Origin: an uncultured Allomuricauda sp.
Lineage (GTDB): Bacteria > Bacteroidota > Bacteroidia > Flavobacteriales > Flavobacteriaceae
Direction: 5' to 3'
DNA: 64,000 nt
Assembly (NCBI RefSeq): GCF_947499585.1
Contig: NZ_CANMOO010000002.1
Location: forward strand, 248,001 to 312,000
The notes under the pieces are model-generated. The model was given only the letters and a program-made list of their open reading frames with translations, was not told the origin of the DNA and searched no databases. The position numbers were made by a program, and so were the translations under genes. This document shows, one piece after another, positions 1 to 64,000 of this stretch. Each line of letters opens with the position of its first letter. Position 1 is the stretch's first letter.

Positions 1-366
1 TGCTTCACCAACAAGACAATCAATAATGGATTGTGAAGAATTGCTTTGTGGAAAAACCCTTCCGTCTGCTTCTATTTTTAATGGAACTCCCCTTTCTTCA
101 AAAAAAGACATTACATCCCCGGGAGCATAGGTATGGAAAGGTCCCAAAAGTTCTTTTTGCCCTCTAGGGTAATTGGTGACCAAATCATGCGCAGAAAATT
201 CTCCGTGGGTTACATTACAACGACCTCCCCCAGAAACTTTTACCTTAGAAAGTACAGTTTTACCCCTTTCAAAAATGGCTACTTTTAGATGTGGAGCCTG
301 TTCAGCAACTTGAATCGCAGCATAAAACCCGGCAGCACCACCTCCAACAATAACAATATCAAACAT
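1..366 (-). CDS. HI0933-like NAD(P)/FAD-dependent oxidoreductase (BaiN/RdsA family), N-terminal part
   Basis: Only the first 122 codons lie in the window; the gene runs off the left edge. Reading the minus strand from the ATG at 366 gives MFDIVIVGGGAAGFYAA, a Rossmann FAD-binding GxGxxG loop, followed by the block SGGGRCNVTH that is the hallmark of the HI0933/BaiN flavoprotein family. These are cytoplasmic FAD proteins of mostly unclear substrate; some act as reductases. The ATG overlaps the TAA of the upstream GDPD gene by one base (TAATG), so the two are probably translationally coupled. The family call is firm and the reaction is unknown. Confidence 0.85.
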   Translation of the reverse strand, partial: MFDIVIVGGGAAGFYAAIQVAEQAPHLKVAIFERGKTVLSKVKVSGGGRCNVTHGEFSAHDLVTNYPRGQKELLGPFHTYAPGDVMSFFEERGVPLKIEADGRVFPQSNSSQSIIDCLVGEA

Positions 367-1118
367 TAATTTACCCGTTCAGGATAATTTGTGATAATTC
401 CATCCACTCCATAATCCTTCATTTTTTGAATATCTTCAGGTTCATTAACGGTCCATGTGTAGATTTTAAATCCTTCTTCATGGATTTTAGCTGTATTTTC
501 TTCATTCAATGTTTTATAGTTGGGATTTATAGCAACGGCATTTAATTCCTTGGCTACAGCAATTGCTTCTAAAGGATCTTCTTCTGTTAAAACAGCAATT
601 TGAACATCCTTATTAAGCTCCCGCATTTTTCTCAGCTCATCCCATTTAAAACTTGAAATGATGAAGTTTTCAGGAGACCATCCCCTATCTCTTATATACA
701 CATTGGTAATAAAGTTTACTCTATCTGCAGTGTTAGATCCTTTAAGTTCAATGTTAAGTGCTACCTTATTATCTATAAGCTTTAGCACATCCTGTAGCAT
801 TGGGATTTTATGGTTTCCGTCTAAAATAAGTTGCTTAAGGTCTACTATGTTGTAATCTTCTATTTTACCGCCACTATTTGAAAGTCTTTCCACGCGTTCA
901 TCATGAAATACAACAGTTTCCCCACTATAGATTTGGAATACATCTATTTCAATCATATCCACTCCTAAATCCATTGCTTTTTGGACTGATGCCAAGGTAT
1001 TTTCAGTTTCATGTCCCATGGCACCCCTATGCCCAATAACCAAAGGTTTAGAATCCATCATATCACAACTATTAAATAACAAAACAGCAATCAATGCTAA
1101 GGGTAAGCTTTTTTTCAT
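366..1118 (-). CDS. glycerophosphodiester phosphodiesterase lipoprotein
   Basis: A 250-residue GDPD-family TIM barrel that would hydrolyse glycerophosphodiesters to an alcohol and glycerol-3-phosphate in the periplasm or at a membrane surface. The leader ends in LLFNSC, so Cys18 is the probable lipidated residue. The catalytic set is visible: H30-R31 (GHRG), E39-N40, E57 and D59 (EID) and H72 (FHDE). C-terminal YTWTVNEPED and GVDGIITNYP are also typical of the family. Length fits a single-domain GDPD. The gene is followed by the HI0933-like gene with a one-base overlap. The exact substrate is not predictable. Confidence 0.9.
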   Translation of the reverse strand: MKKSLPLALIAVLLFNSCDMMDSKPLVIGHRGAMGHETENTLASVQKAMDLGVDMIEIDVFQIYSGETVVFHDERVERLSNSGGKIEDYNIVDLKQLILDGNHKIPMLQDVLKLIDNKVALNIELKGSNTADRVNFITNVYIRDRGWSPENFIISSFKWDELRKMRELNKDVQIAVLTEEDPLEAIAVAKELNAVAINPNYKTLNEENTAKIHEEGFKIYTWTVNEPEDIQKMKDYGVDGIITNYPERVN

Positions 1119-1304
1119 TTTGATTCATTTGTACCACTAAAAATACAACATGAAATTGAAATTGCCAGCGTTAAAATAGATGCAACTATATCAGTAAAAA
1201 CACTTTGTAGAAGAGATATTCTCATAATAAGGTATAAATTTTTATCAATTTGTTAAATTTTATTTAATACTTTTATCACATTATTAACCAATAAACAAAC
1301 CAAC

Positions 1305-1724
1305 ATGTTTTCAAAATCTAATTTATTAGCGACACTTGCCGCTTTCGTAACAATGTTTTTGTTAGGATACGGAATTTGGGAGTTTTTACTAGCCGATTTT
1401 TATGAGACACATACCCTTAAGAATTTTTTGAATGAAGATATGAATATGGGGTTAATTGCTGGAGGTAATGTAATCATGGCTTTCGTATTAAGCTCAGTGT
1501 ATAGCAAATGGGCTAGAGGGCATCACAGTGCTAAAGAAGGTTTTCAGTTTGGTGCATGGATTGGCGTCTTTACTGGACTTGGCATGGGTATATTAAACCA
1601 TGCTGTTATGGGACTTATGGATATGACCGGAACTTTGGTTGATGCAGTTGTGCAGATTGTTTTCTATGGAATCATTGGAATGGTGATAGGATTGGTGTAC
1701 CAAAAAACTACACCAAAAGCTTAA
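1305..1724 (+). CDS. small four-helix membrane protein, unknown function
   Basis: I do not recognise a named family. The 139-residue product has about four hydrophobic helices at residues 7-30, 50-68, 80-100 and 112-133, with many Gly and Met residues (for example GLGMGILNHAVMG). The short ends are polar, and there is no cleavable signal or lipobox. It is transcribed alone, divergent from the GDPD gene, and is followed within 30 bases by a strong terminator. An integral inner-membrane location is clear from composition; a role is not. Confidence 0.7.
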   Translation: MFSKSNLLATLAAFVTMFLLGYGIWEFLLADFYETHTLKNFLNEDMNMGLIAGGNVIMAFVLSSVYSKWARGHHSAKEGFQFGAWIGVFTGLGMGILNHAVMGLMDMTGTLVDAVVQIVFYGIIGMVIGLVYQKTTPKA

Positions 1725-1748
1725 AGGAAATTAACCGACCTTGAACTT

Positions 1749-1779
1749 AAGCGGATTGTTATGCAATCCGCTTTTTTTA
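1749..1779. terminator. bidirectional rho-independent terminator
   Basis: A perfect 10-bp stem (AAGCGGATTG at 1749-1758, complement at 1764-1773) with a 5-base TTATG loop is followed by a T run to 1778. It sits between the convergent small membrane protein gene and the GH13 gene, whose TAA (read on the minus strand) lies in the T run. The A residues on the other side are too few for a strong reverse terminator, but the hairpin can serve both transcripts. Confidence 0.85.
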
Positions 1780-3648
1780 TTCATTAACCCTAAAAATAAA
1801 AGACTCAAGAGGTTGAAGCTCGACCTCAACTTTTCCTTGTCCATTTTTCACGAAAAGGGCTTTATCTATTTCTCCGTATAGCTCTTCTTTTAAATCATAT
1901 TCTTGATTCTTCAAATTCCATTTAGTGATAATCTCTTCAGGAATTTTTAATTCAAAAGCATAGCTTTTTTCAACATCAAAGTTTGATACTATTATCAATT
2001 TTTCATCATTGGACCATCTAACGTATGAAAGTACTCTATGGTCATAATTCTCCGTATGGTTTTTGTTGAAAAAATGGATTTCTTGATACTCGCCCATCAA
2101 GGCATCACTCTCAATGGTGAAGTTCAACAAGCGTTTGTAAAAATCTCGAAGTTCCTGTTCACTATCAGTTAGTTGACCTCCATCAAACTTTTTATTGTTC
2201 ATCCATCGTTGATGGTTGGGCACTCCTATATAATCAAAAATTGAAGTACGTGTGGGGCTACCAAACCCGGCATCTTCTGCTCCAGGTTCACCTACGTCTT
2301 GACCAAAATAAATCATGGTTGGCGACGTACTTAATGTTGCAGAAACTACCATGGCAGGTTTTGCAAGCTCAGCCCTTCCCGCAAAGTCTGGGCTAGCAAT
2401 GCGCTGTTCATCATGATTTTCCAAAAAATGGAGCATATGATGTTCTATATCTGCCATTCCTTTTTGGACAACCGGAATATGATCTGTCCAACCATATCCT
2501 TTCATAATGTGTTTTATGCTATCGTAAAGCTCAACCTTATCGTACAAATAATCCATTTTCCCTTTATGGATATAATCCCTATAAAGGTCTGGGTTGTAGA
2601 CCTCAGCCAATAAAAAAGCTTCAGGGTTTTTCATTTTGATGTTGGAATTCAAATAGCTCCAAAATTCCACCGGCACCATCTCGGCCATATCAAAACGAAA
2701 ACCATCCACTCCAAAGTCCAGCCAATACAGGGCTATATCTCTAAACTTATTCCATGAATCGGGAACTGTTTTGGTACTCCAAAACTCAAAATGAGCCTTG
2801 TAATCCTTTGCATCAAACCCTTCTGGTAATTCTTCAAAATCCTTTGTACCATCTGGTCTTATGCCATAGTTTACTTTTACGGTTTCGTACCAATCATTGA
2901 AATGAGGTTGCGCTAATCGCGAACCATTGCCGGTCCATTTTGCCGGACGCTCTTTAAACTTAGCATCTGAAAGCTTATTTTCTTCTCCGCCAAGCGGAAG
3001 ATACCCATCTTGCCAGTCGGGTACTTTGAATTCTGTTTCTGGGATATAATAGAAATTATTATTGATATGGTATTCTAATGATGTATCATCATTGGCACCA
3101 AAATCTGAAATTCCTTCTGGATTTGTTTGCCCTTCATAATTTCTGGCCACATGATTGGGTACAATATCGATAATGACCTTCATCTTTGCCTTATGCGTTC
3201 TTTGAATCAATGCTTTAAATTCCTCTAATCTTTTAGAAGGGTCAACAGCCAAGTCTGGATTTACATTATAATAATCTTTAACAGCATAGGGAGATCCCGC
3301 GCGACCTTTGACCACATCTGGATCATCATTTGAAATTCCGTAAGCAGAATAATCATTGATCAATGCATGATGGGGAACGCCAGTATACCAAACATGGGTT
3401 ATTCCCAAATCCTTGATTTCTGACAGTGCTTTATCTGTAAAATCAGCAAACTTCCCAACTCCATTTTCTTCAATGGTACCCCAAGGTTTATTGGTGTTGT
3501 TCGTATTTCCAAAAAGTCTGGTAAAAACCTGATAAACTACAGCTTTCTTTTTCATTGTGGGTTGAACTGATTTTTTTTCAACTTTCTGTTCGCATGAATG
3601 CAATATCCCCATGATTACCAAAAAGGCAATGTAGAGATTCCTTTTCAT
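1777..3648 (-). CDS. GH13 alpha-amylase-family lipoprotein
   Basis: A 623-residue glycoside hydrolase acting on alpha-1,4-glucans or maltodextrins outside the cytoplasm. The leader ends LHSCEQ with Cys19 as the lipid site. The four GH13 regions are intact: region I DIVPNH at 161-166, region II GFRFDMAEM with nucleophile D320, region III LLAEVYNP with acid E349, and region IV LENHDEQR with transition-state stabiliser D413. The last 100 residues form the usual beta domain. Its ATG overlaps the TGA of the GH65 gene upstream (ATGA), so the two are co-translated. It sits in an operon with GH65 under a LacI regulator and opposite susCD, as in maltodextrin utilisation loci. Specificity within GH13 (amylase, pullulanase-like, cyclomaltodextrinase-like) cannot be read. 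Confidence 0.92.
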   Translation of the reverse strand: MKRNLYIAFLVIMGILHSCEQKVEKKSVQPTMKKKAVVYQVFTRLFGNTNNTNKPWGTIEENGVGKFADFTDKALSEIKDLGITHVWYTGVPHHALINDYSAYGISNDDPDVVKGRAGSPYAVKDYYNVNPDLAVDPSKRLEEFKALIQRTHKAKMKVIIDIVPNHVARNYEGQTNPEGISDFGANDDTSLEYHINNNFYYIPETEFKVPDWQDGYLPLGGEENKLSDAKFKERPAKWTGNGSRLAQPHFNDWYETVKVNYGIRPDGTKDFEELPEGFDAKDYKAHFEFWSTKTVPDSWNKFRDIALYWLDFGVDGFRFDMAEMVPVEFWSYLNSNIKMKNPEAFLLAEVYNPDLYRDYIHKGKMDYLYDKVELYDSIKHIMKGYGWTDHIPVVQKGMADIEHHMLHFLENHDEQRIASPDFAGRAELAKPAMVVSATLSTSPTMIYFGQDVGEPGAEDAGFGSPTRTSIFDYIGVPNHQRWMNNKKFDGGQLTDSEQELRDFYKRLLNFTIESDALMGEYQEIHFFNKNHTENYDHRVLSYVRWSNDEKLIIVSNFDVEKSYAFELKIPEEIITKWNLKNQEYDLKEELYGEIDKALFVKNGQGKVEVELQPLESFIFRVNE

Positions 3649-5948
3649 GCCTGAACACTTTTTCTAGGAGTCAATATCAATGGTTTATCATTTACCTGAA
3701 TCGTCAAATCCTTGTCTCCTGTTACTTCAAAATTTGTTTGCTTTTCTGAAACTGTAATGGTGATAATTTGATTTCTGAAATTAATTTTAAAAGAATACGA
3801 TTTCCATTGTGTTGGTATCTGTGGAGTAAAATGAAGCTGATCGTTCAACACTCGCATGCCACCAAAACCTTCTACAATGCTCATCCATGTCCCAGCCATG
3901 GATGTTATATGTAGACCTTCTTCCACTTCTTTGTTATAATCATCTAAGTCTAATCTTGAGGTTCTTAGATAAAAAGTGTAAGCTTGTTCCATTCTGCCCA
4001 GTTTTGCTGCCTGTATGCTGTGCACGCAAGGTGATAGGGAAGACTCATGAACGGTAAATGGCTCGTAAAAGTCAAAATGTTTCTCTAGCGCTTCCGAGCT
4101 GAAATGGTCTTCAAAAAAATAGAACCCCTGTAATACATCAGCTTGTTTTATATAAGGAGACCGCAAAATCCTATCCCAACTCCACTTTTGGTTGATCGGT
4201 CTATTTGATTTATCTAAATCCTCAACCTTAATCAACTCTTTATCTAAAAAGCCATCTTGCTGCAAGAACACTTCATGCTTTTCAGAATATGGAAAGTACA
4301 TGTTGTTGGCTACCTTTGTCCAAACTTCTGTTTCCGAGGAAGTTAAGCCTGTTTTGGAAACAATTCTTTTATAGTCTTCTGGGTACTCATCCTTAACTAC
4401 TTCCAATTGCTCCAAGGCATAATCTATACACCATTTGGCCAAATAGTTTGTGTACCAATTATTGTTGACATTGTTTTCATATTCATTGGGGCCTGTAATG
4501 CCAAGCATCACATACTTTTGTTTATGCTGAGAAAAATTGACCCGCTGTTGCCAAAATCTTGCGATACCAATCAAAACTTCCAATCCCATTTTTGGGATGT
4601 AACTATAATCTCCCGTAAATCTGTGGTAATTGAAGATTGCAAAAGAGATAGCCCCATTCCGATGGATTTCCTCAAAAGTGATTTCCCATTCGTTATGACA
4701 TTCTTCTCCGTTCATGGTTACCATTGGGTAAAGTGCCGCTCCATTGGTAAATCCTAATTTTTGCGCATTCTCAATGGCTTTTTCTAAATGGTTGTAACGA
4801 TACTCCAACAAGCTCCATGCTACTTCTTGATTTTTGGTGGCCATATAAAAAGGAAGGCAATAGGCTTCTGTATCCCAATAAGTGCTTCCGCCGTACTTTT
4901 CACCGGTAAATCCTTTTGGGCCAATGTTCAATCGAGAATCTTTTCCTAAATAGGTCTGGTTTAATTGAAAGATATTAAAACGGATACCTTGTTGTGCTTT
5001 TACATCCCCTTCTATAGTGATATCGCTCATTTCCCAAATATTGGCCCAAGCTTCTTTTTGTTTTTCCAAAAGTGCATCAAAGCCCAGGGTTGTAGCCTCA
5101 TCTATGACTGTATTGGCTACATTTATTAATTCTGAAGTTTCATGATTTCTAGAAACCGTGTATCCTCCAAATTTTGTCAAAGAAACTTTTTCTCCTTGGG
5201 AAACATTTTTTTCAAATTCAAGACCAATGAAAGAATCTGTTTTATCTCCCAATTGTGCAGGTATTGAAACTCCATTGAATTCTGCATTTGCATGCATAAA
5301 GGTGCAGGTTGCAAAATTGGTTTTCATCGTATGGGCCTCTATATAGGCTCTATCTTTATCGAAGTCCACACTAGTAGTATTCCAAAACTTATCATCCCAG
5401 TTGCTATCTTCATTGGTGATGCCACTATCCAAATAAGGAATCAACTTCACTTTGGCATCAGAGTTTAGCAGTGCCAACTCCATTTTTATAGCTCCGACTT
5501 CATCAACATCCAAACTTAAAAAACGGGTGATTTTTGCATCGACTTCAATATTGTTAGATAGCTTGACTTGAAAGCTTCGTTGATACCAACCTTCTTTCAT
5601 GTTAAGCTCTCTTTTGAAATTGGAAACACTTGCGCAAGTGTTCAAATCCAGAGAAACTCCGTCAATAAAAACATTGATTCCAATCCAATTTGGAGCATTT
5701 AGCACTTTGGCAAAGTATTCTGGGTATCCATTTTTCCACCAGCCCACTCTAGTCTTATCGGGATAATATACCCCTGCTATGTAACTCCCCTGAAAAGTTT
5801 CTCCTGAGTATTTTTCTTCAAAATTAGCACGTTGCCCCATGGCCCCATTTCCTATACTGAAAAGGCTTTCGGAGGATTTGACTTGTTCTTTATCAAAACC
5901 TTCCTCTATAATGGACCAAGGGTCCGATTTTATATAATCTTGATTCAT
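3645..5948 (-). CDS. GH65 phosphorylase (maltose phosphorylase type)
   Basis: The 767-residue protein has full GH65 length with the N-terminal beta-sandwich, (alpha/alpha)6 barrel and small C-terminal sheet. It lacks a signal peptide, so it is cytoplasmic. The signature block around residues 413-432 (NGEECHNEWEITFEE, then HRNGAI) carries the catalytic acid Glu of maltose, trehalose and kojibiose phosphorylases, and GPNEYENNVNNNWYTN is also typical. The expected reaction is alpha-glucoside plus phosphate to beta-glucose-1-phosphate plus sugar. That product normally needs a beta-phosphoglucomutase, and none is encoded in this window. The stop overlaps the GH13 start. A maltose substrate is inferred from the neighbours; kojibiose, nigerose or trehalose cannot be excluded. 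Confidence 0.93.
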   Translation of the reverse strand: MNQDYIKSDPWSIIEEGFDKEQVKSSESLFSIGNGAMGQRANFEEKYSGETFQGSYIAGVYYPDKTRVGWWKNGYPEYFAKVLNAPNWIGINVFIDGVSLDLNTCASVSNFKRELNMKEGWYQRSFQVKLSNNIEVDAKITRFLSLDVDEVGAIKMELALLNSDAKVKLIPYLDSGITNEDSNWDDKFWNTTSVDFDKDRAYIEAHTMKTNFATCTFMHANAEFNGVSIPAQLGDKTDSFIGLEFEKNVSQGEKVSLTKFGGYTVSRNHETSELINVANTVIDEATTLGFDALLEKQKEAWANIWEMSDITIEGDVKAQQGIRFNIFQLNQTYLGKDSRLNIGPKGFTGEKYGGSTYWDTEAYCLPFYMATKNQEVAWSLLEYRYNHLEKAIENAQKLGFTNGAALYPMVTMNGEECHNEWEITFEEIHRNGAISFAIFNYHRFTGDYSYIPKMGLEVLIGIARFWQQRVNFSQHKQKYVMLGITGPNEYENNVNNNWYTNYLAKWCIDYALEQLEVVKDEYPEDYKRIVSKTGLTSSETEVWTKVANNMYFPYSEKHEVFLQQDGFLDKELIKVEDLDKSNRPINQKWSWDRILRSPYIKQADVLQGFYFFEDHFSSEALEKHFDFYEPFTVHESSLSPCVHSIQAAKLGRMEQAYTFYLRTSRLDLDDYNKEVEEGLHITSMAGTWMSIVEGFGGMRVLNDQLHFTPQIPTQWKSYSFKINFRNQIITITVSEKQTNFEVTGDKDLTIQVNDKPLILTPRKSVQA

Positions 5949-6014
5949 TGAAAAAAAGTAAAACTTGGTGAGTAATTTTAGATATCCCCTTTCCCTGTAA
6001 AGGTTTTGACAAAT

Positions 6015-7034
6015 TTAGTTAATTGTAGAATCCCTGATTACCAATGTAGGTTCCAAAATTTTAGTGTGGAACGTTTCCTCTTCATTTTCGCTTTCCACTT
6101 TATCAATTAACATTTGTGCTGAAATCTCACCCATTTTTTCGCCATGTTGGGCAACAACGGTAAGACTAGGGTTTGCATATTTGGAAAGCAATCCATCAGT
6201 AAAGCCAATAAATGATATGTCTTTGGGAATGTTAAGTCCTTTTTCTTGGACCAATTTCATACTAAAGACCGTGAATATTTCATTTACACAAAGGACAGCG
6301 TCTACCTCATGTGTATCAAAAAAATCTCCGATGCTTTTCTCATCCATTTCCATTGATGACAGTTTCAATATTCTTGATTCATCTACATCTAGGGCGCTTT
6401 CGGAAAGGGCTTTTCTATAGCCTTGAGTTCTAGCCTTGCTTACGCTTAAATAATCATCCGTGGTAATCAATGCTATTTTTTTTCTTCCTTGTTCTATTAG
6501 CTTTTTAGTAGCCAAATATGCGCCCAACTGATCATCAATAATTACCTTATCGCAATTAACTTCATTTGTAATACGATCAAAAAGCACAACAGGTATTCCC
6601 TGCTCGGTAACTTCTTTTAAATGATTATAATCCCCTTTTTGCTGTGTTTCAGAAGAAAGGGACATTATAAAACCATCTATACTGCCATTTGCAAGCATCT
6701 CCATGTTAATGACTTCTTTGTCAAAGGATTCTTCAGAAAGGCATACAATAACATTGTACCCTTTAGCATTTGCGTATTTCTCAATGCCCCTAATAACGGT
6801 CGTAAAAAAGTGATGTACAATTGCAGGGATAACCACACCTATATTTTTAGTCCTTTTGTTCTTAAGACTTATAGCGATGTTGTTTGGTTTGTAGTTATAC
6901 AATTTGGCAAATGCCTGAATTTTTTCTTTTGTATCCCTACTTATCTCTTCGCTGTTCTTTAAAGCCTTAGAAACAGTAGAAATAGAGACCTCAAGTTCTC
7001 TGGCGATATCCTTTAATGTAATCTTTGCTTTCAA
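6015..7034 (-). CDS. LacI-family regulator of the alpha-glucan locus
   Basis: A 339-residue LacI/GalR repressor. The N-terminal helix-turn-helix spans about residues 5-26 (ITLKDIARELEVSISTVSKAL), followed by the hinge YKPNNIAISLKNKRT and a periplasmic-binding-protein-like effector domain starting at NIGVVIP. It is first in the LacI-GH65-GH13 minus-strand operon and faces susC across a 372-bp gap. An imperfect palindrome with a central CG at 7297-7312 is a plausible operator. Regulators in this position usually sense maltose or a related disaccharide; the effector is not proven here. Confidence 0.92.
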   Translation of the reverse strand: MKAKITLKDIARELEVSISTVSKALKNSEEISRDTKEKIQAFAKLYNYKPNNIAISLKNKRTKNIGVVIPAIVHHFFTTVIRGIEKYANAKGYNVIVCLSEESFDKEVINMEMLANGSIDGFIMSLSSETQQKGDYNHLKEVTEQGIPVVLFDRITNEVNCDKVIIDDQLGAYLATKKLIEQGRKKIALITTDDYLSVSKARTQGYRKALSESALDVDESRILKLSSMEMDEKSIGDFFDTHEVDAVLCVNEIFTVFSMKLVQEKGLNIPKDISFIGFTDGLLSKYANPSLTVVAQHGEKMGEISAQMLIDKVESENEEETFHTKILEPTLVIRDSTIN

Positions 7035-7406
7035 GTATGTTGAAGATTTAGTCTAGTTAATTTGGCTATGGAAATTACTCAATAAAGACAAGCAAGTTAT
7101 TCAAATGAATCTTTTTAACAAAAACTACCTTAAAGTTTACAAAAACTCTTATAACGAAGTTAACGTTTCCTAAAAAATAAAAATAGTATATTAGTCCATA
7201 TATTGTGAATTTCATCAATTCTTGATGAATATATTGTGATTTAAATAAATTAACTCTTTTAGTTTTGTCAACCTTTCACAATTCAAAGTTATCAACACGA
7301 AACCGTTTTCGTTTGATCTTGCACTATACTTAAATTTAGATTAACACTTTTTTTATATATGTTTAACACTTGAATTAAAATTAACTAAACTTAAAATTAA
7401 TTATTT
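7035..7406. promoter_or_regulatory. divergent regulatory region between lacI-type gene and susC
   Basis: This is the only gap over 300 bases. It holds a perfect 8-bp inverted repeat TTCATCAA/TTGATGAA at 7211-7229, flanked by near-identical ATATTGTGA(A)T copies at 7199-7210 and 7230-7240, and a LacI-like palindrome at 7297-7312. The octamer TAAATTTA at 7331-7338 resembles the Bacteroidota -7 element TAnnTTTG. The leader before susC (7339-7406) is AT-rich. No ORF with coding character was seen. Confidence 0.6.
7297..7312. promoter_or_regulatory. candidate LacI-family operator upstream of susC
   Basis: ACGAAACCGTTTTCGT is a 16-bp palindrome with central CG and one mismatched pair, the form bound by LacI/GalR repressors. 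It lies about 18 bases upstream of TAAATTTA (7331), a possible -7 element, so its right arm would cover the -33 region of the susC promoter. The nearest regulator is the LacI-type gene ending at 7034. Binding is inferred. Confidence 0.6.
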
Positions 7407-10400
7407 ATGAAGATTACGCTACTAAAAAGCTTTTTGCTATTGGGTGCATTCGTGTGCTTTGGTTTAGCGAAGGCTCAGACAGTATCTGGTACTGTTTCAG
7501 ATGCAAACGGCCCCTTACCGGGAGCTAGTGTTGTTGTCAAAGGAACAACCAACGGTACTCAGACTGATTTTGACGGTAACTATACCATAAATGACGTTGC
7601 TGCTGATGCAACTATCGTTTTTAGCTACATTGGTTTCTCTTCACAAGAGATTGCTGTAAATGGACAAACAACTATTAATGTTGTTTTGCAGGAAGATGCC
7701 AATGAATTGGATGAAGTTGTTGTTGTAGGTTATGGTACACAATCTAGAAGAACAACTGTTGGGGCTGTAGAAAGTGTCAAGTCCGAAGAGTTTAACAAAG
7801 GTGTAATTGTCAATCCACAACAATTAATCCAAGGTAAAACTGCTGGGGTACAAATTTCAGCTACTAACGGTGAGCCTGGCTCAGCGGTAAATGTTAGGAT
7901 TCGTGGTACAGCTTCTGTACGATCTAACAACAACCCTTTATATGTTGTTGATGGTGTTCCTCTAAACGGAGGCACAACCTCTCCGGGAACTCAGGGTGGA
8001 AGCTCTACAGACAATAATGGTGGGGGTGACTCTGATATTGGACAAGGTTCTTCCTTAGATCCATTAAGTTTCCTTAACCCTAATGATATTGCTAGTATCG
8101 ACATTCTAAAAGATGCATCTGCTACCGCTATTTATGGTTCTCGTGGTGCTAATGGTGTTGTGTTGATTACTACTAAAAGTGGTAAATCTGGTAGAGGAGT
8201 CTTAGAATTTTCCTCAACAATGTCTGTAGGATGGATTGGTAATCGTATTGAGCTTTTAAATAGAGATCAATTTTTACAAGCTCAGAATACAGTATCTGGA
8301 GGTACTTTTGTAGATAGTGGTGCAAATACTGATACTTATGAGACTATTTTCAAAACCTCATTTACTCAAAACTACAACCTTTCTTATGGTGGTGGAAATG
8401 AAAATGGAAACTATAGAGTATCATTTGGTTACCAAGACCAAGAAGGTGAGGTTGAAGACAGTACATTTGATAGACTGACTGCCAGAATAAACGCTTCACA
8501 ACGTTTCTTTGATGGTAAATTAAAATTGGATACACAAGCCACAATTTCCAATATTGAGGCACAAAGAACTCCAATTAGTGATAATCCAAATGCACGTGGA
8601 GATTTATTATCTGCCGCATATGGTTTTGCACCTGACCAATCGCTTTTTGAAAGTGATGCAAGTGCAGGTGGTTTAGGTGGCTTTTTTCAGCCATCTGCAG
8701 AAAGAAGGAATCCTTTGGCATTATTGGAATTAACGCGAAGTACTTCTAGCACATTAAGGGCACTTATAAGTGTTGGTGCACAATACAACTTTACAGACAA
8801 CCTAAGTTTTAAGACCTCTATTGGTTTGGATAAATCCACATCATCCAGTAATAGTGCGCAATCAAGATTGTTTCAATCTGGTCCAACCCTGGATATAGGT
8901 AGAGCACAACTAAATGAATTTGATTTGACCAATACTACTTGGGAGTCCTATTTTACATATAATAAAGAGTTCGGTGATGATGTCTTGAACTTAACGCTTG
9001 GACATTCATATCAAGAGTTTATTAAAGAGACTATCTTCTTGGAAGGTTCACAATTTGAGACAACGAATTTGTTTTTGATGGTGAACAATATCGCCAGAGC
9101 GCAAAATTTTGCAGCGAACTCTACTAGTGAGACAGATGAATTACAATCATTCTTCTTTAGAAGTAACTACTCCCTTGATGGCAAGTTTAACTTCTCTGGT
9201 ACCGTTAGGATTGATGGTTCTTCTCGTTTTGGTGGTAATAACAAATACGGAACCTTTGGTGCAGTAGGTGCTTCTTGGGAAATGTCTCAGGAGGATTGGT
9301 TTCCAGAATTTTTTGATAGATTTAAACTTAGAGCGGCTTACGGTGTTACTGGTAACCAAGAAGGTTTAGGTTCTAACCAGTTTACACAGAGAGAACGTTT
9401 TGGTACTGTTAACGCCGGTGGTAATCCTGCAACTACAGGAATCGTTGCTTTTCAAAATGATGATTTAAAATGGGAAGAAAATGAACAAATAAACATTGGT
9501 GTTGATTTTGCCATACTCGACAGTAAAATAACTGGGTCATTGGAATACTATAACAGAACTACTACTGACTTCTTATTACAGATACAAAGTGCCCAGCCTG
9601 CTGATCAACCTTTCTTTTTCCAAAATGTGGATGGTGACATTGTCAACAAAGGTGTGGAACTTAGTCTAAATGTAGCCGCTGTAGAAACTGAGGATTTTGG
9701 ATGGAATTTCAACGTAAATGTAGGATATAACGACAATATGTTAGAAAACTACAATGGTCCAGATATTCAAGCTGGAGCTATTAACGGACCTGGTTTAACA
9801 GGTGCTTTTGCACAACAATTATCAAACGACCAGCCTTTGTTCAGCTTCTTTGTAAGAGATTGGCAAGGATTGGATGCTGATGGTAACAACATTTTTGGTA
9901 ACAATGCAGTACAATCCTTTATTGGAGAAAGTGCATTGCCTGATGTTACATTGGGTATCACTCAAAATCTTAACTATAAGAATTGGGATTTAAGCTTGTT
10001 CTTTAATGGCTTGTTTGGACAATCCATCTACAGTAATGATAGAAATGCATTTTCTACTATAGGTAACCTTTCACAAGGTAGAAACGTATTTGCATCTACT
10101 TTACCATTTGTAGGTGTGGAAAATCCATTTAACCCTGCAGAGGTATCCTCTAGATTCTTGGAAGATGGATCATTCCTTAGATTACAAAACATAACTTTAG
10201 GACACAATTTCCCTTTATCTGAAAACAGTATCTTTAGTAGCCTTAGGGTTTTTGCAACTGCTCAAAACGTATTTGTTATTACTGATTATAGCGGTCAAGA
10301 TCCAGAAGTATCAACTCCTAGGACATTAAACAATGTACCTTCATTAGGTATAGATTTGACTGCTTATCCTAGACCAACAACACTATCATTTGGCTTTAAT

Positions 10401-10412
10401 GCAAGTTTTTAA
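7407..10412 (+). CDS. susC: SusC/RagA-family TonB-linked outer-membrane transporter
   Basis: The 1001-residue product is a full-length SusC-type TonB-dependent transporter. A signal peptide ends near residue 24 (GLAKAQ), followed by a carboxypeptidase-D-like domain (GTVSDANGPLPGASV, about 27-100), the segment DELDEVVVVGYGT, a plug domain with NPLYVVDGVPL and NDIASIDILKDASATAIYGSRG, and a 22-strand barrel ending in SFGFNASF. It pairs with the SusD gene 17 bases downstream to take up oligosaccharides, most likely alpha-glucans given the divergent GH13/GH65 genes. Substrate assignment is from context only. No susE or susF follows. Confidence 0.95.
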   Translation: MKITLLKSFLLLGAFVCFGLAKAQTVSGTVSDANGPLPGASVVVKGTTNGTQTDFDGNYTINDVAADATIVFSYIGFSSQEIAVNGQTTINVVLQEDANELDEVVVVGYGTQSRRTTVGAVESVKSEEFNKGVIVNPQQLIQGKTAGVQISATNGEPGSAVNVRIRGTASVRSNNNPLYVVDGVPLNGGTTSPGTQGGSSTDNNGGGDSDIGQGSSLDPLSFLNPNDIASIDILKDASATAIYGSRGANGVVLITTKSGKSGRGVLEFSSTMSVGWIGNRIELLNRDQFLQAQNTVSGGTFVDSGANTDTYETIFKTSFTQNYNLSYGGGNENGNYRVSFGYQDQEGEVEDSTFDRLTARINASQRFFDGKLKLDTQATISNIEAQRTPISDNPNARGDLLSAAYGFAPDQSLFESDASAGGLGGFFQPSAERRNPLALLELTRSTSSTLRALISVGAQYNFTDNLSFKTSIGLDKSTSSSNSAQSRLFQSGPTLDIGRAQLNEFDLTNTTWESYFTYNKEFGDDVLNLTLGHSYQEFIKETIFLEGSQFETTNLFLMVNNIARAQNFAANSTSETDELQSFFFRSNYSLDGKFNFSGTVRIDGSSRFGGNNKYGTFGAVGASWEMSQEDWFPEFFDRFKLRAAYGVTGNQEGLGSNQFTQRERFGTVNAGGNPATTGIVAFQNDDLKWEENEQINIGVDFAILDSKITGSLEYYNRTTTDFLLQIQSAQPADQPFFFQNVDGDIVNKGVELSLNVAAVETEDFGWNFNVNVGYNDNMLENYNGPDIQAGAINGPGLTGAFAQQLSNDQPLFSFFVRDWQGLDADGNNIFGNNAVQSFIGESALPDVTLGITQNLNYKNWDLSLFFNGLFGQSIYSNDRNAFSTIGNLSQGRNVFASTLPFVGVENPFNPAEVSSRFLEDGSFLRLQNITLGHNFPLSENSIFSSLRVFATAQNVFVITDYSGQDPEVSTPRTLNNVPSLGIDLTAYPRPTTLSFGFNASF

Positions 10413-10428
10413 ATAAAAAAAATTAATA

Positions 10429-12048
10429 ATGAGAAAAGAAATTTTTAAAAATCGATTTGTACAATATTTAGGTGCGGCTACCGCCCTATTATTGGGACAA
10501 GCATGTACAGATTTGGATCCTAATTTTAACGATTCGGTTTCCATTGAAACCTCCTCTGGGGAATTCGCAGGGGTAGCAAGTGCCTCAGCAACGTTAGACG
10601 CATTGTATAGTAGTGGTGCCAGTAATGGTTTAGGTATGTTTAATGAACAGTCCCAAACAGACGTTTATGCCCTTTCGGAGGTAGCAGCAGATAATATTGC
10701 TGTGCTTACCAGAGGTGCTGACTGGAGTGATAACGGTGTATGGAGAGTATTGCATGCACACACTTGGGATCCCAATCACCTTTATGTTCTTCAATCTTGG
10801 AACAAACGTAACGCTGCCATTTTGTTGGCAACTCAATTATTGGATAGTAGATCTGGCCCGAATGCAAGTCAAACTGCACAAGCCCAGGTTATAAGGGCCT
10901 ATAACGTTTTTACCGTTTTAGATTTTTTTGGACAAGTTCCTTTTAGAGGAGTAGATGATGATTCTTCAGTGGCTCCTACTGTTCTTACAGCGTCTGAAGC
11001 ATTTGCTTTGGCTAAATCAGATTTAGATGCAGCAATTTCAAGTGGTGCTTTATCTGCACATGGACCCGATGCTCCTTTAAGAGATGATTCTAGTGGAGCA
11101 GCTTTAACAGATATAGGACAAGCTGCTGCTCTTTTTATAAGAGCTAGACTAAATCTTAATGCTGAAATTATGACTGGAACTGCAGGTGATATGAACCAAG
11201 TAATTGCAGATGTAAATGCAATCGAGGATTTAGGTTTCCAATTAGATGGAATAGGAGCGGAAGATCCAGATGGTGATGAAAGTTATTTTGATATTTGGGA
11301 TTTAGCAGGAAACGCTACCAATCAAGAAGTTATCATGATGTTTGATGGTGACGCCAGAACAAGATTGTACAATCAAACACATCCTAACCAAGGAGGTTGG
11401 AACGGTTTTGTAACATTGACTGAATCTTTTAGATTACATGGAACAAATGATCCTGCTGTTGATGCAAGAGTTGGTATTTCTGGTGAAAATACAACTGGTG
11501 TTACAACTGGCTATGTTAGAGGACAACAAATTGCTCCAGATGGCACACCGCTTACAGACAGACAGTCAAATCCACTTGTTTACGAAGATGAATTGTTGAC
11601 TTCCTTAGAAGTTAACAACGAGCGTAATGGTATTCGTATTATTAAATACCCGGTAAGAAATGCAGATGGAGGGCTTCCAGGTGATGGATTTAGAGATTAT
11701 GTTTGGGCAAGATTTACTGATGCAGCGCTAATGAGAGCAGAAGCTGGCCTTAGAGGTGGAACAGGAGCACCACTAACTCCGCTTCAAGAGGTTAATGCAA
11801 TCAGAGCAAGAGCTAACGTGGCACCTTTAGGCTCGTTATCTCTAGATGACATGCCAGATATTCTTTCAAGAGAATTAAATGGTGAAGGAGTAATGGGAGG
11901 TAGAAGAGATGTTCTTAGAAGATTTGGTTTGTATACTACGCAAACTTGGGAAATGAAAACGGTAACTGAAGGTTTCAGGGATTTATATCCTATTCCTGGT
12001 TCAGCAATCGCTACCAACCCAAATTTGGTACAAAACGACGGTTACTAG
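10429..12048 (+). CDS. susD: SusD/RagB-family surface glycan-binding lipoprotein
   Basis: A 539-residue SusD homologue that caps the SusC barrel and binds glycan at the cell surface. The leader ends LLLGQACTD with Cys26 as lipid anchor. The helical TPR-like core is followed by the C-terminal SusD block, where the segment YVWARFTDAALMRAEA and the EVNAIRARANV motif are diagnostic. The ending DLYPIPGSAI-NPNLVQN is also typical. It is translated 17 bases after susC and followed by a strong terminator, so susC-susD form a two-gene transcript. Confidence 0.94.
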   Translation: MRKEIFKNRFVQYLGAATALLLGQACTDLDPNFNDSVSIETSSGEFAGVASASATLDALYSSGASNGLGMFNEQSQTDVYALSEVAADNIAVLTRGADWSDNGVWRVLHAHTWDPNHLYVLQSWNKRNAAILLATQLLDSRSGPNASQTAQAQVIRAYNVFTVLDFFGQVPFRGVDDDSSVAPTVLTASEAFALAKSDLDAAISSGALSAHGPDAPLRDDSSGAALTDIGQAAALFIRARLNLNAEIMTGTAGDMNQVIADVNAIEDLGFQLDGIGAEDPDGDESYFDIWDLAGNATNQEVIMMFDGDARTRLYNQTHPNQGGWNGFVTLTESFRLHGTNDPAVDARVGISGENTTGVTTGYVRGQQIAPDGTPLTDRQSNPLVYEDELLTSLEVNNERNGIRIIKYPVRNADGGLPGDGFRDYVWARFTDAALMRAEAGLRGGTGAPLTPLQEVNAIRARANVAPLGSLSLDDMPDILSRELNGEGVMGGRRDVLRRFGLYTTQTWEMKTVTEGFRDLYPIPGSAIATNPNLVQNDGY

Positions 12049-12072
12049 TAGTTTATCAATATATTTAATTTT

Positions 12073-12103
12073 AAAAGAGGGCAATTATATGCCCTCTTTT
12101 TTT
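12073..12103 (+). terminator. rho-independent terminator after susD
   Basis: The stem AAAAGAGGGC (12073-12082) pairs with GCCCTCTTTT (12091-12100) across an 8-base AT-rich loop, and the T run continues to 12103. It ends the susC-susD transcript 25 bases after the stop codon. Confidence 0.9.
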
Positions 12104-12260
12104 ATTGTTCTTTTTAGTTAATATGAGCTAACCATTATGAAAATAAGTGCTAATTAATTACATTCGAATTGACATAAATATATTTGGGTTTCCTCCTAAC
12201 CGTAAGTTTTAAACGGTAAACTAATAATAATTAAAATCAATCAAACTTATTCTAAATCCG

Positions 12261-15200
12261 ATGCTAAATAGACTTCTTGGTTATTTTCTATTCCTCATCA
12301 TTTTAACCGCTATTTCTTGTTCAAAAAAGAAGACAGAAGAAAATGTTGATTCTCACAATTATCTTTTCACAGCTTTGGATAGTACCCAAACAGGAATATC
12401 ATTTATCAACACAATAGAAAACGAAGAGGATTTTAATATTTTTCTATACCGTAATTTTTATAACGGTGGTGGCGTTGCAATAGGAGACATCAATAATGAT
12501 GGCTTTCCAGATATTTATCTTACCGCCAACCGTAAAAAGAATAAGCTCTTTCTTAATAAAGGTGATTTCACCTTTGAAGATATTACAGAGTCTGCCGGTG
12601 TCTACGGAACTAAAGCTTGGTCCACCGGAGTTGTATTGGTTGATCTTAATGCAGATGGATTACTTGATATTTATGTATGTAATGCGGGTAATATTAAAGG
12701 TGATGACCAAAAAAATGAACTCTTCATCAATAACGGTGATCTCACCTTTACTGAAAAAGCAGAAGAATATAATTTAGCAGATAGCGGATTTACTACGCAT
12801 GCTGCATTTTTTGATTATGATAAAGATGGGGACCTCGATGTTTACATGCTGAATAACAGTTTCATACCAGTTGCAAGTTTAGGCTACGAAAACAAACGTG
12901 ATTTACGAGCAGAAGACTGGAACGTGGTTGAAGAGATAAAAGGTGGTGGTGATAAGCTTTTTAGAAATGATAATGGAATATTCACTAATGTAAGTGAAGA
13001 AGCTAATATCTATGGAAGCCTAGTTGGTTTTGGATTAGGGGTTACCATTGGTGATATAAATAATGATCTATACCCAGATATTTACGTTTCCAATGATTTC
13101 TTTGAGCACGATTATCTATACATCAACAATCAAGATGGAACTTTTACAGAAAGCATAAAGGACTGGGCCAATCATTTGAGTCTCTTTTCAATGGGCGCGG
13201 ATATGGCAGACATAAACAACGATGGAAAATCAGATATTTTTGTAACTGATATGTTGCCAGAAGGAGATGAGCGCCTTAAGAACACAACAACCTTCGAAAC
13301 CTTTGATACCCATCAACTTAAACTCCAAAATGATTACTACTACCAATACATGCAAAATACACTTCAGTTAAACCAAGGAAGTTCCTTCTCCGAAATCGCC
13401 AATTACAGCGGTGTTTCTGGAACCGACTGGAGTTGGGGTGCATTATTGTTTGATATGGACAATGATGGCTATCGAGACATTTATGTATGTAACGGTATTT
13501 ATCATGATTTGACCAATCAAGATTTTATTGACTTTTTTGAAGACGTTACAAGGCAACAAACGGCCGTTTATGGAAACAAAGATCAAAAAAATGAAGTAAT
13601 CAATGCAATGCCCTCTACCCCTATTCCAAATTATTCATTTAAAAACAATGGAGATTTAACATTTTCAAATTCTTCTGAAGATTGGGGATTAAACACCCCC
13701 AGTTTTTCAAACGGGGCAGCGTATGGGGATTTAGATAATGATGGAGATTTAGATATCATAGTAAATAATGTAAACCAGGAACTCTTTATATATAGAAACA
13801 ATGCTGAAAAGAACGGAAACAACTACCTTAAAATAAACTTAAAGGGAGATGTTCCCAATACCTTCGGTATAGGAAGTGTTGTTGAACTTTTTACAGATAA
13901 TGAAATCATTAGGCAGGAATTGATTCCCTCAAGAGGGTTTCAATCTTCCGTTGCTTATGAAATGACTATAGGTCTTGGTCAAAAAACACAGATTGATTCT
14001 TTAAGGGTAATCTGGCCAAATGACAAGACGCAAATTCTTAAAAGTGTTGATGTAAATACCACTCTAATTCTCAAACAAGCAGACGCTAACATTATATTTC
14101 AAAATAATTCAGAAAACAAACAACCCTTTTTAAGTGAAATTGGTTCATCAATCGCTTCACATATAGAAGACAAGCATATAGACTTTGATTATGAAGGTCT
14201 AATCTCAAAAATGCTTTCCCAAGAAGGTCCAGCAGTTGCCATAGCAGATGTTAATAACGATGGAAATGAAGATGTATTTATAGGAGGCGCAAAGGGAGAT
14301 CCCGCAAAAATTTATTTACATTCTGGAAATGGGGTACTCAAGCCGACTTATGTACAAGACGTGTTTAGAGCCGACCGCCTTTTTGAAGATACTGCTTCAA
14401 CATTCTTGGATATTGAAGGAGATGGAGATATGGATTTGGTAGTTGGTTCTGGGGGCAATATACCAGGTGATGCCAAAAATTACACAAACCGAATATATAT
14501 AAACGACGGAAAAGGAAATTTCTCAAAAAGCCCAAACACCTTAAAAAGCCTTAACACTAATGTTTCAGTTATAGCACCATATGATTTTGACGCAGATGGC
14601 GATGTTGATTTGTTTATTGGCAGCAGAAGTGTTCCGGGTATTTATGGAGTAAATCCTGAGCATTTACTTTTAGAAAATGATGGCACAGGAAATTTTTCAG
14701 ACGTAACAGAGGGTAAGGCTTTCCATTTGAAAAACGTTGGTATGCTTACAGATGCCAAATGGGCAGACATTGATGGAGATTCAAAAAAAGACCTTGTTCT
14801 AACCACTGATTGGGGGTCGCCCAAAATTTTCAAGAACAATGGAAGAAGGCTTAGTCCTCTAGCTAATTCACTGGATAGTCTACTTGGCTGGTGGAATACG
14901 GTTTATCCTAAAGACTTGGATAATGATGGAGATATTGATTTAATACTTGGTAACCAAGGAAGTAATTCAGTGTATAATGGCACAAACGAAGCTCCTTCAA
15001 AAATGTTCATCAACGATTTTGATGACAATGGTACTATTGAACAGATAGTGACAAGAAGTGTTGAAAATAGAGATGTTCCCATTTCAATGAAACGAGAGCT
15101 CACCAACCAACTCGTTTCTCTAAAGAAACAAAACCTCAAATTTTCAGATTATGCCACAAAGAGCATTGATGAACTCCTAGATTCTGACATTCTAAAAAAC

Positions 15201-15596
15201 TCCATTATCAAAGAAGTTAATACCACAGAAAGTGTAATTGCAATAAATGATGGTAATGGAAATTTTGAAATAAAACGACTCCCCAAAGAGACGCAATTCT
15301 CATGTGTTTGCGATATTAATTGTAGAGATATCAATGACGACGGCAGGATTGATATTATACTTGGAGGCAATAATTACGATTTTAAACCCCAATACAGCAG
15401 GCTTGACGCTAGCTATGGCAGTGTTTTGCTATCAAACGAAAATGGAGGTTTTGAATGGTTGCCATATGATGAATCCGGCTTTTATGTAAGAGGCGAAATC
15501 AAGCATCTTCTTCCTTTTAAAGATAAGAATGGTAAAGAGTTCCTTTTTGTAGGCATCAATAATGAAAAGCCAAAAATTTATAGCTACAATCAATAG
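12261..15596 (+). CDS. CRTAC1-like FG-GAP/VCBS repeat lipoprotein with ASPIC/UnbV domain (copy 1)
   Basis: A 1111-residue lipoprotein (Cys20 in TAISCSKKK) made of two beta-propeller-like blocks of FG-GAP/VCBS repeats. Many repeats carry calcium-loop motifs of the type DxNxDGxxDIY (for example DINNDGFPDIY, DLDNDGDLDII). An ASPIC/UnbV domain lies at about residues 525-605, with GIGSVVEL, PSRGFQSS and IDSLRVIWP. The fold is known from CRTAC1; in Bacteroidota these proteins are common near SusCD loci, but their activity is unsettled. It is expressed after the susD terminator from its own 212-bp upstream region. Two paralogues occur at 25649 and 28947. Surface location is inferred from the lipoprotein leader. 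Confidence 0.88.
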   Translation: MLNRLLGYFLFLIILTAISCSKKKTEENVDSHNYLFTALDSTQTGISFINTIENEEDFNIFLYRNFYNGGGVAIGDINNDGFPDIYLTANRKKNKLFLNKGDFTFEDITESAGVYGTKAWSTGVVLVDLNADGLLDIYVCNAGNIKGDDQKNELFINNGDLTFTEKAEEYNLADSGFTTHAAFFDYDKDGDLDVYMLNNSFIPVASLGYENKRDLRAEDWNVVEEIKGGGDKLFRNDNGIFTNVSEEANIYGSLVGFGLGVTIGDINNDLYPDIYVSNDFFEHDYLYINNQDGTFTESIKDWANHLSLFSMGADMADINNDGKSDIFVTDMLPEGDERLKNTTTFETFDTHQLKLQNDYYYQYMQNTLQLNQGSSFSEIANYSGVSGTDWSWGALLFDMDNDGYRDIYVCNGIYHDLTNQDFIDFFEDVTRQQTAVYGNKDQKNEVINAMPSTPIPNYSFKNNGDLTFSNSSEDWGLNTPSFSNGAAYGDLDNDGDLDIIVNNVNQELFIYRNNAEKNGNNYLKINLKGDVPNTFGIGSVVELFTDNEIIRQELIPSRGFQSSVAYEMTIGLGQKTQIDSLRVIWPNDKTQILKSVDVNTTLILKQADANIIFQNNSENKQPFLSEIGSSIASHIEDKHIDFDYEGLISKMLSQEGPAVAIADVNNDGNEDVFIGGAKGDPAKIYLHSGNGVLKPTYVQDVFRADRLFEDTASTFLDIEGDGDMDLVVGSGGNIPGDAKNYTNRIYINDGKGNFSKSPNTLKSLNTNVSVIAPYDFDADGDVDLFIGSRSVPGIYGVNPEHLLLENDGTGNFSDVTEGKAFHLKNVGMLTDAKWADIDGDSKKDLVLTTDWGSPKIFKNNGRRLSPLANSLDSLLGWWNTVYPKDLDNDGDIDLILGNQGSNSVYNGTNEAPSKMFINDFDDNGTIEQIVTRSVENRDVPISMKRELTNQLVSLKKQNLKFSDYATKSIDELLDSDILKNSIIKEVNTTESVIAINDGNGNFEIKRLPKETQFSCVCDINCRDINDDGRIDIILGGNNYDFKPQYSRLDASYGSVLLSNENGGFEWLPYDESGFYVRGEIKHLLPFKDKNGKEFLFVGINNEKPKIYSYNQ

Positions 15597-15614
15597 TTTG
15601 ATGTGCCCAAATAA

Positions 15615-15632
15615 AATGTAAACGTTTTCATT
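15615..15632. promoter_or_regulatory. 18-bp LacI-type operator, copy 1 (YeiH promoter)
   Basis: AATGTAAACGTTTTCATT differs from the perfect palindrome at 18265-18282 at a single base and has the central CG of LacI-family sites. It starts 46 bases before the YeiH-type gene's ATG and is adjacent to the -7-like TAGTTTTG at 15641-15648. The shared site links the exporter-lacI unit with the desulfonation genes. Confidence 0.8.
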
Positions 15633-15660
15633 TTTATTTGTAGTTTTGCGTTCGTTCAGA

Positions 15661-16593
15661 ATGCTTTCAAAAACAGCTACATACATATTAGTCGCCCTCG
15701 TGCTGATCGGAACCCTACTTGGGTTTATATCTCCTGCTTTGGCCTTAGCTATAGGTATGATTTGCGGAATCTTCAAAGTAGCTGACCAAGATATCATTCA
15801 AAACAGTAAGAAGTTCCAAAAGACCTTATTGCAATTATCTGTTGTAGGTCTGGGTTTTGGAATTCATATGAAACAAGCTATAGAAGTAGGTTCAAATAGC
15901 TTTTTCATTACTTTAATTACTATTGTCTGTACATTTATTATTGCCTTTGCGCTCGGAAAAATCCTCAAGTCAGAGAGAATTACAACCATATTAGTAGCCT
16001 CAGGTACAGCTATTTGTGGAGGTAGTGCCATTGCAGCAGTCAGTCCAAGTTTAAAGGCCGATTCTTCTCAAACTTCCATTTCACTTGCTATAGTATTTTT
16101 ACTCAATGCAATAGCCTTGTTCATTTTTCCATACATAGGTCATTATTTTGAACTAAGCCAAGTTCAATTTGGGACCTGGAGTGCTATTGCCATACATGAC
16201 ACAAGTTCCGTTGTAGGTGCAGCCGAAGTTTATGGAGAAATAGCCCTAAATGTTGCCACTACCACAAAATTAGTGAGGACTTTATGGATTATTCCTTTGG
16301 TATTGATTATTTCTTTTGGCTCAAACTCTAAGGAAAAGTTCGCCTTTCCGTGGTTTATTTTTGGTTTCATCGGAGCTATGCTCATTAATTCCTACGTCCC
16401 ATCAGCAGAACTCTTCAGTGAGCATATTGTTTGGATTGCCAGAAAAGCATTGATTTTTACACTTTTCCTAATTGGCCTGCAGATTAATATCGCCCAGCTT
16501 AAAAAACTTGGCTTCAATATTTTAATTGTTGGTATTTTTACTTGGATAGTTTTAGGTGTTGTATCCTTACTTTATGTTTTAAATTACATCTAA
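15661..16593 (+). CDS. yeiH: YeiH/UPF0324-family putative sulfite/sulfate exporter
   Basis: A 310-residue polytopic inner-membrane protein with about ten hydrophobic helices. The motif SGTAICGGSAIAAVSP near residue 120 and IHDTSSVVGAA are the conserved blocks of the YeiH (Cons_hypoth698) family, annotated as putative sulfate exporters and often found in taurine and other sulfonate degradation clusters to remove sulfite. I chose ATG 15661; an in-frame TTG at 15646 would lie inside the probable promoter TAGTTTTG. Its gene is followed 54 bases later by a LacI regulator and preceded by the operator shared with the desulfonation genes, which supports sulfite export as its job. Confidence 0.88.
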   Translation: MLSKTATYILVALVLIGTLLGFISPALALAIGMICGIFKVADQDIIQNSKKFQKTLLQLSVVGLGFGIHMKQAIEVGSNSFFITLITIVCTFIIAFALGKILKSERITTILVASGTAICGGSAIAAVSPSLKADSSQTSISLAIVFLLNAIALFIFPYIGHYFELSQVQFGTWSAIAIHDTSSVVGAAEVYGEIALNVATTTKLVRTLWIIPLVLIISFGSNSKEKFAFPWFIFGFIGAMLINSYVPSAELFSEHIVWIARKALIFTLFLIGLQINIAQLKKLGFNILIVGIFTWIVLGVVSLLYVLNYI

Positions 16594-16647
16594 TCTTTTT
16601 GAACATTCTGTTGAAAAGACGATGAACAATCTTAATGGTTGATTTAT

Positions 16648-17646
16648 ATGGCCGGAATAAAAGAAATCGCCAAAATTACTGGACTATCATTGGCAACTGT
16701 TTCCAGGGTTTTCAATGAAAGCCATCTTGTATCACCCAAGACACGAGAAAAAGTGCTCAAGGCAGCCGAAGAATTGGATTACCAACCTAATATCATGGCG
16801 GCTGCACTACGCAGTGGAAAAAGTAAAATCATTGGGGTCATTGTACCCGAAGTAAACAATTTCTTTTTTAGCGGTATTATCAATGGAATAGAGAAAATTG
16901 TCAGTGATTCTGGATACAATATCATTATTTCACAGTCCCATGAATTTCAAGAAAAGGAAAATGAAGCTTTAAATTCATTTTTAAAATTAAAGGTTGAGGG
17001 TATTCTAATCTCTATCTCTAAAGAAACAACTGATTTTTCCTTAATTCAAAAAATCATCAATAGTCAAGTACCTGTTATCTTTTTTGACAGGATTCCCAAC
17101 CTTGAACAAATAAATTCGGTGACATTAGATGATTATAAAGGAGCTTTTTTTGCAACAGAACATTTAATAAACCAAGATTGCAAAAATATTATTCATATTG
17201 CCGGTGATTCCAAAGTTTCAATTTTTAAAGAAAGACGAAAAGGATTTATAGACGCTATTTCAAAAAGTGGGCATAACGCTATCAAACATTCCATTCTTGA
17301 GCTTACCACCAATGTCAAAATTGATTTAGAAATTCTTCAAAAAGCCTTTAAAACCAATCCAAATATTGACGGGATTTTTGCATTTGGTGATGAAATTGGG
17401 CTACATGCTTTAAATCTGCTCAAAACTATGGATATAGCGGTTCCGGAAAATGTTAAACTTATTGCGTTTGGAAATGCTGACTTCACTAATTTGACCGAGC
17501 CAAAAATTAGCACAATAGATCAGCAATGCTCGCAAATGGGAGAATTGGCAGCCAACTTATTACTTAGAAATCTTCAGGACAAAAAAATGGAACCAGAAAC
17601 CACCGTTTTATCTCCTAAACTAATCGTACGAGATTCCACCAAATAA
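16648..17646 (+). CDS. LacI-family regulator of the sulfonate-sugar cluster
   Basis: A 332-residue LacI/GalR repressor. Its HTH is at residues 3-23 (IKEIAKITGLSLATVSRVF), the hinge is YQPNIMAAALRSGKS, and the sugar-binding-type effector domain starts at IIGVIVP. It lies between the YeiH-type gene and the desulfonation genes. Two almost identical palindromes at 15615-15632 and 18265-18282 are its most likely targets, giving auto-control and control of both divergent operons. LacI proteins usually sense sugars or sugar phosphates, which argues for a sugar sulfonate rather than taurine or isethionate. ATG 16648 was chosen over an in-frame TTG at 16639 because the HTH follows directly. Confidence 0.93.
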   Translation: MAGIKEIAKITGLSLATVSRVFNESHLVSPKTREKVLKAAEELDYQPNIMAAALRSGKSKIIGVIVPEVNNFFFSGIINGIEKIVSDSGYNIIISQSHEFQEKENEALNSFLKLKVEGILISISKETTDFSLIQKIINSQVPVIFFDRIPNLEQINSVTLDDYKGAFFATEHLINQDCKNIIHIAGDSKVSIFKERRKGFIDAISKSGHNAIKHSILELTTNVKIDLEILQKAFKTNPNIDGIFAFGDEIGLHALNLLKTMDIAVPENVKLIAFGNADFTNLTEPKISTIDQQCSQMGELAANLLLRNLQDKKMEPETTVLSPKLIVRDSTK

Positions 17647-17664
17647 ATTGTTGGATACAGAAGT

Positions 17665-18207
17665 CTAAAATTTCAAAATCTGGGCAATCTGTTTTTGAAG
17701 GGTTTCTTCGGCCTCCTTAGTTATGGAATTATCTTCAGAATTCAATAACTTAAAAATAGAGGAAATAGGGTTTTTATTGGGGTGCACATGAATTCCTAAA
17801 TGGTTCAAAACCTCAGCCAAATGATCCATGCCTCGTAAATTCCCTGCTCTACCGGATGCTATTCCTGTAATACAAGCCTTCTTATCATCAAAGCTTGGTT
17901 TGTATTCACGAATAGACATCGCATCCAACAATAATTTTACAATACCAGGATAGCTACCATTATATTCTGGGATAAAAAACCAAAACTTAGTGGATGGTAT
18001 AAAATACGTGTCTTGAATATGTTGAATCATTTTGGGCTGGTCAGAATCCTTGTACATGTTCTCATAGACAACATTTCCTTCTAGTTCTGATAAATCCAAA
18101 AACTTTACCTCACTATCAGTTTCCAAACGAAGTTTGTTATAAGCATACCTGGCAAAATGTAAGGTTTTGTTGTTTTTTCTATTGGATCCTGAGATAATTG
18201 TAATCAT
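17665..18207 (-). CDS. NAD(P)H-dependent FMN reductase
   Basis: A 180-residue flavodoxin-like FMN_red family protein. The phosphate-binding loop ISGSNRKNNKT opens the protein, and the flavin loop PEYNGSYPGIVKLLLDAM (about residues 79-96) and ITGIASGRAGNL are typical of SsuE/ChrR-type NADPH:FMN reductases. It is transcribed divergently from the aldo/keto reductase and SsuD-type genes, with the palindrome at 18265-18282 in the shared promoter gap. The inferred job is to supply FMNH2 to the monooxygenase, as SsuE does for SsuD or SmoA for SmoC. A general quinone or azo reductase role cannot be excluded from sequence alone. Confidence 0.88.
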   Translation of the reverse strand: MITIISGSNRKNNKTLHFARYAYNKLRLETDSEVKFLDLSELEGNVVYENMYKDSDQPKMIQHIQDTYFIPSTKFWFFIPEYNGSYPGIVKLLLDAMSIREYKPSFDDKKACITGIASGRAGNLRGMDHLAEVLNHLGIHVHPNKNPISSIFKLLNSEDNSITKEAEETLQKQIAQILKF

Positions 18208-18264
18208 TTAAATGACAAAAGAGATTAAACATAACATTTATGCTGTAAAATTATGAATTTTTAT

Positions 18265-18282
18265 AATGTAAACGTTTACATT
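18265..18282. promoter_or_regulatory. 18-bp perfect palindromic LacI-type operator, copy 2
   Basis: AATGTAAACGTTTACATT is a perfect 18-bp palindrome centred on CG. It lies in the 119-bp gap between the FMN reductase gene (minus) and the aldo/keto reductase gene (plus) and covers the -33 element of the plus-strand promoter, so a bound repressor would block it. It matches the site at 15615-15632 in 17 of 18 positions. Confidence 0.88.
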
Positions 18283-18305
18283 TATCATTAATTTATTTAA
18301 ATTTG
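18275..18305 (+). promoter_or_regulatory. Bacteroidota-type promoter of the desulfonation operon
   Basis: TTTA at 18275-18278, a 19-base spacer and TAAATTTG at 18298-18305 fit the Bacteroidota consensus TTTG-N19-TAnnTTTG with one mismatch. Transcription would start near 18312, about 15 bases before the ATG at 18327, which rules out the in-frame TTG at 18303 as the start. Confidence 0.6.
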
Positions 18306-18326
18306 AGTGCTAACTCGAATCATTTA

Positions 18327-19223
18327 ATGCACATGAAACTAACAAAAGACAGCATTTCTCCATATATGATCGGCACTATGCGATTGGGAACATGGGGAAG
18401 CAATCTTTCCACATCTGAATATGAACAATTTATTGAAGGGTGTCTTGATTTAAATCTTATAGATTTTGACCATGCAGATATTTACGGCCACTATACTACG
18501 GAAGAAGATTTTGGCAATGTGCTTAAATCAAGGAAAGACCTCCGCCAAAAAATGCGGATTACCACTAAATGTGGGATAAAGCTGGTTTCAGAAAATCGTC
18601 CTGAGCACAAGATAAAATCATATGATTTAACAGCAGATCACATAGAAGCATCCGTAGAGAAATCGCTGGCAAGTTTGCAAACGGATTATATAGATGTAAT
18701 GCTGCTGCATAGACCAGATTACCTTTTTGATCCTTACGAAATTGCTGAAGCAATTTCCAAACTAAAAAAGGAGGGCAAAGTATTGGCCTTTGGGGTTTCA
18801 AATTTTTCGCCTTCGCAATTTGATTTGTTAAACTCATTGACTCCATTAGTTACCAATCAAGTTGAAATTTCACTTTTACACCGTAATGCTTTTGAAGATG
18901 GCACCTTAGATCAATGCCAGAAACTAAAAGTAATTCCGTCTGCTTGGTCTCCGTTGGGTGGAGGCTTGCTTTTTAAAGATAGTACGGACAGCAAAGTCAA
19001 GAGTATTCAAAAAACCTTGGCCATATTAGCAGAAAAATATAATGCCGCAACGGATCAAATTCTTTATGCCTGGCTTAGAAAACATCCTGCTGGTATAATT
19101 CCTGTTTTGGGAACTTCAAAAATTGAACGTATTCAAGCTGCACATAAAGCTTTGGAAATATCATTGACCCATGAAGAATGGTACATGCTCTGGGAAGCTG
19201 CCTTAGGAAGAGAAATAGATTAA
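18327..19223 (+). CDS. aldo/keto reductase (YdhF-like), candidate 6-oxo-glucose reductase
   Basis: A 298-residue NAD(P)H-dependent aldo/keto reductase, cytoplasmic TIM barrel. The catalytic tetrad is visible in FDHADIYG (Asp and Tyr), TTKCG (Lys) and LLHRPD (His), and the cofactor segment GTSKIERIQAA is near the C-terminus. Overall it resembles E. coli YdhF. In the sulfo-SMO pathway an aldo/keto reductase (SmoB) reduces the aldehyde left after desulfonation to glucose; position directly before the SsuD-type gene, 23 bases apart, suggests the same job here. ATG 18327 is chosen because the probable transcript starts near 18312; ATG 18333 is equally possible. A generic reductase role remains possible. 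Confidence 0.88.
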   Translation: MHMKLTKDSISPYMIGTMRLGTWGSNLSTSEYEQFIEGCLDLNLIDFDHADIYGHYTTEEDFGNVLKSRKDLRQKMRITTKCGIKLVSENRPEHKIKSYDLTADHIEASVEKSLASLQTDYIDVMLLHRPDYLFDPYEIAEAISKLKKEGKVLAFGVSNFSPSQFDLLNSLTPLVTNQVEISLLHRNAFEDGTLDQCQKLKVIPSAWSPLGGGLLFKDSTDSKVKSIQKTLAILAEKYNAATDQILYAWLRKHPAGIIPVLGTSKIERIQAAHKALEISLTHEEWYMLWEAALGREID

Positions 19224-19246
19224 ATAAAATAGATAAAGAAAGAGAA

Positions 19247-20404
19247 ATGGAAAATTCCAAAATAGAAATTAGGTCTCCACATTTAGAAGGAGCTGAAGTA
19301 TCATGGTTTGCCCCCATTTGTAATGGCGATGATCGTTACTTAGGTGAGCGGAGCATGGATCACAAGAGTACATTTGAAAATGCATCTGAAATATTACTAA
19401 CTGCAGATAAAAATGGATTCCGAAACATTTTATGCCCTTCTTCTTATCAGGTTGGACAGGATACATTACCCTTTGTTGCTGCAGTAGGTCCTATGACAAA
19501 GCAAATCAATTTATTGGCCGCGGTGCGTTGCGGTGAAATTCACCCCCCCATGTTGGGAAGAACGCTGGCTACTATTGATCATATTTTAAAAGGTCGATTT
19601 GTTATCAATATTATCTCTTCCCCACTACCTGGTGAAGAAATGTCTTCTGAAGACCGTTATCAACGATCAAGAGAAGTTATAGAAATTTTGAAACAAGGAT
19701 GGACCCAGGATGAGATTGACTACAAAGGTCAATTTTATAACATGAAACTTTCATCCGATCCGGTTAAACCTTATCAAAATGGAGGTCCATTACTTTATTT
19801 TGGTGGTTATTCCCCAGCTGCAGTTGACTTATGTGCCGAGCATTGTGATGTTTATCTAATGTGGCCAGAAACGGAAGGAAATCTAAGAAAGTTAATGGAA
19901 AACATGAGCGCCAAAGCCGCAAGTTATGGCCGTAAAATAGATTTTGGACTTAGAGTGCACGTTGTTGTGCGTGAAACTGAAGAAGAGGCAAGGGAGTATG
20001 CTGATAGTATTGTTTCAAAATTAGGTATAGAACAAGGAAAAGAAATGCGAGAAAGAGCCTTGGATGCAAAATCCTATGGTGTTAGCAGGCAAGCAGAAAT
20101 GCGTGAAATCGCTGAAGATGATGGTTACGTAGAACCTAATATGTGGACAGGAATAGGTAGGGGACGCTCTGGATGCGGGGCAGCACTTGTTGGAAATCCT
20201 GACCAGATTGTAGAAAAATTAAATCGTTATATGGATATGGGAATCAGGGCATTTATTTTCTCCGGATATCCACATAAAGAAGAATGTGAGCGATTTGCCA
20301 AATTGGTCCTGCCACGTCTGAAGACATTTTCTATGCCAATTGCGCAAGGAAAGGTATCCGAAGAAGAACCAATGAGTCCTCTAGGTGCCGGAACACGTAT
20401 TTAA
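19247..20404 (+). CDS. SsuD/SmoC-type FMNH2-dependent sulfonate monooxygenase
   Basis: A 385-residue LLM-class flavin-dependent monooxygenase. The C-terminal half aligns by eye with alkanesulfonate monooxygenase: RVH at 236-238 (compare SsuD Arg226/His228), NMWTGIGRGRSGCG at 298-311, ALVGNPDQIVEKL at 313-325 and FIFSGYPH at 336-343 (compare SsuD Tyr331). Such enzymes use FMNH2 and O2 to cleave a C-S bond, giving an aldehyde and sulfite. The FMN reductase, aldo/keto reductase, YeiH exporter and sulfite dehydrogenase around it all fit that chemistry. The start is ATG 19247; an upstream ATG at 19178 would run into the preceding gene. Sulfoquinovose is the favoured substrate by analogy with SmoC, but another sulfonate is possible. 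Confidence 0.88.
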   Translation: MENSKIEIRSPHLEGAEVSWFAPICNGDDRYLGERSMDHKSTFENASEILLTADKNGFRNILCPSSYQVGQDTLPFVAAVGPMTKQINLLAAVRCGEIHPPMLGRTLATIDHILKGRFVINIISSPLPGEEMSSEDRYQRSREVIEILKQGWTQDEIDYKGQFYNMKLSSDPVKPYQNGGPLLYFGGYSPAAVDLCAEHCDVYLMWPETEGNLRKLMENMSAKAASYGRKIDFGLRVHVVVRETEEEAREYADSIVSKLGIEQGKEMRERALDAKSYGVSRQAEMREIAEDDGYVEPNMWTGIGRGRSGCGAALVGNPDQIVEKLNRYMDMGIRAFIFSGYPHKEECERFAKLVLPRLKTFSMPIAQGKVSEEEPMSPLGAGTRI

Positions 20405-20553
20405 CAAGCTCTTAGGCACTGATTTTAGAAACAAAATAGTATATTACATAATTAAGAATTATTCCATAACCAACCATTAATACCAAACCAATTATGCGAA
20501 ATTGTTATTTGGAATCTTGTGCTGTGGAATTAACTCATCTAATTGCATAGTCT

Positions 20554-22098
20554 ATGATTGATTTACTAATTGTCAGTGCTTATTTTATTATCGTATTCGT
20601 TACTGCGCTTACGGGAAGGACTTCAAAAGAAGCAACAACGGAAGAATATTTTTTAAGCGGTAGAAATCTACGTTGGCATTCAATTGCTTTTTCAACTATT
20701 GCTACCAACGTTCAAGGATATCAATTCCTTGGCTTTATGGGTTCTGCCTATTTGTATGGGTTAGCTCAGGCAAATTTTGAAATCAATGCAATACAGGGCT
20801 TACTTTTAGCAGCATTCATCTTTGTTCCCATGTATTTAAGGGAAAAGATTATTACGATAACCCAGTTTATTAAAACTAGGTTGGGTAGTACGGTTGCACT
20901 ATTATATTCCGCCTCAAATATTCTCTTGTTCTCTACTATTACATTAGGAGCCGCATTATTCTGGGGTGCTTATTCGGTAGATTTAGTCTTTGGAGATTTC
21001 CTTTCTTTTATACATCAAGATAGATTGATTCGAATCACAATTCTAATTGTTTTCTTAGGGCTTTTCTCAGCTACATACACCTATTTTGGGGGGTTGGCGG
21101 CAGTGGTACGTACAGACGTTATACAATTTGGAATTCTATTGACTGGCGGTGTAGTGGTATTATTTATTGCGATATATCATATGGGTGGGTGGTCCCAGCT
21201 ATATGAAAAGACAGGCGATTTAATGCATTTACATTTACCTGCTGATCATGATACATTACCGTGGACACATATTTTTGGTGCTTTTTTATTAAATATCAAT
21301 TATTGGTGTGCAAACCAGTCAGTCGTGCAACGTTCATTGGCTGCTAAAAGTTTGAAAGATGTTCAAATTGGACTAATGGTAGGAGGACTTATGAAGTATT
21401 TTATGGCCGCCATAATCATTCTACCAGGAATTGCATTGGTCGGTATACTAGGAAAAAATGGACTGCCAGAACCAGACGCTGCTTTCCCATATTTGGTAAA
21501 CACTTATCTTCCTATAGGGATTAAAGGCCTTGTTTTGTGTGCTTTGTTTGCTTCATTAATGAGTACCGTGGATTCCACATTTAACTCGTTGGCCACTTTA
21601 TGGTCCATAGATATTTATAAGGTATATGTAAATAAAAAAGCAACGGACCAACAGGTAGTTAGGTCAGGAAAAAGAGCCATTTTATTAGCTTTTATTTCAG
21701 GTTCAATAATTGGAATTGTCCTGCTTTACTTAAAGTTTCAAGATCCTGGCGCTGCCTTTACACATACGCTCAATCAATTAAGGTACTTTATTAATTGTGG
21801 TATTGTGGTATTGATAAGTGCTGCAGCATTCCTAGCTTTTCCAAAACACAGAGTTGCGCTGTTCGGGTTTGCGGCCACAGTTCCTTTACAATTCTTCTTC
21901 TTAGAGTATTTCCCAGACATGAACTATTTTGTTAGAGCCATGTGGGTTATCATAATTGGATTTGTAATTATTTGGTTAGGATCAAGAACTGGATTTATTA
22001 AGGACAAATTGAAGCCTGAACCTGCTTCACCTATGCTGGCCAAAGCTGGTATTGGAATGGCATTGTCATTGGTTCTGCTTCATATTATTTTTCACTAA
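20554..22098 (+). CDS. sodium/solute symporter (SSS family), candidate sulfo-sugar importer
   Basis: A 514-residue SSS/SLC5-type transporter with about 13 hydrophobic helices, beginning in the first helix (IDLLIVSAYFIIVFVTALTG) followed by the family segment EEYFLSGRNLRWHSIAFS. The conserved YTYFGGLAAVVRTDVIQ and NQSVVQRSLAAKS blocks are as in SGLT-like sugar symporters. It lies 149 bases after the monooxygenase gene and 8 bases before the sulfite dehydrogenase gene, so it belongs to the sulfonate operon. The inferred job is Na+-driven import of the sugar sulfonate, in place of the ABC importer of the Agrobacterium pathway. No sequence motif fixes the substrate. Confidence 0.9.
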   Translation: MIDLLIVSAYFIIVFVTALTGRTSKEATTEEYFLSGRNLRWHSIAFSTIATNVQGYQFLGFMGSAYLYGLAQANFEINAIQGLLLAAFIFVPMYLREKIITITQFIKTRLGSTVALLYSASNILLFSTITLGAALFWGAYSVDLVFGDFLSFIHQDRLIRITILIVFLGLFSATYTYFGGLAAVVRTDVIQFGILLTGGVVVLFIAIYHMGGWSQLYEKTGDLMHLHLPADHDTLPWTHIFGAFLLNINYWCANQSVVQRSLAAKSLKDVQIGLMVGGLMKYFMAAIIILPGIALVGILGKNGLPEPDAAFPYLVNTYLPIGIKGLVLCALFASLMSTVDSTFNSLATLWSIDIYKVYVNKKATDQQVVRSGKRAILLAFISGSIIGIVLLYLKFQDPGAAFTHTLNQLRYFINCGIVVLISAAAFLAFPKHRVALFGFAATVPLQFFFLEYFPDMNYFVRAMWVIIIGFVIIWLGSRTGFIKDKLKPEPASPMLAKAGIGMALSLVLLHIIFH

Positions 22099-22106
22099 AA
22101 TAGATA

Positions 22107-23330
22107 ATGAAAAGACGTAGTTTCATTAGTAAAGGGACCTTGGGCACTTTTAGTGCTATCCTTGGAACCGATATCGTCTTTGGGAATACAATACCCTTAG
22201 GATATAAACCATTGGCGCTCCAAGACCCTGATCCTTTTAAATTATTTCAGAAGGATTCGGATATGACAGTTCTTAACAACAAACCGTGGAACATTGAAGC
22301 GAAAGCCCATCTTTTAGATGATAAAATCACACCTAATAAGTTCATGTTTATTAGGAACAATGGTCTTATTCCAGAAAACATAGATGTTAATAAATGGTCT
22401 TTGACCATTGATGGTGAATCAGTTCAAAAAAGTAAAACCTATTCCTTATCAGAATTAAAATCTAAGTTCCAGCAGTACACTTATCAACTTACCTTAGAGT
22501 GCGGTGGAAACGGGCGTAGTGAGTTCAATCCACCAGCAAAGGGCAATCAATGGACCATTGGTGCTGTATCCTGCGCCAATTGGACCGGAATTCGTCTAAG
22601 AGATGTACTGGAAGATGTTGGAATCAAAAATGATGCGGTGTACATTGGGTACCATGCCGCGGACATACATTTAAGTAGAAATCCAGAGAAAGAACCCATT
22701 TCTAGAGGCGTCCCAATTGCTAAGGCACAGCAAGATGAAACATTGTTGGCGTTTAAAATGAACGGAGAAGATATTCCATTGGCTCATGGGTATCCATTAC
22801 GATTGGTTTCAGGTGGTTGGCCTGCGTCTACTTCTGGAAAATGGGTCAATAGAATTAGCATCCGAAACAAGGAACATGATGGTGCAAAGATGACCGGCAC
22901 TTCTTATCGTGTACCATGTGAACCCGTTGCTCCGGGTGAAAAAGTGGCCGATGAGGATATGTGCATTATTGAATCTATGCCAGTAAAGTCATTGATTACT
23001 TACCCTAAGTCTGGGGCTATGATTAAAGAAGGACAATCCTTAAATATTAGAGGTCATGCCTGGGCAGGTGAATTGGAAGTTTCTAAAATGGAGTATTCTA
23101 TAGATTTTGGATCCACTTGGAATAGTTGCACAATTGAAAAACCAGTTAATCGCCTAGCATGGCAACATTTTTCAGCAAAAATCAGCGGTTTTCCTAAAAA
23201 AGGATATTACGAAGTTTGGGCAAGAGCCACAGATTCTCAAGGTACTGGACAGCCTATGCTTCTGCCCGGATGGAATCCAAAAGGATATCTAAATAATGCC
23301 TGTCATAGAATTGCAATTAAGGTAGTTTAA
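22107..23330 (+). CDS. Tat-exported molybdopterin sulfite dehydrogenase (SorA/SoxC-like)
   Basis: A 407-residue sulfite oxidase-family enzyme. The twin-arginine leader KRRSFISKG directs a folded cofactor-loaded protein to the periplasm. The Moco domain has the cysteine ligand C132 in LTLECGGNGR, then GAVSCANWTGIRLRDVL, and HGYPLRLVSGGW. The C-terminal Mo-co dimerisation domain is present (YPKSGAMIKEG to the end). The reaction is sulfite plus water to sulfate plus two electrons, which pass to the cytochrome encoded 2 bases downstream. With YeiH export, this would detoxify sulfite from desulfonation and feed respiration. A SoxC role is unlikely, as no other sox genes are seen. Confidence 0.9.
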   Translation: MKRRSFISKGTLGTFSAILGTDIVFGNTIPLGYKPLALQDPDPFKLFQKDSDMTVLNNKPWNIEAKAHLLDDKITPNKFMFIRNNGLIPENIDVNKWSLTIDGESVQKSKTYSLSELKSKFQQYTYQLTLECGGNGRSEFNPPAKGNQWTIGAVSCANWTGIRLRDVLEDVGIKNDAVYIGYHAADIHLSRNPEKEPISRGVPIAKAQQDETLLAFKMNGEDIPLAHGYPLRLVSGGWPASTSGKWVNRISIRNKEHDGAKMTGTSYRVPCEPVAPGEKVADEDMCIIESMPVKSLITYPKSGAMIKEGQSLNIRGHAWAGELEVSKMEYSIDFGSTWNSCTIEKPVNRLAWQHFSAKISGFPKKGYYEVWARATDSQGTGQPMLLPGWNPKGYLNNACHRIAIKVV

Positions 23331-23332
23331 TC

Positions 23333-23800
23333 ATGTCCTCCGAAAACGAATTTAAACAACAAGTACGTAGCCTTTACCAGAAACTCATTGCCGCTTTTGG
23401 CTTGATTGCCATTGCTGTTTTTGCTTTTATTTATGTTGCTTTAAATCCTTCCGTTCTACAAAATAAACCAGAAGAAACTGCCATAATAACCATTCCAGAA
23501 GTTGAAGGTAAGATTGAAAACGGGATTCATGTCGCCACTGGTTTTATTGATGGAACAGGACTTACAGAGGTAATCCAAAATTGCACCAATTGTCACTCAG
23601 CCAAACTGGTCACGCAAAACAGAATGACCAAAGAAGGATGGGTAGCCACTATCCGTTGGATGCAGGAAACCCAGAACTTATGGGATTTAGGAAATCAAGA
23701 GGAAGCTATAGTCAATTACCTTGCAACTAACTACGCTCCCCAGAAAAAGGGTCGTCGCGAAGTATTAACGGATATTGAATGGTATCCCTTGGAAAAATAA
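23333..23800 (+). CDS. membrane-anchored monohaem cytochrome c, partner of the sulfite dehydrogenase
   Basis: A 155-residue c-type cytochrome. One transmembrane anchor spans about residues 20-37, followed by a periplasmic domain with a single haem site CTNCH (C84, C87, H88). Met94 in NRMTKEGW or Met105 in RWMQ could be the distal ligand. The gene follows the Mo-enzyme gene with a 2-base gap, the arrangement of SorAB and SoxCD-type pairs in which the cytochrome takes electrons from the Mo centre. It is the last gene of the cluster; the next gene is convergent 13 bases away. Confidence 0.88.
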   Translation: MSSENEFKQQVRSLYQKLIAAFGLIAIAVFAFIYVALNPSVLQNKPEETAIITIPEVEGKIENGIHVATGFIDGTGLTEVIQNCTNCHSAKLVTQNRMTKEGWVATIRWMQETQNLWDLGNQEEAIVNYLATNYAPQKKGRREVLTDIEWYPLEK

Positions 23801-23813
23801 CCCCGTATCAGAT

Positions 23814-25466
23814 TTATTTAGCAAAATAAATATAGATTCCTATTACGATAAAACAAACAATGGCTCCCGCTTGTTTTACATACTTGTATGGTGTTATTTC
23901 CACTTGTTTGGTATACTTCTGAACAAAAGCTTCCTTTCTCGGATAGAACTTGCCAATTATCAACATAATTCCGGCATTTAACAAGAAGAGAATGGCCATT
24001 ACATGCAAAAAATGAGGATATGCATCAGCTTCAACAAGTTTCAGTGCTGCTTCATCCGTTATTCCAGACGCTTTTGCAGTTTCCAATGCCTTATCTACCA
24101 TAGCAGGCCCAATAATGAATTGGCTGATAATATAGAGTCCCGAGCCTAAAAATATGGCGATTTTAGCTGCAATTGCAGGTACTCGTTTCGTTAAATAACC
24201 AACGACTATAATCGTTAGTATAGGAATATTGTAGATTCCATTGATTTCCTGCAAGTAGTTGAACAAACTGCCAGCCTTGGCAATTAAAGGGGCTATAAAC
24301 ATTGCTGCCAAAGCCAAACAAACTCCAAATATCTTTCCATACTTAACCACCTTGATTTCTGAGGCTTCTTTGTTGATATGCTGCTTATAAATATCTATTC
24401 CAAAAAGGGTCACTGAGCTGTTCAACACACTATTAAACGAACTTAGAATTGCACCGAATAATACTGCAGCAAAAAAACCAACCAGATATTTCGGCAATAC
24501 GGCCCCTACCAAAGCTGGGTAAGCCATATCACTAGATTCCAGATTTCCGTCAAAATAATGATATGCTATCATTCCAGGCAATACTAAAATTAGCGGCCCC
24601 AATATTTTTAAGAATGAAGCCAACAACAATCCCTTTTGCCCTTCGGCCAAACTCTTTGCTCCCAAAGCCCTCTGAATAATCTGTTGATTGGTCCCCCAAT
24701 AAAACAATTGAACCAGCATCATACCGGTAAAAATAGTCGCAAATGGCACTTCTTGTCCATGTTGCCCTGTAGAATCAAATCGTTCTGGATTTGTAGACAT
24801 TAATGTATCCAACCCATCAAATACGCTGCCATCACCAATAGCCATCAATCCAAATATGGGTATCAAAATTCCTCCAATCATCAACCCTATGGCGTTGATA
24901 CTATCCGAAACCGCAACCGCTTTTAGTCCACCAAATACTGCATAAATTGAACCAATGACACCAATTCCCCAAATACATATTACAAGGGCAGTATTGTCAG
25001 AAACATTCAACAATTCCGGCACATTGAACATACCACTAATGGCCACGGACCCAGAATACAGGATTACGGGCAACAGTACTACAACATAGCCCGTTAAAAA
25101 CAGCCCTGATGTAATCGTTTTGGTGGCAACATCGAATCTTTCTGCCAAAAACTGTGGAACAGTCGTTAAGCCGCCTTTTAAATATCTAGGCAACAAGAAT
25201 ATGGCCGCAATAACCATAGCAATGGCTGCCAAGGTCTCCCAAGCCATAACAGACAAACCATCCGTATAGGCACTTCCATTTAAACCAACTATTTGCTCTG
25301 TAGATAAATTGGTCAGCAAAAGAGATCCTGCTATCACTCCCGCTGTTAAACTCCTTCCACCTAAAAAATATCCATCAGATGATTTTTCATCAGTACTTCT
25401 TGTAGCCAAATATGCAATGACCCCTACCAAAATAGTAAAGCCTAGAAAAGATAATATTCCTAACAT
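23814..25466 (-). CDS. solute:sodium symporter (SSS family, YidK/SGLT-like)
   Basis: A 550-residue SSS transporter with about 14 hydrophobic helices. Typical blocks are SSDGYFLGGRSLTAGVIAGS, NLSTEQIVGLNGSAY, FGGLKAVAVSD and NQQIIQRALGAKS. It is closest by eye to the SGLT/YidK group that carries sugars or related solutes. The gene is convergent with the cytochrome c gene and has its own 182-bp upstream region toward the ASPIC lipoprotein pair. Substrate unknown. It may be part of the sulfonate locus or of a separate sugar use function; no operator like those at 15615 and 18265 was seen in front of it. Confidence 0.9.
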   Translation of the reverse strand: MLGILSFLGFTILVGVIAYLATRSTDEKSSDGYFLGGRSLTAGVIAGSLLLTNLSTEQIVGLNGSAYTDGLSVMAWETLAAIAMVIAAIFLLPRYLKGGLTTVPQFLAERFDVATKTITSGLFLTGYVVVLLPVILYSGSVAISGMFNVPELLNVSDNTALVICIWGIGVIGSIYAVFGGLKAVAVSDSINAIGLMIGGILIPIFGLMAIGDGSVFDGLDTLMSTNPERFDSTGQHGQEVPFATIFTGMMLVQLFYWGTNQQIIQRALGAKSLAEGQKGLLLASFLKILGPLILVLPGMIAYHYFDGNLESSDMAYPALVGAVLPKYLVGFFAAVLFGAILSSFNSVLNSSVTLFGIDIYKQHINKEASEIKVVKYGKIFGVCLALAAMFIAPLIAKAGSLFNYLQEINGIYNIPILTIIVVGYLTKRVPAIAAKIAIFLGSGLYIISQFIIGPAMVDKALETAKASGITDEAALKLVEADAYPHFLHVMAILFLLNAGIMLIIGKFYPRKEAFVQKYTKQVEITPYKYVKQAGAIVCFIVIGIYIYFAK

Positions 25467-25648
25467 GTTGATTTGTTCAGTTTGTTTGTAGTTTATAAAT
25501 ATATTGGATTATTTACCAAAACAACAATTACTATCTTAAGATACCATATAATCATCAAAATATGTTACATATGTTTCTATAAAACATTAACTAATTCGGC
25601 TTTCTTTGTTACTAAGGGAATGGTTATCTTACCCCCTATTTTGATGAA

Positions 25649-28600
25649 ATGAGAAGAATCTACTGGATTTTCTTTAGTGCTATTTTACTAGGTGTTGGTT
25701 GTTCTAAAAACAGCTCAGAAAGTTTTTTTAAAAAACAACCTGCATCACATACTGGTATAACTTTCAAGAACGAGCTCAGGGATACCCCAGAACTCAATAT
25801 TCTTACTTATCTATACTACTATAATGGTGCAGGAGTTGCCGCTGGTGATTTTAATAATGACAACTTAGTTGATCTTTATTTTACATCAAACCAAGGCGCG
25901 GATAAACTGTATATAAACAAAGGGGGCTTTAAGTTTGAAGATATCACAGAAGCTGCCAACATTAACAATAGTGACGGATGGACAACGGGTGTAACCTATG
26001 TTGACATTAACAACGATGGCCTATTGGACATCTATATATGCAAGGTTGGTAACTATAAAAAAATCAAAGGGAAGAATTTACTTTATGTAAATCAAGGTGT
26101 TGATGAAAAAGGAGTGCCTAGTTTTAAAGAAGAAGCATCTAAATACAATCTAGATTTCTCTGGATTCTCAACACAAGCAGCATTTTTTGACTATGATATA
26201 GATGGGGATTTAGATATGTACCTACTCAATCATTCCGTGAATCCAAATAGATCATACGGTAAGGGAATAAAGAGAAAACAAATAGACTCTCTTTCAGGCG
26301 ATGTTTTGTATAGAAATGACAACGGAGATTTTGTTGATGTTTCAGCTGAAGCTGGAATTTTTCAGGGTGGCATTGGATATGGTCTAGGGCTTGGTGTTAG
26401 TGATATTAACAATGATGGTTATCCAGATATTTATGTGGGGAACGATTTTTTTGAAAACGACTACCTCTACATCAACCAAAAGGATGGAACTTTTAAAGAG
26501 GTTATTTCTGAAGATCAAACCAAGTTAGGGCACACCTCCCATTTCTCTATGGGCAACGACATTGCGGATATTAATAATGATGGTTTAACGGACATTATTT
26601 CTTTGGATATGCTACCAGAGAATTTGGAGACCTACAAAACCTCTGGCCTTGAATATGCTTTTCCGGTATATCAACAATACTTGAAGAACGGTTTTGCCCC
26701 GCAATACATGCAAAACACCCTACACCTTAATTTAGGGAACACAAATTTTAGTGAAATAGCCAATTTGAGTGGTATTTCTGCTTCAGAATGGTCATGGGGC
26801 TCTCTACTTGCTGATTTTGATAACGATGGCCACAAAGACATCTTCATTTCCAATGGAATAAAAGGAGCAACCAATGACATGGACTTTATCAGTTTTATAG
26901 CCAATGATAAAATTCAGAAACAGATTGAAGAGGGAATGTCAGAAAAGGAAATGGCTTTTATCAATGAACTGCCAGAAAAAAAGGTTTCAAATTATTTCTT
27001 TAAAAATAATGGCGATTTGACCTTTAAAAATGTCACCGATTCTTGGTCCAACAAAGAGGATTCATACAGCAATGGTTGCGTCTATGTAGATTTGGATAAT
27101 GATGGAGATTTGGATTTGGTAGTCAATAATGTTAATGACGAGGCTTTTATTCTTGAAAATACTCTTGATTCAAAACCAAATTACAACTCAATCCAAGTAA
27201 CTTTTAAAGGAAACAAAGAAAATACATTTGGTATAGGCGCTAAACTTATTGCAAATACCACAAACGGAACTTTAGCTCAAGAAAACTATGTGAGCAGAGG
27301 GTATTTATCTGCTGTCCCCAATACACTCCATTTGGGAATTGGCAAAGATTCCATTATAGAATCCCTTACGATTATATGGCCCACTGGAAAATACCAAAAA
27401 CTTGAATCTGTTAACTCAGGTAGATTAGAAATTGAAGAAAAGAACGCAAGCGGTAATTTTTATACCGAAAGGAATAGTGCTAAACCTTCAATATTTATTC
27501 AAAGAGACAGCCTAATTTCTTTTGTTCATAAAGAACAATCTACTTATGATTTTGACCGAGCTCCCTTAGCACCTTTTGCCAATACAAATGAAGGCCCTTC
27601 AATCTCGGTAGCTGATGTAAACAATGATGACCTACAAGATATTTTTATTTCAGGGGCAAAGGCACAGGCATCTAGACTTTATATCCAGACTATTGAAGGC
27701 ACGTTTATAGAAGAACAAGAGGATGTTTTTTCAGCAGATGCATTCAATGAGGACGTTTCACATGTGTTTTTTGATGCCAACGGCGATGACTTTCAAGACT
27801 TGGTGGTAGTAAGTGCGGGCAATGAATTTAAATCCTCTAACAGAATACAACCAAGGCTTTACCTAAATCAAAATGGAACATTTGTAAAAGATCCCGAAGC
27901 ATTTAAAGGAGTTGAGTTAAATGCTTCTAAAGTTACAACAGTAGATTTTGATGGAGATGGCCATACGGACATCTGCATTACTTCCGATCAAGTTCCTCAG
28001 CAATTTGGAACTATCGCAACACAATATTTATTTAAAAATAATGGGGAGGGTGTTTTTGAAGATGTCACTTCTAGTATTTGTCCTAGTTTCAAATCCATAG
28101 GTAATGTGAAGGGTATAATTTGGTCAGATTTGGATGGTAATGGGTTTAAAGACCTTGTTGCAGTTGGTGATTGGATGCCCATTTCAATTTTTATGAATGA
28201 TGGCAAAAAAATGGAATTGATTTCAAATAATGGTTTGGACAAAACCCATGGTTTTTGGAATTCCATTATTGCCGAAGATTTTGACAATGATGGGGATTTG
28301 GACTTAGTAGCAGGGAACTGGGGTAATAACAGCAAACTAAAAGCATCCGTAGAAAACCCGATTACCCTATACAGTCACGATTTTGATGATAACGGTTCCA
28401 TAGAACCTTTGGTCACTTATTTCTATAATGAAAAAGAAACCCCTTTCGCCTCCAAAGATGAACTGGTAAAACAAATGCCTTTTTTAAACAAGAAGTTCCT
28501 TTCTTATAAAAGCTTTGCAAAAGCCTCACTAGAAGATCTCTTTGGCTCTGAGAACCTTAAAAATGCACAGCAGAAAAAAGTTTACGAGCTTTCTAGCTGT

Positions 28601-28954
28601 TATTTTGAAAACACTGGGGATATCACCTTCAAAAAAATTAAATTACCCAGTATGGCACAGGTTTCAACAATCAATGACATGATTGTAGATGACTTTGACA
28701 AGGATGGCCATAAAGACATTCTTGCCGTTGGCAATAACTATGAAATTAGCACTCAACTGGGTAGGATGGATGCATCACATGGCATACTTTTGCGTTTTGG
28801 GGAAAATGGTTTTCAATGGGTAAACAATGTAGGAGTTAACATCCCTGGTCCGGCTAGGAGCATCAAAAAAATTATGATTAACAAAAGGGAATATTATGTC
28901 GTTGGCATTAACGATTCCGCCCCTTTGTTTTTAGAAAAAATTCAAAATGAATAA
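25649..28954 (+). CDS. CRTAC1-like FG-GAP/VCBS repeat lipoprotein with ASPIC/UnbV domain (copy 2)
   Basis: A 1101-residue paralogue of the copies at 12261 and 28947. The lipobox LLGVGC puts the anchor at Cys18. FG-GAP repeats with D-rich calcium loops (DINNDGLLDIY, DLDNDGDLDLV, DFDNDGDLDLV) flank an ASPIC/UnbV domain at about residues 514-600 (GIGAKLIANT, SRGYLSA, IESLTIIWPTGKY). Its last 8 bases overlap the start of copy 3, so both are produced together. The family is of unsettled function; extracellular calcium-stabilised propellers are likely. The operon continues to a haloperoxidase-like lipoprotein. Confidence 0.87.
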   Translation: MRRIYWIFFSAILLGVGCSKNSSESFFKKQPASHTGITFKNELRDTPELNILTYLYYYNGAGVAAGDFNNDNLVDLYFTSNQGADKLYINKGGFKFEDITEAANINNSDGWTTGVTYVDINNDGLLDIYICKVGNYKKIKGKNLLYVNQGVDEKGVPSFKEEASKYNLDFSGFSTQAAFFDYDIDGDLDMYLLNHSVNPNRSYGKGIKRKQIDSLSGDVLYRNDNGDFVDVSAEAGIFQGGIGYGLGLGVSDINNDGYPDIYVGNDFFENDYLYINQKDGTFKEVISEDQTKLGHTSHFSMGNDIADINNDGLTDIISLDMLPENLETYKTSGLEYAFPVYQQYLKNGFAPQYMQNTLHLNLGNTNFSEIANLSGISASEWSWGSLLADFDNDGHKDIFISNGIKGATNDMDFISFIANDKIQKQIEEGMSEKEMAFINELPEKKVSNYFFKNNGDLTFKNVTDSWSNKEDSYSNGCVYVDLDNDGDLDLVVNNVNDEAFILENTLDSKPNYNSIQVTFKGNKENTFGIGAKLIANTTNGTLAQENYVSRGYLSAVPNTLHLGIGKDSIIESLTIIWPTGKYQKLESVNSGRLEIEEKNASGNFYTERNSAKPSIFIQRDSLISFVHKEQSTYDFDRAPLAPFANTNEGPSISVADVNNDDLQDIFISGAKAQASRLYIQTIEGTFIEEQEDVFSADAFNEDVSHVFFDANGDDFQDLVVVSAGNEFKSSNRIQPRLYLNQNGTFVKDPEAFKGVELNASKVTTVDFDGDGHTDICITSDQVPQQFGTIATQYLFKNNGEGVFEDVTSSICPSFKSIGNVKGIIWSDLDGNGFKDLVAVGDWMPISIFMNDGKKMELISNNGLDKTHGFWNSIIAEDFDNDGDLDLVAGNWGNNSKLKASVENPITLYSHDFDDNGSIEPLVTYFYNEKETPFASKDELVKQMPFLNKKFLSYKSFAKASLEDLFGSENLKNAQQKKVYELSSCYFENTGDITFKKIKLPSMAQVSTINDMIVDDFDKDGHKDILAVGNNYEISTQLGRMDASHGILLRFGENGFQWVNNVGVNIPGPARSIKKIMINKREYYVVGINDSAPLFLEKIQNE

Positions 28955-31900
28955 ATGTATTTCTTTATCACTCCTCTTCCTGCTTGTTTTAGGCTGTGGA
29001 AAAAAAGAAGGTGAGCTTTTCTCAAATCCATCTGCTGAAGATACTGGGATTTCTTTTACCAATACCCTGACGGAATCAAATGACTTAAACATTTTGGACT
29101 ATCTCTATTTTTATAATGGTGGTGGAGTAGCTATAGGCGATATCAACAATGATGGCCTGCCAGATATTTTCTTTTCAGGAAATCAGGTAAAAAACGCATT
29201 GTACCTAAACAAAGGCGGACTAAAATTTGAAGATATTTCAGAAAGTGCAGGTATTCAAGGGAAAAGTACATGGAATACAGGTACAGTAATGGGAGACGTA
29301 AACGGCGATGGTTTTCTGGATATTTATGTATGCGCTGTAGTTGGAATCAATGGTTTTGAAGGGCATAACGAGTTATTCATCAATAATGGCGATAATACGT
29401 TTTCAGAAAGTGCTGCAAAATATGGATTGGATTTTGACTCGTACAGTTCTTCTGCTGCTTTCCTGGACTATGACCTTGATGGGGATTTGGACCTTTACTT
29501 ATTAGACCATGCAGTGCATACTCAGGAGTCATTCGGCAGAGTTGATCTACGCTATACAAGGAATTTTGAAACGGGAGATAAGCTACTCAGGAACGATGGA
29601 GGAAAATTTACCGAAGTTAGTGAGGAAGCAGGCATTTATGGTGGAATAAATGGATATGGGTTGGGTATAGCTGTTTCCGACTTTAACCTAGATGGTTATC
29701 CGGACCTTTATATTGGGAATGACTTTCATGAAGACGATTATTACTATTTAAATAATGGTGATGGAACATTTACCGAAAGTCTTAGAAAATACTTTGGACA
29801 TACGAGCAGGTTCTCCATGGGGAGCGATGTTGCAGATATTAATCATGATGGCTTACCAGATTTAATTTCTTTGGATATGCTTCCAGAAGATGAAATCCCG
29901 TTAAAATCTTCTGAAGGGGATGACAATATTCAAGTGCAACGACTTCGGATTGAGCGTTACGGATATCATTATCAGTTTACAAGAAATATGCTTTATGTAA
30001 ACCAATCCAGTGGTAATTATCTAGAGACCGCATTACTTAGCGGAGTTGCAGCCACCGACTGGAGTTGGAGTGCGTTGTTTGGAGATTATGACCAAGACGG
30101 AGAACAAGATTTGTTTGTTTCCAACGGAATTCCAAAACGTCCAAATGATTTAGATTATATCCGTTTTATTTCTAACGAACAGATTCAAAAGAAACTTGAC
30201 AATACTAAATTAGTTGACCAAGAAGCACTTAATTTAATGCCTTCTGGAGCCATAAATAATGCTGTTTTTAAAGGAAGTACAAATCTCCAGTTTGAAAATA
30301 AATCTGACAATTGGATTACCAAAGACACCTTAATATCGGGAGCTACCGCTTATGGAGATTTGGATAACGATGGAGATTTAGATTTAATCACCAATAATAT
30401 AAACGCACCAGCCACTATTTATGTTAATAAGACCAATTCAAGTGCAAACTACCTAAAGATTCAACCAAAGTTCAAAGCAAAGAACCCCTTTGGTATTGGA
30501 ACAAAAGTTTATTCCTATCATAAAGGCATTTTACAATATAAGGAACTCTATACTAGTCGAGGGTTTCAATCAAGTTCAGAGCCTTTAATACACTTTGGGT
30601 ACGGAACTACCCAAAAGGTTGATTCAATAAAAATTGTTTGGCCAGATAAATCATATCAAACTCTTAGAGAAGTTGCCACCAATCAAACCTTAACGGTAAA
30701 GCCAGATAATACAAAGGCATATAATTATGAATCCGTTAAATCTAAGCTTAAGCCACTTTTCAAAAAAGTGGATGATAATTTAGGGATAGATTTTACACAT
30801 ATAGAGGATAATCATATCGACTTTAATAGAGAGAAACTTATCCCTTATCGTGTATCTGATTTAGGTCCGGCAATCGCTGTAGGAGATTTGAATGAAGATG
30901 GCAAAGAAGATGTATTCTTTGGAGGATCAAAGTTCTTTCCTTCCAAAATCTATGTGCAACAGGATACATCATTTGTGGAGCAAAAATTTCTTGAGCTACA
31001 AAAAGATTCGGTCAAGGAAGATGTAGTTGCACTAATAAAAGATTTTAATGGAGATGGGAAGGATGACATATTTATGGGTTCAGGCGGGGCAGATTTCTCT
31101 GGAAAAGCTAAACCTTTATCAGATAGTTATTTTGTTAAAACGGATTCTAGTTTTGTAAAATCCAATCTGCCAGATTTCTTTGAAAATGCTTCAGTAGTTA
31201 AAGCAAATGATTATGATAATGATGGTGACTTAGATCTTTTTGTGGGTGCCAATACCGTTACATCGAAATTCGGGGAGATTCCCAATTCATTCATACTGAT
31301 AAATGAAGGTGGTAATTTTTCAATACTAGAAAATGCTCCATTCCAAAACGCAGGAATGGTAACGGATGCCGTTTGGACGGACTTTGATAAAGATGGATTT
31401 GAGGATTTAATCCTAATAGGGGGATGGATGGCTCCAAAATTTTATAAGAATATCAATGGGAGCTTTAGTGAGGTTGACCTTTTAGACAGTTCTTTAAAAG
31501 GGCTTTGGCAAGCTATTCAACCTTTTGATATAGATTCCGACGGAGATATGGATTACTTGCTTGGCAACTGGGGTTCAAACTCAAAATTTAGCGCATCTAA
31601 AAATGCTCCGATGAAAATGTTCTTCTCGGATTTTGATGAAAATGGAAGTACGGAGACCATCGTTGCCACGCAAAAAAATGGACAATACTATCCTATTTTG
31701 GGTCTAGATGAATTATCTGGACAACTAGTTTTTCTCAGAAAAAAATTCAATACCTATAAAGAGTTTGCAGGTAAAACTATGGAGCAACTTTTTGATAAGA
31801 CAATCCTTGATAAAGCAAAAGTTTTAGAAGTGCATGAACTGCGTTCTGGCTATTTGAAGAATCTGGGTGATAAATTCACTTTTGTACCCTTTAAATCAGA

Positions 31901-32195
31901 GTTGCAGGTTTCTCCAATTAAATCCTTTTTATCCCATGATTTTGATGGCGATTCTAAAAACGAGGTTTTAGTAGGAGGAAACTACTTTGGCGTTACACCT
32001 TTTCAAGGAAGATTCGATTCTTTTCCAGGAGCATTGATAACTAATGAAAATGATATAATTTTGGGTGATAGATTGGGCTTAAAACTTACCCAGAAATCAA
32101 TAAGACACCTAAACATAGTTACAATCAATAAGGTAACTTATCTTTTAGTAACGCTTAATAATGATAAAGCCCAAGTATATAGGGTACAGAATTAA
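28947..32195 (+). CDS. CRTAC1-like FG-GAP/VCBS repeat lipoprotein with ASPIC/UnbV domain (copy 3)
   Basis: A 1082-residue paralogue of the preceding gene, with lipobox LLVLGC (Cys17). Calcium-loop repeats include DINNDGLPDIF, DVNGDGFLDIY and DLDNDGDLDLI, and the ASPIC/UnbV segment at about residues 495-590 carries GIGTKVYSY, SRGFQSSSEP and VDSIKIVWPDKSY. The start ATG lies within the end of copy 2, an 8-base overlap that implies translational coupling. A haloperoxidase/PAP2-like gene follows after 9 bases. The tandem arrangement suggests duplication with divergence for related ligands, but that is an inference. Confidence 0.87.
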   Translation: MNKCISLSLLFLLVLGCGKKEGELFSNPSAEDTGISFTNTLTESNDLNILDYLYFYNGGGVAIGDINNDGLPDIFFSGNQVKNALYLNKGGLKFEDISESAGIQGKSTWNTGTVMGDVNGDGFLDIYVCAVVGINGFEGHNELFINNGDNTFSESAAKYGLDFDSYSSSAAFLDYDLDGDLDLYLLDHAVHTQESFGRVDLRYTRNFETGDKLLRNDGGKFTEVSEEAGIYGGINGYGLGIAVSDFNLDGYPDLYIGNDFHEDDYYYLNNGDGTFTESLRKYFGHTSRFSMGSDVADINHDGLPDLISLDMLPEDEIPLKSSEGDDNIQVQRLRIERYGYHYQFTRNMLYVNQSSGNYLETALLSGVAATDWSWSALFGDYDQDGEQDLFVSNGIPKRPNDLDYIRFISNEQIQKKLDNTKLVDQEALNLMPSGAINNAVFKGSTNLQFENKSDNWITKDTLISGATAYGDLDNDGDLDLITNNINAPATIYVNKTNSSANYLKIQPKFKAKNPFGIGTKVYSYHKGILQYKELYTSRGFQSSSEPLIHFGYGTTQKVDSIKIVWPDKSYQTLREVATNQTLTVKPDNTKAYNYESVKSKLKPLFKKVDDNLGIDFTHIEDNHIDFNREKLIPYRVSDLGPAIAVGDLNEDGKEDVFFGGSKFFPSKIYVQQDTSFVEQKFLELQKDSVKEDVVALIKDFNGDGKDDIFMGSGGADFSGKAKPLSDSYFVKTDSSFVKSNLPDFFENASVVKANDYDNDGDLDLFVGANTVTSKFGEIPNSFILINEGGNFSILENAPFQNAGMVTDAVWTDFDKDGFEDLILIGGWMAPKFYKNINGSFSEVDLLDSSLKGLWQAIQPFDIDSDGDMDYLLGNWGSNSKFSASKNAPMKMFFSDFDENGSTETIVATQKNGQYYPILGLDELSGQLVFLRKKFNTYKEFAGKTMEQLFDKTILDKAKVLEVHELRSGYLKNLGDKFTFVPFKSELQVSPIKSFLSHDFDGDSKNEVLVGGNYFGVTPFQGRFDSFPGALITNENDIILGDRLGLKLTQKSIRHLNIVTINKVTYLLVTLNNDKAQVYRVQN

Positions 32196-32204
32196 AACTA
32201 TTTA

Positions 32205-33536
32205 ATGATGAAAGGACAAATCGGCTTACTACTTCTATTCGCTATACTTCTTTTTTCTTGCACAGAAGAAAGTCAACCCATTACTATTACTCCTGAAGAT
32301 TTTCACGGCTCAGTTGACAAGGTAACGGAAGTAATGATACATGATATCTTTTCGCCACCCGTGGCAAGTAGAATATTTGCTTATCCAAATATTGCCGCCT
32401 ACGAAATTTTGGCCTCACAAGAAAATGAATACCTATCGTTGGCCAATCAAGTTAGAGGATTAAAGGCCATTCCCACCCCTAAAGATGGAGAAGTAATCAA
32501 TCATGAATTGGCTGCATTAATCGCGCACATAGAGCTAAGTAAACGCCTTATTTTTTCTGAAGATCGAATCGAAGCCTATCGCGATAGTCTTTATACTATT
32601 TGGGAGGGCAAAAACACAAAAGAATTCAATAGCTCAAAGACCTATGGACTGGAAGTTGCCGAGCATATTGCAAAATGGATGAATGGGGATAATTACAACC
32701 AAACCCGAACCATGCCTAAGTTTACTGTTGACACCGATAATCCATCAAGATGGCAGCCTACGCCTCCGTCATATATGGCAGGAATTGAGCCACATTGGAA
32801 CAAAATAAGACCTTTTGTTATAGATTCTGCAAGTCAATTTAAGCCCACTCCCCCTCCTCCATTTTCCATGGAAGAAGATTCTGATTTCTTTAAAGAGCTA
32901 AAAGAGGTCTATGACATCAGCAATCAAATAACTTCTGCTGGGGATGATTCAGAAGAAGTTGAGATTGCTCAATTTTGGGATTGTAATCCTTATGTATCTG
33001 TAACTAGGGGCCACTTAATGTTCGCAACCAAAAAAATTACCCCTGGAGCGCATTGGATTGGTATTACAAAAATTGCAAGTAGAAAATCCAATGCCGACGT
33101 AAACAAAACTGTTTACGCTTATACCAAAGCATCCATTGCCATGGTCGATGCTTTTATAAGTTGCTGGGATGAAAAATACAGAAGTAACCTAATACGACCA
33201 GAAACCCTTATTAATGAGCATATTGATGAAAATTGGGTGCCCATTCTACAAACACCTCCATTTCCAGAATATACCAGTGGTCATAGCGTAGTGTCGGGCG
33301 CAGCGGCAACTACACTTACCGATATTTTTGGAGACGATTTTGCTTTTGACGATGACACCGAAGTGCCTTACGGATTACCTGTGCGTTCTTTCACTTCATT
33401 TAAGCAAGCAGCTGATGAAGCTGCCATAAGTAGAATGTATGGTGGAATCCATTACCGTAAAGCTGTAAATGTTGGGGTAAAACAAGGACGTGATTTAGGT
33501 AAATTTGTGGTGGATAACCTTAAAATGATTCAATAA
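32205..33536 (+). CDS. vanadium-dependent haloperoxidase/PAP2-superfamily lipoprotein
   Basis: A 443-residue lipoprotein (Cys19, SCTEES) of the PAP2/vanadium haloperoxidase fold. The consensus KX6RP-PSGH-SRX5H is present: K324 with R331-P332, then T357-S358-G359-H360 (Thr replaces the usual Pro), then S409-R410 with H416. These residues bind vanadate or phosphate. The Asp expected 4 residues after H416 in PAP2 phosphatases is replaced by Ala, which favours a haloperoxidase-like subgroup over lipid phosphatase. It sits in an operon behind two ASPIC lipoproteins. Whether it oxidises halides or removes phosphate cannot be told by eye. Confidence 0.85.
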   Translation: MMKGQIGLLLLFAILLFSCTEESQPITITPEDFHGSVDKVTEVMIHDIFSPPVASRIFAYPNIAAYEILASQENEYLSLANQVRGLKAIPTPKDGEVINHELAALIAHIELSKRLIFSEDRIEAYRDSLYTIWEGKNTKEFNSSKTYGLEVAEHIAKWMNGDNYNQTRTMPKFTVDTDNPSRWQPTPPSYMAGIEPHWNKIRPFVIDSASQFKPTPPPPFSMEEDSDFFKELKEVYDISNQITSAGDDSEEVEIAQFWDCNPYVSVTRGHLMFATKKITPGAHWIGITKIASRKSNADVNKTVYAYTKASIAMVDAFISCWDEKYRSNLIRPETLINEHIDENWVPILQTPPFPEYTSGHSVVSGAAATTLTDIFGDDFAFDDDTEVPYGLPVRSFTSFKQAADEAAISRMYGGIHYRKAVNVGVKQGRDLGKFVVDNLKMIQ

Positions 33537-33567
33537 TTCTTTAACCTAAAATTTAATTTGAGTACTG

Positions 33568-34467
33568 ATGAAACGAAAAATTTCTTTGGTAATAGTTTCT
33601 ATTCTTATTGCTTTTCTGGGGTGGTACCTTTTTGTAAAACCCAATGATTATCTAATAACATTTAAGGCCAATACTTTTCCTGGTGCAATTAATCAAACTA
33701 TAAAAAGTTGGGATAAACGAATGCAATCCAATGTCCCATTAGAACAGGATGGATTATTAAACATCAAACAACAATTAAAATTTGGTGATTCTATAGTCCA
33801 ATACGATTGGGAAATAATTCCTATTACAGATTCTACCTCAAAAATTAAGGTAAGTATCAAGGATTTAAACAATAGTTTCATGAATAAACTCATGATTCCT
33901 TTTACCTCAACGGTCATAGAAAAACGCTCTAAAAAAAATCTTGTCAACTTTAATCAGTATCTAAACAATCACATCAAAAACTTTAAGGTGAGCATAATTG
34001 GAGAGGATGAGATAAAACCAACTTTTTGCGCATATCTGACCGTTAGAGGGCTCCAAGCTCAAAAGGCATTTGAAATGATGAGAGACCATCCTTTTTTAAG
34101 TGGTTTCGTAAAACAAAATAACCTTGAGCTAAATGGCTCTCCTTTTGTTGAAATTACTAAGTGGAATATTGAAACTGACAGTGTTGAATACAACTTTTGC
34201 TATCCCATAAGAAAGTCGGACTCTTTGCCAAAGAATGATGAAATAAGGTATAAAGACTTTAAGGGTGTAAAAGCTATAAAGGCAATTTACAATGGAAACT
34301 ACATAACCTCTGATCGTGCATGGTATAAGCTTTTGGATTATGCTCAAAAGAACAATATTGAAGTTGTGAAAACTCCTGTTGAAATTTTTTACGATAATCC
34401 AAACACAGCTGGAAACGAGTTAGACTGGAAAGCAGAAATATTTATGCCAATTAAAGAATCTAAATGA
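33568..34467 (+). CDS. membrane-anchored protein with SRPBCC-like and GyrI-like effector-binding domains
   Basis: A 299-residue protein with one N-terminal membrane helix (residues 5-22). Residues about 25-135 look like the polyketide cyclase/SRPBCC domains often annotated in this arrangement. Residues about 145-297 resemble the GyrI-like small-molecule-binding domain (FCAYLTVRG, GVKAIKAIYNGNY, NELDWKAEIFMPI). The ligand is unknown. It ends in an ATGA overlap with the next gene, so the two are coupled. The N-terminal domain assignment is tentative. Confidence 0.7.
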   Translation: MKRKISLVIVSILIAFLGWYLFVKPNDYLITFKANTFPGAINQTIKSWDKRMQSNVPLEQDGLLNIKQQLKFGDSIVQYDWEIIPITDSTSKIKVSIKDLNNSFMNKLMIPFTSTVIEKRSKKNLVNFNQYLNNHIKNFKVSIIGEDEIKPTFCAYLTVRGLQAQKAFEMMRDHPFLSGFVKQNNLELNGSPFVEITKWNIETDSVEYNFCYPIRKSDSLPKNDEIRYKDFKGVKAIKAIYNGNYITSDRAWYKLLDYAQKNNIEVVKTPVEIFYDNPNTAGNELDWKAEIFMPIKESK

Positions 34468-35324
34468 ATAAACTGACTATTTCCCTAATATTTGTATTCC
34501 TTCAAGGATGTGCCCAAAAACCTTACTATGGGGACTTAACCTACTTGGGAAAGCTTCCTTCAAAGCTCAGCGAAGTGTCCGGAATTGTTTCTATCGGTAA
34601 CACCTCAGCTTGGGTAATAGAAGACAATGGGAATAAAGATCATTTATACGCCATAAACCTTAAAGGAAATCTAGTGAAGGAATTCAAGGTAGAAAATGCT
34701 AAAAACCATGATTGGGAGGATTTGGCGAATGACAAAGAGGGAAATCTCTACATAGGGAACTTTGGAAATAACGCCAACGACCGAAAGAACCTTTCAATCT
34801 ATAAAACACCAAATCCTGAAAATGAAACTGGTAAAAAAATAAAAGCGGAAAAAATTACCTTTCATTACCCAGAGCAAAAGAAGTTTCCGCCAAAAAAGTC
34901 AAAATTGATGTTTGATTGTGAGGCGTTCTTTTACAAAAACAACTTTCTATATCTCATCACAAAAAATAGAACTAAGCCCTATACGGGAAAGGCTTTTATT
35001 TATAAAATTCCTGCTGTTGTTGGCTCTCATGAAGCAACATTAATAGGAGAATTCACTGCCTGCACGGACCAACAGTTCTGTTCCGTCACTGGAGCTGATA
35101 TCTCTCCCGATGGAAAAAAGGTTGTATTACTGGGCTCTGGTTTTATATGGTTGTTTACCGATTTTAGTTCGGATGATTTTACAAAAGGTACTCTGCGCAC
35201 CATAGATGTAAAGCACAGAACCCAACAAGAATCCATTTGCTTTATTGACAATAACACACTTTTAATAGCAGATGAACAGTCTAAAACCAAAGGTCGGAAT
35301 TTATATTCCTACAAGATTGATTAA
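34464..35324 (+). CDS. beta-propeller-like lipoprotein, unknown function
   Basis: I recognise no named enzyme. The 286-residue protein has a lipobox (LQGC, Cys16) and repeated propeller-like strands, for example VSGIVSIGNTSAWVIEDNGN, WEDLANDKEGNLYIGNFGNN and GADISPDGKKVVLLGSG, as in SdiA-regulated or esterase-like propeller proteins. It overlaps the preceding gene by 4 bases, and its stop overlaps the stop of the convergent metallophosphoesterase gene by 4 bases. Likely periplasmic or outer-membrane, function unknown. Confidence 0.7.
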   Translation: MNKLTISLIFVFLQGCAQKPYYGDLTYLGKLPSKLSEVSGIVSIGNTSAWVIEDNGNKDHLYAINLKGNLVKEFKVENAKNHDWEDLANDKEGNLYIGNFGNNANDRKNLSIYKTPNPENETGKKIKAEKITFHYPEQKKFPPKKSKLMFDCEAFFYKNNFLYLITKNRTKPYTGKAFIYKIPAVVGSHEATLIGEFTACTDQQFCSVTGADISPDGKKVVLLGSGFIWLFTDFSSDDFTKGTLRTIDVKHRTQQESICFIDNNTLLIADEQSKTKGRNLYSYKID

Positions 35325-38300
35325 AACCCAAAGCCTACTCCAAAAGCAAATCGTGGACCATCCGAACTATTAAAAAATCCAAAATTTGCTGAGAGCAAAT
35401 CAGCTCCATTCAGGAAAAATCCTCCACCATAGGAATTGTGCCACTTGTCCGAAGAATCTCCCGGGAACCAAACTCTACCATAATCAAACCCTCCAAAGAT
35501 TCCAGGGGTTACAGGCAACACCCCCGTTTTACGCTTTCTAAAACTATATCGTAAATCTGTATTTTGATAGTAGGCCGTTTTCCCTGTAAACCGTTGGAAA
35601 CGGAATCCTCTTAAACCATCATTTGCACCAATACTGGCTCCTTGATAAAATTCAAAATCATCTCCAATATTAAAGTGTCCTTTTATTTTTGTGGCCAAAA
35701 CCAATCTGCCGTCAGAACAGATTTTATGATCTAGGGACAAGCTAGGCACTATAAATCCAAACGACCTACCTGAATCACTCAAATTCGTTTTATACCCTCC
35801 ATGCAAAGAAAAGCTCATTCCCATGGTCGGAAAAGCTTCGTTGTCCGTATTGGAGTAACTGTATTCCGCATCTACTCCAAAAAAATCCTGTTGGGTATCT
35901 CGTCCTACATCGGTAAAGAATCCCTCAATAAAACGCCCTTCTGTTTCTTCTACATCATAGTTTTCATAAGAAACACCTAAACGTACTTTTGATCCTAAAT
36001 AACCTCTCCAAACCAGAGATGGTGCAAAAGCAATAGTTCTAATTTTTACTCGATTAAAATCTAGCTCAAGAACCTCTTCATCATCATTGTTCACGGTTTC
36101 ATTTCCAAAATCAAAGAAATTAATACTAAAATTTGGACTGGTAAACTTAGCCTTCAATTCTAAGTTTACATTTTCAAAAACATTGGCAAACTCTCCATTA
36201 TATGCCAAGTCGAATCCATTTGTAGCAAAATAATAAGCTGTATTGAATGTATGTTGCTGGGTAAAAGGATTCTGTCTAAATCCATTAAACGTATAGGTGT
36301 CGGTAAGCCCAATTCTAAATCCATCATCTGGATTAAACCCAAGAGACGGCAACAATTGATTATTACTGGCCTTTACTTTTAGAAACTCGTAGGTATTGGT
36401 GTCGTAATCATTTACCTCGTGAACTACTCCACCAAATGCTTCATCATAGGTGTTCTTTTTTGTTTTAAAATCATAAACGTGTACCTTTTTAGATTTCTCA
36501 GCTATTTTGTATTCATCATTGTTTTGTCCTCCTACTATTCTAACTTTTATTTTAGAAGTTTGTGTATTCACCTCAAAAACATCGTCATCGTCCAATCCAT
36601 ATACCCAAACTTCTTTAGTGAATTCCGGAGCATAATTCTTTTCAAAAAATAAATCCTTTTTCTTTCCATTCTTTATTCGATACCCTCTAACGTCCAAACT
36701 TCCATTTTTCAATGAATTGATAACGAAGTGATCATCCTTATCCGTACCTGTAACTACGCTATATTTATTTATTATATTAAAGTACTCTTTTGCCGTATTG
36801 ACAAGATTTTGCTTTCTTTTTAATAGTATCGTTTTAAAATTGGAAACAGTCTCATCATTAACTTCTTTTGGAAAAGCGGAGAACGAATCATCAATTACTG
36901 ATTCATCTATTTTTTCCTGAATTAACATTGCCTGTTCTATCCATAAGTTCCTATCAGTCTCAGATAGCAATGCCATATCCAAAGCGAACGTTCTTGGTGA
37001 TCCATTAAACCCTTTTACACTGCGTATTTCTTCATTAAATCCTTCAAAAATTCGTAAAGAAGGAACCGTTCTTGATGCAAACGACATCAACGCACCATCT
37101 CCCCAAATAGAAAAGGCTTGATCTCTATCTCTTGGAAAAGGCTTAAAAACATTATTCCCAGATTCATCTTCAAACTCTGCCCAACGCCATTGATCTACAT
37201 GACGATCCCAGTCACCAATCAACATATCAAACAAACGAGCTTTTACATACGCTTTTTTATCAATGCTATACTCTTCATCCTCCCTCAACTTATTGATTAG
37301 GTCATATGTACTTTCTATCTTATTGGAATACCCAAAACTCGCCAGCTCTCCATGCCCTTCAGATACATGCTCCTCAATCATATACAGTCCATCTCCAAAA
37401 TCGTTATTGTAGTCACCAAGTGTATTTTGTTTGGGTATGTAATACAACTTTGGGTTTGTATGGTAGATTCCCACAGCGTCTGAAAGTGGACCAAGTGCGA
37501 ACGGCGCATATGGGTGAGCACCGGTATAAAAGTCCATCAGCAGTTTCTCTGTATAAGAACCTTCAAATTCTCCTATAATATATTGTTCCTGGAAGGCGAT
37601 TGCCTGTAGATATCGTTCTGCACTTTTTCTAAGTGCGCGCATTACAAACTGCCTCCCATCTTTGTGTTGGAGTCTTAATGAGTTGGACTGGTTTCCACCA
37701 CCCTTTCTTACTACGCTTAGGCCTCCAAATAAAGTGTCTAGGCGTACTGTTGGTGCCTTTACCTTAGTAGCATAGTATTTTCTATAACGATCTCCCCAAA
37801 GCCATTTGTAAAAACCACTTCTATCTATCTCTTCATCTGTATAGATCGATGCTTCCATTTCCGCAGGAAACGTATCACTATAATCACTGCTTATCTTCTT
37901 TTTATTTGAAGCCAATACTTCTGAACTATATAGTAAACCTTCAACTCCATTATCATCGAGGCCATAAAAATCCACTCCTGAAGAACCATCTTTATATACT
38001 TTTAAAATGGCATACCCCATTTGACCTGAAGAAAATTTACTTCCGTTGAGTAGACGGGTATAACCTTTATTGGCTCCAGACCCACTAACTATCTGGGGTA
38101 TATTTTCCTCTACTATATATTGAAGAGAATGTTCGTGTCCAGAAGTAAAAATGACTTTTTCCGAATATTGCGCTAAGGTGATCAACCGATTCTTTAAGTG
38201 GTTATACATTTTGTTTTGTAAATCTGTAATTGAAGCGCCAGAAGTTTTTCTAAGAAGATTACCTATTGTACCCAAAATAGGTATGGGAACATTCCCTCCC

Positions 38301-39037
38301 ACAGGAAAAATATGCTCTTTAAATGAAAACTGCCCACCATGGGAACCATAGGTGAACGCTGGATGATGCATGGCAATGATTATGGTTTTATCCAAATTCT
38401 TTTTGATCAATCCTTCCAATTCTTCAAAGAATCTTCCTCTATCCTTTATTTCACAATCATCGTTCATAGTTGGATGTTTGTCCCAATTAGTCAAATACCA
38501 TTCTGTATCAATGGCTATTACAACTATGTTATCACTTATCTTAATCTTTTCTATGGGGCATCCATTGTCCGGAAAAAATACCTCCTTGCTATCCAAAGCC
38601 TTTTGAATATACTTTTCCTCTCTTTCTAATCCATCAGGCCCATTACTATACCAATCATGGTTACCGGGAATAAACACAGTTTTTCCTTTAAATTCTTTTA
38701 CTGTACTTAGTTGGGCATCCAAATGGTTTTTTGCCAACTCGTGACCAGAAGGGTCATCCTCTTTGTTCGGGAATCCTGCTGGATAGATATTGTCCCCTAA
38801 AAAAATAGCAGTACTGTTCTTGTCTGCATTTCTCAATTTAGATTTAAATATTTTAAGAGCAGGGTTTAAATCGCCTACCGGGGATTTTCCCGCATCACCA
38901 ATTAAATAAAAGGTGTGTTCCACTTCTTTAGCGTTCAAAGTTTTGCTGTTATCGAACGGGACAGTATATTTTGCCTCATAGGTGGCACAACTAGATACAA
39001 TGGCCAATAAAAGGATAACTAAGTAATGTTTTTTCAT
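35321..39037 (-). CDS. metallophosphoesterase lipoprotein fused to an outer-membrane beta-barrel
   Basis: A 1238-residue protein. Lipobox SSCATY gives Cys17. Residues about 40-360 are a calcineurin-like phosphoesterase with LIGDAGKS, GDNIYPAG, PGNHDWY, MHHP and SGHEHS metal-ligand motifs. A middle region of about 500 residues (about 420-900) has no domain I can name. The last 300 residues are an Omp85/surface-antigen-like beta-barrel (alternating strands, RGYLGSKVRLG, GLRGFRFQRFTG, ending RFAFGVGFGF with terminal Phe). The GLRGFRF block is a typical BamA/TamA-family element. Such fusions occur in Bacteroidota. The substrate is unknown; an outer-membrane anchored phosphatase is likely. Confidence 0.8.
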   Translation of the reverse strand: MKKHYLVILLLAIVSSCATYEAKYTVPFDNSKTLNAKEVEHTFYLIGDAGKSPVGDLNPALKIFKSKLRNADKNSTAIFLGDNIYPAGFPNKEDDPSGHELAKNHLDAQLSTVKEFKGKTVFIPGNHDWYSNGPDGLEREEKYIQKALDSKEVFFPDNGCPIEKIKISDNIVVIAIDTEWYLTNWDKHPTMNDDCEIKDRGRFFEELEGLIKKNLDKTIIIAMHHPAFTYGSHGGQFSFKEHIFPVGGNVPIPILGTIGNLLRKTSGASITDLQNKMYNHLKNRLITLAQYSEKVIFTSGHEHSLQYIVEENIPQIVSGSGANKGYTRLLNGSKFSSGQMGYAILKVYKDGSSGVDFYGLDDNGVEGLLYSSEVLASNKKKISSDYSDTFPAEMEASIYTDEEIDRSGFYKWLWGDRYRKYYATKVKAPTVRLDTLFGGLSVVRKGGGNQSNSLRLQHKDGRQFVMRALRKSAERYLQAIAFQEQYIIGEFEGSYTEKLLMDFYTGAHPYAPFALGPLSDAVGIYHTNPKLYYIPKQNTLGDYNNDFGDGLYMIEEHVSEGHGELASFGYSNKIESTYDLINKLREDEEYSIDKKAYVKARLFDMLIGDWDRHVDQWRWAEFEDESGNNVFKPFPRDRDQAFSIWGDGALMSFASRTVPSLRIFEGFNEEIRSVKGFNGSPRTFALDMALLSETDRNLWIEQAMLIQEKIDESVIDDSFSAFPKEVNDETVSNFKTILLKRKQNLVNTAKEYFNIINKYSVVTGTDKDDHFVINSLKNGSLDVRGYRIKNGKKKDLFFEKNYAPEFTKEVWVYGLDDDDVFEVNTQTSKIKVRIVGGQNNDEYKIAEKSKKVHVYDFKTKKNTYDEAFGGVVHEVNDYDTNTYEFLKVKASNNQLLPSLGFNPDDGFRIGLTDTYTFNGFRQNPFTQQHTFNTAYYFATNGFDLAYNGEFANVFENVNLELKAKFTSPNFSINFFDFGNETVNNDDEEVLELDFNRVKIRTIAFAPSLVWRGYLGSKVRLGVSYENYDVEETEGRFIEGFFTDVGRDTQQDFFGVDAEYSYSNTDNEAFPTMGMSFSLHGGYKTNLSDSGRSFGFIVPSLSLDHKICSDGRLVLATKIKGHFNIGDDFEFYQGASIGANDGLRGFRFQRFTGKTAYYQNTDLRYSFRKRKTGVLPVTPGIFGGFDYGRVWFPGDSSDKWHNSYGGGFFLNGADLLSANFGFFNSSDGPRFAFGVGFGF

Positions 39038-39091
39038 ATGACTGAAGTTGATTCCAAAATTTTGTATTTTGGAGAATTCAAAGTACTATAT

Positions 39092-40291
39092 ATGTCGGAA
39101 ATTGTTGAAAAAGCTGAACGTTTTGTATCTGAAATTCTGGAAAATAAACTTGATCCAAATTTTTTATACCACAATTTGCGCCATACCCAGCGTGTCGTTA
39201 AAAGTACTAAAGAATTACTCAATTTCTATAATCTTGGAGAAACAGAAAGTGAAAAACTCATACTGGCTGCTTGGTTCCACGATACGGGCTATACTAAAAG
39301 CATAGAAAATCATGAAGAAGCCAGTTGTGAAATTGCTGCTGAGTTTCTTAAAGAAAATAGTTATAACGCTACTGATATTGAAAAGATTTGCAACTGTATC
39401 ATGGCAACAAAAAGATACCATGAGCCGAGCAATCTTCATCAGGAAATTATCAGGGACGCCGATGCTTCACACTTTGCTCAAAAGAGTTACTGGGAAACAA
39501 CAGATTATTTGAAAGAAGAACTGCAAGAGCTTGGAATAGCTAAATATACCAGCAAACAATGGAGAGATGAAAATATAAAGATGTTCCGAACTGAGCATCA
39601 GTATTATACTGATTACGCTAAAGAAAACTGGGATGAAGCGAAAGAACGTAACCTAAAACAATTGGTCAAGGAAAAGAAGACTGAAAAGGAAATTGCCAAA
39701 AAGGAAGCGTTGAAGGCAAAGTATAAAAGTGAAAGTCCCGATCGTGGTATCCAGACCCTTTTTAGGGTGACTTTAAAAAACCATTTAACGCTTAGTGATA
39801 TTGCCGACACCAAAGCCAACATTTTGTTGTCCGTAAATGCTATTATTATTTCTGTAGCTCTATCCAATCTTATACCCAAACTAGACAATCCATCCAATAC
39901 TTACCTAATATATCCTACCGCCATTTTTATAACTTTTAGCGTTGTCTCTATGGTATTGGCTGTTTTAGCTACCAGGCCAAATGTGACCAGTGGACAGTTC
40001 ACAAAACAAGATGTGGAAGACAAAAAAGTAAATCTTCTGTTTTTTGGCAACTTTCATAAAATGAGCTTGAAAGATTATGAATGGGCCATTCAAGAACTAG
40101 TTAAAGACAAAGAATACATCTATTCTTCCCTTACCAAAGATTTATATTTTCTTGGACTTGTTTTGAACAGGAAATACAAAATTTTACGATCAACCTACAC
40201 CATTTTTATTATCGGAATTGTGATATCAGTAATCGCCTTTGGGATTTCGTTTCACTTTTTCGGTCAACCCGAGCATCGTGTTGTGCCCTAA
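39092..40291 (+). CDS. HD-domain protein with C-terminal PycTM (Pycsar-effector-like) membrane domain
   Basis: A 399-residue fusion. Residues about 20-200 are an HD phosphohydrolase with HNLRH (H27/H31), FHD (H63-D64) and RDAD (D122/D124). A charged linker (about 205-235) leads to the domain LSDIADTKANILLSVNAIIIS and three hydrophobic helices near 243-262, 270-292 and 368-390, as in the Pycsar effector transmembrane family. In Pycsar defence, PycTM proteins respond to cCMP or cUMP made by a PycC cyclase. No cyclase is present within the window, so a defence role is not supported here. ATG 39092 is preferred; the ATG at 39026 would overlap the divergent lipoprotein start. Confidence 0.82.
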   Translation: MSEIVEKAERFVSEILENKLDPNFLYHNLRHTQRVVKSTKELLNFYNLGETESEKLILAAWFHDTGYTKSIENHEEASCEIAAEFLKENSYNATDIEKICNCIMATKRYHEPSNLHQEIIRDADASHFAQKSYWETTDYLKEELQELGIAKYTSKQWRDENIKMFRTEHQYYTDYAKENWDEAKERNLKQLVKEKKTEKEIAKKEALKAKYKSESPDRGIQTLFRVTLKNHLTLSDIADTKANILLSVNAIIISVALSNLIPKLDNPSNTYLIYPTAIFITFSVVSMVLAVLATRPNVTSGQFTKQDVEDKKVNLLFFGNFHKMSLKDYEWAIQELVKDKEYIYSSLTKDLYFLGLVLNRKYKILRSTYTIFIIGIVISVIAFGISFHFFGQPEHRVVP

Positions 40292-40292
40292 A

Positions 40293-42668
40293 TTAAGACT
40301 TTAACTCTTCCATTAAATCTTCATAGGTATATGTGCGTTCAGATTTTGTATCCTTAGTATACAAAATTTCGGCCCTAATTGCTTTAAGCCCAGTAACTCC
40401 CTGAAGGCCTTCAAGTTCTACAACTTCTATATTATTGGTGAAGTAGCCTTTTGCCTTTAGGAATCTTATATAGCGCATATATTCCTTTTCATCTTTTCTT
40501 TGGGAGTATACAATAGCTAACTTCCCTTTTTGGGTCAATCTTTCGTTGGTTCCTTTAATATAGGATTTGTCGATACGTTTTTTAATGATTTCGTATCTAG
40601 CATTGTACGTTCCATCAACATCAAATCGTTTTTCATCCATTCTAAAACGAATCGCCAAAGAAGTGCTATAAACCAAAATCAAAGAGGCTACATCCAGTTT
40701 AACCGGTAGCTTAGATTTTAATGCGTAATATTTGTTCTCCATATCGCACATGACCTGAAGCTGCCACAACCTTAGGTTACTTAAATAAAGTGGATCAAAA
40801 TTTCTGTCATTGGCTATAGAACTGCCAATGTACATATTGTGCTCTACCCCATCCGTTTTATAGCGTTCAAAATAATGCGGAAACATTTTTTGCGCGTCTA
40901 TCTGTTTTTTGTCCAATAAAGATGCTAACTGCATATTGGCCTCCATTACGCTATTGTCATAATTACGACGATGATCGTAATAAGACTCCGTGCTAGGGTC
41001 TATCTGTGCTTCGTAATTCTCAATAAAATTCTTTAGTTCTTTATTTTCCCGTTTTAAATGCCTGAAAACGGGCGCTATTTCTTCTTTTACAAAATCAAAG
41101 ATTGCCTGTTCAGTATGGGTGTAAAGTGCTTCCTTTACTTCCTCTAGATATGTATCTACCCTAAACATCAATTCCTCATATATAGGAAGCTCGTATTTTT
41201 TTATAGCTTCCTGAAGTACTCCATTGATTTCAGAAAGCTGAATCATCAAGTCTCTCTGAATTGAAAGGTTACGCTCCTTTGAGGAATCTTTGATATCTAT
41301 CTGACCATAAAGTGGATATACATCCTTAAAAACAATTTCTTTAAAAACGGGTTGGTTTCCCACAAGTTCATCGGCCATGAAACGCTTTGCTTCCTCTTGG
41401 AATTTCCAATAAACGGAAGAATGTACCGTTGTGCATTCATGCTGGATTATAGCATCCACCAAATTCTCCTCTTCTTCTATTGATCTTAGCACAGCAGAAA
41501 CAATGTAAGGCATTACATCGTCTAACTTGTTTGCATTTACGCTGTTCAATTCGTTTACTGTATTAGAAACCAATTCCAATACACCCAAAAGATTGCCATT
41601 GTCAGCTATAGGAGCAAGTATTACACTTTTTATGCCTTGTTCATGTAAATTCTTGTAAGGTTGCTGTGCCCCTCCAGATTTTTCAAAATATTTTTCAACG
41701 TTGGAAATAGCAAAATAAGTGTTCTCCCCAAACAACTTGCCATAAGAATATCCGCAAAGCATATCATCACAGGGCTCCATCTCTTTTCCTTTGAGAATAT
41801 AGCTTTCTATTCCCTTGCCATAAATCTTTAAAAAGCGATTTGCATGATTATCATAGCCCGTAAAACCTACCTTAATCTTTTTAAGGTTGAACAATGACCG
41901 GAAGGTGTCCTGAAAACTGTCCATAAAGTTCTCCGTCCCTCTCTTGTTACTGCCTATCAGTGTGGACTTAATTTCAGAAATGGAATGTTCCGCCGTTACA
42001 TCAAACATATTGGAGATTACAAAACCTTTGGATATAAAACTGTTTGGTGGAATCTTCTCCTTCCAAAGTTCAACATTCTCAAAATTCTCTAAAAGTTCAT
42101 CAACATCACTTTGACTAAGTTCCTTTGATTTTTCAGTCGGTATTATTTCCATAAAATCTGCATTGTACAGTATTCTATAGTGGCGCATAACACCATTTGT
42201 GTCTGGAATATCATAAAACAAGGGACGTTTAAAGTCCATTTTAAACCCGTAGTAAAAATTCAATACCACAGTACATTTCATGATGTAATTAATATCCATG
42301 GGCAGGTTGCGGATTTCCAATTCAAATCCTTCACCTGCATTTTTAAGAATATCCTGAAAACGTTCTGAGGAATTGAAAACTAAGTTTTCAAAAGGGGTAG
42401 AAGCCGTTTTAATTTCATTTTTTGTAAGAACCGGAGCAAAAGTATCAGCAAGGATAATACTGATTACATCCTTGTGTTTCTTTAACAACTTAACATCATT
42501 AAAGCCCTCCCTCAACTCTGGAAAAGGAGCTTGGGCCTCCAAAACGTACTTCGCCCTGTTAGCAAGAAATTTATCTTTGCTTTTCAATTGCTCGTCATAA
42601 TGTTCCAATAGTTTATTGAAACTTACAAATTGCAACATAGGACTTTCAGCATTGTAATTCTCCTTCAT
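40293..42668 (-). CDS. GAF-domain-containing protein, unknown signalling role
   Basis: A 791-residue soluble protein. Residues about 255-400 contain a GAF-like domain (GIKSVILAPIADNGNLLGVLELVS). The N-terminal 200 residues and the C-terminal half (helical, many charged residues) have no family I can name. No kinase, cyclase or HTH domain is visible. It is convergent with the HD-PycTM gene, with only one base between the stops. GAF domains bind cyclic nucleotides or other small ligands, but nothing here identifies a ligand or an output. Confidence 0.75.
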   Translation of the reverse strand: MKENYNAESPMLQFVSFNKLLEHYDEQLKSKDKFLANRAKYVLEAQAPFPELREGFNDVKLLKKHKDVISIILADTFAPVLTKNEIKTASTPFENLVFNSSERFQDILKNAGEGFELEIRNLPMDINYIMKCTVVLNFYYGFKMDFKRPLFYDIPDTNGVMRHYRILYNADFMEIIPTEKSKELSQSDVDELLENFENVELWKEKIPPNSFISKGFVISNMFDVTAEHSISEIKSTLIGSNKRGTENFMDSFQDTFRSLFNLKKIKVGFTGYDNHANRFLKIYGKGIESYILKGKEMEPCDDMLCGYSYGKLFGENTYFAISNVEKYFEKSGGAQQPYKNLHEQGIKSVILAPIADNGNLLGVLELVSNTVNELNSVNANKLDDVMPYIVSAVLRSIEEEENLVDAIIQHECTTVHSSVYWKFQEEAKRFMADELVGNQPVFKEIVFKDVYPLYGQIDIKDSSKERNLSIQRDLMIQLSEINGVLQEAIKKYELPIYEELMFRVDTYLEEVKEALYTHTEQAIFDFVKEEIAPVFRHLKRENKELKNFIENYEAQIDPSTESYYDHRRNYDNSVMEANMQLASLLDKKQIDAQKMFPHYFERYKTDGVEHNMYIGSSIANDRNFDPLYLSNLRLWQLQVMCDMENKYYALKSKLPVKLDVASLILVYSTSLAIRFRMDEKRFDVDGTYNARYEIIKKRIDKSYIKGTNERLTQKGKLAIVYSQRKDEKEYMRYIRFLKAKGYFTNNIEVVELEGLQGVTGLKAIRAEILYTKDTKSERTYTYEDLMEELKS

Positions 42669-42783
42669 ACGCGGATTAGTCGAGGTTTAGCCTGTAAAGT
42701 TACAAAAAGAAAAAATGCACAGTTGTTAAGGGAATCTTTATGGATTTGTCCGCATTTTTTGGATATTTAGTGAAATTTCTTGT

Positions 42784-43680
42784 ATGTCCTCCCATACTCG
42801 GTTAGACCGCGCTTACCAAAATGCCAAGATCATCCCTTTTGATGACAGGGATAAGTTTATACTTTTTAGTGACTGTCATAGGGGAGATAATAGCTTTGCC
42901 GATGATTTTGCCAACAACCGGAACATCTATTTTCATGCACTGAACCATTATTATCGTGAGGGTTTTAGCTATTGCGAGCTCGGTGACGGGGATGAGTTAT
43001 GGGAAAATATCAGTTTTGAGTCCATATTTGAAGCACATAAGAATGTTTTTCAATTGTTACGGAAGTTTCATCTCGAAAATAGATTACATATGTTATGGGG
43101 TAACCATGATATGGTTTATAGGGATAAGTCCTATGTGGACAAACATTTATCAAGCTATTTTGAGCCTATAGATGACTCGGACAAGGAACTTTTTGAAGGA
43201 ATAACCTACCACGAAGCATTAATTCTCAAGCACAAGGAAACACAGCAGGAACTGTTTTGTACTCATGGCCATCAAGCGGATTGGTGGAACTATGTTTGCT
43301 GGCGTATAGGCCGTTTTTTGGTTCGGGTCCTTTGGAAGCCTTTACAAGTTGTTGGCATTGCAGACCCGACAAGTCCTGCAAAAAACTACAAAGAGCTCAT
43401 TAGAATTGAAAGGCGTATTAAACGTTGGATTTTAAAAAACAACTTAAAGATTACAATTGCAGGACATACGCATCGTCCTCGTTTTCCTGAACCGGGACAG
43501 ATTCCCTTTTTTAATGATGGTAGCTGTGTACACCCCAGAAGTATTACAGGACTGGAAATTGAAGGTGGTAATATTTCTTTGATCAAATGGCAGATTGCCA
43601 CAAAACCAGATGGTACCCTTCAAATAGTAAGAATATTATTGGAAGGCCCTGAAAGATTGGTGGATTACATAGATAAATAA
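42784..43680 (+). CDS. calcineurin-like metallophosphoesterase
   Basis: A 298-residue cytoplasmic phosphoesterase. Dinuclear-metal ligands are visible in order: FSDCHRGD, LGDGDELW, WGNHD, CTHGH and AGHTHRPRF. The layout resembles UDP-diacylglucosamine hydrolase-like (LpxH-type) or serine/threonine phosphatase-like enzymes, and no signal peptide is present. A two-base gap separates it from an AraC regulator gene downstream. The exact phosphoester is unknown. Confidence 0.85.
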   Translation: MSSHTRLDRAYQNAKIIPFDDRDKFILFSDCHRGDNSFADDFANNRNIYFHALNHYYREGFSYCELGDGDELWENISFESIFEAHKNVFQLLRKFHLENRLHMLWGNHDMVYRDKSYVDKHLSSYFEPIDDSDKELFEGITYHEALILKHKETQQELFCTHGHQADWWNYVCWRIGRFLVRVLWKPLQVVGIADPTSPAKNYKELIRIERRIKRWILKNNLKITIAGHTHRPRFPEPGQIPFFNDGSCVHPRSITGLEIEGGNISLIKWQIATKPDGTLQIVRILLEGPERLVDYIDK

Positions 43681-43682
43681 CT

Positions 43683-44846
43683 ATGGAAAGTGTGCAATAT
43701 ATACTTGATCAAATTCCTATCAGACATAACCTTGCATCTCATTTAATGTTTCTTGGTGTCGTTCAAGGTATTTTTTTAAGCTTTGTTATTCTTTTTCGCT
43801 CAAAAAAGGAATCTGCTACGGTTCTTTTTGGGTGGGCCTTGTTAATACAGTGTTTAGTCTTTGCGGACACGTATTTATGCTACACAGGATTAATAAAATA
43901 TATCCTGCATTTTAACGATTCCACTGAAGTCTTTGTCCTTTTGATTGCCCCGACCATCTATTTCTTCATTTATGCCTTGCTTGAAAGAAAACCGATTACT
44001 TTTAAAAAACATTGGCCTCATTTTTTACTTCCACTATTGTATGGACTATCACAAATCAACTATTATTTGGCACCTGTTGAGGTAAAGCTAAATGCTTATC
44101 TAGGAGCCTATTATGATAATTTAGGGTATGTATCCGTTCCCGACTCCTTCAGCTATTCTTTTCAAAAGGTAAAGGATGAGTTTAGGTGGATGATTCTATT
44201 CAGTCTTCTTTTTTATATCATTCTGGCCACTAGACTGGTTTTCAAAGCAAAGAGCAAGAAGACGTTCTCACCTAAAAATATAAAAGTTGACAAATACGCT
44301 TTTTCAAGAAACACAGTTGTCATTTTTAGTTGTCTTTTAATATTTATATTTCTGATTTTCCTCAACTACGATGATGATGGGGGAGATCATTATATTGGAA
44401 TTCTACAAACCATAATAACCTTTACAACTTCATTTTTTATTATTTCAGAATCTAGGTTTTTTGAAAAATCCTGGATTGCCGATAAATACGAAACACTTAC
44501 CTCCGGCTCAATTCTATTTGATGATATTGAAAAATGTATTTCCGAAGATGACCGCTTTCTAAACGAAAACATGTCTTTAAAGGATTTAGCAGAAAGGCTT
44601 AATTCCAACACAAATCTTGTGTCCAAACTAATCAATTCAGAAACAGGAATGAACTTTAACGATTATCTAAACCAAAAAAGAATCGTTATTGCAAAAGACC
44701 GGTTAATTAGTCATAAATATTCCCATTTAACCATTGAGGCCATTGGCCTTTCGGTAGGTTTCAAATCTAAATCGGCCTTTTACACCGCTTTCAAAAAGCA
44801 TACGAGTACATCACCATCCATGTTTATGAAACAAAAAACGGGTTAA
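43683..44846 (+). CDS. AraC-family regulator with N-terminal membrane domain
   Basis: A 387-residue membrane-bound transcription factor. Seven hydrophobic helices occupy about residues 20-255, followed by an AraC/XylS DNA-binding domain at about 280-385 with two HTH motifs (MSLKDLAERLNSNTNLVSKLIN, and LTIEAIGLSVGFKSKSAFYTAFKKHTSTSPSMF). Proteins of this form are frequent in Bacteroidota. The sensed signal and targets are unknown. Directly downstream of the phosphoesterase gene and likely cotranscribed with it. Confidence 0.9.
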   Translation: MESVQYILDQIPIRHNLASHLMFLGVVQGIFLSFVILFRSKKESATVLFGWALLIQCLVFADTYLCYTGLIKYILHFNDSTEVFVLLIAPTIYFFIYALLERKPITFKKHWPHFLLPLLYGLSQINYYLAPVEVKLNAYLGAYYDNLGYVSVPDSFSYSFQKVKDEFRWMILFSLLFYIILATRLVFKAKSKKTFSPKNIKVDKYAFSRNTVVIFSCLLIFIFLIFLNYDDDGGDHYIGILQTIITFTTSFFIISESRFFEKSWIADKYETLTSGSILFDDIEKCISEDDRFLNENMSLKDLAERLNSNTNLVSKLINSETGMNFNDYLNQKRIVIAKDRLISHKYSHLTIEAIGLSVGFKSKSAFYTAFKKHTSTSPSMFMKQKTG

Positions 44847-44948
44847 ATCGCGGTTTCTTCTCCAGAATTATAATTCAAGACGTTTCAGGGTTTAAAAAAC
44901 ATAAGGTTTTATTCTCAACTTTTCATCTTTGATCAAAATAATTCTAAG

Positions 44949-46091
44949 ATGGAAACAAAAGTTAGACGTTACGATTTAGATTGGTTGCGAGTAATCGTTT
45001 TTGGGTTGCTCATTTTCTATCACGTAGGAATGTTTTTTGTGCCATGGGGCTGGCATGTTAAAAACAATGTTATTTATGATTGGTTACGTTGGCCCATGCT
45101 GTTCTTAAACCAATGGCGCCTTCCTATTTTATTTGTTATTTCGGGCATGGGAACATACTATGCGTTGGGTAAAAGAAACATATGGAAGTTTAATTTGGAA
45201 CGTTATCTGCGTTTGGGTATTCCATTAGCAGTGGGCATGTTGCTCATTGTTCCACCTCAAGTATATTTTGAACGTGTGACCAACGGACAATTTACAGGTT
45301 CTTTCTTGGAGTTTTTTACGACAGTCGCTTTTGATGGAATCTATCCTGAAGGGAATATTAGCTGGCACCATCTTTGGTTTTTGCCGTACCTTTTTCTGTT
45401 TTCATTGGTATTGTCCCCAATTCTTGTTTACCTGCGTCAGAATAATACAAAATTCATTAAATGGATTAAAAACTTAATTAAAAGGCCTTCTCGACTTTAC
45501 GTTTTTGTAATTCCTTTATATCTGTTAGAAACCTTTGTTGAACCTTTTTTTGATGTTACACATGCACTTATTGATGACTGGTTCAACATAAGCTTTAGCA
45601 TAGTTCTATTTTTCTATGGATTTTTATTGATTGCCACAGGCGAGGTTTTCTGGGAAAGTTTAAAAAGTATTAAGACAAAAGCGCTTAGTATTGGAATCAT
45701 TGCTTTTTTCAGTCAAGTTTTTATTTGGCTTGTTTTGGAAGATGGCTATGTTGTGCACGCAGTTGAAGCACTGCTGAAAGTAGTAAATATTTGGTCATGG
45801 ATTCTTGTGCTTTTTGCGTATTCCGCAAAATACTTAAATAGGCCCAGTAAAAAATTGGCTTATGCCAATAGAGCAGTATATCCCTTCTATATTTTACACC
45901 AGACCATTACCGTTGCAATTGGCTATTATTTAATTAAATTGGATTGGGGATTATTAGCAAAAGCTTCCATTTTGGTGATTGGTACATTTGGTCTTAGTTG
46001 GTTGATTTATGATTTAATCATCTTACGGATTCCCTTGTTACACCCTCTGTTTGGATTAAAACAAAAGAAAGGCGAATCAAATACTGATTGA
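44949..46091 (+). CDS. acyltransferase-3/OpgC-like membrane protein
   Basis: A 380-residue integral membrane protein with about ten helices. The opening RRYDLDWLRVIVFGLLIFYHVGMFF carries the conserved Arg-Asp-Leu and His of acyltransferase-3 family proteins, and WHHLWFLPYLFLF is typical of the OpgC/MdoC group. Such enzymes move acyl groups (acetyl, succinyl) to surface sugars or glucans. Acceptor unknown. It has its own 102-bp upstream gap after the AraC regulator. Confidence 0.85.
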   Translation: METKVRRYDLDWLRVIVFGLLIFYHVGMFFVPWGWHVKNNVIYDWLRWPMLFLNQWRLPILFVISGMGTYYALGKRNIWKFNLERYLRLGIPLAVGMLLIVPPQVYFERVTNGQFTGSFLEFFTTVAFDGIYPEGNISWHHLWFLPYLFLFSLVLSPILVYLRQNNTKFIKWIKNLIKRPSRLYVFVIPLYLLETFVEPFFDVTHALIDDWFNISFSIVLFFYGFLLIATGEVFWESLKSIKTKALSIGIIAFFSQVFIWLVLEDGYVVHAVEALLKVVNIWSWILVLFAYSAKYLNRPSKKLAYANRAVYPFYILHQTITVAIGYYLIKLDWGLLAKASILVIGTFGLSWLIYDLIILRIPLLHPLFGLKQKKGESNTD

Positions 46092-46165
46092 TGATTTAAC
46101 TTCCTTTTACCAACAAGGTGGCAAGGTATTTGTTAACTTTAAAGCAATGTATCGACCAAGTTGCT

Positions 46166-46807
46166 ATGAAAAAACTTGTTTTTTTACTTGTTAGTTTTGT
46201 ATTGGGCATTACCGCTCTGCAGGCCCAAGGGGATATTCCCACTACTCGCCCTCTTAAAGTTGGGGAACGAAATAATCTGGATATAAAGCCTGCCAACCAA
46301 GGTACCTCTTTGCGTATCCCTTCGATTATTGATGAGAATTTGACTTCAAAAAACAATAAGCCCGGAGTAAAAATGCTGCCCGATAAAGAGTTGCTGCAAG
46401 CGGGTCATGATATGGTCATTGACCCAAAAGTTGGGGAAAAAGAAAAGAAGGGCTCCAAAGAACATTTTGGTGATCAATATTTAGGTGACTTAAAAACTAC
46501 GGCAAAATTCATAGGAGTTGTTTGTAGAGATCATGAATATGTAGATGGAGATCGAGTCAAAATATATCTTAATGGGGAAGTCGTAGAACATAATATTTTG
46601 CTTTCGGGTTCTTTTAAAGGAATCAATATTGATTTAATAAAAGGTTTCAATCGTCTTGATTTTGAAGCACTAAACCAAGGGTCATCCGGTCCTAATACCG
46701 CCCAAGTTGTGATAGCAGATGAAAAAGGACAAGTTATCCATAACAACCGTTGGAATCTTTCTACAGGCTCAAAAGCCAGCCTTATCGTAATTAAGGAAGA
46801 AGAATAA
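46166..46807 (+). CDS. secreted protein of unknown function
   Basis: I do not recognise the family. The 213-residue protein has a Sec signal peptide ending near LQAQ (residues 18-21). The mature part is largely polar, with a beta-rich C-terminal segment (residues about 110-213: AKFIGVVCRDHEYVDGD, VKIYLNGEVVEHN, GFNRLDFEALNQG). ATG 46166 follows an upstream GTG frame at 46118, which lacks the signal. Its stop abuts the convergent acylase gene. Likely periplasmic or secreted. Confidence 0.65.
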   Translation: MKKLVFLLVSFVLGITALQAQGDIPTTRPLKVGERNNLDIKPANQGTSLRIPSIIDENLTSKNNKPGVKMLPDKELLQAGHDMVIDPKVGEKEKKGSKEHFGDQYLGDLKTTAKFIGVVCRDHEYVDGDRVKIYLNGEVVEHNILLSGSFKGINIDLIKGFNRLDFEALNQGSSGPNTAQVVIADEKGQVIHNNRWNLSTGSKASLIVIKEEE

Positions 46808-48976
46808 TTATTCCCCCGGCTTATAGGTTTTCACCGCTCTTTTAAGAACATCCTCTTTGTAGTATGCCGCATCCTTCCAATTCATATTAGAATACATTTG
46901 TATTTGATCGTCAAAATGTGGTGAATCAGGATTACCACTTTGGCCACCGGCCAAAATTGTTTTTGCCTTTACTTTTTCTCCAAACTCCACAGCAGCGACA
47001 AAGCTGTTGCCCCGAGTACCATAAATTTTCTTGGTTCCGTTATTGTAACGTTCTCCATAGGCAGCCAAAGCGCCCCAACGACCACTCGCAAAACCTATTG
47101 GAATACTTGGTTTAGCATCATCAAATAGTTGACGAATATCTCCATTAAGTCTTTGGTAACGATGAACTTCTCCCCAAGGCATTTTCCAAGTTCCAAAATC
47201 TGCTTCCAATTGGTCAACTACCTCTTCAAAAAGTGTCAGTTTTTCTTTTTGAGGTGATTCATTGCCCCAATATTCTATTAATTGCATTGGTGTCATCCCT
47301 TCAGGTCTATCCGCTTTTTTATAGCTTAAGGTCCCATAATAATGCGCCAAGGTCATTGCCACAGATTCTTTTGAAGTCTTAAAATCCCAATCCGCCAAAA
47401 TATCTATGGCCCCTTGTAATTTTGGATTTCTATCATGGTGGGCATAGTAGGCTTTTATCAATCCCGGAATCAATGCTTCAAAAGCGGGCAGGTACGGGTC
47501 ATGGGCAAGTTCAATAAGACTATCTAATGTATAGCCACTTTTGTTTTTTAATAAACTGATGGCATGCACCCCACGAAAGTTCTCACGATCTATGGACATG
47601 TAGTTTGGGTAGTCTTCTTTCTTTGGACTAAATTCTAAAGCAGATGTATACGGAGTGGAATTACAATTCTGAATCCAACCATTTTCAGGGTTCAATACCA
47701 GAATGTTCTCATCCACTGAATGCAGACCTTGCCAATCAGTTTTAGGATTACTTCCATCAACCGGTTCTTTGTAATTGAAACTAGCATCTCTTTTTGGAAT
47801 AAAGTTTCCATGGAAATAGGCAATGTTACCTTCGGCATCTGCATAGACCGTATTGTTGGAAGAGTTGGTACGGATATCCATCATTTCTCTAAATCCATTA
47901 TAGCCATCTTTCTTAGTTCGGATATAGGATTGTTCCAATGCTTTTACTGGTTCCCACATCATCGCGGAAGCTGTCCATTGATTATCAACAGCATGGGTTA
48001 TGGGTCCGTGATGGGTATGGTACCTTGGAAAGGTTTTTTCCTTTGTTTCATCACCATCTTTATATTTCAAGGTCACTTCTGATGTTTCAACTGGTCTTAG
48101 CTCTTCTCCATATTGATAAAACAAATTATCATCGTTTTTCACTATAGTTTCTTTGAACTCATCCATCACATCGGTATAGGTTGAAGTATGCATCCATCCC
48201 GTTTTCTCATTAAAACCCTGGTACACGAAAAACTGTCCCCAAGTCACCGCACCGTAAGCATTCAAACCTTCTTCGGAAACTACATGTACTTCTCCCCTAA
48301 AATAAAATGAGGTATGCGGGTTTATCAATAACATGGCATTGCCAGAGGTTGTTAATTTTCCTGAAATAGCAATTCCATTGGATCCTTGAGGTTCAGCCAT
48401 TTCCTCTTCCTTCTTTATTTTCAGTTCTTCCATTTCTGGAATCTCCATTCCACTTTCATAGAAAGCTTTTATCTTTCTGGCAGAAATTCGTTCTATATCT
48501 CCACCTATGGAACCTTCACTAAAATACATGGGCATCCATGGCTCAAACTTGGTCAATAATCTTGGCTTTACTTCTGGGTGGGTATGCAAGTAATAATTAA
48601 TGCCATCTGCAAAAGCATCACAAAGTTCTTTTAGCCATTCAGGGCTTTTTTCGTAATTGGATTTTGCCTTTTCTTCACTCATAAAAAGTCTGGCCCGCAA
48701 ATCACTGTATAACGCATCTTCGCCTTCAACCTCTGCCAATCTTCCTGTGGCCCAAATATAGTTTTGCTCTACGCGGTTAAAATCATCTTCGCATTGGGCA
48801 TATAGTAATCCAAACACAGCATCTGCATCAGTTTTTCCATAAATATGAGGCACTCCAAAATCATCACGGATAATCGTAATATTTTGTGCTTGGGCTTGCC
48901 ATTTTTCGACTTCTGTTTGTGGTTTTTCTCCACAAGAAACCATCATTAAAAAAACTAATAACACTACTGTTCTCAT
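46808..48976 (-). CDS. penicillin-acylase-family Ntn hydrolase lipoprotein
   Basis: A 722-residue member of the penicillin/AHL acylase (S45) family. The leader has the lipobox VSCGEK at Cys15. The alpha-chain contains ITIIRDDFGVPHIYG; the processing site is GSN at residues 198-200, where Ser199 would become the N-terminal nucleophile of the beta-chain (SNGIAISG). Later blocks such as GFREMMDIRTNSSNNTVYADAEGNI are typical. Amide substrates (AHLs, acyl amino acids, beta-lactams) cannot be separated from sequence. It shares its 3' end with the secreted-protein gene; the small YjdM-like gene lies 10 bases upstream and is probably in the same operon. Confidence 0.88.
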   Translation of the reverse strand: MRTVVLLVFLMMVSCGEKPQTEVEKWQAQAQNITIIRDDFGVPHIYGKTDADAVFGLLYAQCEDDFNRVEQNYIWATGRLAEVEGEDALYSDLRARLFMSEEKAKSNYEKSPEWLKELCDAFADGINYYLHTHPEVKPRLLTKFEPWMPMYFSEGSIGGDIERISARKIKAFYESGMEIPEMEELKIKKEEEMAEPQGSNGIAISGKLTTSGNAMLLINPHTSFYFRGEVHVVSEEGLNAYGAVTWGQFFVYQGFNEKTGWMHTSTYTDVMDEFKETIVKNDDNLFYQYGEELRPVETSEVTLKYKDGDETKEKTFPRYHTHHGPITHAVDNQWTASAMMWEPVKALEQSYIRTKKDGYNGFREMMDIRTNSSNNTVYADAEGNIAYFHGNFIPKRDASFNYKEPVDGSNPKTDWQGLHSVDENILVLNPENGWIQNCNSTPYTSALEFSPKKEDYPNYMSIDRENFRGVHAISLLKNKSGYTLDSLIELAHDPYLPAFEALIPGLIKAYYAHHDRNPKLQGAIDILADWDFKTSKESVAMTLAHYYGTLSYKKADRPEGMTPMQLIEYWGNESPQKEKLTLFEEVVDQLEADFGTWKMPWGEVHRYQRLNGDIRQLFDDAKPSIPIGFASGRWGALAAYGERYNNGTKKIYGTRGNSFVAAVEFGEKVKAKTILAGGQSGNPDSPHFDDQIQMYSNMNWKDAAYYKEDVLKRAVKTYKPGE

Positions 48977-48986
48977 CCTAAAAATT

Positions 48987-49196
48987 TTAAGCTTTTTTCA
49001 AAAATTGGGTCTTTAATACAATTTGGGCCTTTCCAACTCTACATTCCACCTCTTGTGGGCTACCAGTTAGTCTAATATTCTTTATCACATTACCCCTTTT
49101 TAAGGTTTTGGACATTCCTTTAATCTTTAAGTCTTTGACTACATGAACGTTGTCGCCATCTTCAAGAATATTCCCGTTACTATCTTTAGTATCCAT
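48987..49196 (-). CDS. PhnA/YjdM-domain small protein
   Basis: A 69-residue protein equal to the C-terminal PhnA domain of YjdM-type proteins (KDSNGNILEDGDNVHVVKDLKIKG, then KNIRL). YjdM is usually about 110 residues with an N-terminal zinc ribbon; the ribbon is absent here, so this is a domain-only form. Older annotations call it alkylphosphonate utilisation protein, but that role is doubtful. It lies 10 bases upstream of the acylase gene. Confidence 0.85.
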   Translation of the reverse strand: MDTKDSNGNILEDGDNVHVVKDLKIKGMSKTLKRGNVIKNIRLTGSPQEVECRVGKAQIVLKTQFLKKA

Positions 49197-49268
49197 GTTG
49201 ATTCTTTACACTGTGAAAATAAATGAAATACCACTGAATTACTAATGCTTTTTCTTTAAGAAAGCATA

Positions 49269-50321
49269 TTACCAACTCCCACTAGCACCACCACCTCCAG
49301 AACTGCCTCCTCCTCCAGAAAAACTACTGCCAGAAGAAGAAGACCCAGAACTTGAACCAAAAGAGTGGCTTCCTGAAGAAGAAAAGGTTTTACGCATATA
49401 CGTCTTATCGTTTTTGTATAGTGAAAGTTTAAAATCTTCTTTACCCTTAAGTAGAATTTTCAATACAGCAATTAGAATAGTAATCCCTATAAATCCTGCC
49501 AAAATATAGTAAAGCCAGTGGGTGTGCTCAAACACCTGGTCAATATTATCTATATCCCTAACAATACCAAAAACCATTGAAGCAAAGAACAAAGGCATTA
49601 AAATAAAAACAGAAGAAAAAAGGATTTGAATAAAACTAAAAACCATCATGAACAAACCCTGGAGCAAACCCAATTTGCCTATCAACATTCCTCTAAAAAT
49701 TTCTATTAAACCAGAATAAGCTTTGAAGAAAATAAATCCACCAGCTGCAATAAAAATAGAGAGGAAAAGAGCCATAACAAGCTTAACAACCCAATCCATT
49801 TGGTTTTCATTAGCGTCCATTTCTTTTTTGAATTCCTCAAGCGCTTCAGGATTATTAAGAAATTCGATGAGTTGATCTGCAGCTAGATTTATACCCTCAT
49901 AATAGTTGGATTCCTTAAACTGAGGAATCATAGTATTTCTAATAATATTGGAAGCAACCGCATCTGTTATATAGGGCTCCAAGCCATAACCTACCTCAAT
50001 CCGAACCTTTCTATCGTTGTGAGCAAAAAGGATAAGAATACCGTTGTCCTTTTCTTTTTGACCTAATTTGTTTTTATTGAACGTTTTGTTGGCATATTCC
50101 TCAATGGTTTCAAAGCCTAATTCTTTAATGGTAAGCACCACCAATTGATTGGTAGTTTCTTCTTCGAAATTGGTAAGTTTGGTTTTTAGTCCTTCTAATT
50201 CCTGTACTGTGAATATTTTTGCGCTGTCGGTGACTATTTCCTTTAAATCAGGATATTGCTGTTGCGCAAAGCCAAAGAAAGAACCCAGAAATAAAAAATA
50301 AAAAAGCACTCTTTTAACCAT
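49269..50321 (-). CDS. TPM-domain (YgcG-like) membrane protein
   Basis: A 350-residue protein with signal peptide (ending near FGFAQ, residue 20) and a TPM domain at about 25-150 (VTDSAKIFTVQELEGLK, YANKTFNKNKLGQKEKDNGILILFA, EVGYGLEPYITD). Three hydrophobic segments follow (about 175-200, 220-245, 270-292), then a Ser/Gly-rich tail of about 35 residues ending GGGGASGSW. The fold has been linked to photosystem II repair in plants; in bacteria its role is unknown. Divergent from the ABC exporter gene across 135 bases. Confidence 0.88.
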   Translation of the reverse strand: MVKRVLFYFLFLGSFFGFAQQQYPDLKEIVTDSAKIFTVQELEGLKTKLTNFEEETTNQLVVLTIKELGFETIEEYANKTFNKNKLGQKEKDNGILILFAHNDRKVRIEVGYGLEPYITDAVASNIIRNTMIPQFKESNYYEGINLAADQLIEFLNNPEALEEFKKEMDANENQMDWVVKLVMALFLSIFIAAGGFIFFKAYSGLIEIFRGMLIGKLGLLQGLFMMVFSFIQILFSSVFILMPLFFASMVFGIVRDIDNIDQVFEHTHWLYYILAGFIGITILIAVLKILLKGKEDFKLSLYKNDKTYMRKTFSSSGSHSFGSSSGSSSSGSSFSGGGGSSGGGGASGSW

Positions 50322-50456
50322 ACACTTTAATCATCAAAAACATCTAAATATACTAATATGTTACACAGTTTCTTTCATATGAATTGACTAGCTGTCTTTA
50401 TGGTTTTATGCCAGTATAATTTCAAGTAACTTGCATCTTCTTTTGAAGAATAGTAT

Positions 50457-52193
50457 ATGGTGGATAAAAAAGTTAGTGTTTTAAAAGCATTCAAGACCAT
50501 TATTTGGCCTAAAAGGAATTTGGTTTTTATAGGATTGGTATTGATAGTTGTTAGCAAAGCCGCCAGTTTTATTGCACCCATATCTCTAAGAATTTTTATG
50601 GATGAAATAATTCCAGAAGGAGATATCCCATATCTTAAGATTCTTGTTGCAATTGTGGCTGCAGGTTTTCTGGTGCAAGCAGTGACCTCTTTTTTGCTTA
50701 CAAAAATATTAAGTGTTCAAGCGCAGTTTTTAATTTCAGAGCTCCGCTCGCAAGTTCAAAAACAGGTACTTTCATTACCAATACGTTTCTTTGACAATAC
50801 TAAATCCGGTGCTTTGGTTTCAAGAATTATGACTGATGTAGAAGGCGTAAGAAATTTAATTGGAACTGGATTGGTGCAATTGGTAGGGGGCACAATTACT
50901 GCGATTGTATCCCTAATACTTTTGCTTAGAATTAGTGTGAGTATGACATTGTTGACTTTGGTTCCTTTAGCAATTTTTGCATTGATTGCCCTCAAAGCCT
51001 TTAAAATTATACGACCCATTTTTCGTAACCGAGGAAAGATAAATGCGGAGGTTACAGGAAGATTGACGGAAACCTTAGGTGGAATAAGAATAATAAAAGG
51101 ATTTGGAGCGGAAATCCAAGAAGCTAAGGTTTTTGAAAGCGGTGTGCATAAACTTTTTGAAAATGTCAAGAAAAGTCTAACTGCTACAGCTTTTATGACA
51201 AGCTCATCCACATTTTTACTCGGATTGGCCACTGCTGGAATAATGGGTCTTGGTGGATATAAAATAATAGCAGACCAATTAACAATTGGCGAATACATAG
51301 AATTTACATTTTTGCTTGCACTCATGGTGGCCCCAATAGTTCAAATGAGCAATATTGGCAGTCAATTGACAGAAGCTTTGGCCGGTTTAGATCGCACCGA
51401 AGAATTAATGAATAAAACTGCTGAGGCACATGAAAAAGAACGCATTATTCAACTTGATTCTGTTCATGGAGATGTAACATTCAACAATGTCTCCTTTTCT
51501 TATGAAGAGGACAAAGAGGTGCTGCACAATATAAGTTTTGATGTTAAACCAGGTGAGGTAATTGCCCTAGTCGGTAGTTCTGGATCAGGAAAATCCACAA
51601 TAGCCGGATTGGCAGCTAGTTTCCTCAATCCAAATTCTGGAACCATCACCGTTGATGGACAAGATTTATCAAAGGTTGATTTGAACAGTTTTAGACAACA
51701 TTTAGGAGTAGTGCTGCAGGACGACTTTTTGTTTGAAGGCACCATTAAGGAAAATATCCTTTTTCCACGACCTAATGCTTCTGAAGAAAAGTTACAACAA
51801 GCGGTAAAAGCAGCTTATGTTGATGAGTTCACAAACCGATTTGATGATGGACTAGATACCTTAATTGGCGAACGCGGTGTAAAACTTTCGGGCGGACAAC
51901 GGCAACGTATTGCTATTGCACGTGCTGTTCTGGCGGACCCAAAGATTCTGATTTTGGATGAGGCTACCTCCAGTCTAGATACGGAATCCGAAGCATTGAT
52001 TCAGAAAAGTTTGGCTGAATTGACCAAAGGAAGAACCACTTTTGTAATTGCACACCGCTTGAGTACCATTAGAAAAGCAAATCAAATTTTGGTGATTGAA
52101 AACGGTAGGATTTCAGAACAAGGTACCCATGATGAATTAATAGCTTCCGAAGGAAGGTATTATAACCTATTTACATATCAGGCTAGGATTTAA
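50457..52193 (+). CDS. ABC exporter, fused permease and ATPase
   Basis: A 578-residue half-transporter (MsbA/MDR type). Six helices occupy about residues 20-310; the nucleotide-binding domain has Walker A GSSGSGKST near 372-380, Q-loop VVLQDD, signature LSGGQRQRIAIARA, Walker B ILILDEATSSLD and H-loop IAHRLS. It would work as a homodimer exporting lipids or hydrophobic compounds. Substrate unknown. Its stop overlaps the stop of the convergent ferredoxin gene by 4 bases. An antisense frame of 189 codons inside it is a shadow. Confidence 0.92.
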   Translation: MVDKKVSVLKAFKTIIWPKRNLVFIGLVLIVVSKAASFIAPISLRIFMDEIIPEGDIPYLKILVAIVAAGFLVQAVTSFLLTKILSVQAQFLISELRSQVQKQVLSLPIRFFDNTKSGALVSRIMTDVEGVRNLIGTGLVQLVGGTITAIVSLILLLRISVSMTLLTLVPLAIFALIALKAFKIIRPIFRNRGKINAEVTGRLTETLGGIRIIKGFGAEIQEAKVFESGVHKLFENVKKSLTATAFMTSSSTFLLGLATAGIMGLGGYKIIADQLTIGEYIEFTFLLALMVAPIVQMSNIGSQLTEALAGLDRTEELMNKTAEAHEKERIIQLDSVHGDVTFNNVSFSYEEDKEVLHNISFDVKPGEVIALVGSSGSGKSTIAGLAASFLNPNSGTITVDGQDLSKVDLNSFRQHLGVVLQDDFLFEGTIKENILFPRPNASEEKLQQAVKAAYVDEFTNRFDDGLDTLIGERGVKLSGGQRQRIAIARAVLADPKILILDEATSSLDTESEALIQKSLAELTKGRTTFVIAHRLSTIRKANQILVIENGRISEQGTHDELIASEGRYYNLFTYQARI

Positions 52194-52522
52194 GCTTCTT
52201 CTGGGGCCAGTTCCACTTCCAGTCCATCCAAATCATCCTTCATATGAATTTGGCATCCTAAGCGGCTATTGTCTTGAACAAAGAAGGCTTCAGCTAACAT
52301 GGCTTCTTCATCATCAGATTTTTCAGGAAGTGAATGATCAGATTTTATATAACATTGGCATGATGCGCACATGGCCATTCCTCCACAAATTCCAATAGTT
52401 CCCTCTGGAGCCAATTCATAGGACCGAACAACCTCCATCAAGTTCATGTTCATATCCGTTGGCGCATCAACTTCATGCAACACTCCATCCCGATCTATAA
52501 TCTTAAGTTTTATATCACTCAT
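52190..52522 (-). CDS. 2Fe-2S ferredoxin, adrenodoxin type
   Basis: A 110-residue ferredoxin. The cysteine pattern C46-X5-C52-X2-C55-X34-C90 matches the adrenodoxin-type cluster motif. It is cytoplasmic and has no signal. It follows the ferredoxin reductase gene on the same strand after 58 bases, suggesting a redox pair for iron-sulfur assembly or hydroxylation. The gap carries a REP-like sequence. Partner enzymes are not identified here. Confidence 0.92.
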   Translation of the reverse strand: MSDIKLKIIDRDGVLHEVDAPTDMNMNLMEVVRSYELAPEGTIGICGGMAMCASCQCYIKSDHSLPEKSDDEEAMLAEAFFVQDNSRLGCQIHMKDDLDGLEVELAPEEA

Positions 52523-52534
52523 ACCCTATTTGTC

Positions 52535-52559
52535 TGCTTCGACTGGCTCAGCATGACAT
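52535..52559. repeat. REP-like palindromic fragment
   Basis: The stretch containing GCTTCGACTGGCTCAGCATG matches a short sequence I know from intergenic regions of many flavobacterial genomes (read on the other strand: CATGCTGAGC-AGTCGAAGC). It lies in the 58-bp gap between the ferredoxin and its reductase gene. TGCT and AGCA can pair at the ends. Only one copy is seen in this window, so the dispersed nature rests on prior knowledge. Confidence 0.5.
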
Positions 52560-52580
52560 TTAAATCGAATTATTTTTTCT

Positions 52581-53639
52581 TTAATCAATAGATTTTACAA
52601 CAGCTTTGGGAGCCTCTTTTTTACTTCCATCAAAACCGGTTACACCACCAACAGTGGTATACTTCATAACATATTTTTTATCTGGAAATATACGTTGATA
52701 TGCACTCTGGCACATTAAGGTAGCCTCATGAAAACCGCACAAAATCAATTTCAACTTTCCAGGATAGGTATTCACATCGCCAATAGCGTAGATTCCGGGA
52801 ATATTGGTCTGGTAGTCCAACGTATTATCCACTTTTATGGCGTTCTTTTCAATTTCCAAGCCCCAATCCGCAATAGGCCCTAATTTAGGCGAAAGCCCAA
52901 AGAGTGGAATAAAATTATCGACTTCTAAATCAATTTCTTCAGAAGTGTCTGTTCTTTTGATGGAAACTTTTTCCAATCTCTCCTCACCATGTAAACCAAT
53001 TACTTCAGAAGGTGTAATCAGATTGATTTTTCCTTGATTCTTTAATTGCTGCACTTTCTCAACAGAGTCTAAAGCTCCACGAAACTCATTTCGCCTATGA
53101 ACCAACGTAACCTCTGAAGCAATATCTGCAAGAAAGATAGACCAGTCCAATGCAGAATCTCCTCCTCCTGCTATTAGCACCTTCTTATCTCGATAGATTT
53201 CTGGCTCCTTAATGATATAGGCAACTCCTTTGTCTTCAAATTTGGATAGATTGCCCAGTAATGGTTTTCTTGGCTCAAAGCTCCCTAAACCTCCTGCAAT
53301 GGCAATAATGGGTGCGTGATGTTGCGTTCCTTTATTTGTAGTGACTACAAAAGAACCGTCTTCTAATTTTTCAATCTTCTCAGCGCGTTCTCCCAAAGTA
53401 AAGCCTGGTTGAAATGGCTTTATCTGTTCCATCAAGTTATCCACTAGTTCTCCAGCCAAAACTTCTGGAAACCCGGGGATATCGTAAATCGGTTTTTTAG
53501 GGTATATTTCTGAGCATTGCCCTCCTGGTTGTGGCAAAGCATCGATTAAATGGCATTTTAGCTGTAATAGACCTGCCTCAAAAACAGCAAAAAGACCCGT
53601 AGGGCCCGCTCCAATTATCAGTATATCGGTTTTAATCAT
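52581..53639 (-). CDS. thioredoxin-reductase-like ferredoxin-NADP+ reductase
   Basis: A 352-residue FAD/NAD(P) flavoprotein. FAD-binding GAGPTG is at residues 10-15, the block PQPGGQCSEIYPKKPIYDIPG is typical of the TrxR-like FNR group, and NAD(P) binding is in GGGDSALD. It lacks the CxxC of thioredoxin reductases. The probable job is electron transfer from NADPH to the ferredoxin encoded next to it. C-terminal GIYAIGDVNTY and KLKLILCGFHEA are as in the family. Confidence 0.9.
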   Translation of the reverse strand: MIKTDILIIGAGPTGLFAVFEAGLLQLKCHLIDALPQPGGQCSEIYPKKPIYDIPGFPEVLAGELVDNLMEQIKPFQPGFTLGERAEKIEKLEDGSFVVTTNKGTQHHAPIIAIAGGLGSFEPRKPLLGNLSKFEDKGVAYIIKEPEIYRDKKVLIAGGGDSALDWSIFLADIASEVTLVHRRNEFRGALDSVEKVQQLKNQGKINLITPSEVIGLHGEERLEKVSIKRTDTSEEIDLEVDNFIPLFGLSPKLGPIADWGLEIEKNAIKVDNTLDYQTNIPGIYAIGDVNTYPGKLKLILCGFHEATLMCQSAYQRIFPDKKYVMKYTTVGGVTGFDGSKKEAPKAVVKSID

Positions 53640-53708
53640 TCAGAATCGTATTTAGATATCTGCGCAACTTATGATTTGTTCTAGGAAGGATTTATGATTT
53701 TTGTCAGA

Positions 53709-53954
53709 CTAGCTTACATTAATGACTTCTTCAATCTGAGGAACATACTTTTTTATGGTCATTTCCACACCACTTTTTAAGGTCATTTGGTTAACACTGC
53801 AGCCAATGCAATTGCCCTCAAGCTTCACTTTGACCGAACTTCCATTATCTATAGAAATCAATGAAATGTCTCCTCCATCACTTTGTAAAAAAGGACGAAT
53901 TTCATCTAAGGCTTTTTGAACATTTGTTTTTATCTCTTCTGACGTCATAATCAT
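53709..53954 (-). CDS. NifU C-terminal-domain iron-sulfur scaffold protein
   Basis: An 81-residue NifU-C (Nfu) protein. The cluster-binding CxxC is C49-I-G-C52, in GNCIGCSVNQMTLKSGVE. Small Nfu proteins deliver iron-sulfur clusters to target proteins. Its ATG overlaps the TGA of the Mrp gene upstream (ATGA), so the two are co-translated, in line with a shared role in cluster assembly. An ATG 6 bases further in is an alternative start. Confidence 0.93.
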   Translation of the reverse strand: MIMTSEEIKTNVQKALDEIRPFLQSDGGDISLISIDNGSSVKVKLEGNCIGCSVNQMTLKSGVEMTIKKYVPQIEEVINVS

Positions 53955-55090
53955 TTCTTTTTAACGGCGGCACATCCTGCCATTGTGGTAATCTTTATTG
54001 CTTCCGTTGGTGGTAAATCTGTATTTCTTCTTACCAATTCTTGAACGACACTTTTTGTTAATTCTTCAAATGCTTCTTCAATTGGCGTAGCTGTTTGCAA
54101 AGCTGCTGGTCTTCCCACATCACCCGCTTCTCGAATGCTCTGTACCAAAGGAATCTCTCCCAAAAATGGAATATCTAAATCCGTTGCCAAGTTTTTAGCA
54201 CCATCCTTTCCAAAGATATGGTATTTGTTGCTAGGCAGTTCATCTGGTGTAAAGTAGGCCATGTTTTCCACAATACCCAACACAGGAACGCTTATAGCTT
54301 CTTGCTGGAACATGGCAACTCCTTTTCTAGCATCTGCTAAGGCAATTTCTTGAGGAGTACTTACCACTACGGCACCTGTTACCGGCAGCGACTGCATAAT
54401 GCTTAGGTGGATATCGCCAGTTCCCGGAGGCAAGTCCAGTAGAAGAAAGTCAAGTTCATCCCAATGTGCATCAAAAATCATTTGATTTAAGGCTTTTGAA
54501 GCCATAGGGCCTCTCCAGATTACGGCTTGATTTGGTTGTGTGAAAAAACCAATGGAAAGTAGTTTAACTCCGTAATTTTCAACAGGCTTCATTTTTGCTT
54601 TACCATCCACGTTAATGGACAAAGGTTTTTCTAAGGCAACATCAAACATGATAGGCATAGATGGCCCATAAATATCTGTATCCAACAACCCTACCTTAAA
54701 GCCCATTTTGGCCAACGTAACTGCCAAATTAGCCGTGACGGTAGATTTTCCAACGCCACCTTTGCCAGAAGCTACGGCAATTATATTTTGAATACCGGGA
54801 ATTGGATTCCCTTTAATCTGGTTTACTTTAGGTTTTGAAGGTGCCTCAACCTTAACGTTAATCTTGATCTTTGCTTTTTCATAAACTTCTCTATGGATGA
54901 TTTTTAAAATCTCCACCTCTGTTTTCTTTCTAGCTTGAAGACTAGGGTTCTTTATGGTAACATCTACCTCAACTTCATCTCCAAATACTTGTACATTGGT
55001 CACCGCTCCACTTTCTACAATATTTTGTCCTTCGCCCGGGGCGGATATGTTTTCTAATGCCTTGAGAATGTCTGCTTTATTCAGCTTCAT
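53951..55090 (-). CDS. mrp: Mrp/NBP35-family iron-sulfur carrier ATPase
   Basis: A 379-residue protein. Residues 1-85 are an MIP18/DUF59-like domain; the deviant Walker A GKGGVGKST is at 109-117, DTDIYGPSMP and DLPPGTGD are the other ATPase motifs. Mrp proteins carry [4Fe-4S] clusters between monomers. The usual CxxC of the family (as in Nbp35/ApbC) is not evident; only single cysteines (including GCAAV near the end) are seen. It is coupled to the NifU-like gene. Confidence 0.92.
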   Translation of the reverse strand: MKLNKADILKALENISAPGEGQNIVESGAVTNVQVFGDEVEVDVTIKNPSLQARKKTEVEILKIIHREVYEKAKIKINVKVEAPSKPKVNQIKGNPIPGIQNIIAVASGKGGVGKSTVTANLAVTLAKMGFKVGLLDTDIYGPSMPIMFDVALEKPLSINVDGKAKMKPVENYGVKLLSIGFFTQPNQAVIWRGPMASKALNQMIFDAHWDELDFLLLDLPPGTGDIHLSIMQSLPVTGAVVVSTPQEIALADARKGVAMFQQEAISVPVLGIVENMAYFTPDELPSNKYHIFGKDGAKNLATDLDIPFLGEIPLVQSIREAGDVGRPAALQTATPIEEAFEELTKSVVQELVRRNTDLPPTEAIKITTMAGCAAVKKK

Positions 55091-55209
55091 TAATCCTGTT
55101 TTAATTGCAGTCGTTTAAACTGATTCTAAATTACAAAGATACGGCTTGGGGGTTAGATAATGAAGTTTGTATATTGAAAATGAAGATGGTGGAATAACCA
55201 GAGTTTATG

Positions 55210-55548
55210 CTATCCCAATTCTGATTCAAATTCTTTTCCCGGGTCCCAAAAGTGCTTTTTAAAATCTACAATTTGGTTATCCCTCACAACTACACCTTCA
55301 TTTTCCAAAAGTTGCTGCATAAGGCTAGTGCCATCAAAATGATGTTTTCCCGTGAGCATCCCAATTCTATTTACAACCCGGTGAGCTGGAACATCCTTTG
55401 CCGCTGAATTGTTCATGGCCCAGCCAACCATTCGAGCGCTTCTAGCAGCGCCCAAATACTTTGCTATAGCTCCATAAGAAGTGACCTTGCCATAGGGTAT
55501 TTGTTTTGCCACCTCATAGACCTTATCAAAAAAGTTAGGTTCCTCCAT
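55210..55548 (-). CDS. alkyltransferase-like (ATL/MGMT-type) DNA-binding protein
   Basis: A 112-residue protein matching the C-terminal MGMT domain (IPYGKVTSYGAIAKYLGAARSARMVGWAM). The alkyl-acceptor motif PCHRV is PAHRV here (residues 74-78), so the acceptor Cys is Ala. This defines it as an alkyltransferase-like protein, which binds O6-alkylguanine without repair and can signal to nucleotide excision repair. It lies between the Mrp gene and a LysE-type gene and is probably cotranscribed with the latter (3 bases apart). Confidence 0.88.
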   Translation of the reverse strand: MEEPNFFDKVYEVAKQIPYGKVTSYGAIAKYLGAARSARMVGWAMNNSAAKDVPAHRVVNRIGMLTGKHHFDGTSLMQQLLENEGVVVRDNQIVDFKKHFWDPGKEFESELG

Positions 55549-55551
55549 CTA

Positions 55552-56178
55552 TCAGTAAAAAATTTTGATTAGTGTAATCATCAATAAAACCAACATTAAA
55601 CCACTCAAAATATAGTTGGAGTTTTTGGAAAAGCGATTGGTTTTCCGTTCCATTTTATTAAAGTAAAAGGCGTACAAATACATCACCAAAAAAGTACCTA
55701 AACCAGCAGCTAAGATGAAAATCACCTCATCAATAACTTTGTAATTCATAAATCCTTGTGTATGAAACACCGAATTTACACCACTGTAATAAGGTATTGT
55801 TAAGAGGTTGATAGCGGCTAAAAAAAGACCTTTTGTGAAGCTACTGCGTTTCTTGCCCTGCTCAAAATCAATCGGGTGGTCGTTTTGTTTTTTTCCTTTT
55901 AAAAAGAAAAAAATAGCCAATATCGCAAATACCACTAGCGCAATTTGCAATAGCATACCTATCACTTCTGGATTCCTTGAAAGATACTTTGCTATTCTAA
56001 CAGCAATGTAGGTTTGAAAAATGACCATTACAGACACTCCTAAACCAAAAACAATTCCATTGCTTTTCCCTTTTTCGACACTAGTTTTAGCTGCGTTCAT
56101 ATTCAATAAACCAGGCGGTACCGAAGCTCCAAAGGCCGCTAAAAAAGTGAAAAAGAAAAGAGTTAACAGGTGCGTCAT
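55552..56178 (-). CDS. LysE-family transporter
   Basis: A 208-residue membrane protein with about six helices. The start (LLTLFFFTFLAAFGASVPPGLLNMNAAKTSVEKG) is the LysE/RhtB family element with its conserved Pro-Gly and Asn. Such proteins export amino acids or small metabolites. Substrate unknown. The gene follows the TrmB gene with no gap. Confidence 0.82.
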   Translation of the reverse strand: MTHLLTLFFFTFLAAFGASVPPGLLNMNAAKTSVEKGKSNGIVFGLGVSVMVIFQTYIAVRIAKYLSRNPEVIGMLLQIALVVFAILAIFFFLKGKKQNDHPIDFEQGKKRSSFTKGLFLAAINLLTIPYYSGVNSVFHTQGFMNYKVIDEVIFILAAGLGTFLVMYLYAFYFNKMERKTNRFSKNSNYILSGLMLVLLMITLIKIFY

Positions 56179-56850
56179 TTAGTTTGTGATCCGAAATTGG
56201 ATGTAAGTGATTGGTTTTCCTTTCTCAAGATACTGATTTTCATAAAAAGTTTGGATTTCTAAAACTTCAGCCGGGCTTCCTTCATTTTTATATACATCAT
56301 GGTTGGAATACAAAATTTCACAACCCAATCCTTGCAAAAGACCAAGTGTATATCCATGCATAAACTCGCTATCGGTCTTTAAATTTACAATTCCATCTGG
56401 TTTTAATATATGTTTATATTTTTCAAGGAATAGCGGGTTGGTCAAACGGTGTTTGGTGCGTTTGTATTTTATTTGTGGATCAGGGAAGGTAATCCAAATT
56501 TCATCTACCTCATTCTCTCCAAAAAGATGATCTACAAGTTCAACTTGTGTGCGCACAAAAGCCACATTATTTAGTTCTGTTTCTTGGGCAGATTTGGCTC
56601 CTCTCCAAAACCTGGCTCCTTTAATATCAATTCCAATAAAATTTTTATCCGAATTCTTCTGAGCGAGACCAACTGTATACTCTCCTTTACCGCAGCCTAA
56701 TTCCAGAACCAAAGGGTTTTCATTTTTAAAAAAAGATGACCAATTCCCTTTAAATTCGAATCCTTCTAAAACCTTTTCTCTCTGAGGCTGGATTACATTT
56801 GGAAAAGTTTCGTTTTCCTTAAATCTTTTAAGTTTGTTCTTACTTCCCAC
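56179..56850 (-). CDS. trmB: tRNA (guanine46-N7)-methyltransferase
   Basis: A 223-residue SAM-dependent methyltransferase that forms m7G46 in tRNA. SAM-binding ELGCGKGEYTVGLA is near residues 50-63, and the family block WITFPDPQIKYKRTKHRL near 119-136 is diagnostic. It heads the TrmB-LysE-ATL transcript on the minus strand. A -7-like TAGTTTTG (read on the minus strand, plus coordinates 56888-56895) is a possible promoter element. Confidence 0.95.
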   Translation of the reverse strand: MGSKNKLKRFKENETFPNVIQPQREKVLEGFEFKGNWSSFFKNENPLVLELGCGKGEYTVGLAQKNSDKNFIGIDIKGARFWRGAKSAQETELNNVAFVRTQVELVDHLFGENEVDEIWITFPDPQIKYKRTKHRLTNPLFLEKYKHILKPDGIVNLKTDSEFMHGYTLGLLQGLGCEILYSNHDVYKNEGSPAEVLEIQTFYENQYLEKGKPITYIQFRITN

Positions 56851-56936
56851 TTAACTTCTCTTAATGTGCAAAAAATTAATGTTTTGGCAAAACTAAGGAA
56901 ATCCAAAAGCAATTTTGATTTTGTTTTTTTGTTGTG

Positions 56937-58049
56937 ATGCAAAACTCTAAACGCATTTTGGTTGCCCCATTAAATTGGGGATTAGGTCATGCCACAAGAT
57001 GCATCCCAATTATAAATGCTCTTCTAGCTTATGGTCACCAACCTTATTTAGCATCGGACGGTGTTGCTCTTTCTCTTTTACAGAAGGAGTTTCCAGACCT
57101 TCCTTCTTTTGAATTGCCTTCATACAAGATAACTTATGCTGAAAAGGCCAAGAATTTTAAAATTAAGATGATCTGGGATTCCCCAAAAGTGTTGAAGGCA
57201 ATGAAGAAGGAAAAAAAAGCTATAAAACAGTTGGTCAAAGAGCATCAATTGGATGGTATTATTTCTGACAACCGTTTGGGAGTATTTTACAAAAAAGTGC
57301 CTTGTGTTTTTATCACGCATCAACTTAATGTCCTTTCTGGGAATACAACTTGGATGAGTTCTAAGGCACATCAAAAAATCATTAAAAAATTTGATGCCTG
57401 CTGGGTGCCAGATGTTAAGGGAAAACCAAACCTTACTGGTAAGCTGGGACATTTGAAAAAATCTAAAATCAATATTAAATATTTAGGCCCTCTAAGTAGG
57501 TTTGAAAAAATAATTGTTGAGCAGAAATACGATTTAATGATTCTACTTTCTGGTCCTGAGCCTCAACGAACCATTTTGGAGGAAAAACTTCTGGAGGAAC
57601 TTCAACAATATGATGGAAATATACTTTTTGTAGAAGGTAAAATTGAAGAGAAAAAATTCATTGAAGAATTTGAGACCTTGAATGGCTCCCTCACTATTTG
57701 TAATTTTATGCAATCCCAAGAATTGCAAACTGCTTTGAACCAAAGTACCAAAGTACTTTGTCGTTCTGGATATACCACTGTAATGGATTTGGCCAAACTA
57801 GAAAAAAAAGCATTTTTTATCCCTACACCGGGGCAATATGAGCAGGAATACCTTGCAAAACGTTTGCAAAAACAAAATCTAGTTCCCTATAGTAATCAAA
57901 GCGATTTTAAGTTTGATGATTTGAAGAGGTTGGATACTTTTGAGGGGTTAAAGCAATTTGAATCAGATATTGACTACGCTAGCTTGTTTTTACTTTTTTC
58001 TAAAGTAAAAGAAAACTCGGAACCTACATCTTCTTCACTTTCAACATAA
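56937..58049 (+). CDS. GT-B glycosyltransferase (MurG/MGDG-synthase-like)
   Basis: A 370-residue protein opening with LVAPLNWGLGHATRC, the nucleotide-sugar glycosyltransferase loop of the MurG/MGDG superfamily. The C-terminal half has LCRSGYTTVMDLAKLEKKAFFIPTPGQYEQEYLAKRL, the nucleotide-sugar binding segment. It is cytoplasmic or peripheral to the membrane. Acceptor unknown. Start ATG 56937 is preferred over GTG 56934. Its 3' end overlaps the convergent histidine kinase gene by 76 bases, an unusually long overlap. Confidence 0.85.
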   Translation: MQNSKRILVAPLNWGLGHATRCIPIINALLAYGHQPYLASDGVALSLLQKEFPDLPSFELPSYKITYAEKAKNFKIKMIWDSPKVLKAMKKEKKAIKQLVKEHQLDGIISDNRLGVFYKKVPCVFITHQLNVLSGNTTWMSSKAHQKIIKKFDACWVPDVKGKPNLTGKLGHLKKSKINIKYLGPLSRFEKIIVEQKYDLMILLSGPEPQRTILEEKLLEELQQYDGNILFVEGKIEEKKFIEEFETLNGSLTICNFMQSQELQTALNQSTKVLCRSGYTTVMDLAKLEKKAFFIPTPGQYEQEYLAKRLQKQNLVPYSNQSDFKFDDLKRLDTFEGLKQFESDIDYASLFLLFSKVKENSEPTSSSLST

Positions 58050-59029
58050 ATTTTTTCATCATGTGCCTCCATAATGTGTTTTACGATGGAAAGACCCAGT
58101 CCTGAACCTCCTTCAGCACGGCTACCACTTTGATCTACACGATAAAAACGCTCAAAAAGTCTTGGGATATGCTCTTTTGGTATCCCTTCCCCATTATCTG
58201 TCACCCTAATAATGACCTTGTTTTTAATAAGATTCTCAACACTTACTTCTGTTGTTCCATTTGGATGACCATATTTAATGGAATTTACAAGAAGATTACT
58301 GACCACCTGTTGTATCTTCTCTCTATCAGCGTTTACATAAATAGGATCTTTGTATTCCATATCAAAAGTTAGGCTGATTTCCTTTTTTGCTGCTTTCATT
58401 TCTAAAAGATCGAATACATTTTGGATGAACTCAATAATGTCAAACTCTTCTCGTTCCAGTTTTAATCCACCAACTTCAAGCTTGGTAATTAAATCCAGGT
58501 CTTTAACAATATAAATCAAGCGTTCTACCCCTTTATTGGCTCGCTCTAAATATTTTTCTCGAATTTTTTTGTCATTCATGGCACCATCCAACAAAGTGAG
58601 TATGTAACCTTGTACAGTAAAAAGGGGGGTCTTCAGCTCATGGGATACATTTCCTAAGAAGTCTTTTCTGTATTCTTCACGAATTTTTAAGGTATCTATT
58701 TCAATCTTCCTGTCCTCTGCAAATTTTTCAATTTCCTGAGTCAAGGTTTTCATATCTGTGGTAACAGGTTTTGACGAGAATGATGAAGATTCCAATAGCG
58801 AAACATCATCATATATCTTTTTAACACGTCTGTAGATAAATCGTTCTACCCTAATCTGGAGTATCGTAAATGAAACAGCAAAACAAGCTAGTGCAAACAG
58901 AACAATAAACGACCAGTCCATCTGCCCTTTATAAATGAGAAAGGCTACAAATAATCCAACAAGAAAAAAGGTAATAAGGAGGGATGACCTTAAGGCAAAC
59001 TTATAAGATTTCCTTATTCTAATAGCCAT
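57974..59029 (-). CDS. PhoR-like sensor histidine kinase
   Basis: A 351-residue membrane kinase. Two helices at about residues 15-33 and 38-58 enclose only a short periplasmic loop, so the signal is probably sensed via the membrane or a partner. The HisKA H-box NVSHELKTP has phospho-acceptor H130. ATPase motifs NLLVNSIKYG, DNGEGIP and GSGLGLSIVK follow. It starts one base before the end of the response-regulator stop (TAATG), so both are co-translated. The lack of a PAS domain and the TonB receptor neighbour fit a PhoR-type role, but this is inferred. Confidence 0.92.
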   Translation of the reverse strand: MAIRIRKSYKFALRSSLLITFFLVGLFVAFLIYKGQMDWSFIVLFALACFAVSFTILQIRVERFIYRRVKKIYDDVSLLESSSFSSKPVTTDMKTLTQEIEKFAEDRKIEIDTLKIREEYRKDFLGNVSHELKTPLFTVQGYILTLLDGAMNDKKIREKYLERANKGVERLIYIVKDLDLITKLEVGGLKLEREEFDIIEFIQNVFDLLEMKAAKKEISLTFDMEYKDPIYVNADREKIQQVVSNLLVNSIKYGHPNGTTEVSVENLIKNKVIIRVTDNGEGIPKEHIPRLFERFYRVDQSGSRAEGGSGLGLSIVKHIMEAHDEKIYVESEEDVGSEFSFTLEKSKNKLA

Positions 59030-59715
59030 TACAAAACAAACTTATAGCCCACACCTTTTACAGTTTTAAAGTGATCGTCTCCTATTTTTTCACGTAGTTT
59101 TCTAATATGGACATCAATGGTCCTGCCGCCAACAACCACTTCATTTCCCCATACCTTATCTAAAATCACTTCTCTTTTAAACACCTTGTTTGGCTTGGAA
59201 GTCAACAATGATAAAAGTTCAAATTCTTTTCTTGGAAGCACTATCTCTTCACCATTATTGACAATTTTGTACTCTTCTCTATTAATTACAATGTTACCAA
59301 CCTTTACGATATCCTCAACATCGGCCTTTTCTTCTTTTAGCCTTCTGAGTAAAGCTTTTACTTTGCTCACCAATACTTTTGGTTTAATAGGTTTGGTGAT
59401 ATAATCATCCGCACCGGCATCAAAACCTGCCACTTGTGAATAATCTTCTCCGCGAGCGGTTAGAAATGTTATTATAGTATTCTCAAGGCCTGGCGTACTT
59501 CTTATAATTTCACATGCTTCAATGCCATCCATTTCTGGCATCATAACGTCTAGAATAATTAGGTGAGGGGTTTTCTTTTTTGCCTTTGCCACACCTTCTA
59601 CTCCATTCTTAGCAGTAAAAACTTCGTACCCTTCAGAAGAAAGATTATAGCTTACAATTTCCAGAATATCAGGTTCATCATCAACAAGTAGAATCTTAAT
59701 GTCCTTTGTTTTCAT
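59029..59715 (-). CDS. PhoB/OmpR-family response regulator
   Basis: A 228-residue two-domain regulator. The receiver has D12-D13, phospho-acceptor D56 (LIILDVMMP) and K108 (TKPIKP). The C-terminal winged helix shows RKEFELLSLL, DKVWGNEVVVGGRTIDVHI and the end VKGVGYKF. It is upstream of and coupled to its kinase. ATG 59715 is preferred because the receiver domain begins 7 residues later; an ATG at 59784 adds an unrelated leader. Phased TAACA repeats at 59798-59863 are plausible binding sites controlling the divergent receptor gene. Confidence 0.93.
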   Translation of the reverse strand: MKTKDIKILLVDDEPDILEIVSYNLSSEGYEVFTAKNGVEGVAKAKKKTPHLIILDVMMPEMDGIEACEIIRSTPGLENTIITFLTARGEDYSQVAGFDAGADDYITKPIKPKVLVSKVKALLRRLKEEKADVEDIVKVGNIVINREEYKIVNNGEEIVLPRKEFELLSLLTSKPNKVFKREVILDKVWGNEVVVGGRTIDVHIRKLREKIGDDHFKTVKGVGYKFVL

Positions 59716-59742
59716 GGGATGGTATTTTTTGTGTTGATCGCC

Positions 59743-59774
59743 CAAATGTAAAGATAATACTATAACCTCATCAA
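59743..59774 (-). promoter_or_regulatory. candidate promoter of the response-regulator operon
   Basis: On the minus strand TTG (59774-59772) is followed after 21 bases by TACATTTG (59750-59743), a match to TAnnTTTG. A start near 59736 would leave about 20 untranslated bases. A 7-bp inverted repeat (ATCAATG/CATTGAT, 59770-59788) overlaps its upstream edge. Confidence 0.45.
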
Positions 59775-59797
59775 TGCTTAACATTGATTTAATGTCA

Positions 59798-59863
59798 TAA
59801 CATTATTGTAACAGTTTCCCAATAAACACTTAACCCGCCCCTAACATCGCTTTTACACCCTGT
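59798..59863. promoter_or_regulatory. 11-bp-phased TAACA direct repeats, candidate PhoB-type box array
   Basis: Half-sites start exactly 11 bases apart: TAACATT (59798), TAACAGT (59809), a degenerate CAATAAA (59820), TAACCCG (59831), TAACATC (59842) and TTACACC (59853). OmpR/PhoB-family regulators bind tandem TNACA-like half-sites with 11-bp spacing. The array ends about 40 bases before the TonB receptor ATG and lies next to the gene for such a regulator. Confidence 0.6.
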
Positions 59864-59904
59864 ATCGTTCTTTGCCTCCAAATTCTAATCCAACAGAATA
59901 CCAT

Positions 59905-62730
59905 ATGAAAACTTATTTAATATTCGTCTTTTCCTTATTCACCCTTGCTAGTATTGCTCAAGAGAACGGCAGTATTGTGGGTAAGTTGACTGATAAAGAA
60001 CTTAATGATGACCCGCTTCCTTTTGCCAATGTTCTAATAAAAGGAACTACAATGGGAACAACTTCGGATTTTGATGGTATATACGAAATTTCCGATGTTG
60101 AACCTGGAACGTATACTTTGGTTATAAGTTTTTTAGGATATGAAACGCTTGCGGTTCCCAATGTGTTGGTTGAAGCCGATAAGGTAACGGAGGTAAATAC
60201 TGGTCTTGGCGCCAGTAGTGTTGGTTTAGACGAGGTGGTAGTGACCACCTCGGCAAGAAAAGATTCAGAAGTAGCTTTGTTGCTTCAACAGAAAAACGCA
60301 CTTGTAATTCAAGAAGCAATTAGTGCGGAAGCGTTAACACTCAAAGGCATAGACGATGCTGCTGCAGCTGTAGCTCAAATTTCTGGTATTTCCAAACAAC
60401 AAGGCTCAAGTAATGTTTATGTCCGAGGCCTTGGGGATCGTTACCAAAATACTACAATGAATGGTCTTTCCCTTCCTTCCAATGATGTAAACAAAAAGAA
60501 CATTAACCTTGATCTTTTCTCTTCTAGCATTATTGAAAATGTTTCCGTAAGCAAAGCGTACAGTCCTACTTTTTATGGAGATTTTGCTGCTGGTAACGTA
60601 AATGTTGATTCAAAAGAATATACTGGCGATGGGTATTTTGAAATTTCTCTTGGCTCTGGAATAAACAGCAATGCTTCCGGTGAAGATTTTGTACGAAGTG
60701 AAGGTCCTAGTGATTTTGGTTTTTATAACCGTTATGATAACGATCCGTTTGCAATTATTCTATCTCATGGTGTTGACCCACAGGAAGCTTGGAACCCTGT
60801 CAACATTTCTGGTGCTATTGAGGGAGGTTACTCTTTCAATTTCAATGATGGCGACTCGAGACTAAGCTTTTTTGGTGCCGCTAGTTTTAACAATGGCTAC
60901 GAATTGCGGGAAGGACCTGCCAGGGATTTTACCAATGTTTTAAAAGTAGATTTCCCAAACGTACAAGAGTTTTCATATAAAACTACAACTACGGCCTTGG
61001 GTAACGTCACTTATAAAATAGATAACGAAAATAAAGTAAAATACAGTTCACTTTTCATCAATAGTTCTACGGATGCCGTTGGCTTTTACGGAGTTAATGG
61101 ATTAGGAACAAATAGGGATGCAATCTTGACCACAGATGAAGGGTTTTATGTAATGAACGTTCAGTTCAACCAAGACATGATTTTTGTGAACCAATTGACA
61201 GGTCAGCATGTTTTTAATGAAAAACTGTCTTTGGATTGGGGAACAGGTTTCAACAAAGTCTTTTCTGATGAACCCGACAGAAAACGAATTACCCTAGAAA
61301 ATTACCAATTATCTTTGGACAATGATGCAAATACCAATCCGGTTTTCTACACAAACATTCCTTTTGACAATCAAAGGTTTTTTCAGAGTATTGAAGATGA
61401 TGAGCTTAACAGCTTCTTAAACTTAGGGTATCAGGCTTCTGAAAAAGTGAAGTTCAATTTTGGGTACAATGGGCGTAGAAAAGAAAGAAGGTTCAACAGT
61501 ATCCGATATGGTTATGAAATTCAAGATAGAGACAATACTCCAGTAACTGATGTCAACAATTTTAATACAATTTTTGATGTCAATAATATTAACATTCCTG
61601 ATGGGGAAGGGTTATGGGATTTATTAGTATTAAATCCAATAAACAATGATATTGGAAATAGAAACAGACCAGGTCTTCCAGAAAACACTTATAAAGGTAA
61701 TTTGAATGTTCATGCGGTTTATGGGACTGCCGAACTTGAATTAAACGAAAAAATTAGCGTGATTCCTGGAATTAGGGTAGAATCTTTTAGCCAAAAGGTG
61801 GAGTACGATGTAATCAATATTAGCGCTACTGATCCAGGCTTTAGAAATGTTTATGAGAACATCTTTCTACCAAGTTTAAACGTTCGTTATGCATTAAATG
61901 ATGATTCTAACCTTAGATTCGGATTTAGCAAAACGGCCTCTTTTCCAGAATTCAAAGAGGTTGCGCCATTTGTTTATGAATCTGTAACACAGCGTGTAGG
62001 TGGTAACCCAGATTTATTGGGTGGATTAGATGGAAATGGACCAACGTATTCAGACATCTTCAACTACGATGTAAAATACGAATGGTTTTTAGAGCGCGGT
62101 GAAATAATTTCAATAGCTGCTTTTGCAAAAACTATCAAAGATCCTGTAAACCGAGTTGTGGCAGCAGATGCTACTGGAACACAGCGCTACTTTAGAACAG
62201 GGGAACAAGCAGATGTATATGGTATTGAATTAGAGGTAAGAAAGAACCTTTTAATGGATGGTGATGACAATGCTTTGGTATCTGTAGGTATGAATGCAGC
62301 ATATACAAATACCGATCAGGACCTTAAGGATATTCCAGGGGGTACTGAAAATACATTTGGAACAACATTTGATCGCACTTCTGAAGAGTTGGAAGGTGCA
62401 TCCCCTTTTATTATAAATGCAGATGTAAACTATAGCCCTGTATTTGGAAACTACAAACCAAAGGCAACTGTAGCTTTCTCATACTTCTCTGATCGAATTT
62501 TCTCATTAGGATCAGGTAGTCTTGGAAACATTGTGGAAAAGGCTGTTCCCACATTGAATTTTGTTTGGAAGAATTCTTTTGGAGAACACTTTGAAGCAAA
62601 TCTTACAGCCAAAAACATTCTAGATCCAGATATCTCTTTTGTTAGAGAGGGCACTGGAATTGGAGATATTACCATAAGAGAGTATAACCTTGGGGTTAAC
62701 ATTGGGCTAACCCTCAAATATAAATTTTAA
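59905..62730 (+). CDS. TonB-dependent receptor with N-terminal carboxypeptidase-D-like domain
   Basis: A 941-residue outer-membrane receptor. A signal peptide ends near SIAQ (residue 19), followed by a CarboxypepD_reg domain (about 22-110: IVGKLTDKELNDDPLPFANVLIKG), then DEVVVTTSARKDS, a plug domain (KQQGSSNVYVRGLGDRYQNTTMNGL) and a barrel ending LGVNIGLTLKYKF. It is not of the SusC type, and no SusD follows. The two-component pair upstream and the lipoprotein downstream suggest uptake of a phosphate-containing or otherwise scarce nutrient. ATG 59905 is chosen because it begins the signal peptide. Confidence 0.9.
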   Translation: MKTYLIFVFSLFTLASIAQENGSIVGKLTDKELNDDPLPFANVLIKGTTMGTTSDFDGIYEISDVEPGTYTLVISFLGYETLAVPNVLVEADKVTEVNTGLGASSVGLDEVVVTTSARKDSEVALLLQQKNALVIQEAISAEALTLKGIDDAAAAVAQISGISKQQGSSNVYVRGLGDRYQNTTMNGLSLPSNDVNKKNINLDLFSSSIIENVSVSKAYSPTFYGDFAAGNVNVDSKEYTGDGYFEISLGSGINSNASGEDFVRSEGPSDFGFYNRYDNDPFAIILSHGVDPQEAWNPVNISGAIEGGYSFNFNDGDSRLSFFGAASFNNGYELREGPARDFTNVLKVDFPNVQEFSYKTTTTALGNVTYKIDNENKVKYSSLFINSSTDAVGFYGVNGLGTNRDAILTTDEGFYVMNVQFNQDMIFVNQLTGQHVFNEKLSLDWGTGFNKVFSDEPDRKRITLENYQLSLDNDANTNPVFYTNIPFDNQRFFQSIEDDELNSFLNLGYQASEKVKFNFGYNGRRKERRFNSIRYGYEIQDRDNTPVTDVNNFNTIFDVNNINIPDGEGLWDLLVLNPINNDIGNRNRPGLPENTYKGNLNVHAVYGTAELELNEKISVIPGIRVESFSQKVEYDVINISATDPGFRNVYENIFLPSLNVRYALNDDSNLRFGFSKTASFPEFKEVAPFVYESVTQRVGGNPDLLGGLDGNGPTYSDIFNYDVKYEWFLERGEIISIAAFAKTIKDPVNRVVAADATGTQRYFRTGEQADVYGIELEVRKNLLMDGDDNALVSVGMNAAYTNTDQDLKDIPGGTENTFGTTFDRTSEELEGASPFIINADVNYSPVFGNYKPKATVAFSYFSDRIFSLGSGSLGNIVEKAVPTLNFVWKNSFGEHFEANLTAKNILDPDISFVREGTGIGDITIREYNLGVNIGLTLKYKF

Positions 62731-62751
62731 TATTTTTTAAACTAAGAACAA

Positions 62752-63945
62752 ATGAAAAACAAGTTTTTATTTTTAGGTATAGCCGCTGCTTTATTCATTG
62801 CTTGTGAGAGCGACGATACCTCAGACATCATTATTAATGACAATAGCGTTATAAATAACAATTCAGGCGGTGAAGCACCAGCAGAGACTACCGTTAATCT
62901 TAACGGATTGTACACAGCAGACCTTACATTAGATTCAGCTATTGAATACATCATTACAGGACCCGTGCTAATGGCAAGTGGTACTACTTTGACAATTCCA
63001 GCAGGTATGACAGTAAAAGCTGAGCCAATTGGAGTTAATGCCTATATCGCTATTCAGCAAGGAGCAAGAATTAATGCAGTAGGTACTTCCAGCAATCCTA
63101 TTGTTTTTACATCAAACGCTACTTCTCCTTCTTCAGGTGACTGGGGTGGATTGGTACTATGCGGAAGAGCACCTATTAATTCAACAGCTGATGGTTCTGA
63201 AGATATCGCAACTTCTGAAGTCGGAGCTCTTGCTTTTGGAGGAAACACTCCTACAGATAATTCTGGAAACGTAGAATATGTAAGAATAGAATATGCAGGT
63301 GGTGCTATTGATGGAAATGCAGAATTAAATGGTTTATCTGTTTATGGTGTTGGTACTGGAACAACTATAGATTTCGTCCAAATTTTTGAAGGGTCTGATG
63401 ACGGTTTCGAATTCTTTGGAGGAACTGTAAGTGCAAGTCACTTAGTTGTTGTTAATGCAGAAGATGATTCAATTGACTGGACAGAAGGGTTTACGGGAAC
63501 TCTAACAGACGTTTATGTTCAGCATGGAACTGCACATGACAAGGCCTTTGAGTGCGATGGTTATAATACAGATTTCAGTAATGTAGGCGGGTATTTTTCT
63601 GCTCCAATTGTGACCAACGTAACCATTGTTGGTGATGGTGCCGATGACGATGATGAAGCTATAAGACTAAGAGCAGGTACTCAAGGTACATTCACTAATA
63701 TTGTTATTAATAACTACGCAGAAGGTTTTGACCTTGATGGTGATGCCGGTGATAACCCAACAGGTCAAGGTGTATTGGATGATTTGCTAAATATCGTTGA
63801 TGTAACCTTCAATAATGTTACTGTTACTTTCAAAAACGATACAGGTGCTGTATTCAATGAAGCTGATCTTATATCTGGTGTTGGTAATGGAACTGGTACT
63901 GATATTGCAACTTGGGGTGCTGGATGGACCGTAGGCATCAACTAG
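62752..63945 (+). CDS. lipoprotein, partner of the TonB receptor, unknown function
   Basis: I recognise no enzyme family. The 397-residue product has lipobox LFIAC (Cys18) and SDD directly after it, in line with a flavobacterial surface lipoprotein export signal. The chain is rich in Gly, Asn, Asp and Thr with repeated short strands that look like a right-handed beta-helix (TTLTIPAGMTVKAEP, NPIVFTSNATSP, GDWGGLVLCGRAPIN, GNVEYVRIEYAGGA, TNIVINNYAEGFDLDGDAG). It is 21 bases after the receptor gene and followed by a strong terminator, so the two form an operon. A surface nutrient-binding partner is plausible but inferred. Confidence 0.75.
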   Translation: MKNKFLFLGIAAALFIACESDDTSDIIINDNSVINNNSGGEAPAETTVNLNGLYTADLTLDSAIEYIITGPVLMASGTTLTIPAGMTVKAEPIGVNAYIAIQQGARINAVGTSSNPIVFTSNATSPSSGDWGGLVLCGRAPINSTADGSEDIATSEVGALAFGGNTPTDNSGNVEYVRIEYAGGAIDGNAELNGLSVYGVGTGTTIDFVQIFEGSDDGFEFFGGTVSASHLVVVNAEDDSIDWTEGFTGTLTDVYVQHGTAHDKAFECDGYNTDFSNVGGYFSAPIVTNVTIVGDGADDDDEAIRLRAGTQGTFTNIVINNYAEGFDLDGDAGDNPTGQGVLDDLLNIVDVTFNNVTVTFKNDTGAVFNEADLISGVGNGTGTDIATWGAGWTVGIN

Positions 63946-63965
63946 AATAAAAGTAAATTTGAAGT

Positions 63966-63997
63966 AAAAAAAGCCCCGAAAATGCGGGGCTTTTTTT
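63966..63997 (+). terminator. rho-independent terminator after the receptor-lipoprotein operon
   Basis: The stem GCCCCG (63973-63978) pairs with CGGGGC (63985-63990) across a 6-base AAAATG loop and is extended by 7 A residues before and 7 T residues after. It lies 20 bases past the stop codon and ends the transcript. Confidence 0.92.
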
Positions 63998-64000
63998 ATG

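Follow-up and report, generated by a model that had tools for sequence, protein, structure and literature searches.

The window analyzed here, a 64,000-nucleotide stretch of an uncultured Allomuricauda sp. genome, carries what is probably (roughly 0.7, by our estimate from sequence comparison) a regulated gene cassette that would break down sulfoquinovose (SQ), the sugar found in the sulfolipids of plants and algae, by oxidative desulfonation, in a Bacteroidota form of the sulfo-SMO (sulfo-ASMO) pathway. In the scheme that we infer, from substrate, transport direction and enzyme activities to the role of YeiH and the identity of the inducer, SQ or a small SQ glycoside would enter the cell, possibly via a cassette-linked SusC/SusD pair, and an SGLT-like Na+ symporter would carry it across the inner membrane. 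An FMN reductase would make FMNH2, with which a SmoC-type monooxygenase would use O2 to cut the C–S bond, yielding sulfite and 6-dehydroglucose; an aldo/keto reductase (AKR) would convert the latter to glucose, which the cell would use. YeiH would move sulfite to the periplasm, where a Tat-type molybdenum enzyme would oxidize it to sulfate and pass the electrons to a c-type cytochrome, and a LacI-family protein would repress both cassette promoters as long as neither SQ nor a sugar derived from it is present. A preliminary description had proposed sulfo-SMO chemistry for this locus, and the SmoC clade, the sulfonate-site residues and the SGLT-like symporter support that proposal, with substrate and activity predicted.

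An ORF check of the window finds eight cassette genes as one contiguous cluster, in the places and order originally given. They encode YeiH (PF03601; 15661..16593, plus strand; ORF listed from TTG 15646), a putative sulfite (or sulfate) exporter; a LacI-family regulator identified by Pfam (16648..17646, plus; listed from TTG 16639); an NAD(P)H-dependent FMN reductase (PF03358, FMN_red; 17665..18207, minus), the putative FMNH2 supplier; an AKR (PF00248; 18327..19223, plus; listed from TTG 18303) in a putative SmoB/SquF role; a putative SmoC-type FMNH2-dependent SQ monooxygenase (PF00296, luciferase-like; 19247..20404, plus); an SSS Na+/solute symporter (PF00474, SSF; 20554..22098, plus), SGLT-like and the proposed sulfosugar importer; a Tat-type, SorA-like molybdenum sulfite oxidase/dehydrogenase (PF00174 and PF03404; 22107..23330, plus) with the twin-arginine motif KRRSFI in its translation; and a SorB-like partner, a membrane-anchored c-type cytochrome (CxxCH motif CTNCH; 23333..23800, plus) whose match to a haem-binding Pfam model falls below the cut-off. 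The gene order stands, with one correction of layout: the FMN reductase gene is encoded on the minus strand and points away from the AKR gene. The unit is also larger than the eight genes described, which left out three genes upstream (7407-15596). These encode a cassette-linked type of SusC (7407..10412, plus), found in the same genomes of the genus as SmoC; SusD, likewise of a cassette-linked type (10429..12048, plus), assigned from Pfam and the loci of relatives; and an FG-GAP/ASPIC repeat protein (12261..15596, plus), linked to the cassette in the loci of relatives. YeiH scores 127.5 bits against a curated NCBIfam cut-off of 232.6, and the SorA, SorB and SsuD cut-offs are likewise missed (see below); these four names are therefore family-level.

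Both cassette promoters combine a predicted LacI operator of the same sequence type, TGTAAACGTTTACA, with a −7 box recognized from sequence and comparison. Upstream of YeiH, operator O1 (TGTAAACGTTTTCA, one mismatch; 15617..15630) precedes the −7 box TAGTTTTG (15641..15648, plus). In the divergent FMN reductase/AKR promoter, operator O2 (18267..18280) is a perfect palindrome and the AKR–SmoC −7 box is TAAATTTG (18298..18305, plus). We take TAnnTTTG to be the Bacteroidota-type −7 box consensus. The TTG codons listed as starts of YeiH (15646) and AKR (18303) sit inside these conserved boxes, so the true starts are probably ATG 15661 and ATG 18327 or 18333, respectively. O1 occurs with at most one mismatch in the nine same-genus SmoC-positive loci read, its position is repeated in eight other loci with YeiH, and the LacI gene is present in all nine same-genus loci carrying operators. 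Across 87 loci, all 25 operator sites with at most one mismatch have a cassette-type gene no more than 108 bp downstream, and in one case, in a relative, that gene is an unlinked SorA. The window by itself holds two operator matches at up to two mismatches, which is mildly unusual (shuffle mean 0.36; 5 of 100 shuffles reach two), and the strength of the case for the operators comes from conservation. This LacI presumably binds these predicted sites, in which case TGTAAACGTTTACA would serve as a regulon marker. The cassette-linked SusC in this window has no cassette operator upstream. Scans for sigma-70-type promoters (38 against 29.9 expected, sd 6.7) and terminators (4 against 6.8 expected) gave no more than chance and were not used.

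The monooxygenase aligns at 56–60% identity with five alphaproteobacterial SmoC rows and at 32–35% with two SsuD-type rows (32.4% with E. coli SsuD). It is 60.4% identical to the Ruegeria enzyme, whose cluster reads GH188-LLM-AKR-flavin reductase-TRAP. Its PDB matches include 7oh2 and 7olf (497 and 494 bits), which we take to be SmoC structures, while SsuD-type chains reach 235 and 199 bits; the NCBIfam SsuD model TIGR03565 gives 270 bits against an equivalog cut-off of 518. In a tree with SsuD as outgroup, the protein falls inside a clade with 7oh2, 7olf and the Ruegeria and Rhizobium rows; at the node where alphaproteobacterial SmoC meets the clade of the window's protein, SH-aLRT is 85 and long branches are flagged. 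By identity and clade it is thus an ortholog of the SmoC of sulfo-SMO. The preliminary description had named grouping with non-sulfonate LLM enzymes as the outcome that would speak against its proposal, and had suggested comparing pocket residues with SmoC and SsuD; the enzyme instead lies in the SmoC clade and retains the sulfonate-site residues. W206, R236, H238, R307 and Y341, presumably the sulfonate-site residues of the SsuD family, are kept in 102 of 102 rows of a Bacteroidota set that takes in a few Chloroflexi and Calditrichia rows. Sixty-three alignment columns are common to alphaproteobacterial SmoC and one SquD row and absent from two SsuD rows. Because the window's protein matches 45 of these 63, and 12 of the 18 mismatches cluster at SmoC residues 23–54, its specificity may have shifted.

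The two reductases tell a different story from the monooxygenase. The AKR adjoins SmoC and matches 7bby and 7bbz, which we take to be SmoB structures, over residues 18–305 of 306 (phmmer E ∼1e-64); it is 41% identical to the Ruegeria AKR. A recent survey assigns sulfo-SMO from SmoB and SmoC BLASTp matches (≥30% identity, E ≤1e-50, 70% coverage) within 10 ORFs (PMC13372026), values that the window's pair reaches when judged by proxies rather than against the paper's own reference set. In a tree, 42 AKR rows from SmoC loci, the window's included, form one clade (SH-aLRT 93); a broader group takes in these AKRs, YdhF and generic AKRs but not alphaproteobacterial SmoB. The AKR of the SmoB step proposed earlier is thus next to SmoC but does not group with alphaproteobacterial SmoB, a stricter comparison than the one used in the survey. 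Similarly, the FMN reductase gene is present as described and lies on the operator, but its product, with weak SsuE/MsuE matches, belongs to PF03358, while the Ruegeria counterpart is PF01613. According to a review, the flavin reductase of sulfo-SMO may be SsuE-type or unlinked. Given the separate AKR clade and the different Pfam family, both reductases look independently recruited. Among the best 80 of at least 587 confirmed related stretches, many of them on short contigs, an AKR lies within 6 kb of SmoC in 38; of the 38 loci with full flanks, 16 have an AKR in that range and 22 do not. Co-occurrence of AKR and SmoC in Flavobacteriaceae (22 of 22 SmoC-positive genomes, our own included, against 174 of 375 SmoC-negative ones at E ≤1e-50; two draws of 397 genomes, apparently the same) was dropped as evidence because the 10 unlinked AKRs of SmoC-positive genomes placed in a tree group with generic AKRs, five of which come from SmoC-negative genomes.

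Transport and sulfite handling also fit the proposal. The nearest solved relatives of the symporter are 2xq2 and 3dh4, chains named sodium/glucose cotransporter, which supports the predicted SSS importer, and in 47 of 69 loci among the best 80 of at least 587 the symporter is the ORF that directly follows SmoC. The molybdenum enzyme belongs to the sulfite-oxidase superfamily by Pfam, and its best PDB match is the sulfite oxidase chain 2a9d, presumably the chicken enzyme. It shares the molybdenum and dimerisation domains of the SorAB/SorT sulfite dehydrogenases, with a c-type cytochrome gene alongside, but the cassette protein scores well under the SorA, SorT and SorB equivalog cut-offs (SorA-like protein, 227 of 600 bits; SorB-like, 28.3 of 93). 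That the locus would add its own sulfite-to-sulfate step, as first suggested, draws support from a relative in which the cassette operator precedes a sulfite dehydrogenase gene that is not linked to the cassette.

A genome-wide search by profile and motif comparison found no GH31-type or GH188-type sulfoquinovosidase, extending to the whole genome what had been noted for the locus. The genome's 799-aa GH31 protein scores 200 bits with the YihQ model NF007746 (cut-off 553) and 488 with MalA (cut-off 800); a second PF01055 match fits Melibiase slightly better and gives no NF007746 match at E ≤0.001. SqgA motifs occur in none of the four Gfo/Idh regions of the genome and in all four controls. If the cassette acts as proposed, it raises the question of what opens SQ glycosides in a cell that has none of the known sulfoquinovosidases. 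The choice of SQ as substrate draws on context elsewhere: on a Chloroflexi contig (L071), a SmoC 70% identical to the window's directly follows a GH188-type sulfoquinovosidase gene. The protein encoded there scores 226 bits to 8qc2 and retains the motifs EHR..FL.K and EKCCH, in which the sulfonate-contact residues named in PMC10755693 are present.

The same chemistry might serve another sulfonate, either a C3 compound such as 2,3-dihydroxypropanesulfonate, leading through glyceraldehyde to glycerol, or a different sugar sulfonate. Among the best 80 of at least 587 stretches, 42 lack an AKR in the 6 kb around SmoC, and GlpD and GlpK lie near SmoC in nine and three, respectively; the N-terminal stretch of SmoC is unlike that of alphaproteobacterial SmoC, and on a Spirosoma plasmid a relative of SmoC is found together with an amino-acid permease. 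However, the glycerol genes fit SQ-glycerol too, because the Novosphingobium cluster has GlpD/GlpK beside a GH31 sulfoquinovosidase-type gene, an AKR and a SquD-type enzyme. Together with the SGLT-like symporter, the LacI regulator and the SmoC proteins 69–70% identical to the window's beside GH188-type genes (L059 and L071), this makes a substrate other than SQ fairly unlikely. Still harder to credit is ordinary SsuD-type sulfur scavenging from mixed alkanesulfonates. The enzyme is of the SsuD/LLM family, yet it scores well below the TIGR03565 cut-off and is far closer to SmoC than to E. coli SsuD; the regulator and symporter are of sugar type; and a sulfite oxidase within the cassette means that sulfite is apparently sent to oxidation. 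We regard this reading as very improbable.

The order of steps could also be reversed, SmoC and AKR acting on intact SQ-glycerol to give glucosylglycerol, which an ordinary alpha-glucosidase would split with no need for a sulfoquinovosidase. The lack of GH31-type and GH188-type sulfoquinovosidase genes in the genome fits this order, as does the SusC type that accompanies the cassette. Moreover, a GH13 alpha-glucosidase gene follows the FMN reductase gene by 3 bp and 9 bp in two loci (L010 and L016), on the same strand and behind the cassette operator, and GH13 relatives of this gene are found close to SmoC in three more (L017, L049 and L081). An unlinked GH13 of one score class occurs in 13 of 13 SmoC-positive and 0 of 58 SmoC-negative genomes of the genus, 6 of the 13 being classed by score only. 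On the other hand, another GH13 match at the same threshold occurs in 22 of the 58 SmoC-negative genomes, with higher scores in four; no cassette operator precedes the unlinked type, which falls outside the clade of linked GH13; and reviews have SmoC/SquD acting on SQ itself. This order therefore seems a doubtful one, to be given little weight. Extended to Bacteroidota at large, whole SQ-glycerol would be imported by SusC/SusD and the SGLT-like symporter, SmoC and AKR would yield glucosylglycerol, GH13 would cut it and the glycerol would pass to GlpK/GlpD. We consider this unlikely, though such an order would explain the missing sulfoquinovosidase, the GH13 enzymes with ordinary glucose sites that accompany SmoC in some loci, and the divergent SmoC N-terminal stretch. 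As sulfoquinovosidases in their own right the GH13 proteins were set aside and kept as a lead only: both linked and unlinked types keep the standard residues seen in 1uok, which we take to form the glucose −1 site, and the unlinked type lacks the cassette operator.

Set against known systems, the favored SQ cassette resembles sulfo-SMO/sulfo-ASMO of Agrobacterium and Novosphingobium (SmoA-SmoB-SmoC, SquD-SquF) in clustering a SmoC-type monooxygenase, a PF00248 AKR and a flavin reductase, and the Novosphingobium cluster likewise has a LacI regulator. It differs in its phylum, in its SSS symporter (ABC, per a review, or TRAP there), in its FMN_red reductase and AKR clade, and in having its own sulfite dehydrogenase and a linked SusC/SusD type with no known sulfoquinovosidase. 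The Roseobacter and Rhizobium smo clusters (L083 and L084) encode SmoC proteins 60% and 56% identical to the window's, and L084 has a YeiH-family gene near its smo cluster; both, however, have a GntR regulator, a TRAP importer and a GH188-type gene (369 bits to 8qc2 in L083; same motifs in L084). SsuD/SsuE shares the family and the W/R/H/R/Y sulfonate-site set but differs in identity, in the N-terminal stretch and in a V aligned with C54. Two reviews assign sulfo-SMO chiefly to alphaproteobacteria and betaproteobacteria (PMC9594981; PMC12890257), and a 2026 survey adds Actinomycetota and Spirochaetota (PMC13372026). We found no earlier report of sulfo-SMO in Bacteroidota in the searchable literature. 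If the reading holds, these bacteria would be candidate organisms for turning the sulfolipid sugar into sulfate within one cell.

Within the genus, the eight genes come and go together, as an accessory unit would. SmoC is found in 13 of 71 genomes, and the cassette-linked SusC type (≥74% identity) in exactly the same 13. All nine SmoC-positive loci read have the full cassette, and none of the four SmoC-negative loci long enough to cover the site has it; two further SmoC-negative stretches end in SusC, in genomes with no SmoC at all. The block is beyond chance, since it recurs in order in relatives and tracks SmoC-positive loci. Vertical inheritance was rejected: AU tests exclude the SmoC-positive genomes as one clade for two neighboring-gene sets (p 0.0008 and 0.0002), both linked to the locus and thus not a whole-genome tree, the second covering eight of nine SmoC-negative genomes (G408 gave no usable rows). 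The GH65/GH13 neighbors (1777-5948) are not cassette members; GH65 occurs in 69 of the 71 genomes regardless of SmoC, as expected of a core neighbor. Across Bacteroidota, SmoC is patchy and mostly found together with the symporter (best 80 of at least 587 related stretches). A role in xylose use was discarded, as XylB-like and XylA genes of the kind seen in L004 and L006 are absent from the nine same-genus SmoC-positive loci read. In L004 such genes lie beside the cassette, and L006 has ORFs of the same size, the first of which encodes an FGGY kinase.

The cassette lies at 15646-23800 with the eight genes and the order given in the preliminary description: YeiH and LacI on the plus strand, an FMN reductase on the minus strand, and an aldo/keto reductase (AKR), the SsuD-type sulfoquinovose (SQ) monooxygenase SmoC, an SSS symporter (SSS1), a molybdenum sulfite oxidase (SorA-like) and a cytochrome c, all on the plus strand. 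The window is C2:248001-312000 of its own genome (3.77 Mb, 99.96% complete). Among PDB chains, its SmoC scores best with 7oh2 (497 bits) and 7olf (494), which we take to be SmoC, followed by the SsuD-type 7jv3 (235 bits) and E. coli SsuD (199). An alignment with SmoC and SsuD, as had been proposed, gives the window protein 60.4% identity to the Ruegeria monooxygenase and shows that it keeps W206, R236, H238, R307 and Y341, the counterparts of the SsuD sulfonate-site residues W196, R226, H228, R297 and Y331; the five are kept in 102 of 102 rows of a Bacteroidota set that also takes in a few Chloroflexi and Calditrichia rows. The monooxygenase phylogeny (113 rows) likewise agreed with the proposal: the window protein, 7oh2, 7olf and the Ruegeria, Rhizobium and Bacteroidota SmoC form one clade with SsuD outside, although long branches are flagged in this tree and the fork uniting the alphaproteobacterial rows with the window's clade has an SH-aLRT of 85. 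The Ruegeria match backs the SmoC identity independently, since the Ruegeria gene lies in a cluster with an AKR, a flavin reductase, a TRAP transporter and a GH188-type Gfo/Idh protein, which has 369 bits to 8qc2 and 8qc3, chains named as SqgA of GH188 in PMC10755693. Five rows of alphaproteobacterial SmoC and a single SquD-type row from Novosphingobium (SquD being the SmoC counterpart) share 63 columns that two SsuD rows lack. The window SmoC matches 45 of these, with 12 of the 18 mismatches at residues 23-54; these mismatches would count against simple identity with alphaproteobacterial SmoC.

The reductases differ from those of known sulfo-SMO clusters. The window AKR scores 240 bits with E. 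coli YdhF versus 221 with 7bby/7bbz, presumably SmoB. In a 62-row tree, 42 AKRs from SmoC loci, the window's included, group in a single clade (SH-aLRT 93) that is distinct from generic AKRs; all are from Bacteroidota records except one whose title says just 'bacterium'. Alphaproteobacterial SmoB is excluded from this clade and also falls outside the generic AKRs and YdhF; the AKR of the Chloroflexi contig L071 lies elsewhere in the tree. The FMN reductase belongs to PF03358, whereas that of the Ruegeria cluster belongs to PF01613. Given the separate AKR clade and the different Pfam family, both reductases may have been recruited independently to a SmoC that was itself inherited or transferred.

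The FMN reductase and AKR genes diverge from an intergenic stretch that holds a LacI-type palindrome, TGTAAACGTTTACA (18267-18280); a second copy, with one mismatch, lies at 15617-15630, 5' of YeiH. At up to two mismatches, 0.36 matches on average are expected in the window alone and 5 of 100 shuffles reach two, which is mildly unusual; the case for a predicted operator is carried by conservation, not by this count. Both sites, at one mismatch or fewer, occur in nine of nine SmoC-positive loci compared within the genus. At up to two mismatches none was found in six SmoC-negative stretches, two of which stop short of the cassette site; one of the six does match a less strict LacI-type pattern. 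Across 87 loci selected for carrying SmoC (1.26 Mb), there are 25 sites with no more than one mismatch, each upstream of a cassette-type gene by 108 bp or less (AKR 11, YeiH 8, SmoC 3, and SorA, LacI and SusC one each); in three mononucleotide shuffles of these loci, zero sites appeared. The site is kept while its flanks diverge, with a TAnnTTTG-like box 3' of it in most cases. We infer that the cassette LacI binds these predicted sites.

The best evidence that sulfite oxidation would be part of the system comes from locus L010, where a predicted cassette operator precedes the sulfite dehydrogenase gene although more than 8 kb separate that gene from SmoC. This operator backs the sulfite-to-sulfate step put forward in the preliminary description. 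A different LacI-type palindrome, CGAAACCGTTTTCG, was spotted by eye in the gap (7035-7406) between SusC and LacI2, the other LacI gene. Because of it, the window SusC/SusD may be controlled by LacI2, along with the GH65/GH13 pair, and not by the cassette LacI.

SmoC is a patchy trait, present in 7 of 395 phylum, 22 of 397 family and 13 of 71 genus genomes (own genome counted each time). At least 587 related stretches were confirmed in the genome scan; the best 80, which were retained, are by record title mostly from Flavobacteriaceae and Saprospiraceae, with Cyclobacteriaceae, Chloroflexi and Calditrichia also represented. Of these 80 loci, 58 have an SSS1-like gene within 6 kb of SmoC, 38 an AKR, 12 LacI, 10 an FMN reductase, 8 YeiH and 5 SorA; where 6 kb of sequence is present on each side (38 loci), the numbers become 31, 16, 9, 7, 6 and 4. 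SSS1 is the next ORF 3' of SmoC in 47 of the 69 of these 80 loci able to show it. Locus L005 has YeiH, LacI, FMN reductase, SmoC and SSS1, and no AKR match between FMN reductase and SmoC, which could be gene loss or assembly error.

Nine SmoC-positive and six SmoC-negative loci were compared at the same site within the genus. GH13-GH65-LacI2 flanks it on one side in all 15. The four negative stretches that pass the site carry SusC, SusD, an SSS-type gene and FG-GAP genes without the cassette; the other two stop within SusC, and their genomes lack SmoC. The positive order is SusC-SusD-FG-GAP, the eight cassette genes, then more FG-GAP genes. Among ten positives, window included, median identity is 74% for SusC, 61% for SusD and 81% for the first FG-GAP protein, versus 50%, 42% and 58% between positives and negatives; the corresponding values for the flanking genes are 83/80 (GH13), 80/79 (GH65) and 89/87 (LacI2). 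The cassette-linked SusC (at least 74% identity; E up to 1e-250) occurs in exactly the 13 SmoC-positive genus genomes and in none of the 58 others (Fisher p 2e-14, kinship ignored). A single clade of SmoC-positive genomes is rejected on two neighbouring-gene sets (AU p 0.0008 and 0.0002), both linked to the cassette locus and with the SmoC-positive label clustered. The simplest reading would be that the whole SusC-to-cytochrome block was exchanged between species.

Also unlike known sulfo-SMO systems, no GH31-type or GH188-type sulfoquinovosidase was found in the genome, in agreement with the preliminary description, which saw none. Its 799-aa GH31 protein scores 488 bits with MalA and 200 with YihQ (cut-off 553), and a second PF01055 match, marginally closer to Melibiase (35.1 versus 34.1 bits), does not match the YihQ model. 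Four GH188-like matches reach only 23-29% and are partial; SqgA motifs, which four control loci did show, occur in none of their regions. The core chemistry is already known, and the locus probably extends it as a variant pathway with an enzymatic gap at the sulfoquinovosidase step. No report of sulfo-SMO in Bacteroidota was found in the portions covered of PMC13372026, PMC12890257, PMC9594981, PMC10755693, PMC10504371 and PMC11378808; figure 7 or the supplementary tables of PMC13372026 may hold some.

A GH13 gene lies just 3 bp (L010) or 9 bp (L016) behind the FMN reductase gene, in the same orientation, and so probably shares its predicted operator-controlled transcript. Related GH13 genes near SmoC in L017, L049 and L081 form one clade with these two (92/98); the sixth such gene, from L113, lies farther off on a long branch. 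Another GH13 gene, adjacent or close to xerD, scores 605-626 bits, a single class, in 13 of 13 SmoC-positive genomes of the genus and in none of its 58 SmoC-negative ones; seven of the 13 were compared by sequence (85-95% to the own gene) and six by score alone. Other GH13 matches occur in 22 of the 58, four scoring above this class and the rest below. The own-genome copy, an alpha-glucosidase gene, is at L159:3902-5590 (C1, about 1619901-1621589). The xerD-side GH13 lies outside the clade of SmoC-linked genes, and no cassette operator was found at it. Linked and xerD-side proteins keep the ordinary glucose -1 residues and would therefore suit glucoside cutting after desulfonation better than SQ cutting. 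This GH13 lead is the basis for a reading in which desulfonation would come first and hydrolysis later.

Neighbouring genes offer further clues to substrate. Chloroflexi contig L071 has a SmoC 70% identical to the window's directly 3' of an AKR and a GH188-like gene (GH188-SmoC pair at 1120-4565), and on L059, also Chloroflexi, a GH188-like gene lies directly 3' of SmoC (69%; 9010-11418). Both GH188-like proteins retain the SqgA motifs EHR..FL.K and EKCCH, which include the Arg, Leu and Lys that contact the sulfonate, and the Glu and His of the active site, as named in PMC10755693. These pairs suggest that Chloroflexota also carry sulfo-SMO. In a Novosphingobium cluster, LacI, AKR, a SquD-type enzyme, GlpD and GlpK accompany a GH31 gene of the sulfoquinovosidase type, which scores 870 bits with NF007746 (cut-off 553). 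Among the best 80 of at least 587 stretches, GlpD lies near SmoC in 9 and GlpK in 3 (both in L039, L068 and L075; GlpD in L028, L042, L064, L078, L079 and L080), in Saprospiraceae-type and Arcticimaribacter-type loci. Such genes would fit glycerol release from SQ-glycerol; a C3 sulfonate would fit too. Among solved structures, the window symporter is closest to 2xq2 and 3dh4, both named sodium/glucose cotransporter, and next to SGLT1 and SGLT2.

Emticicia plasmid pEMTOL05 (L085) and a Spirosoma plasmid (L086) carry more distant SmoC relatives, with 53-54% identity, that fall outside the main clade. The Spirosoma relative lies near SusC/SusD, an amidohydrolase, an amino-acid permease, a cytochrome c and a gene with the annotation soxC, and perhaps acts on another sulfonate. 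Elsewhere in the window, 39026-40291 encodes a 421-aa protein with HD and PycTM (Pycsar effector) domains, possibly a phage-defence effector.
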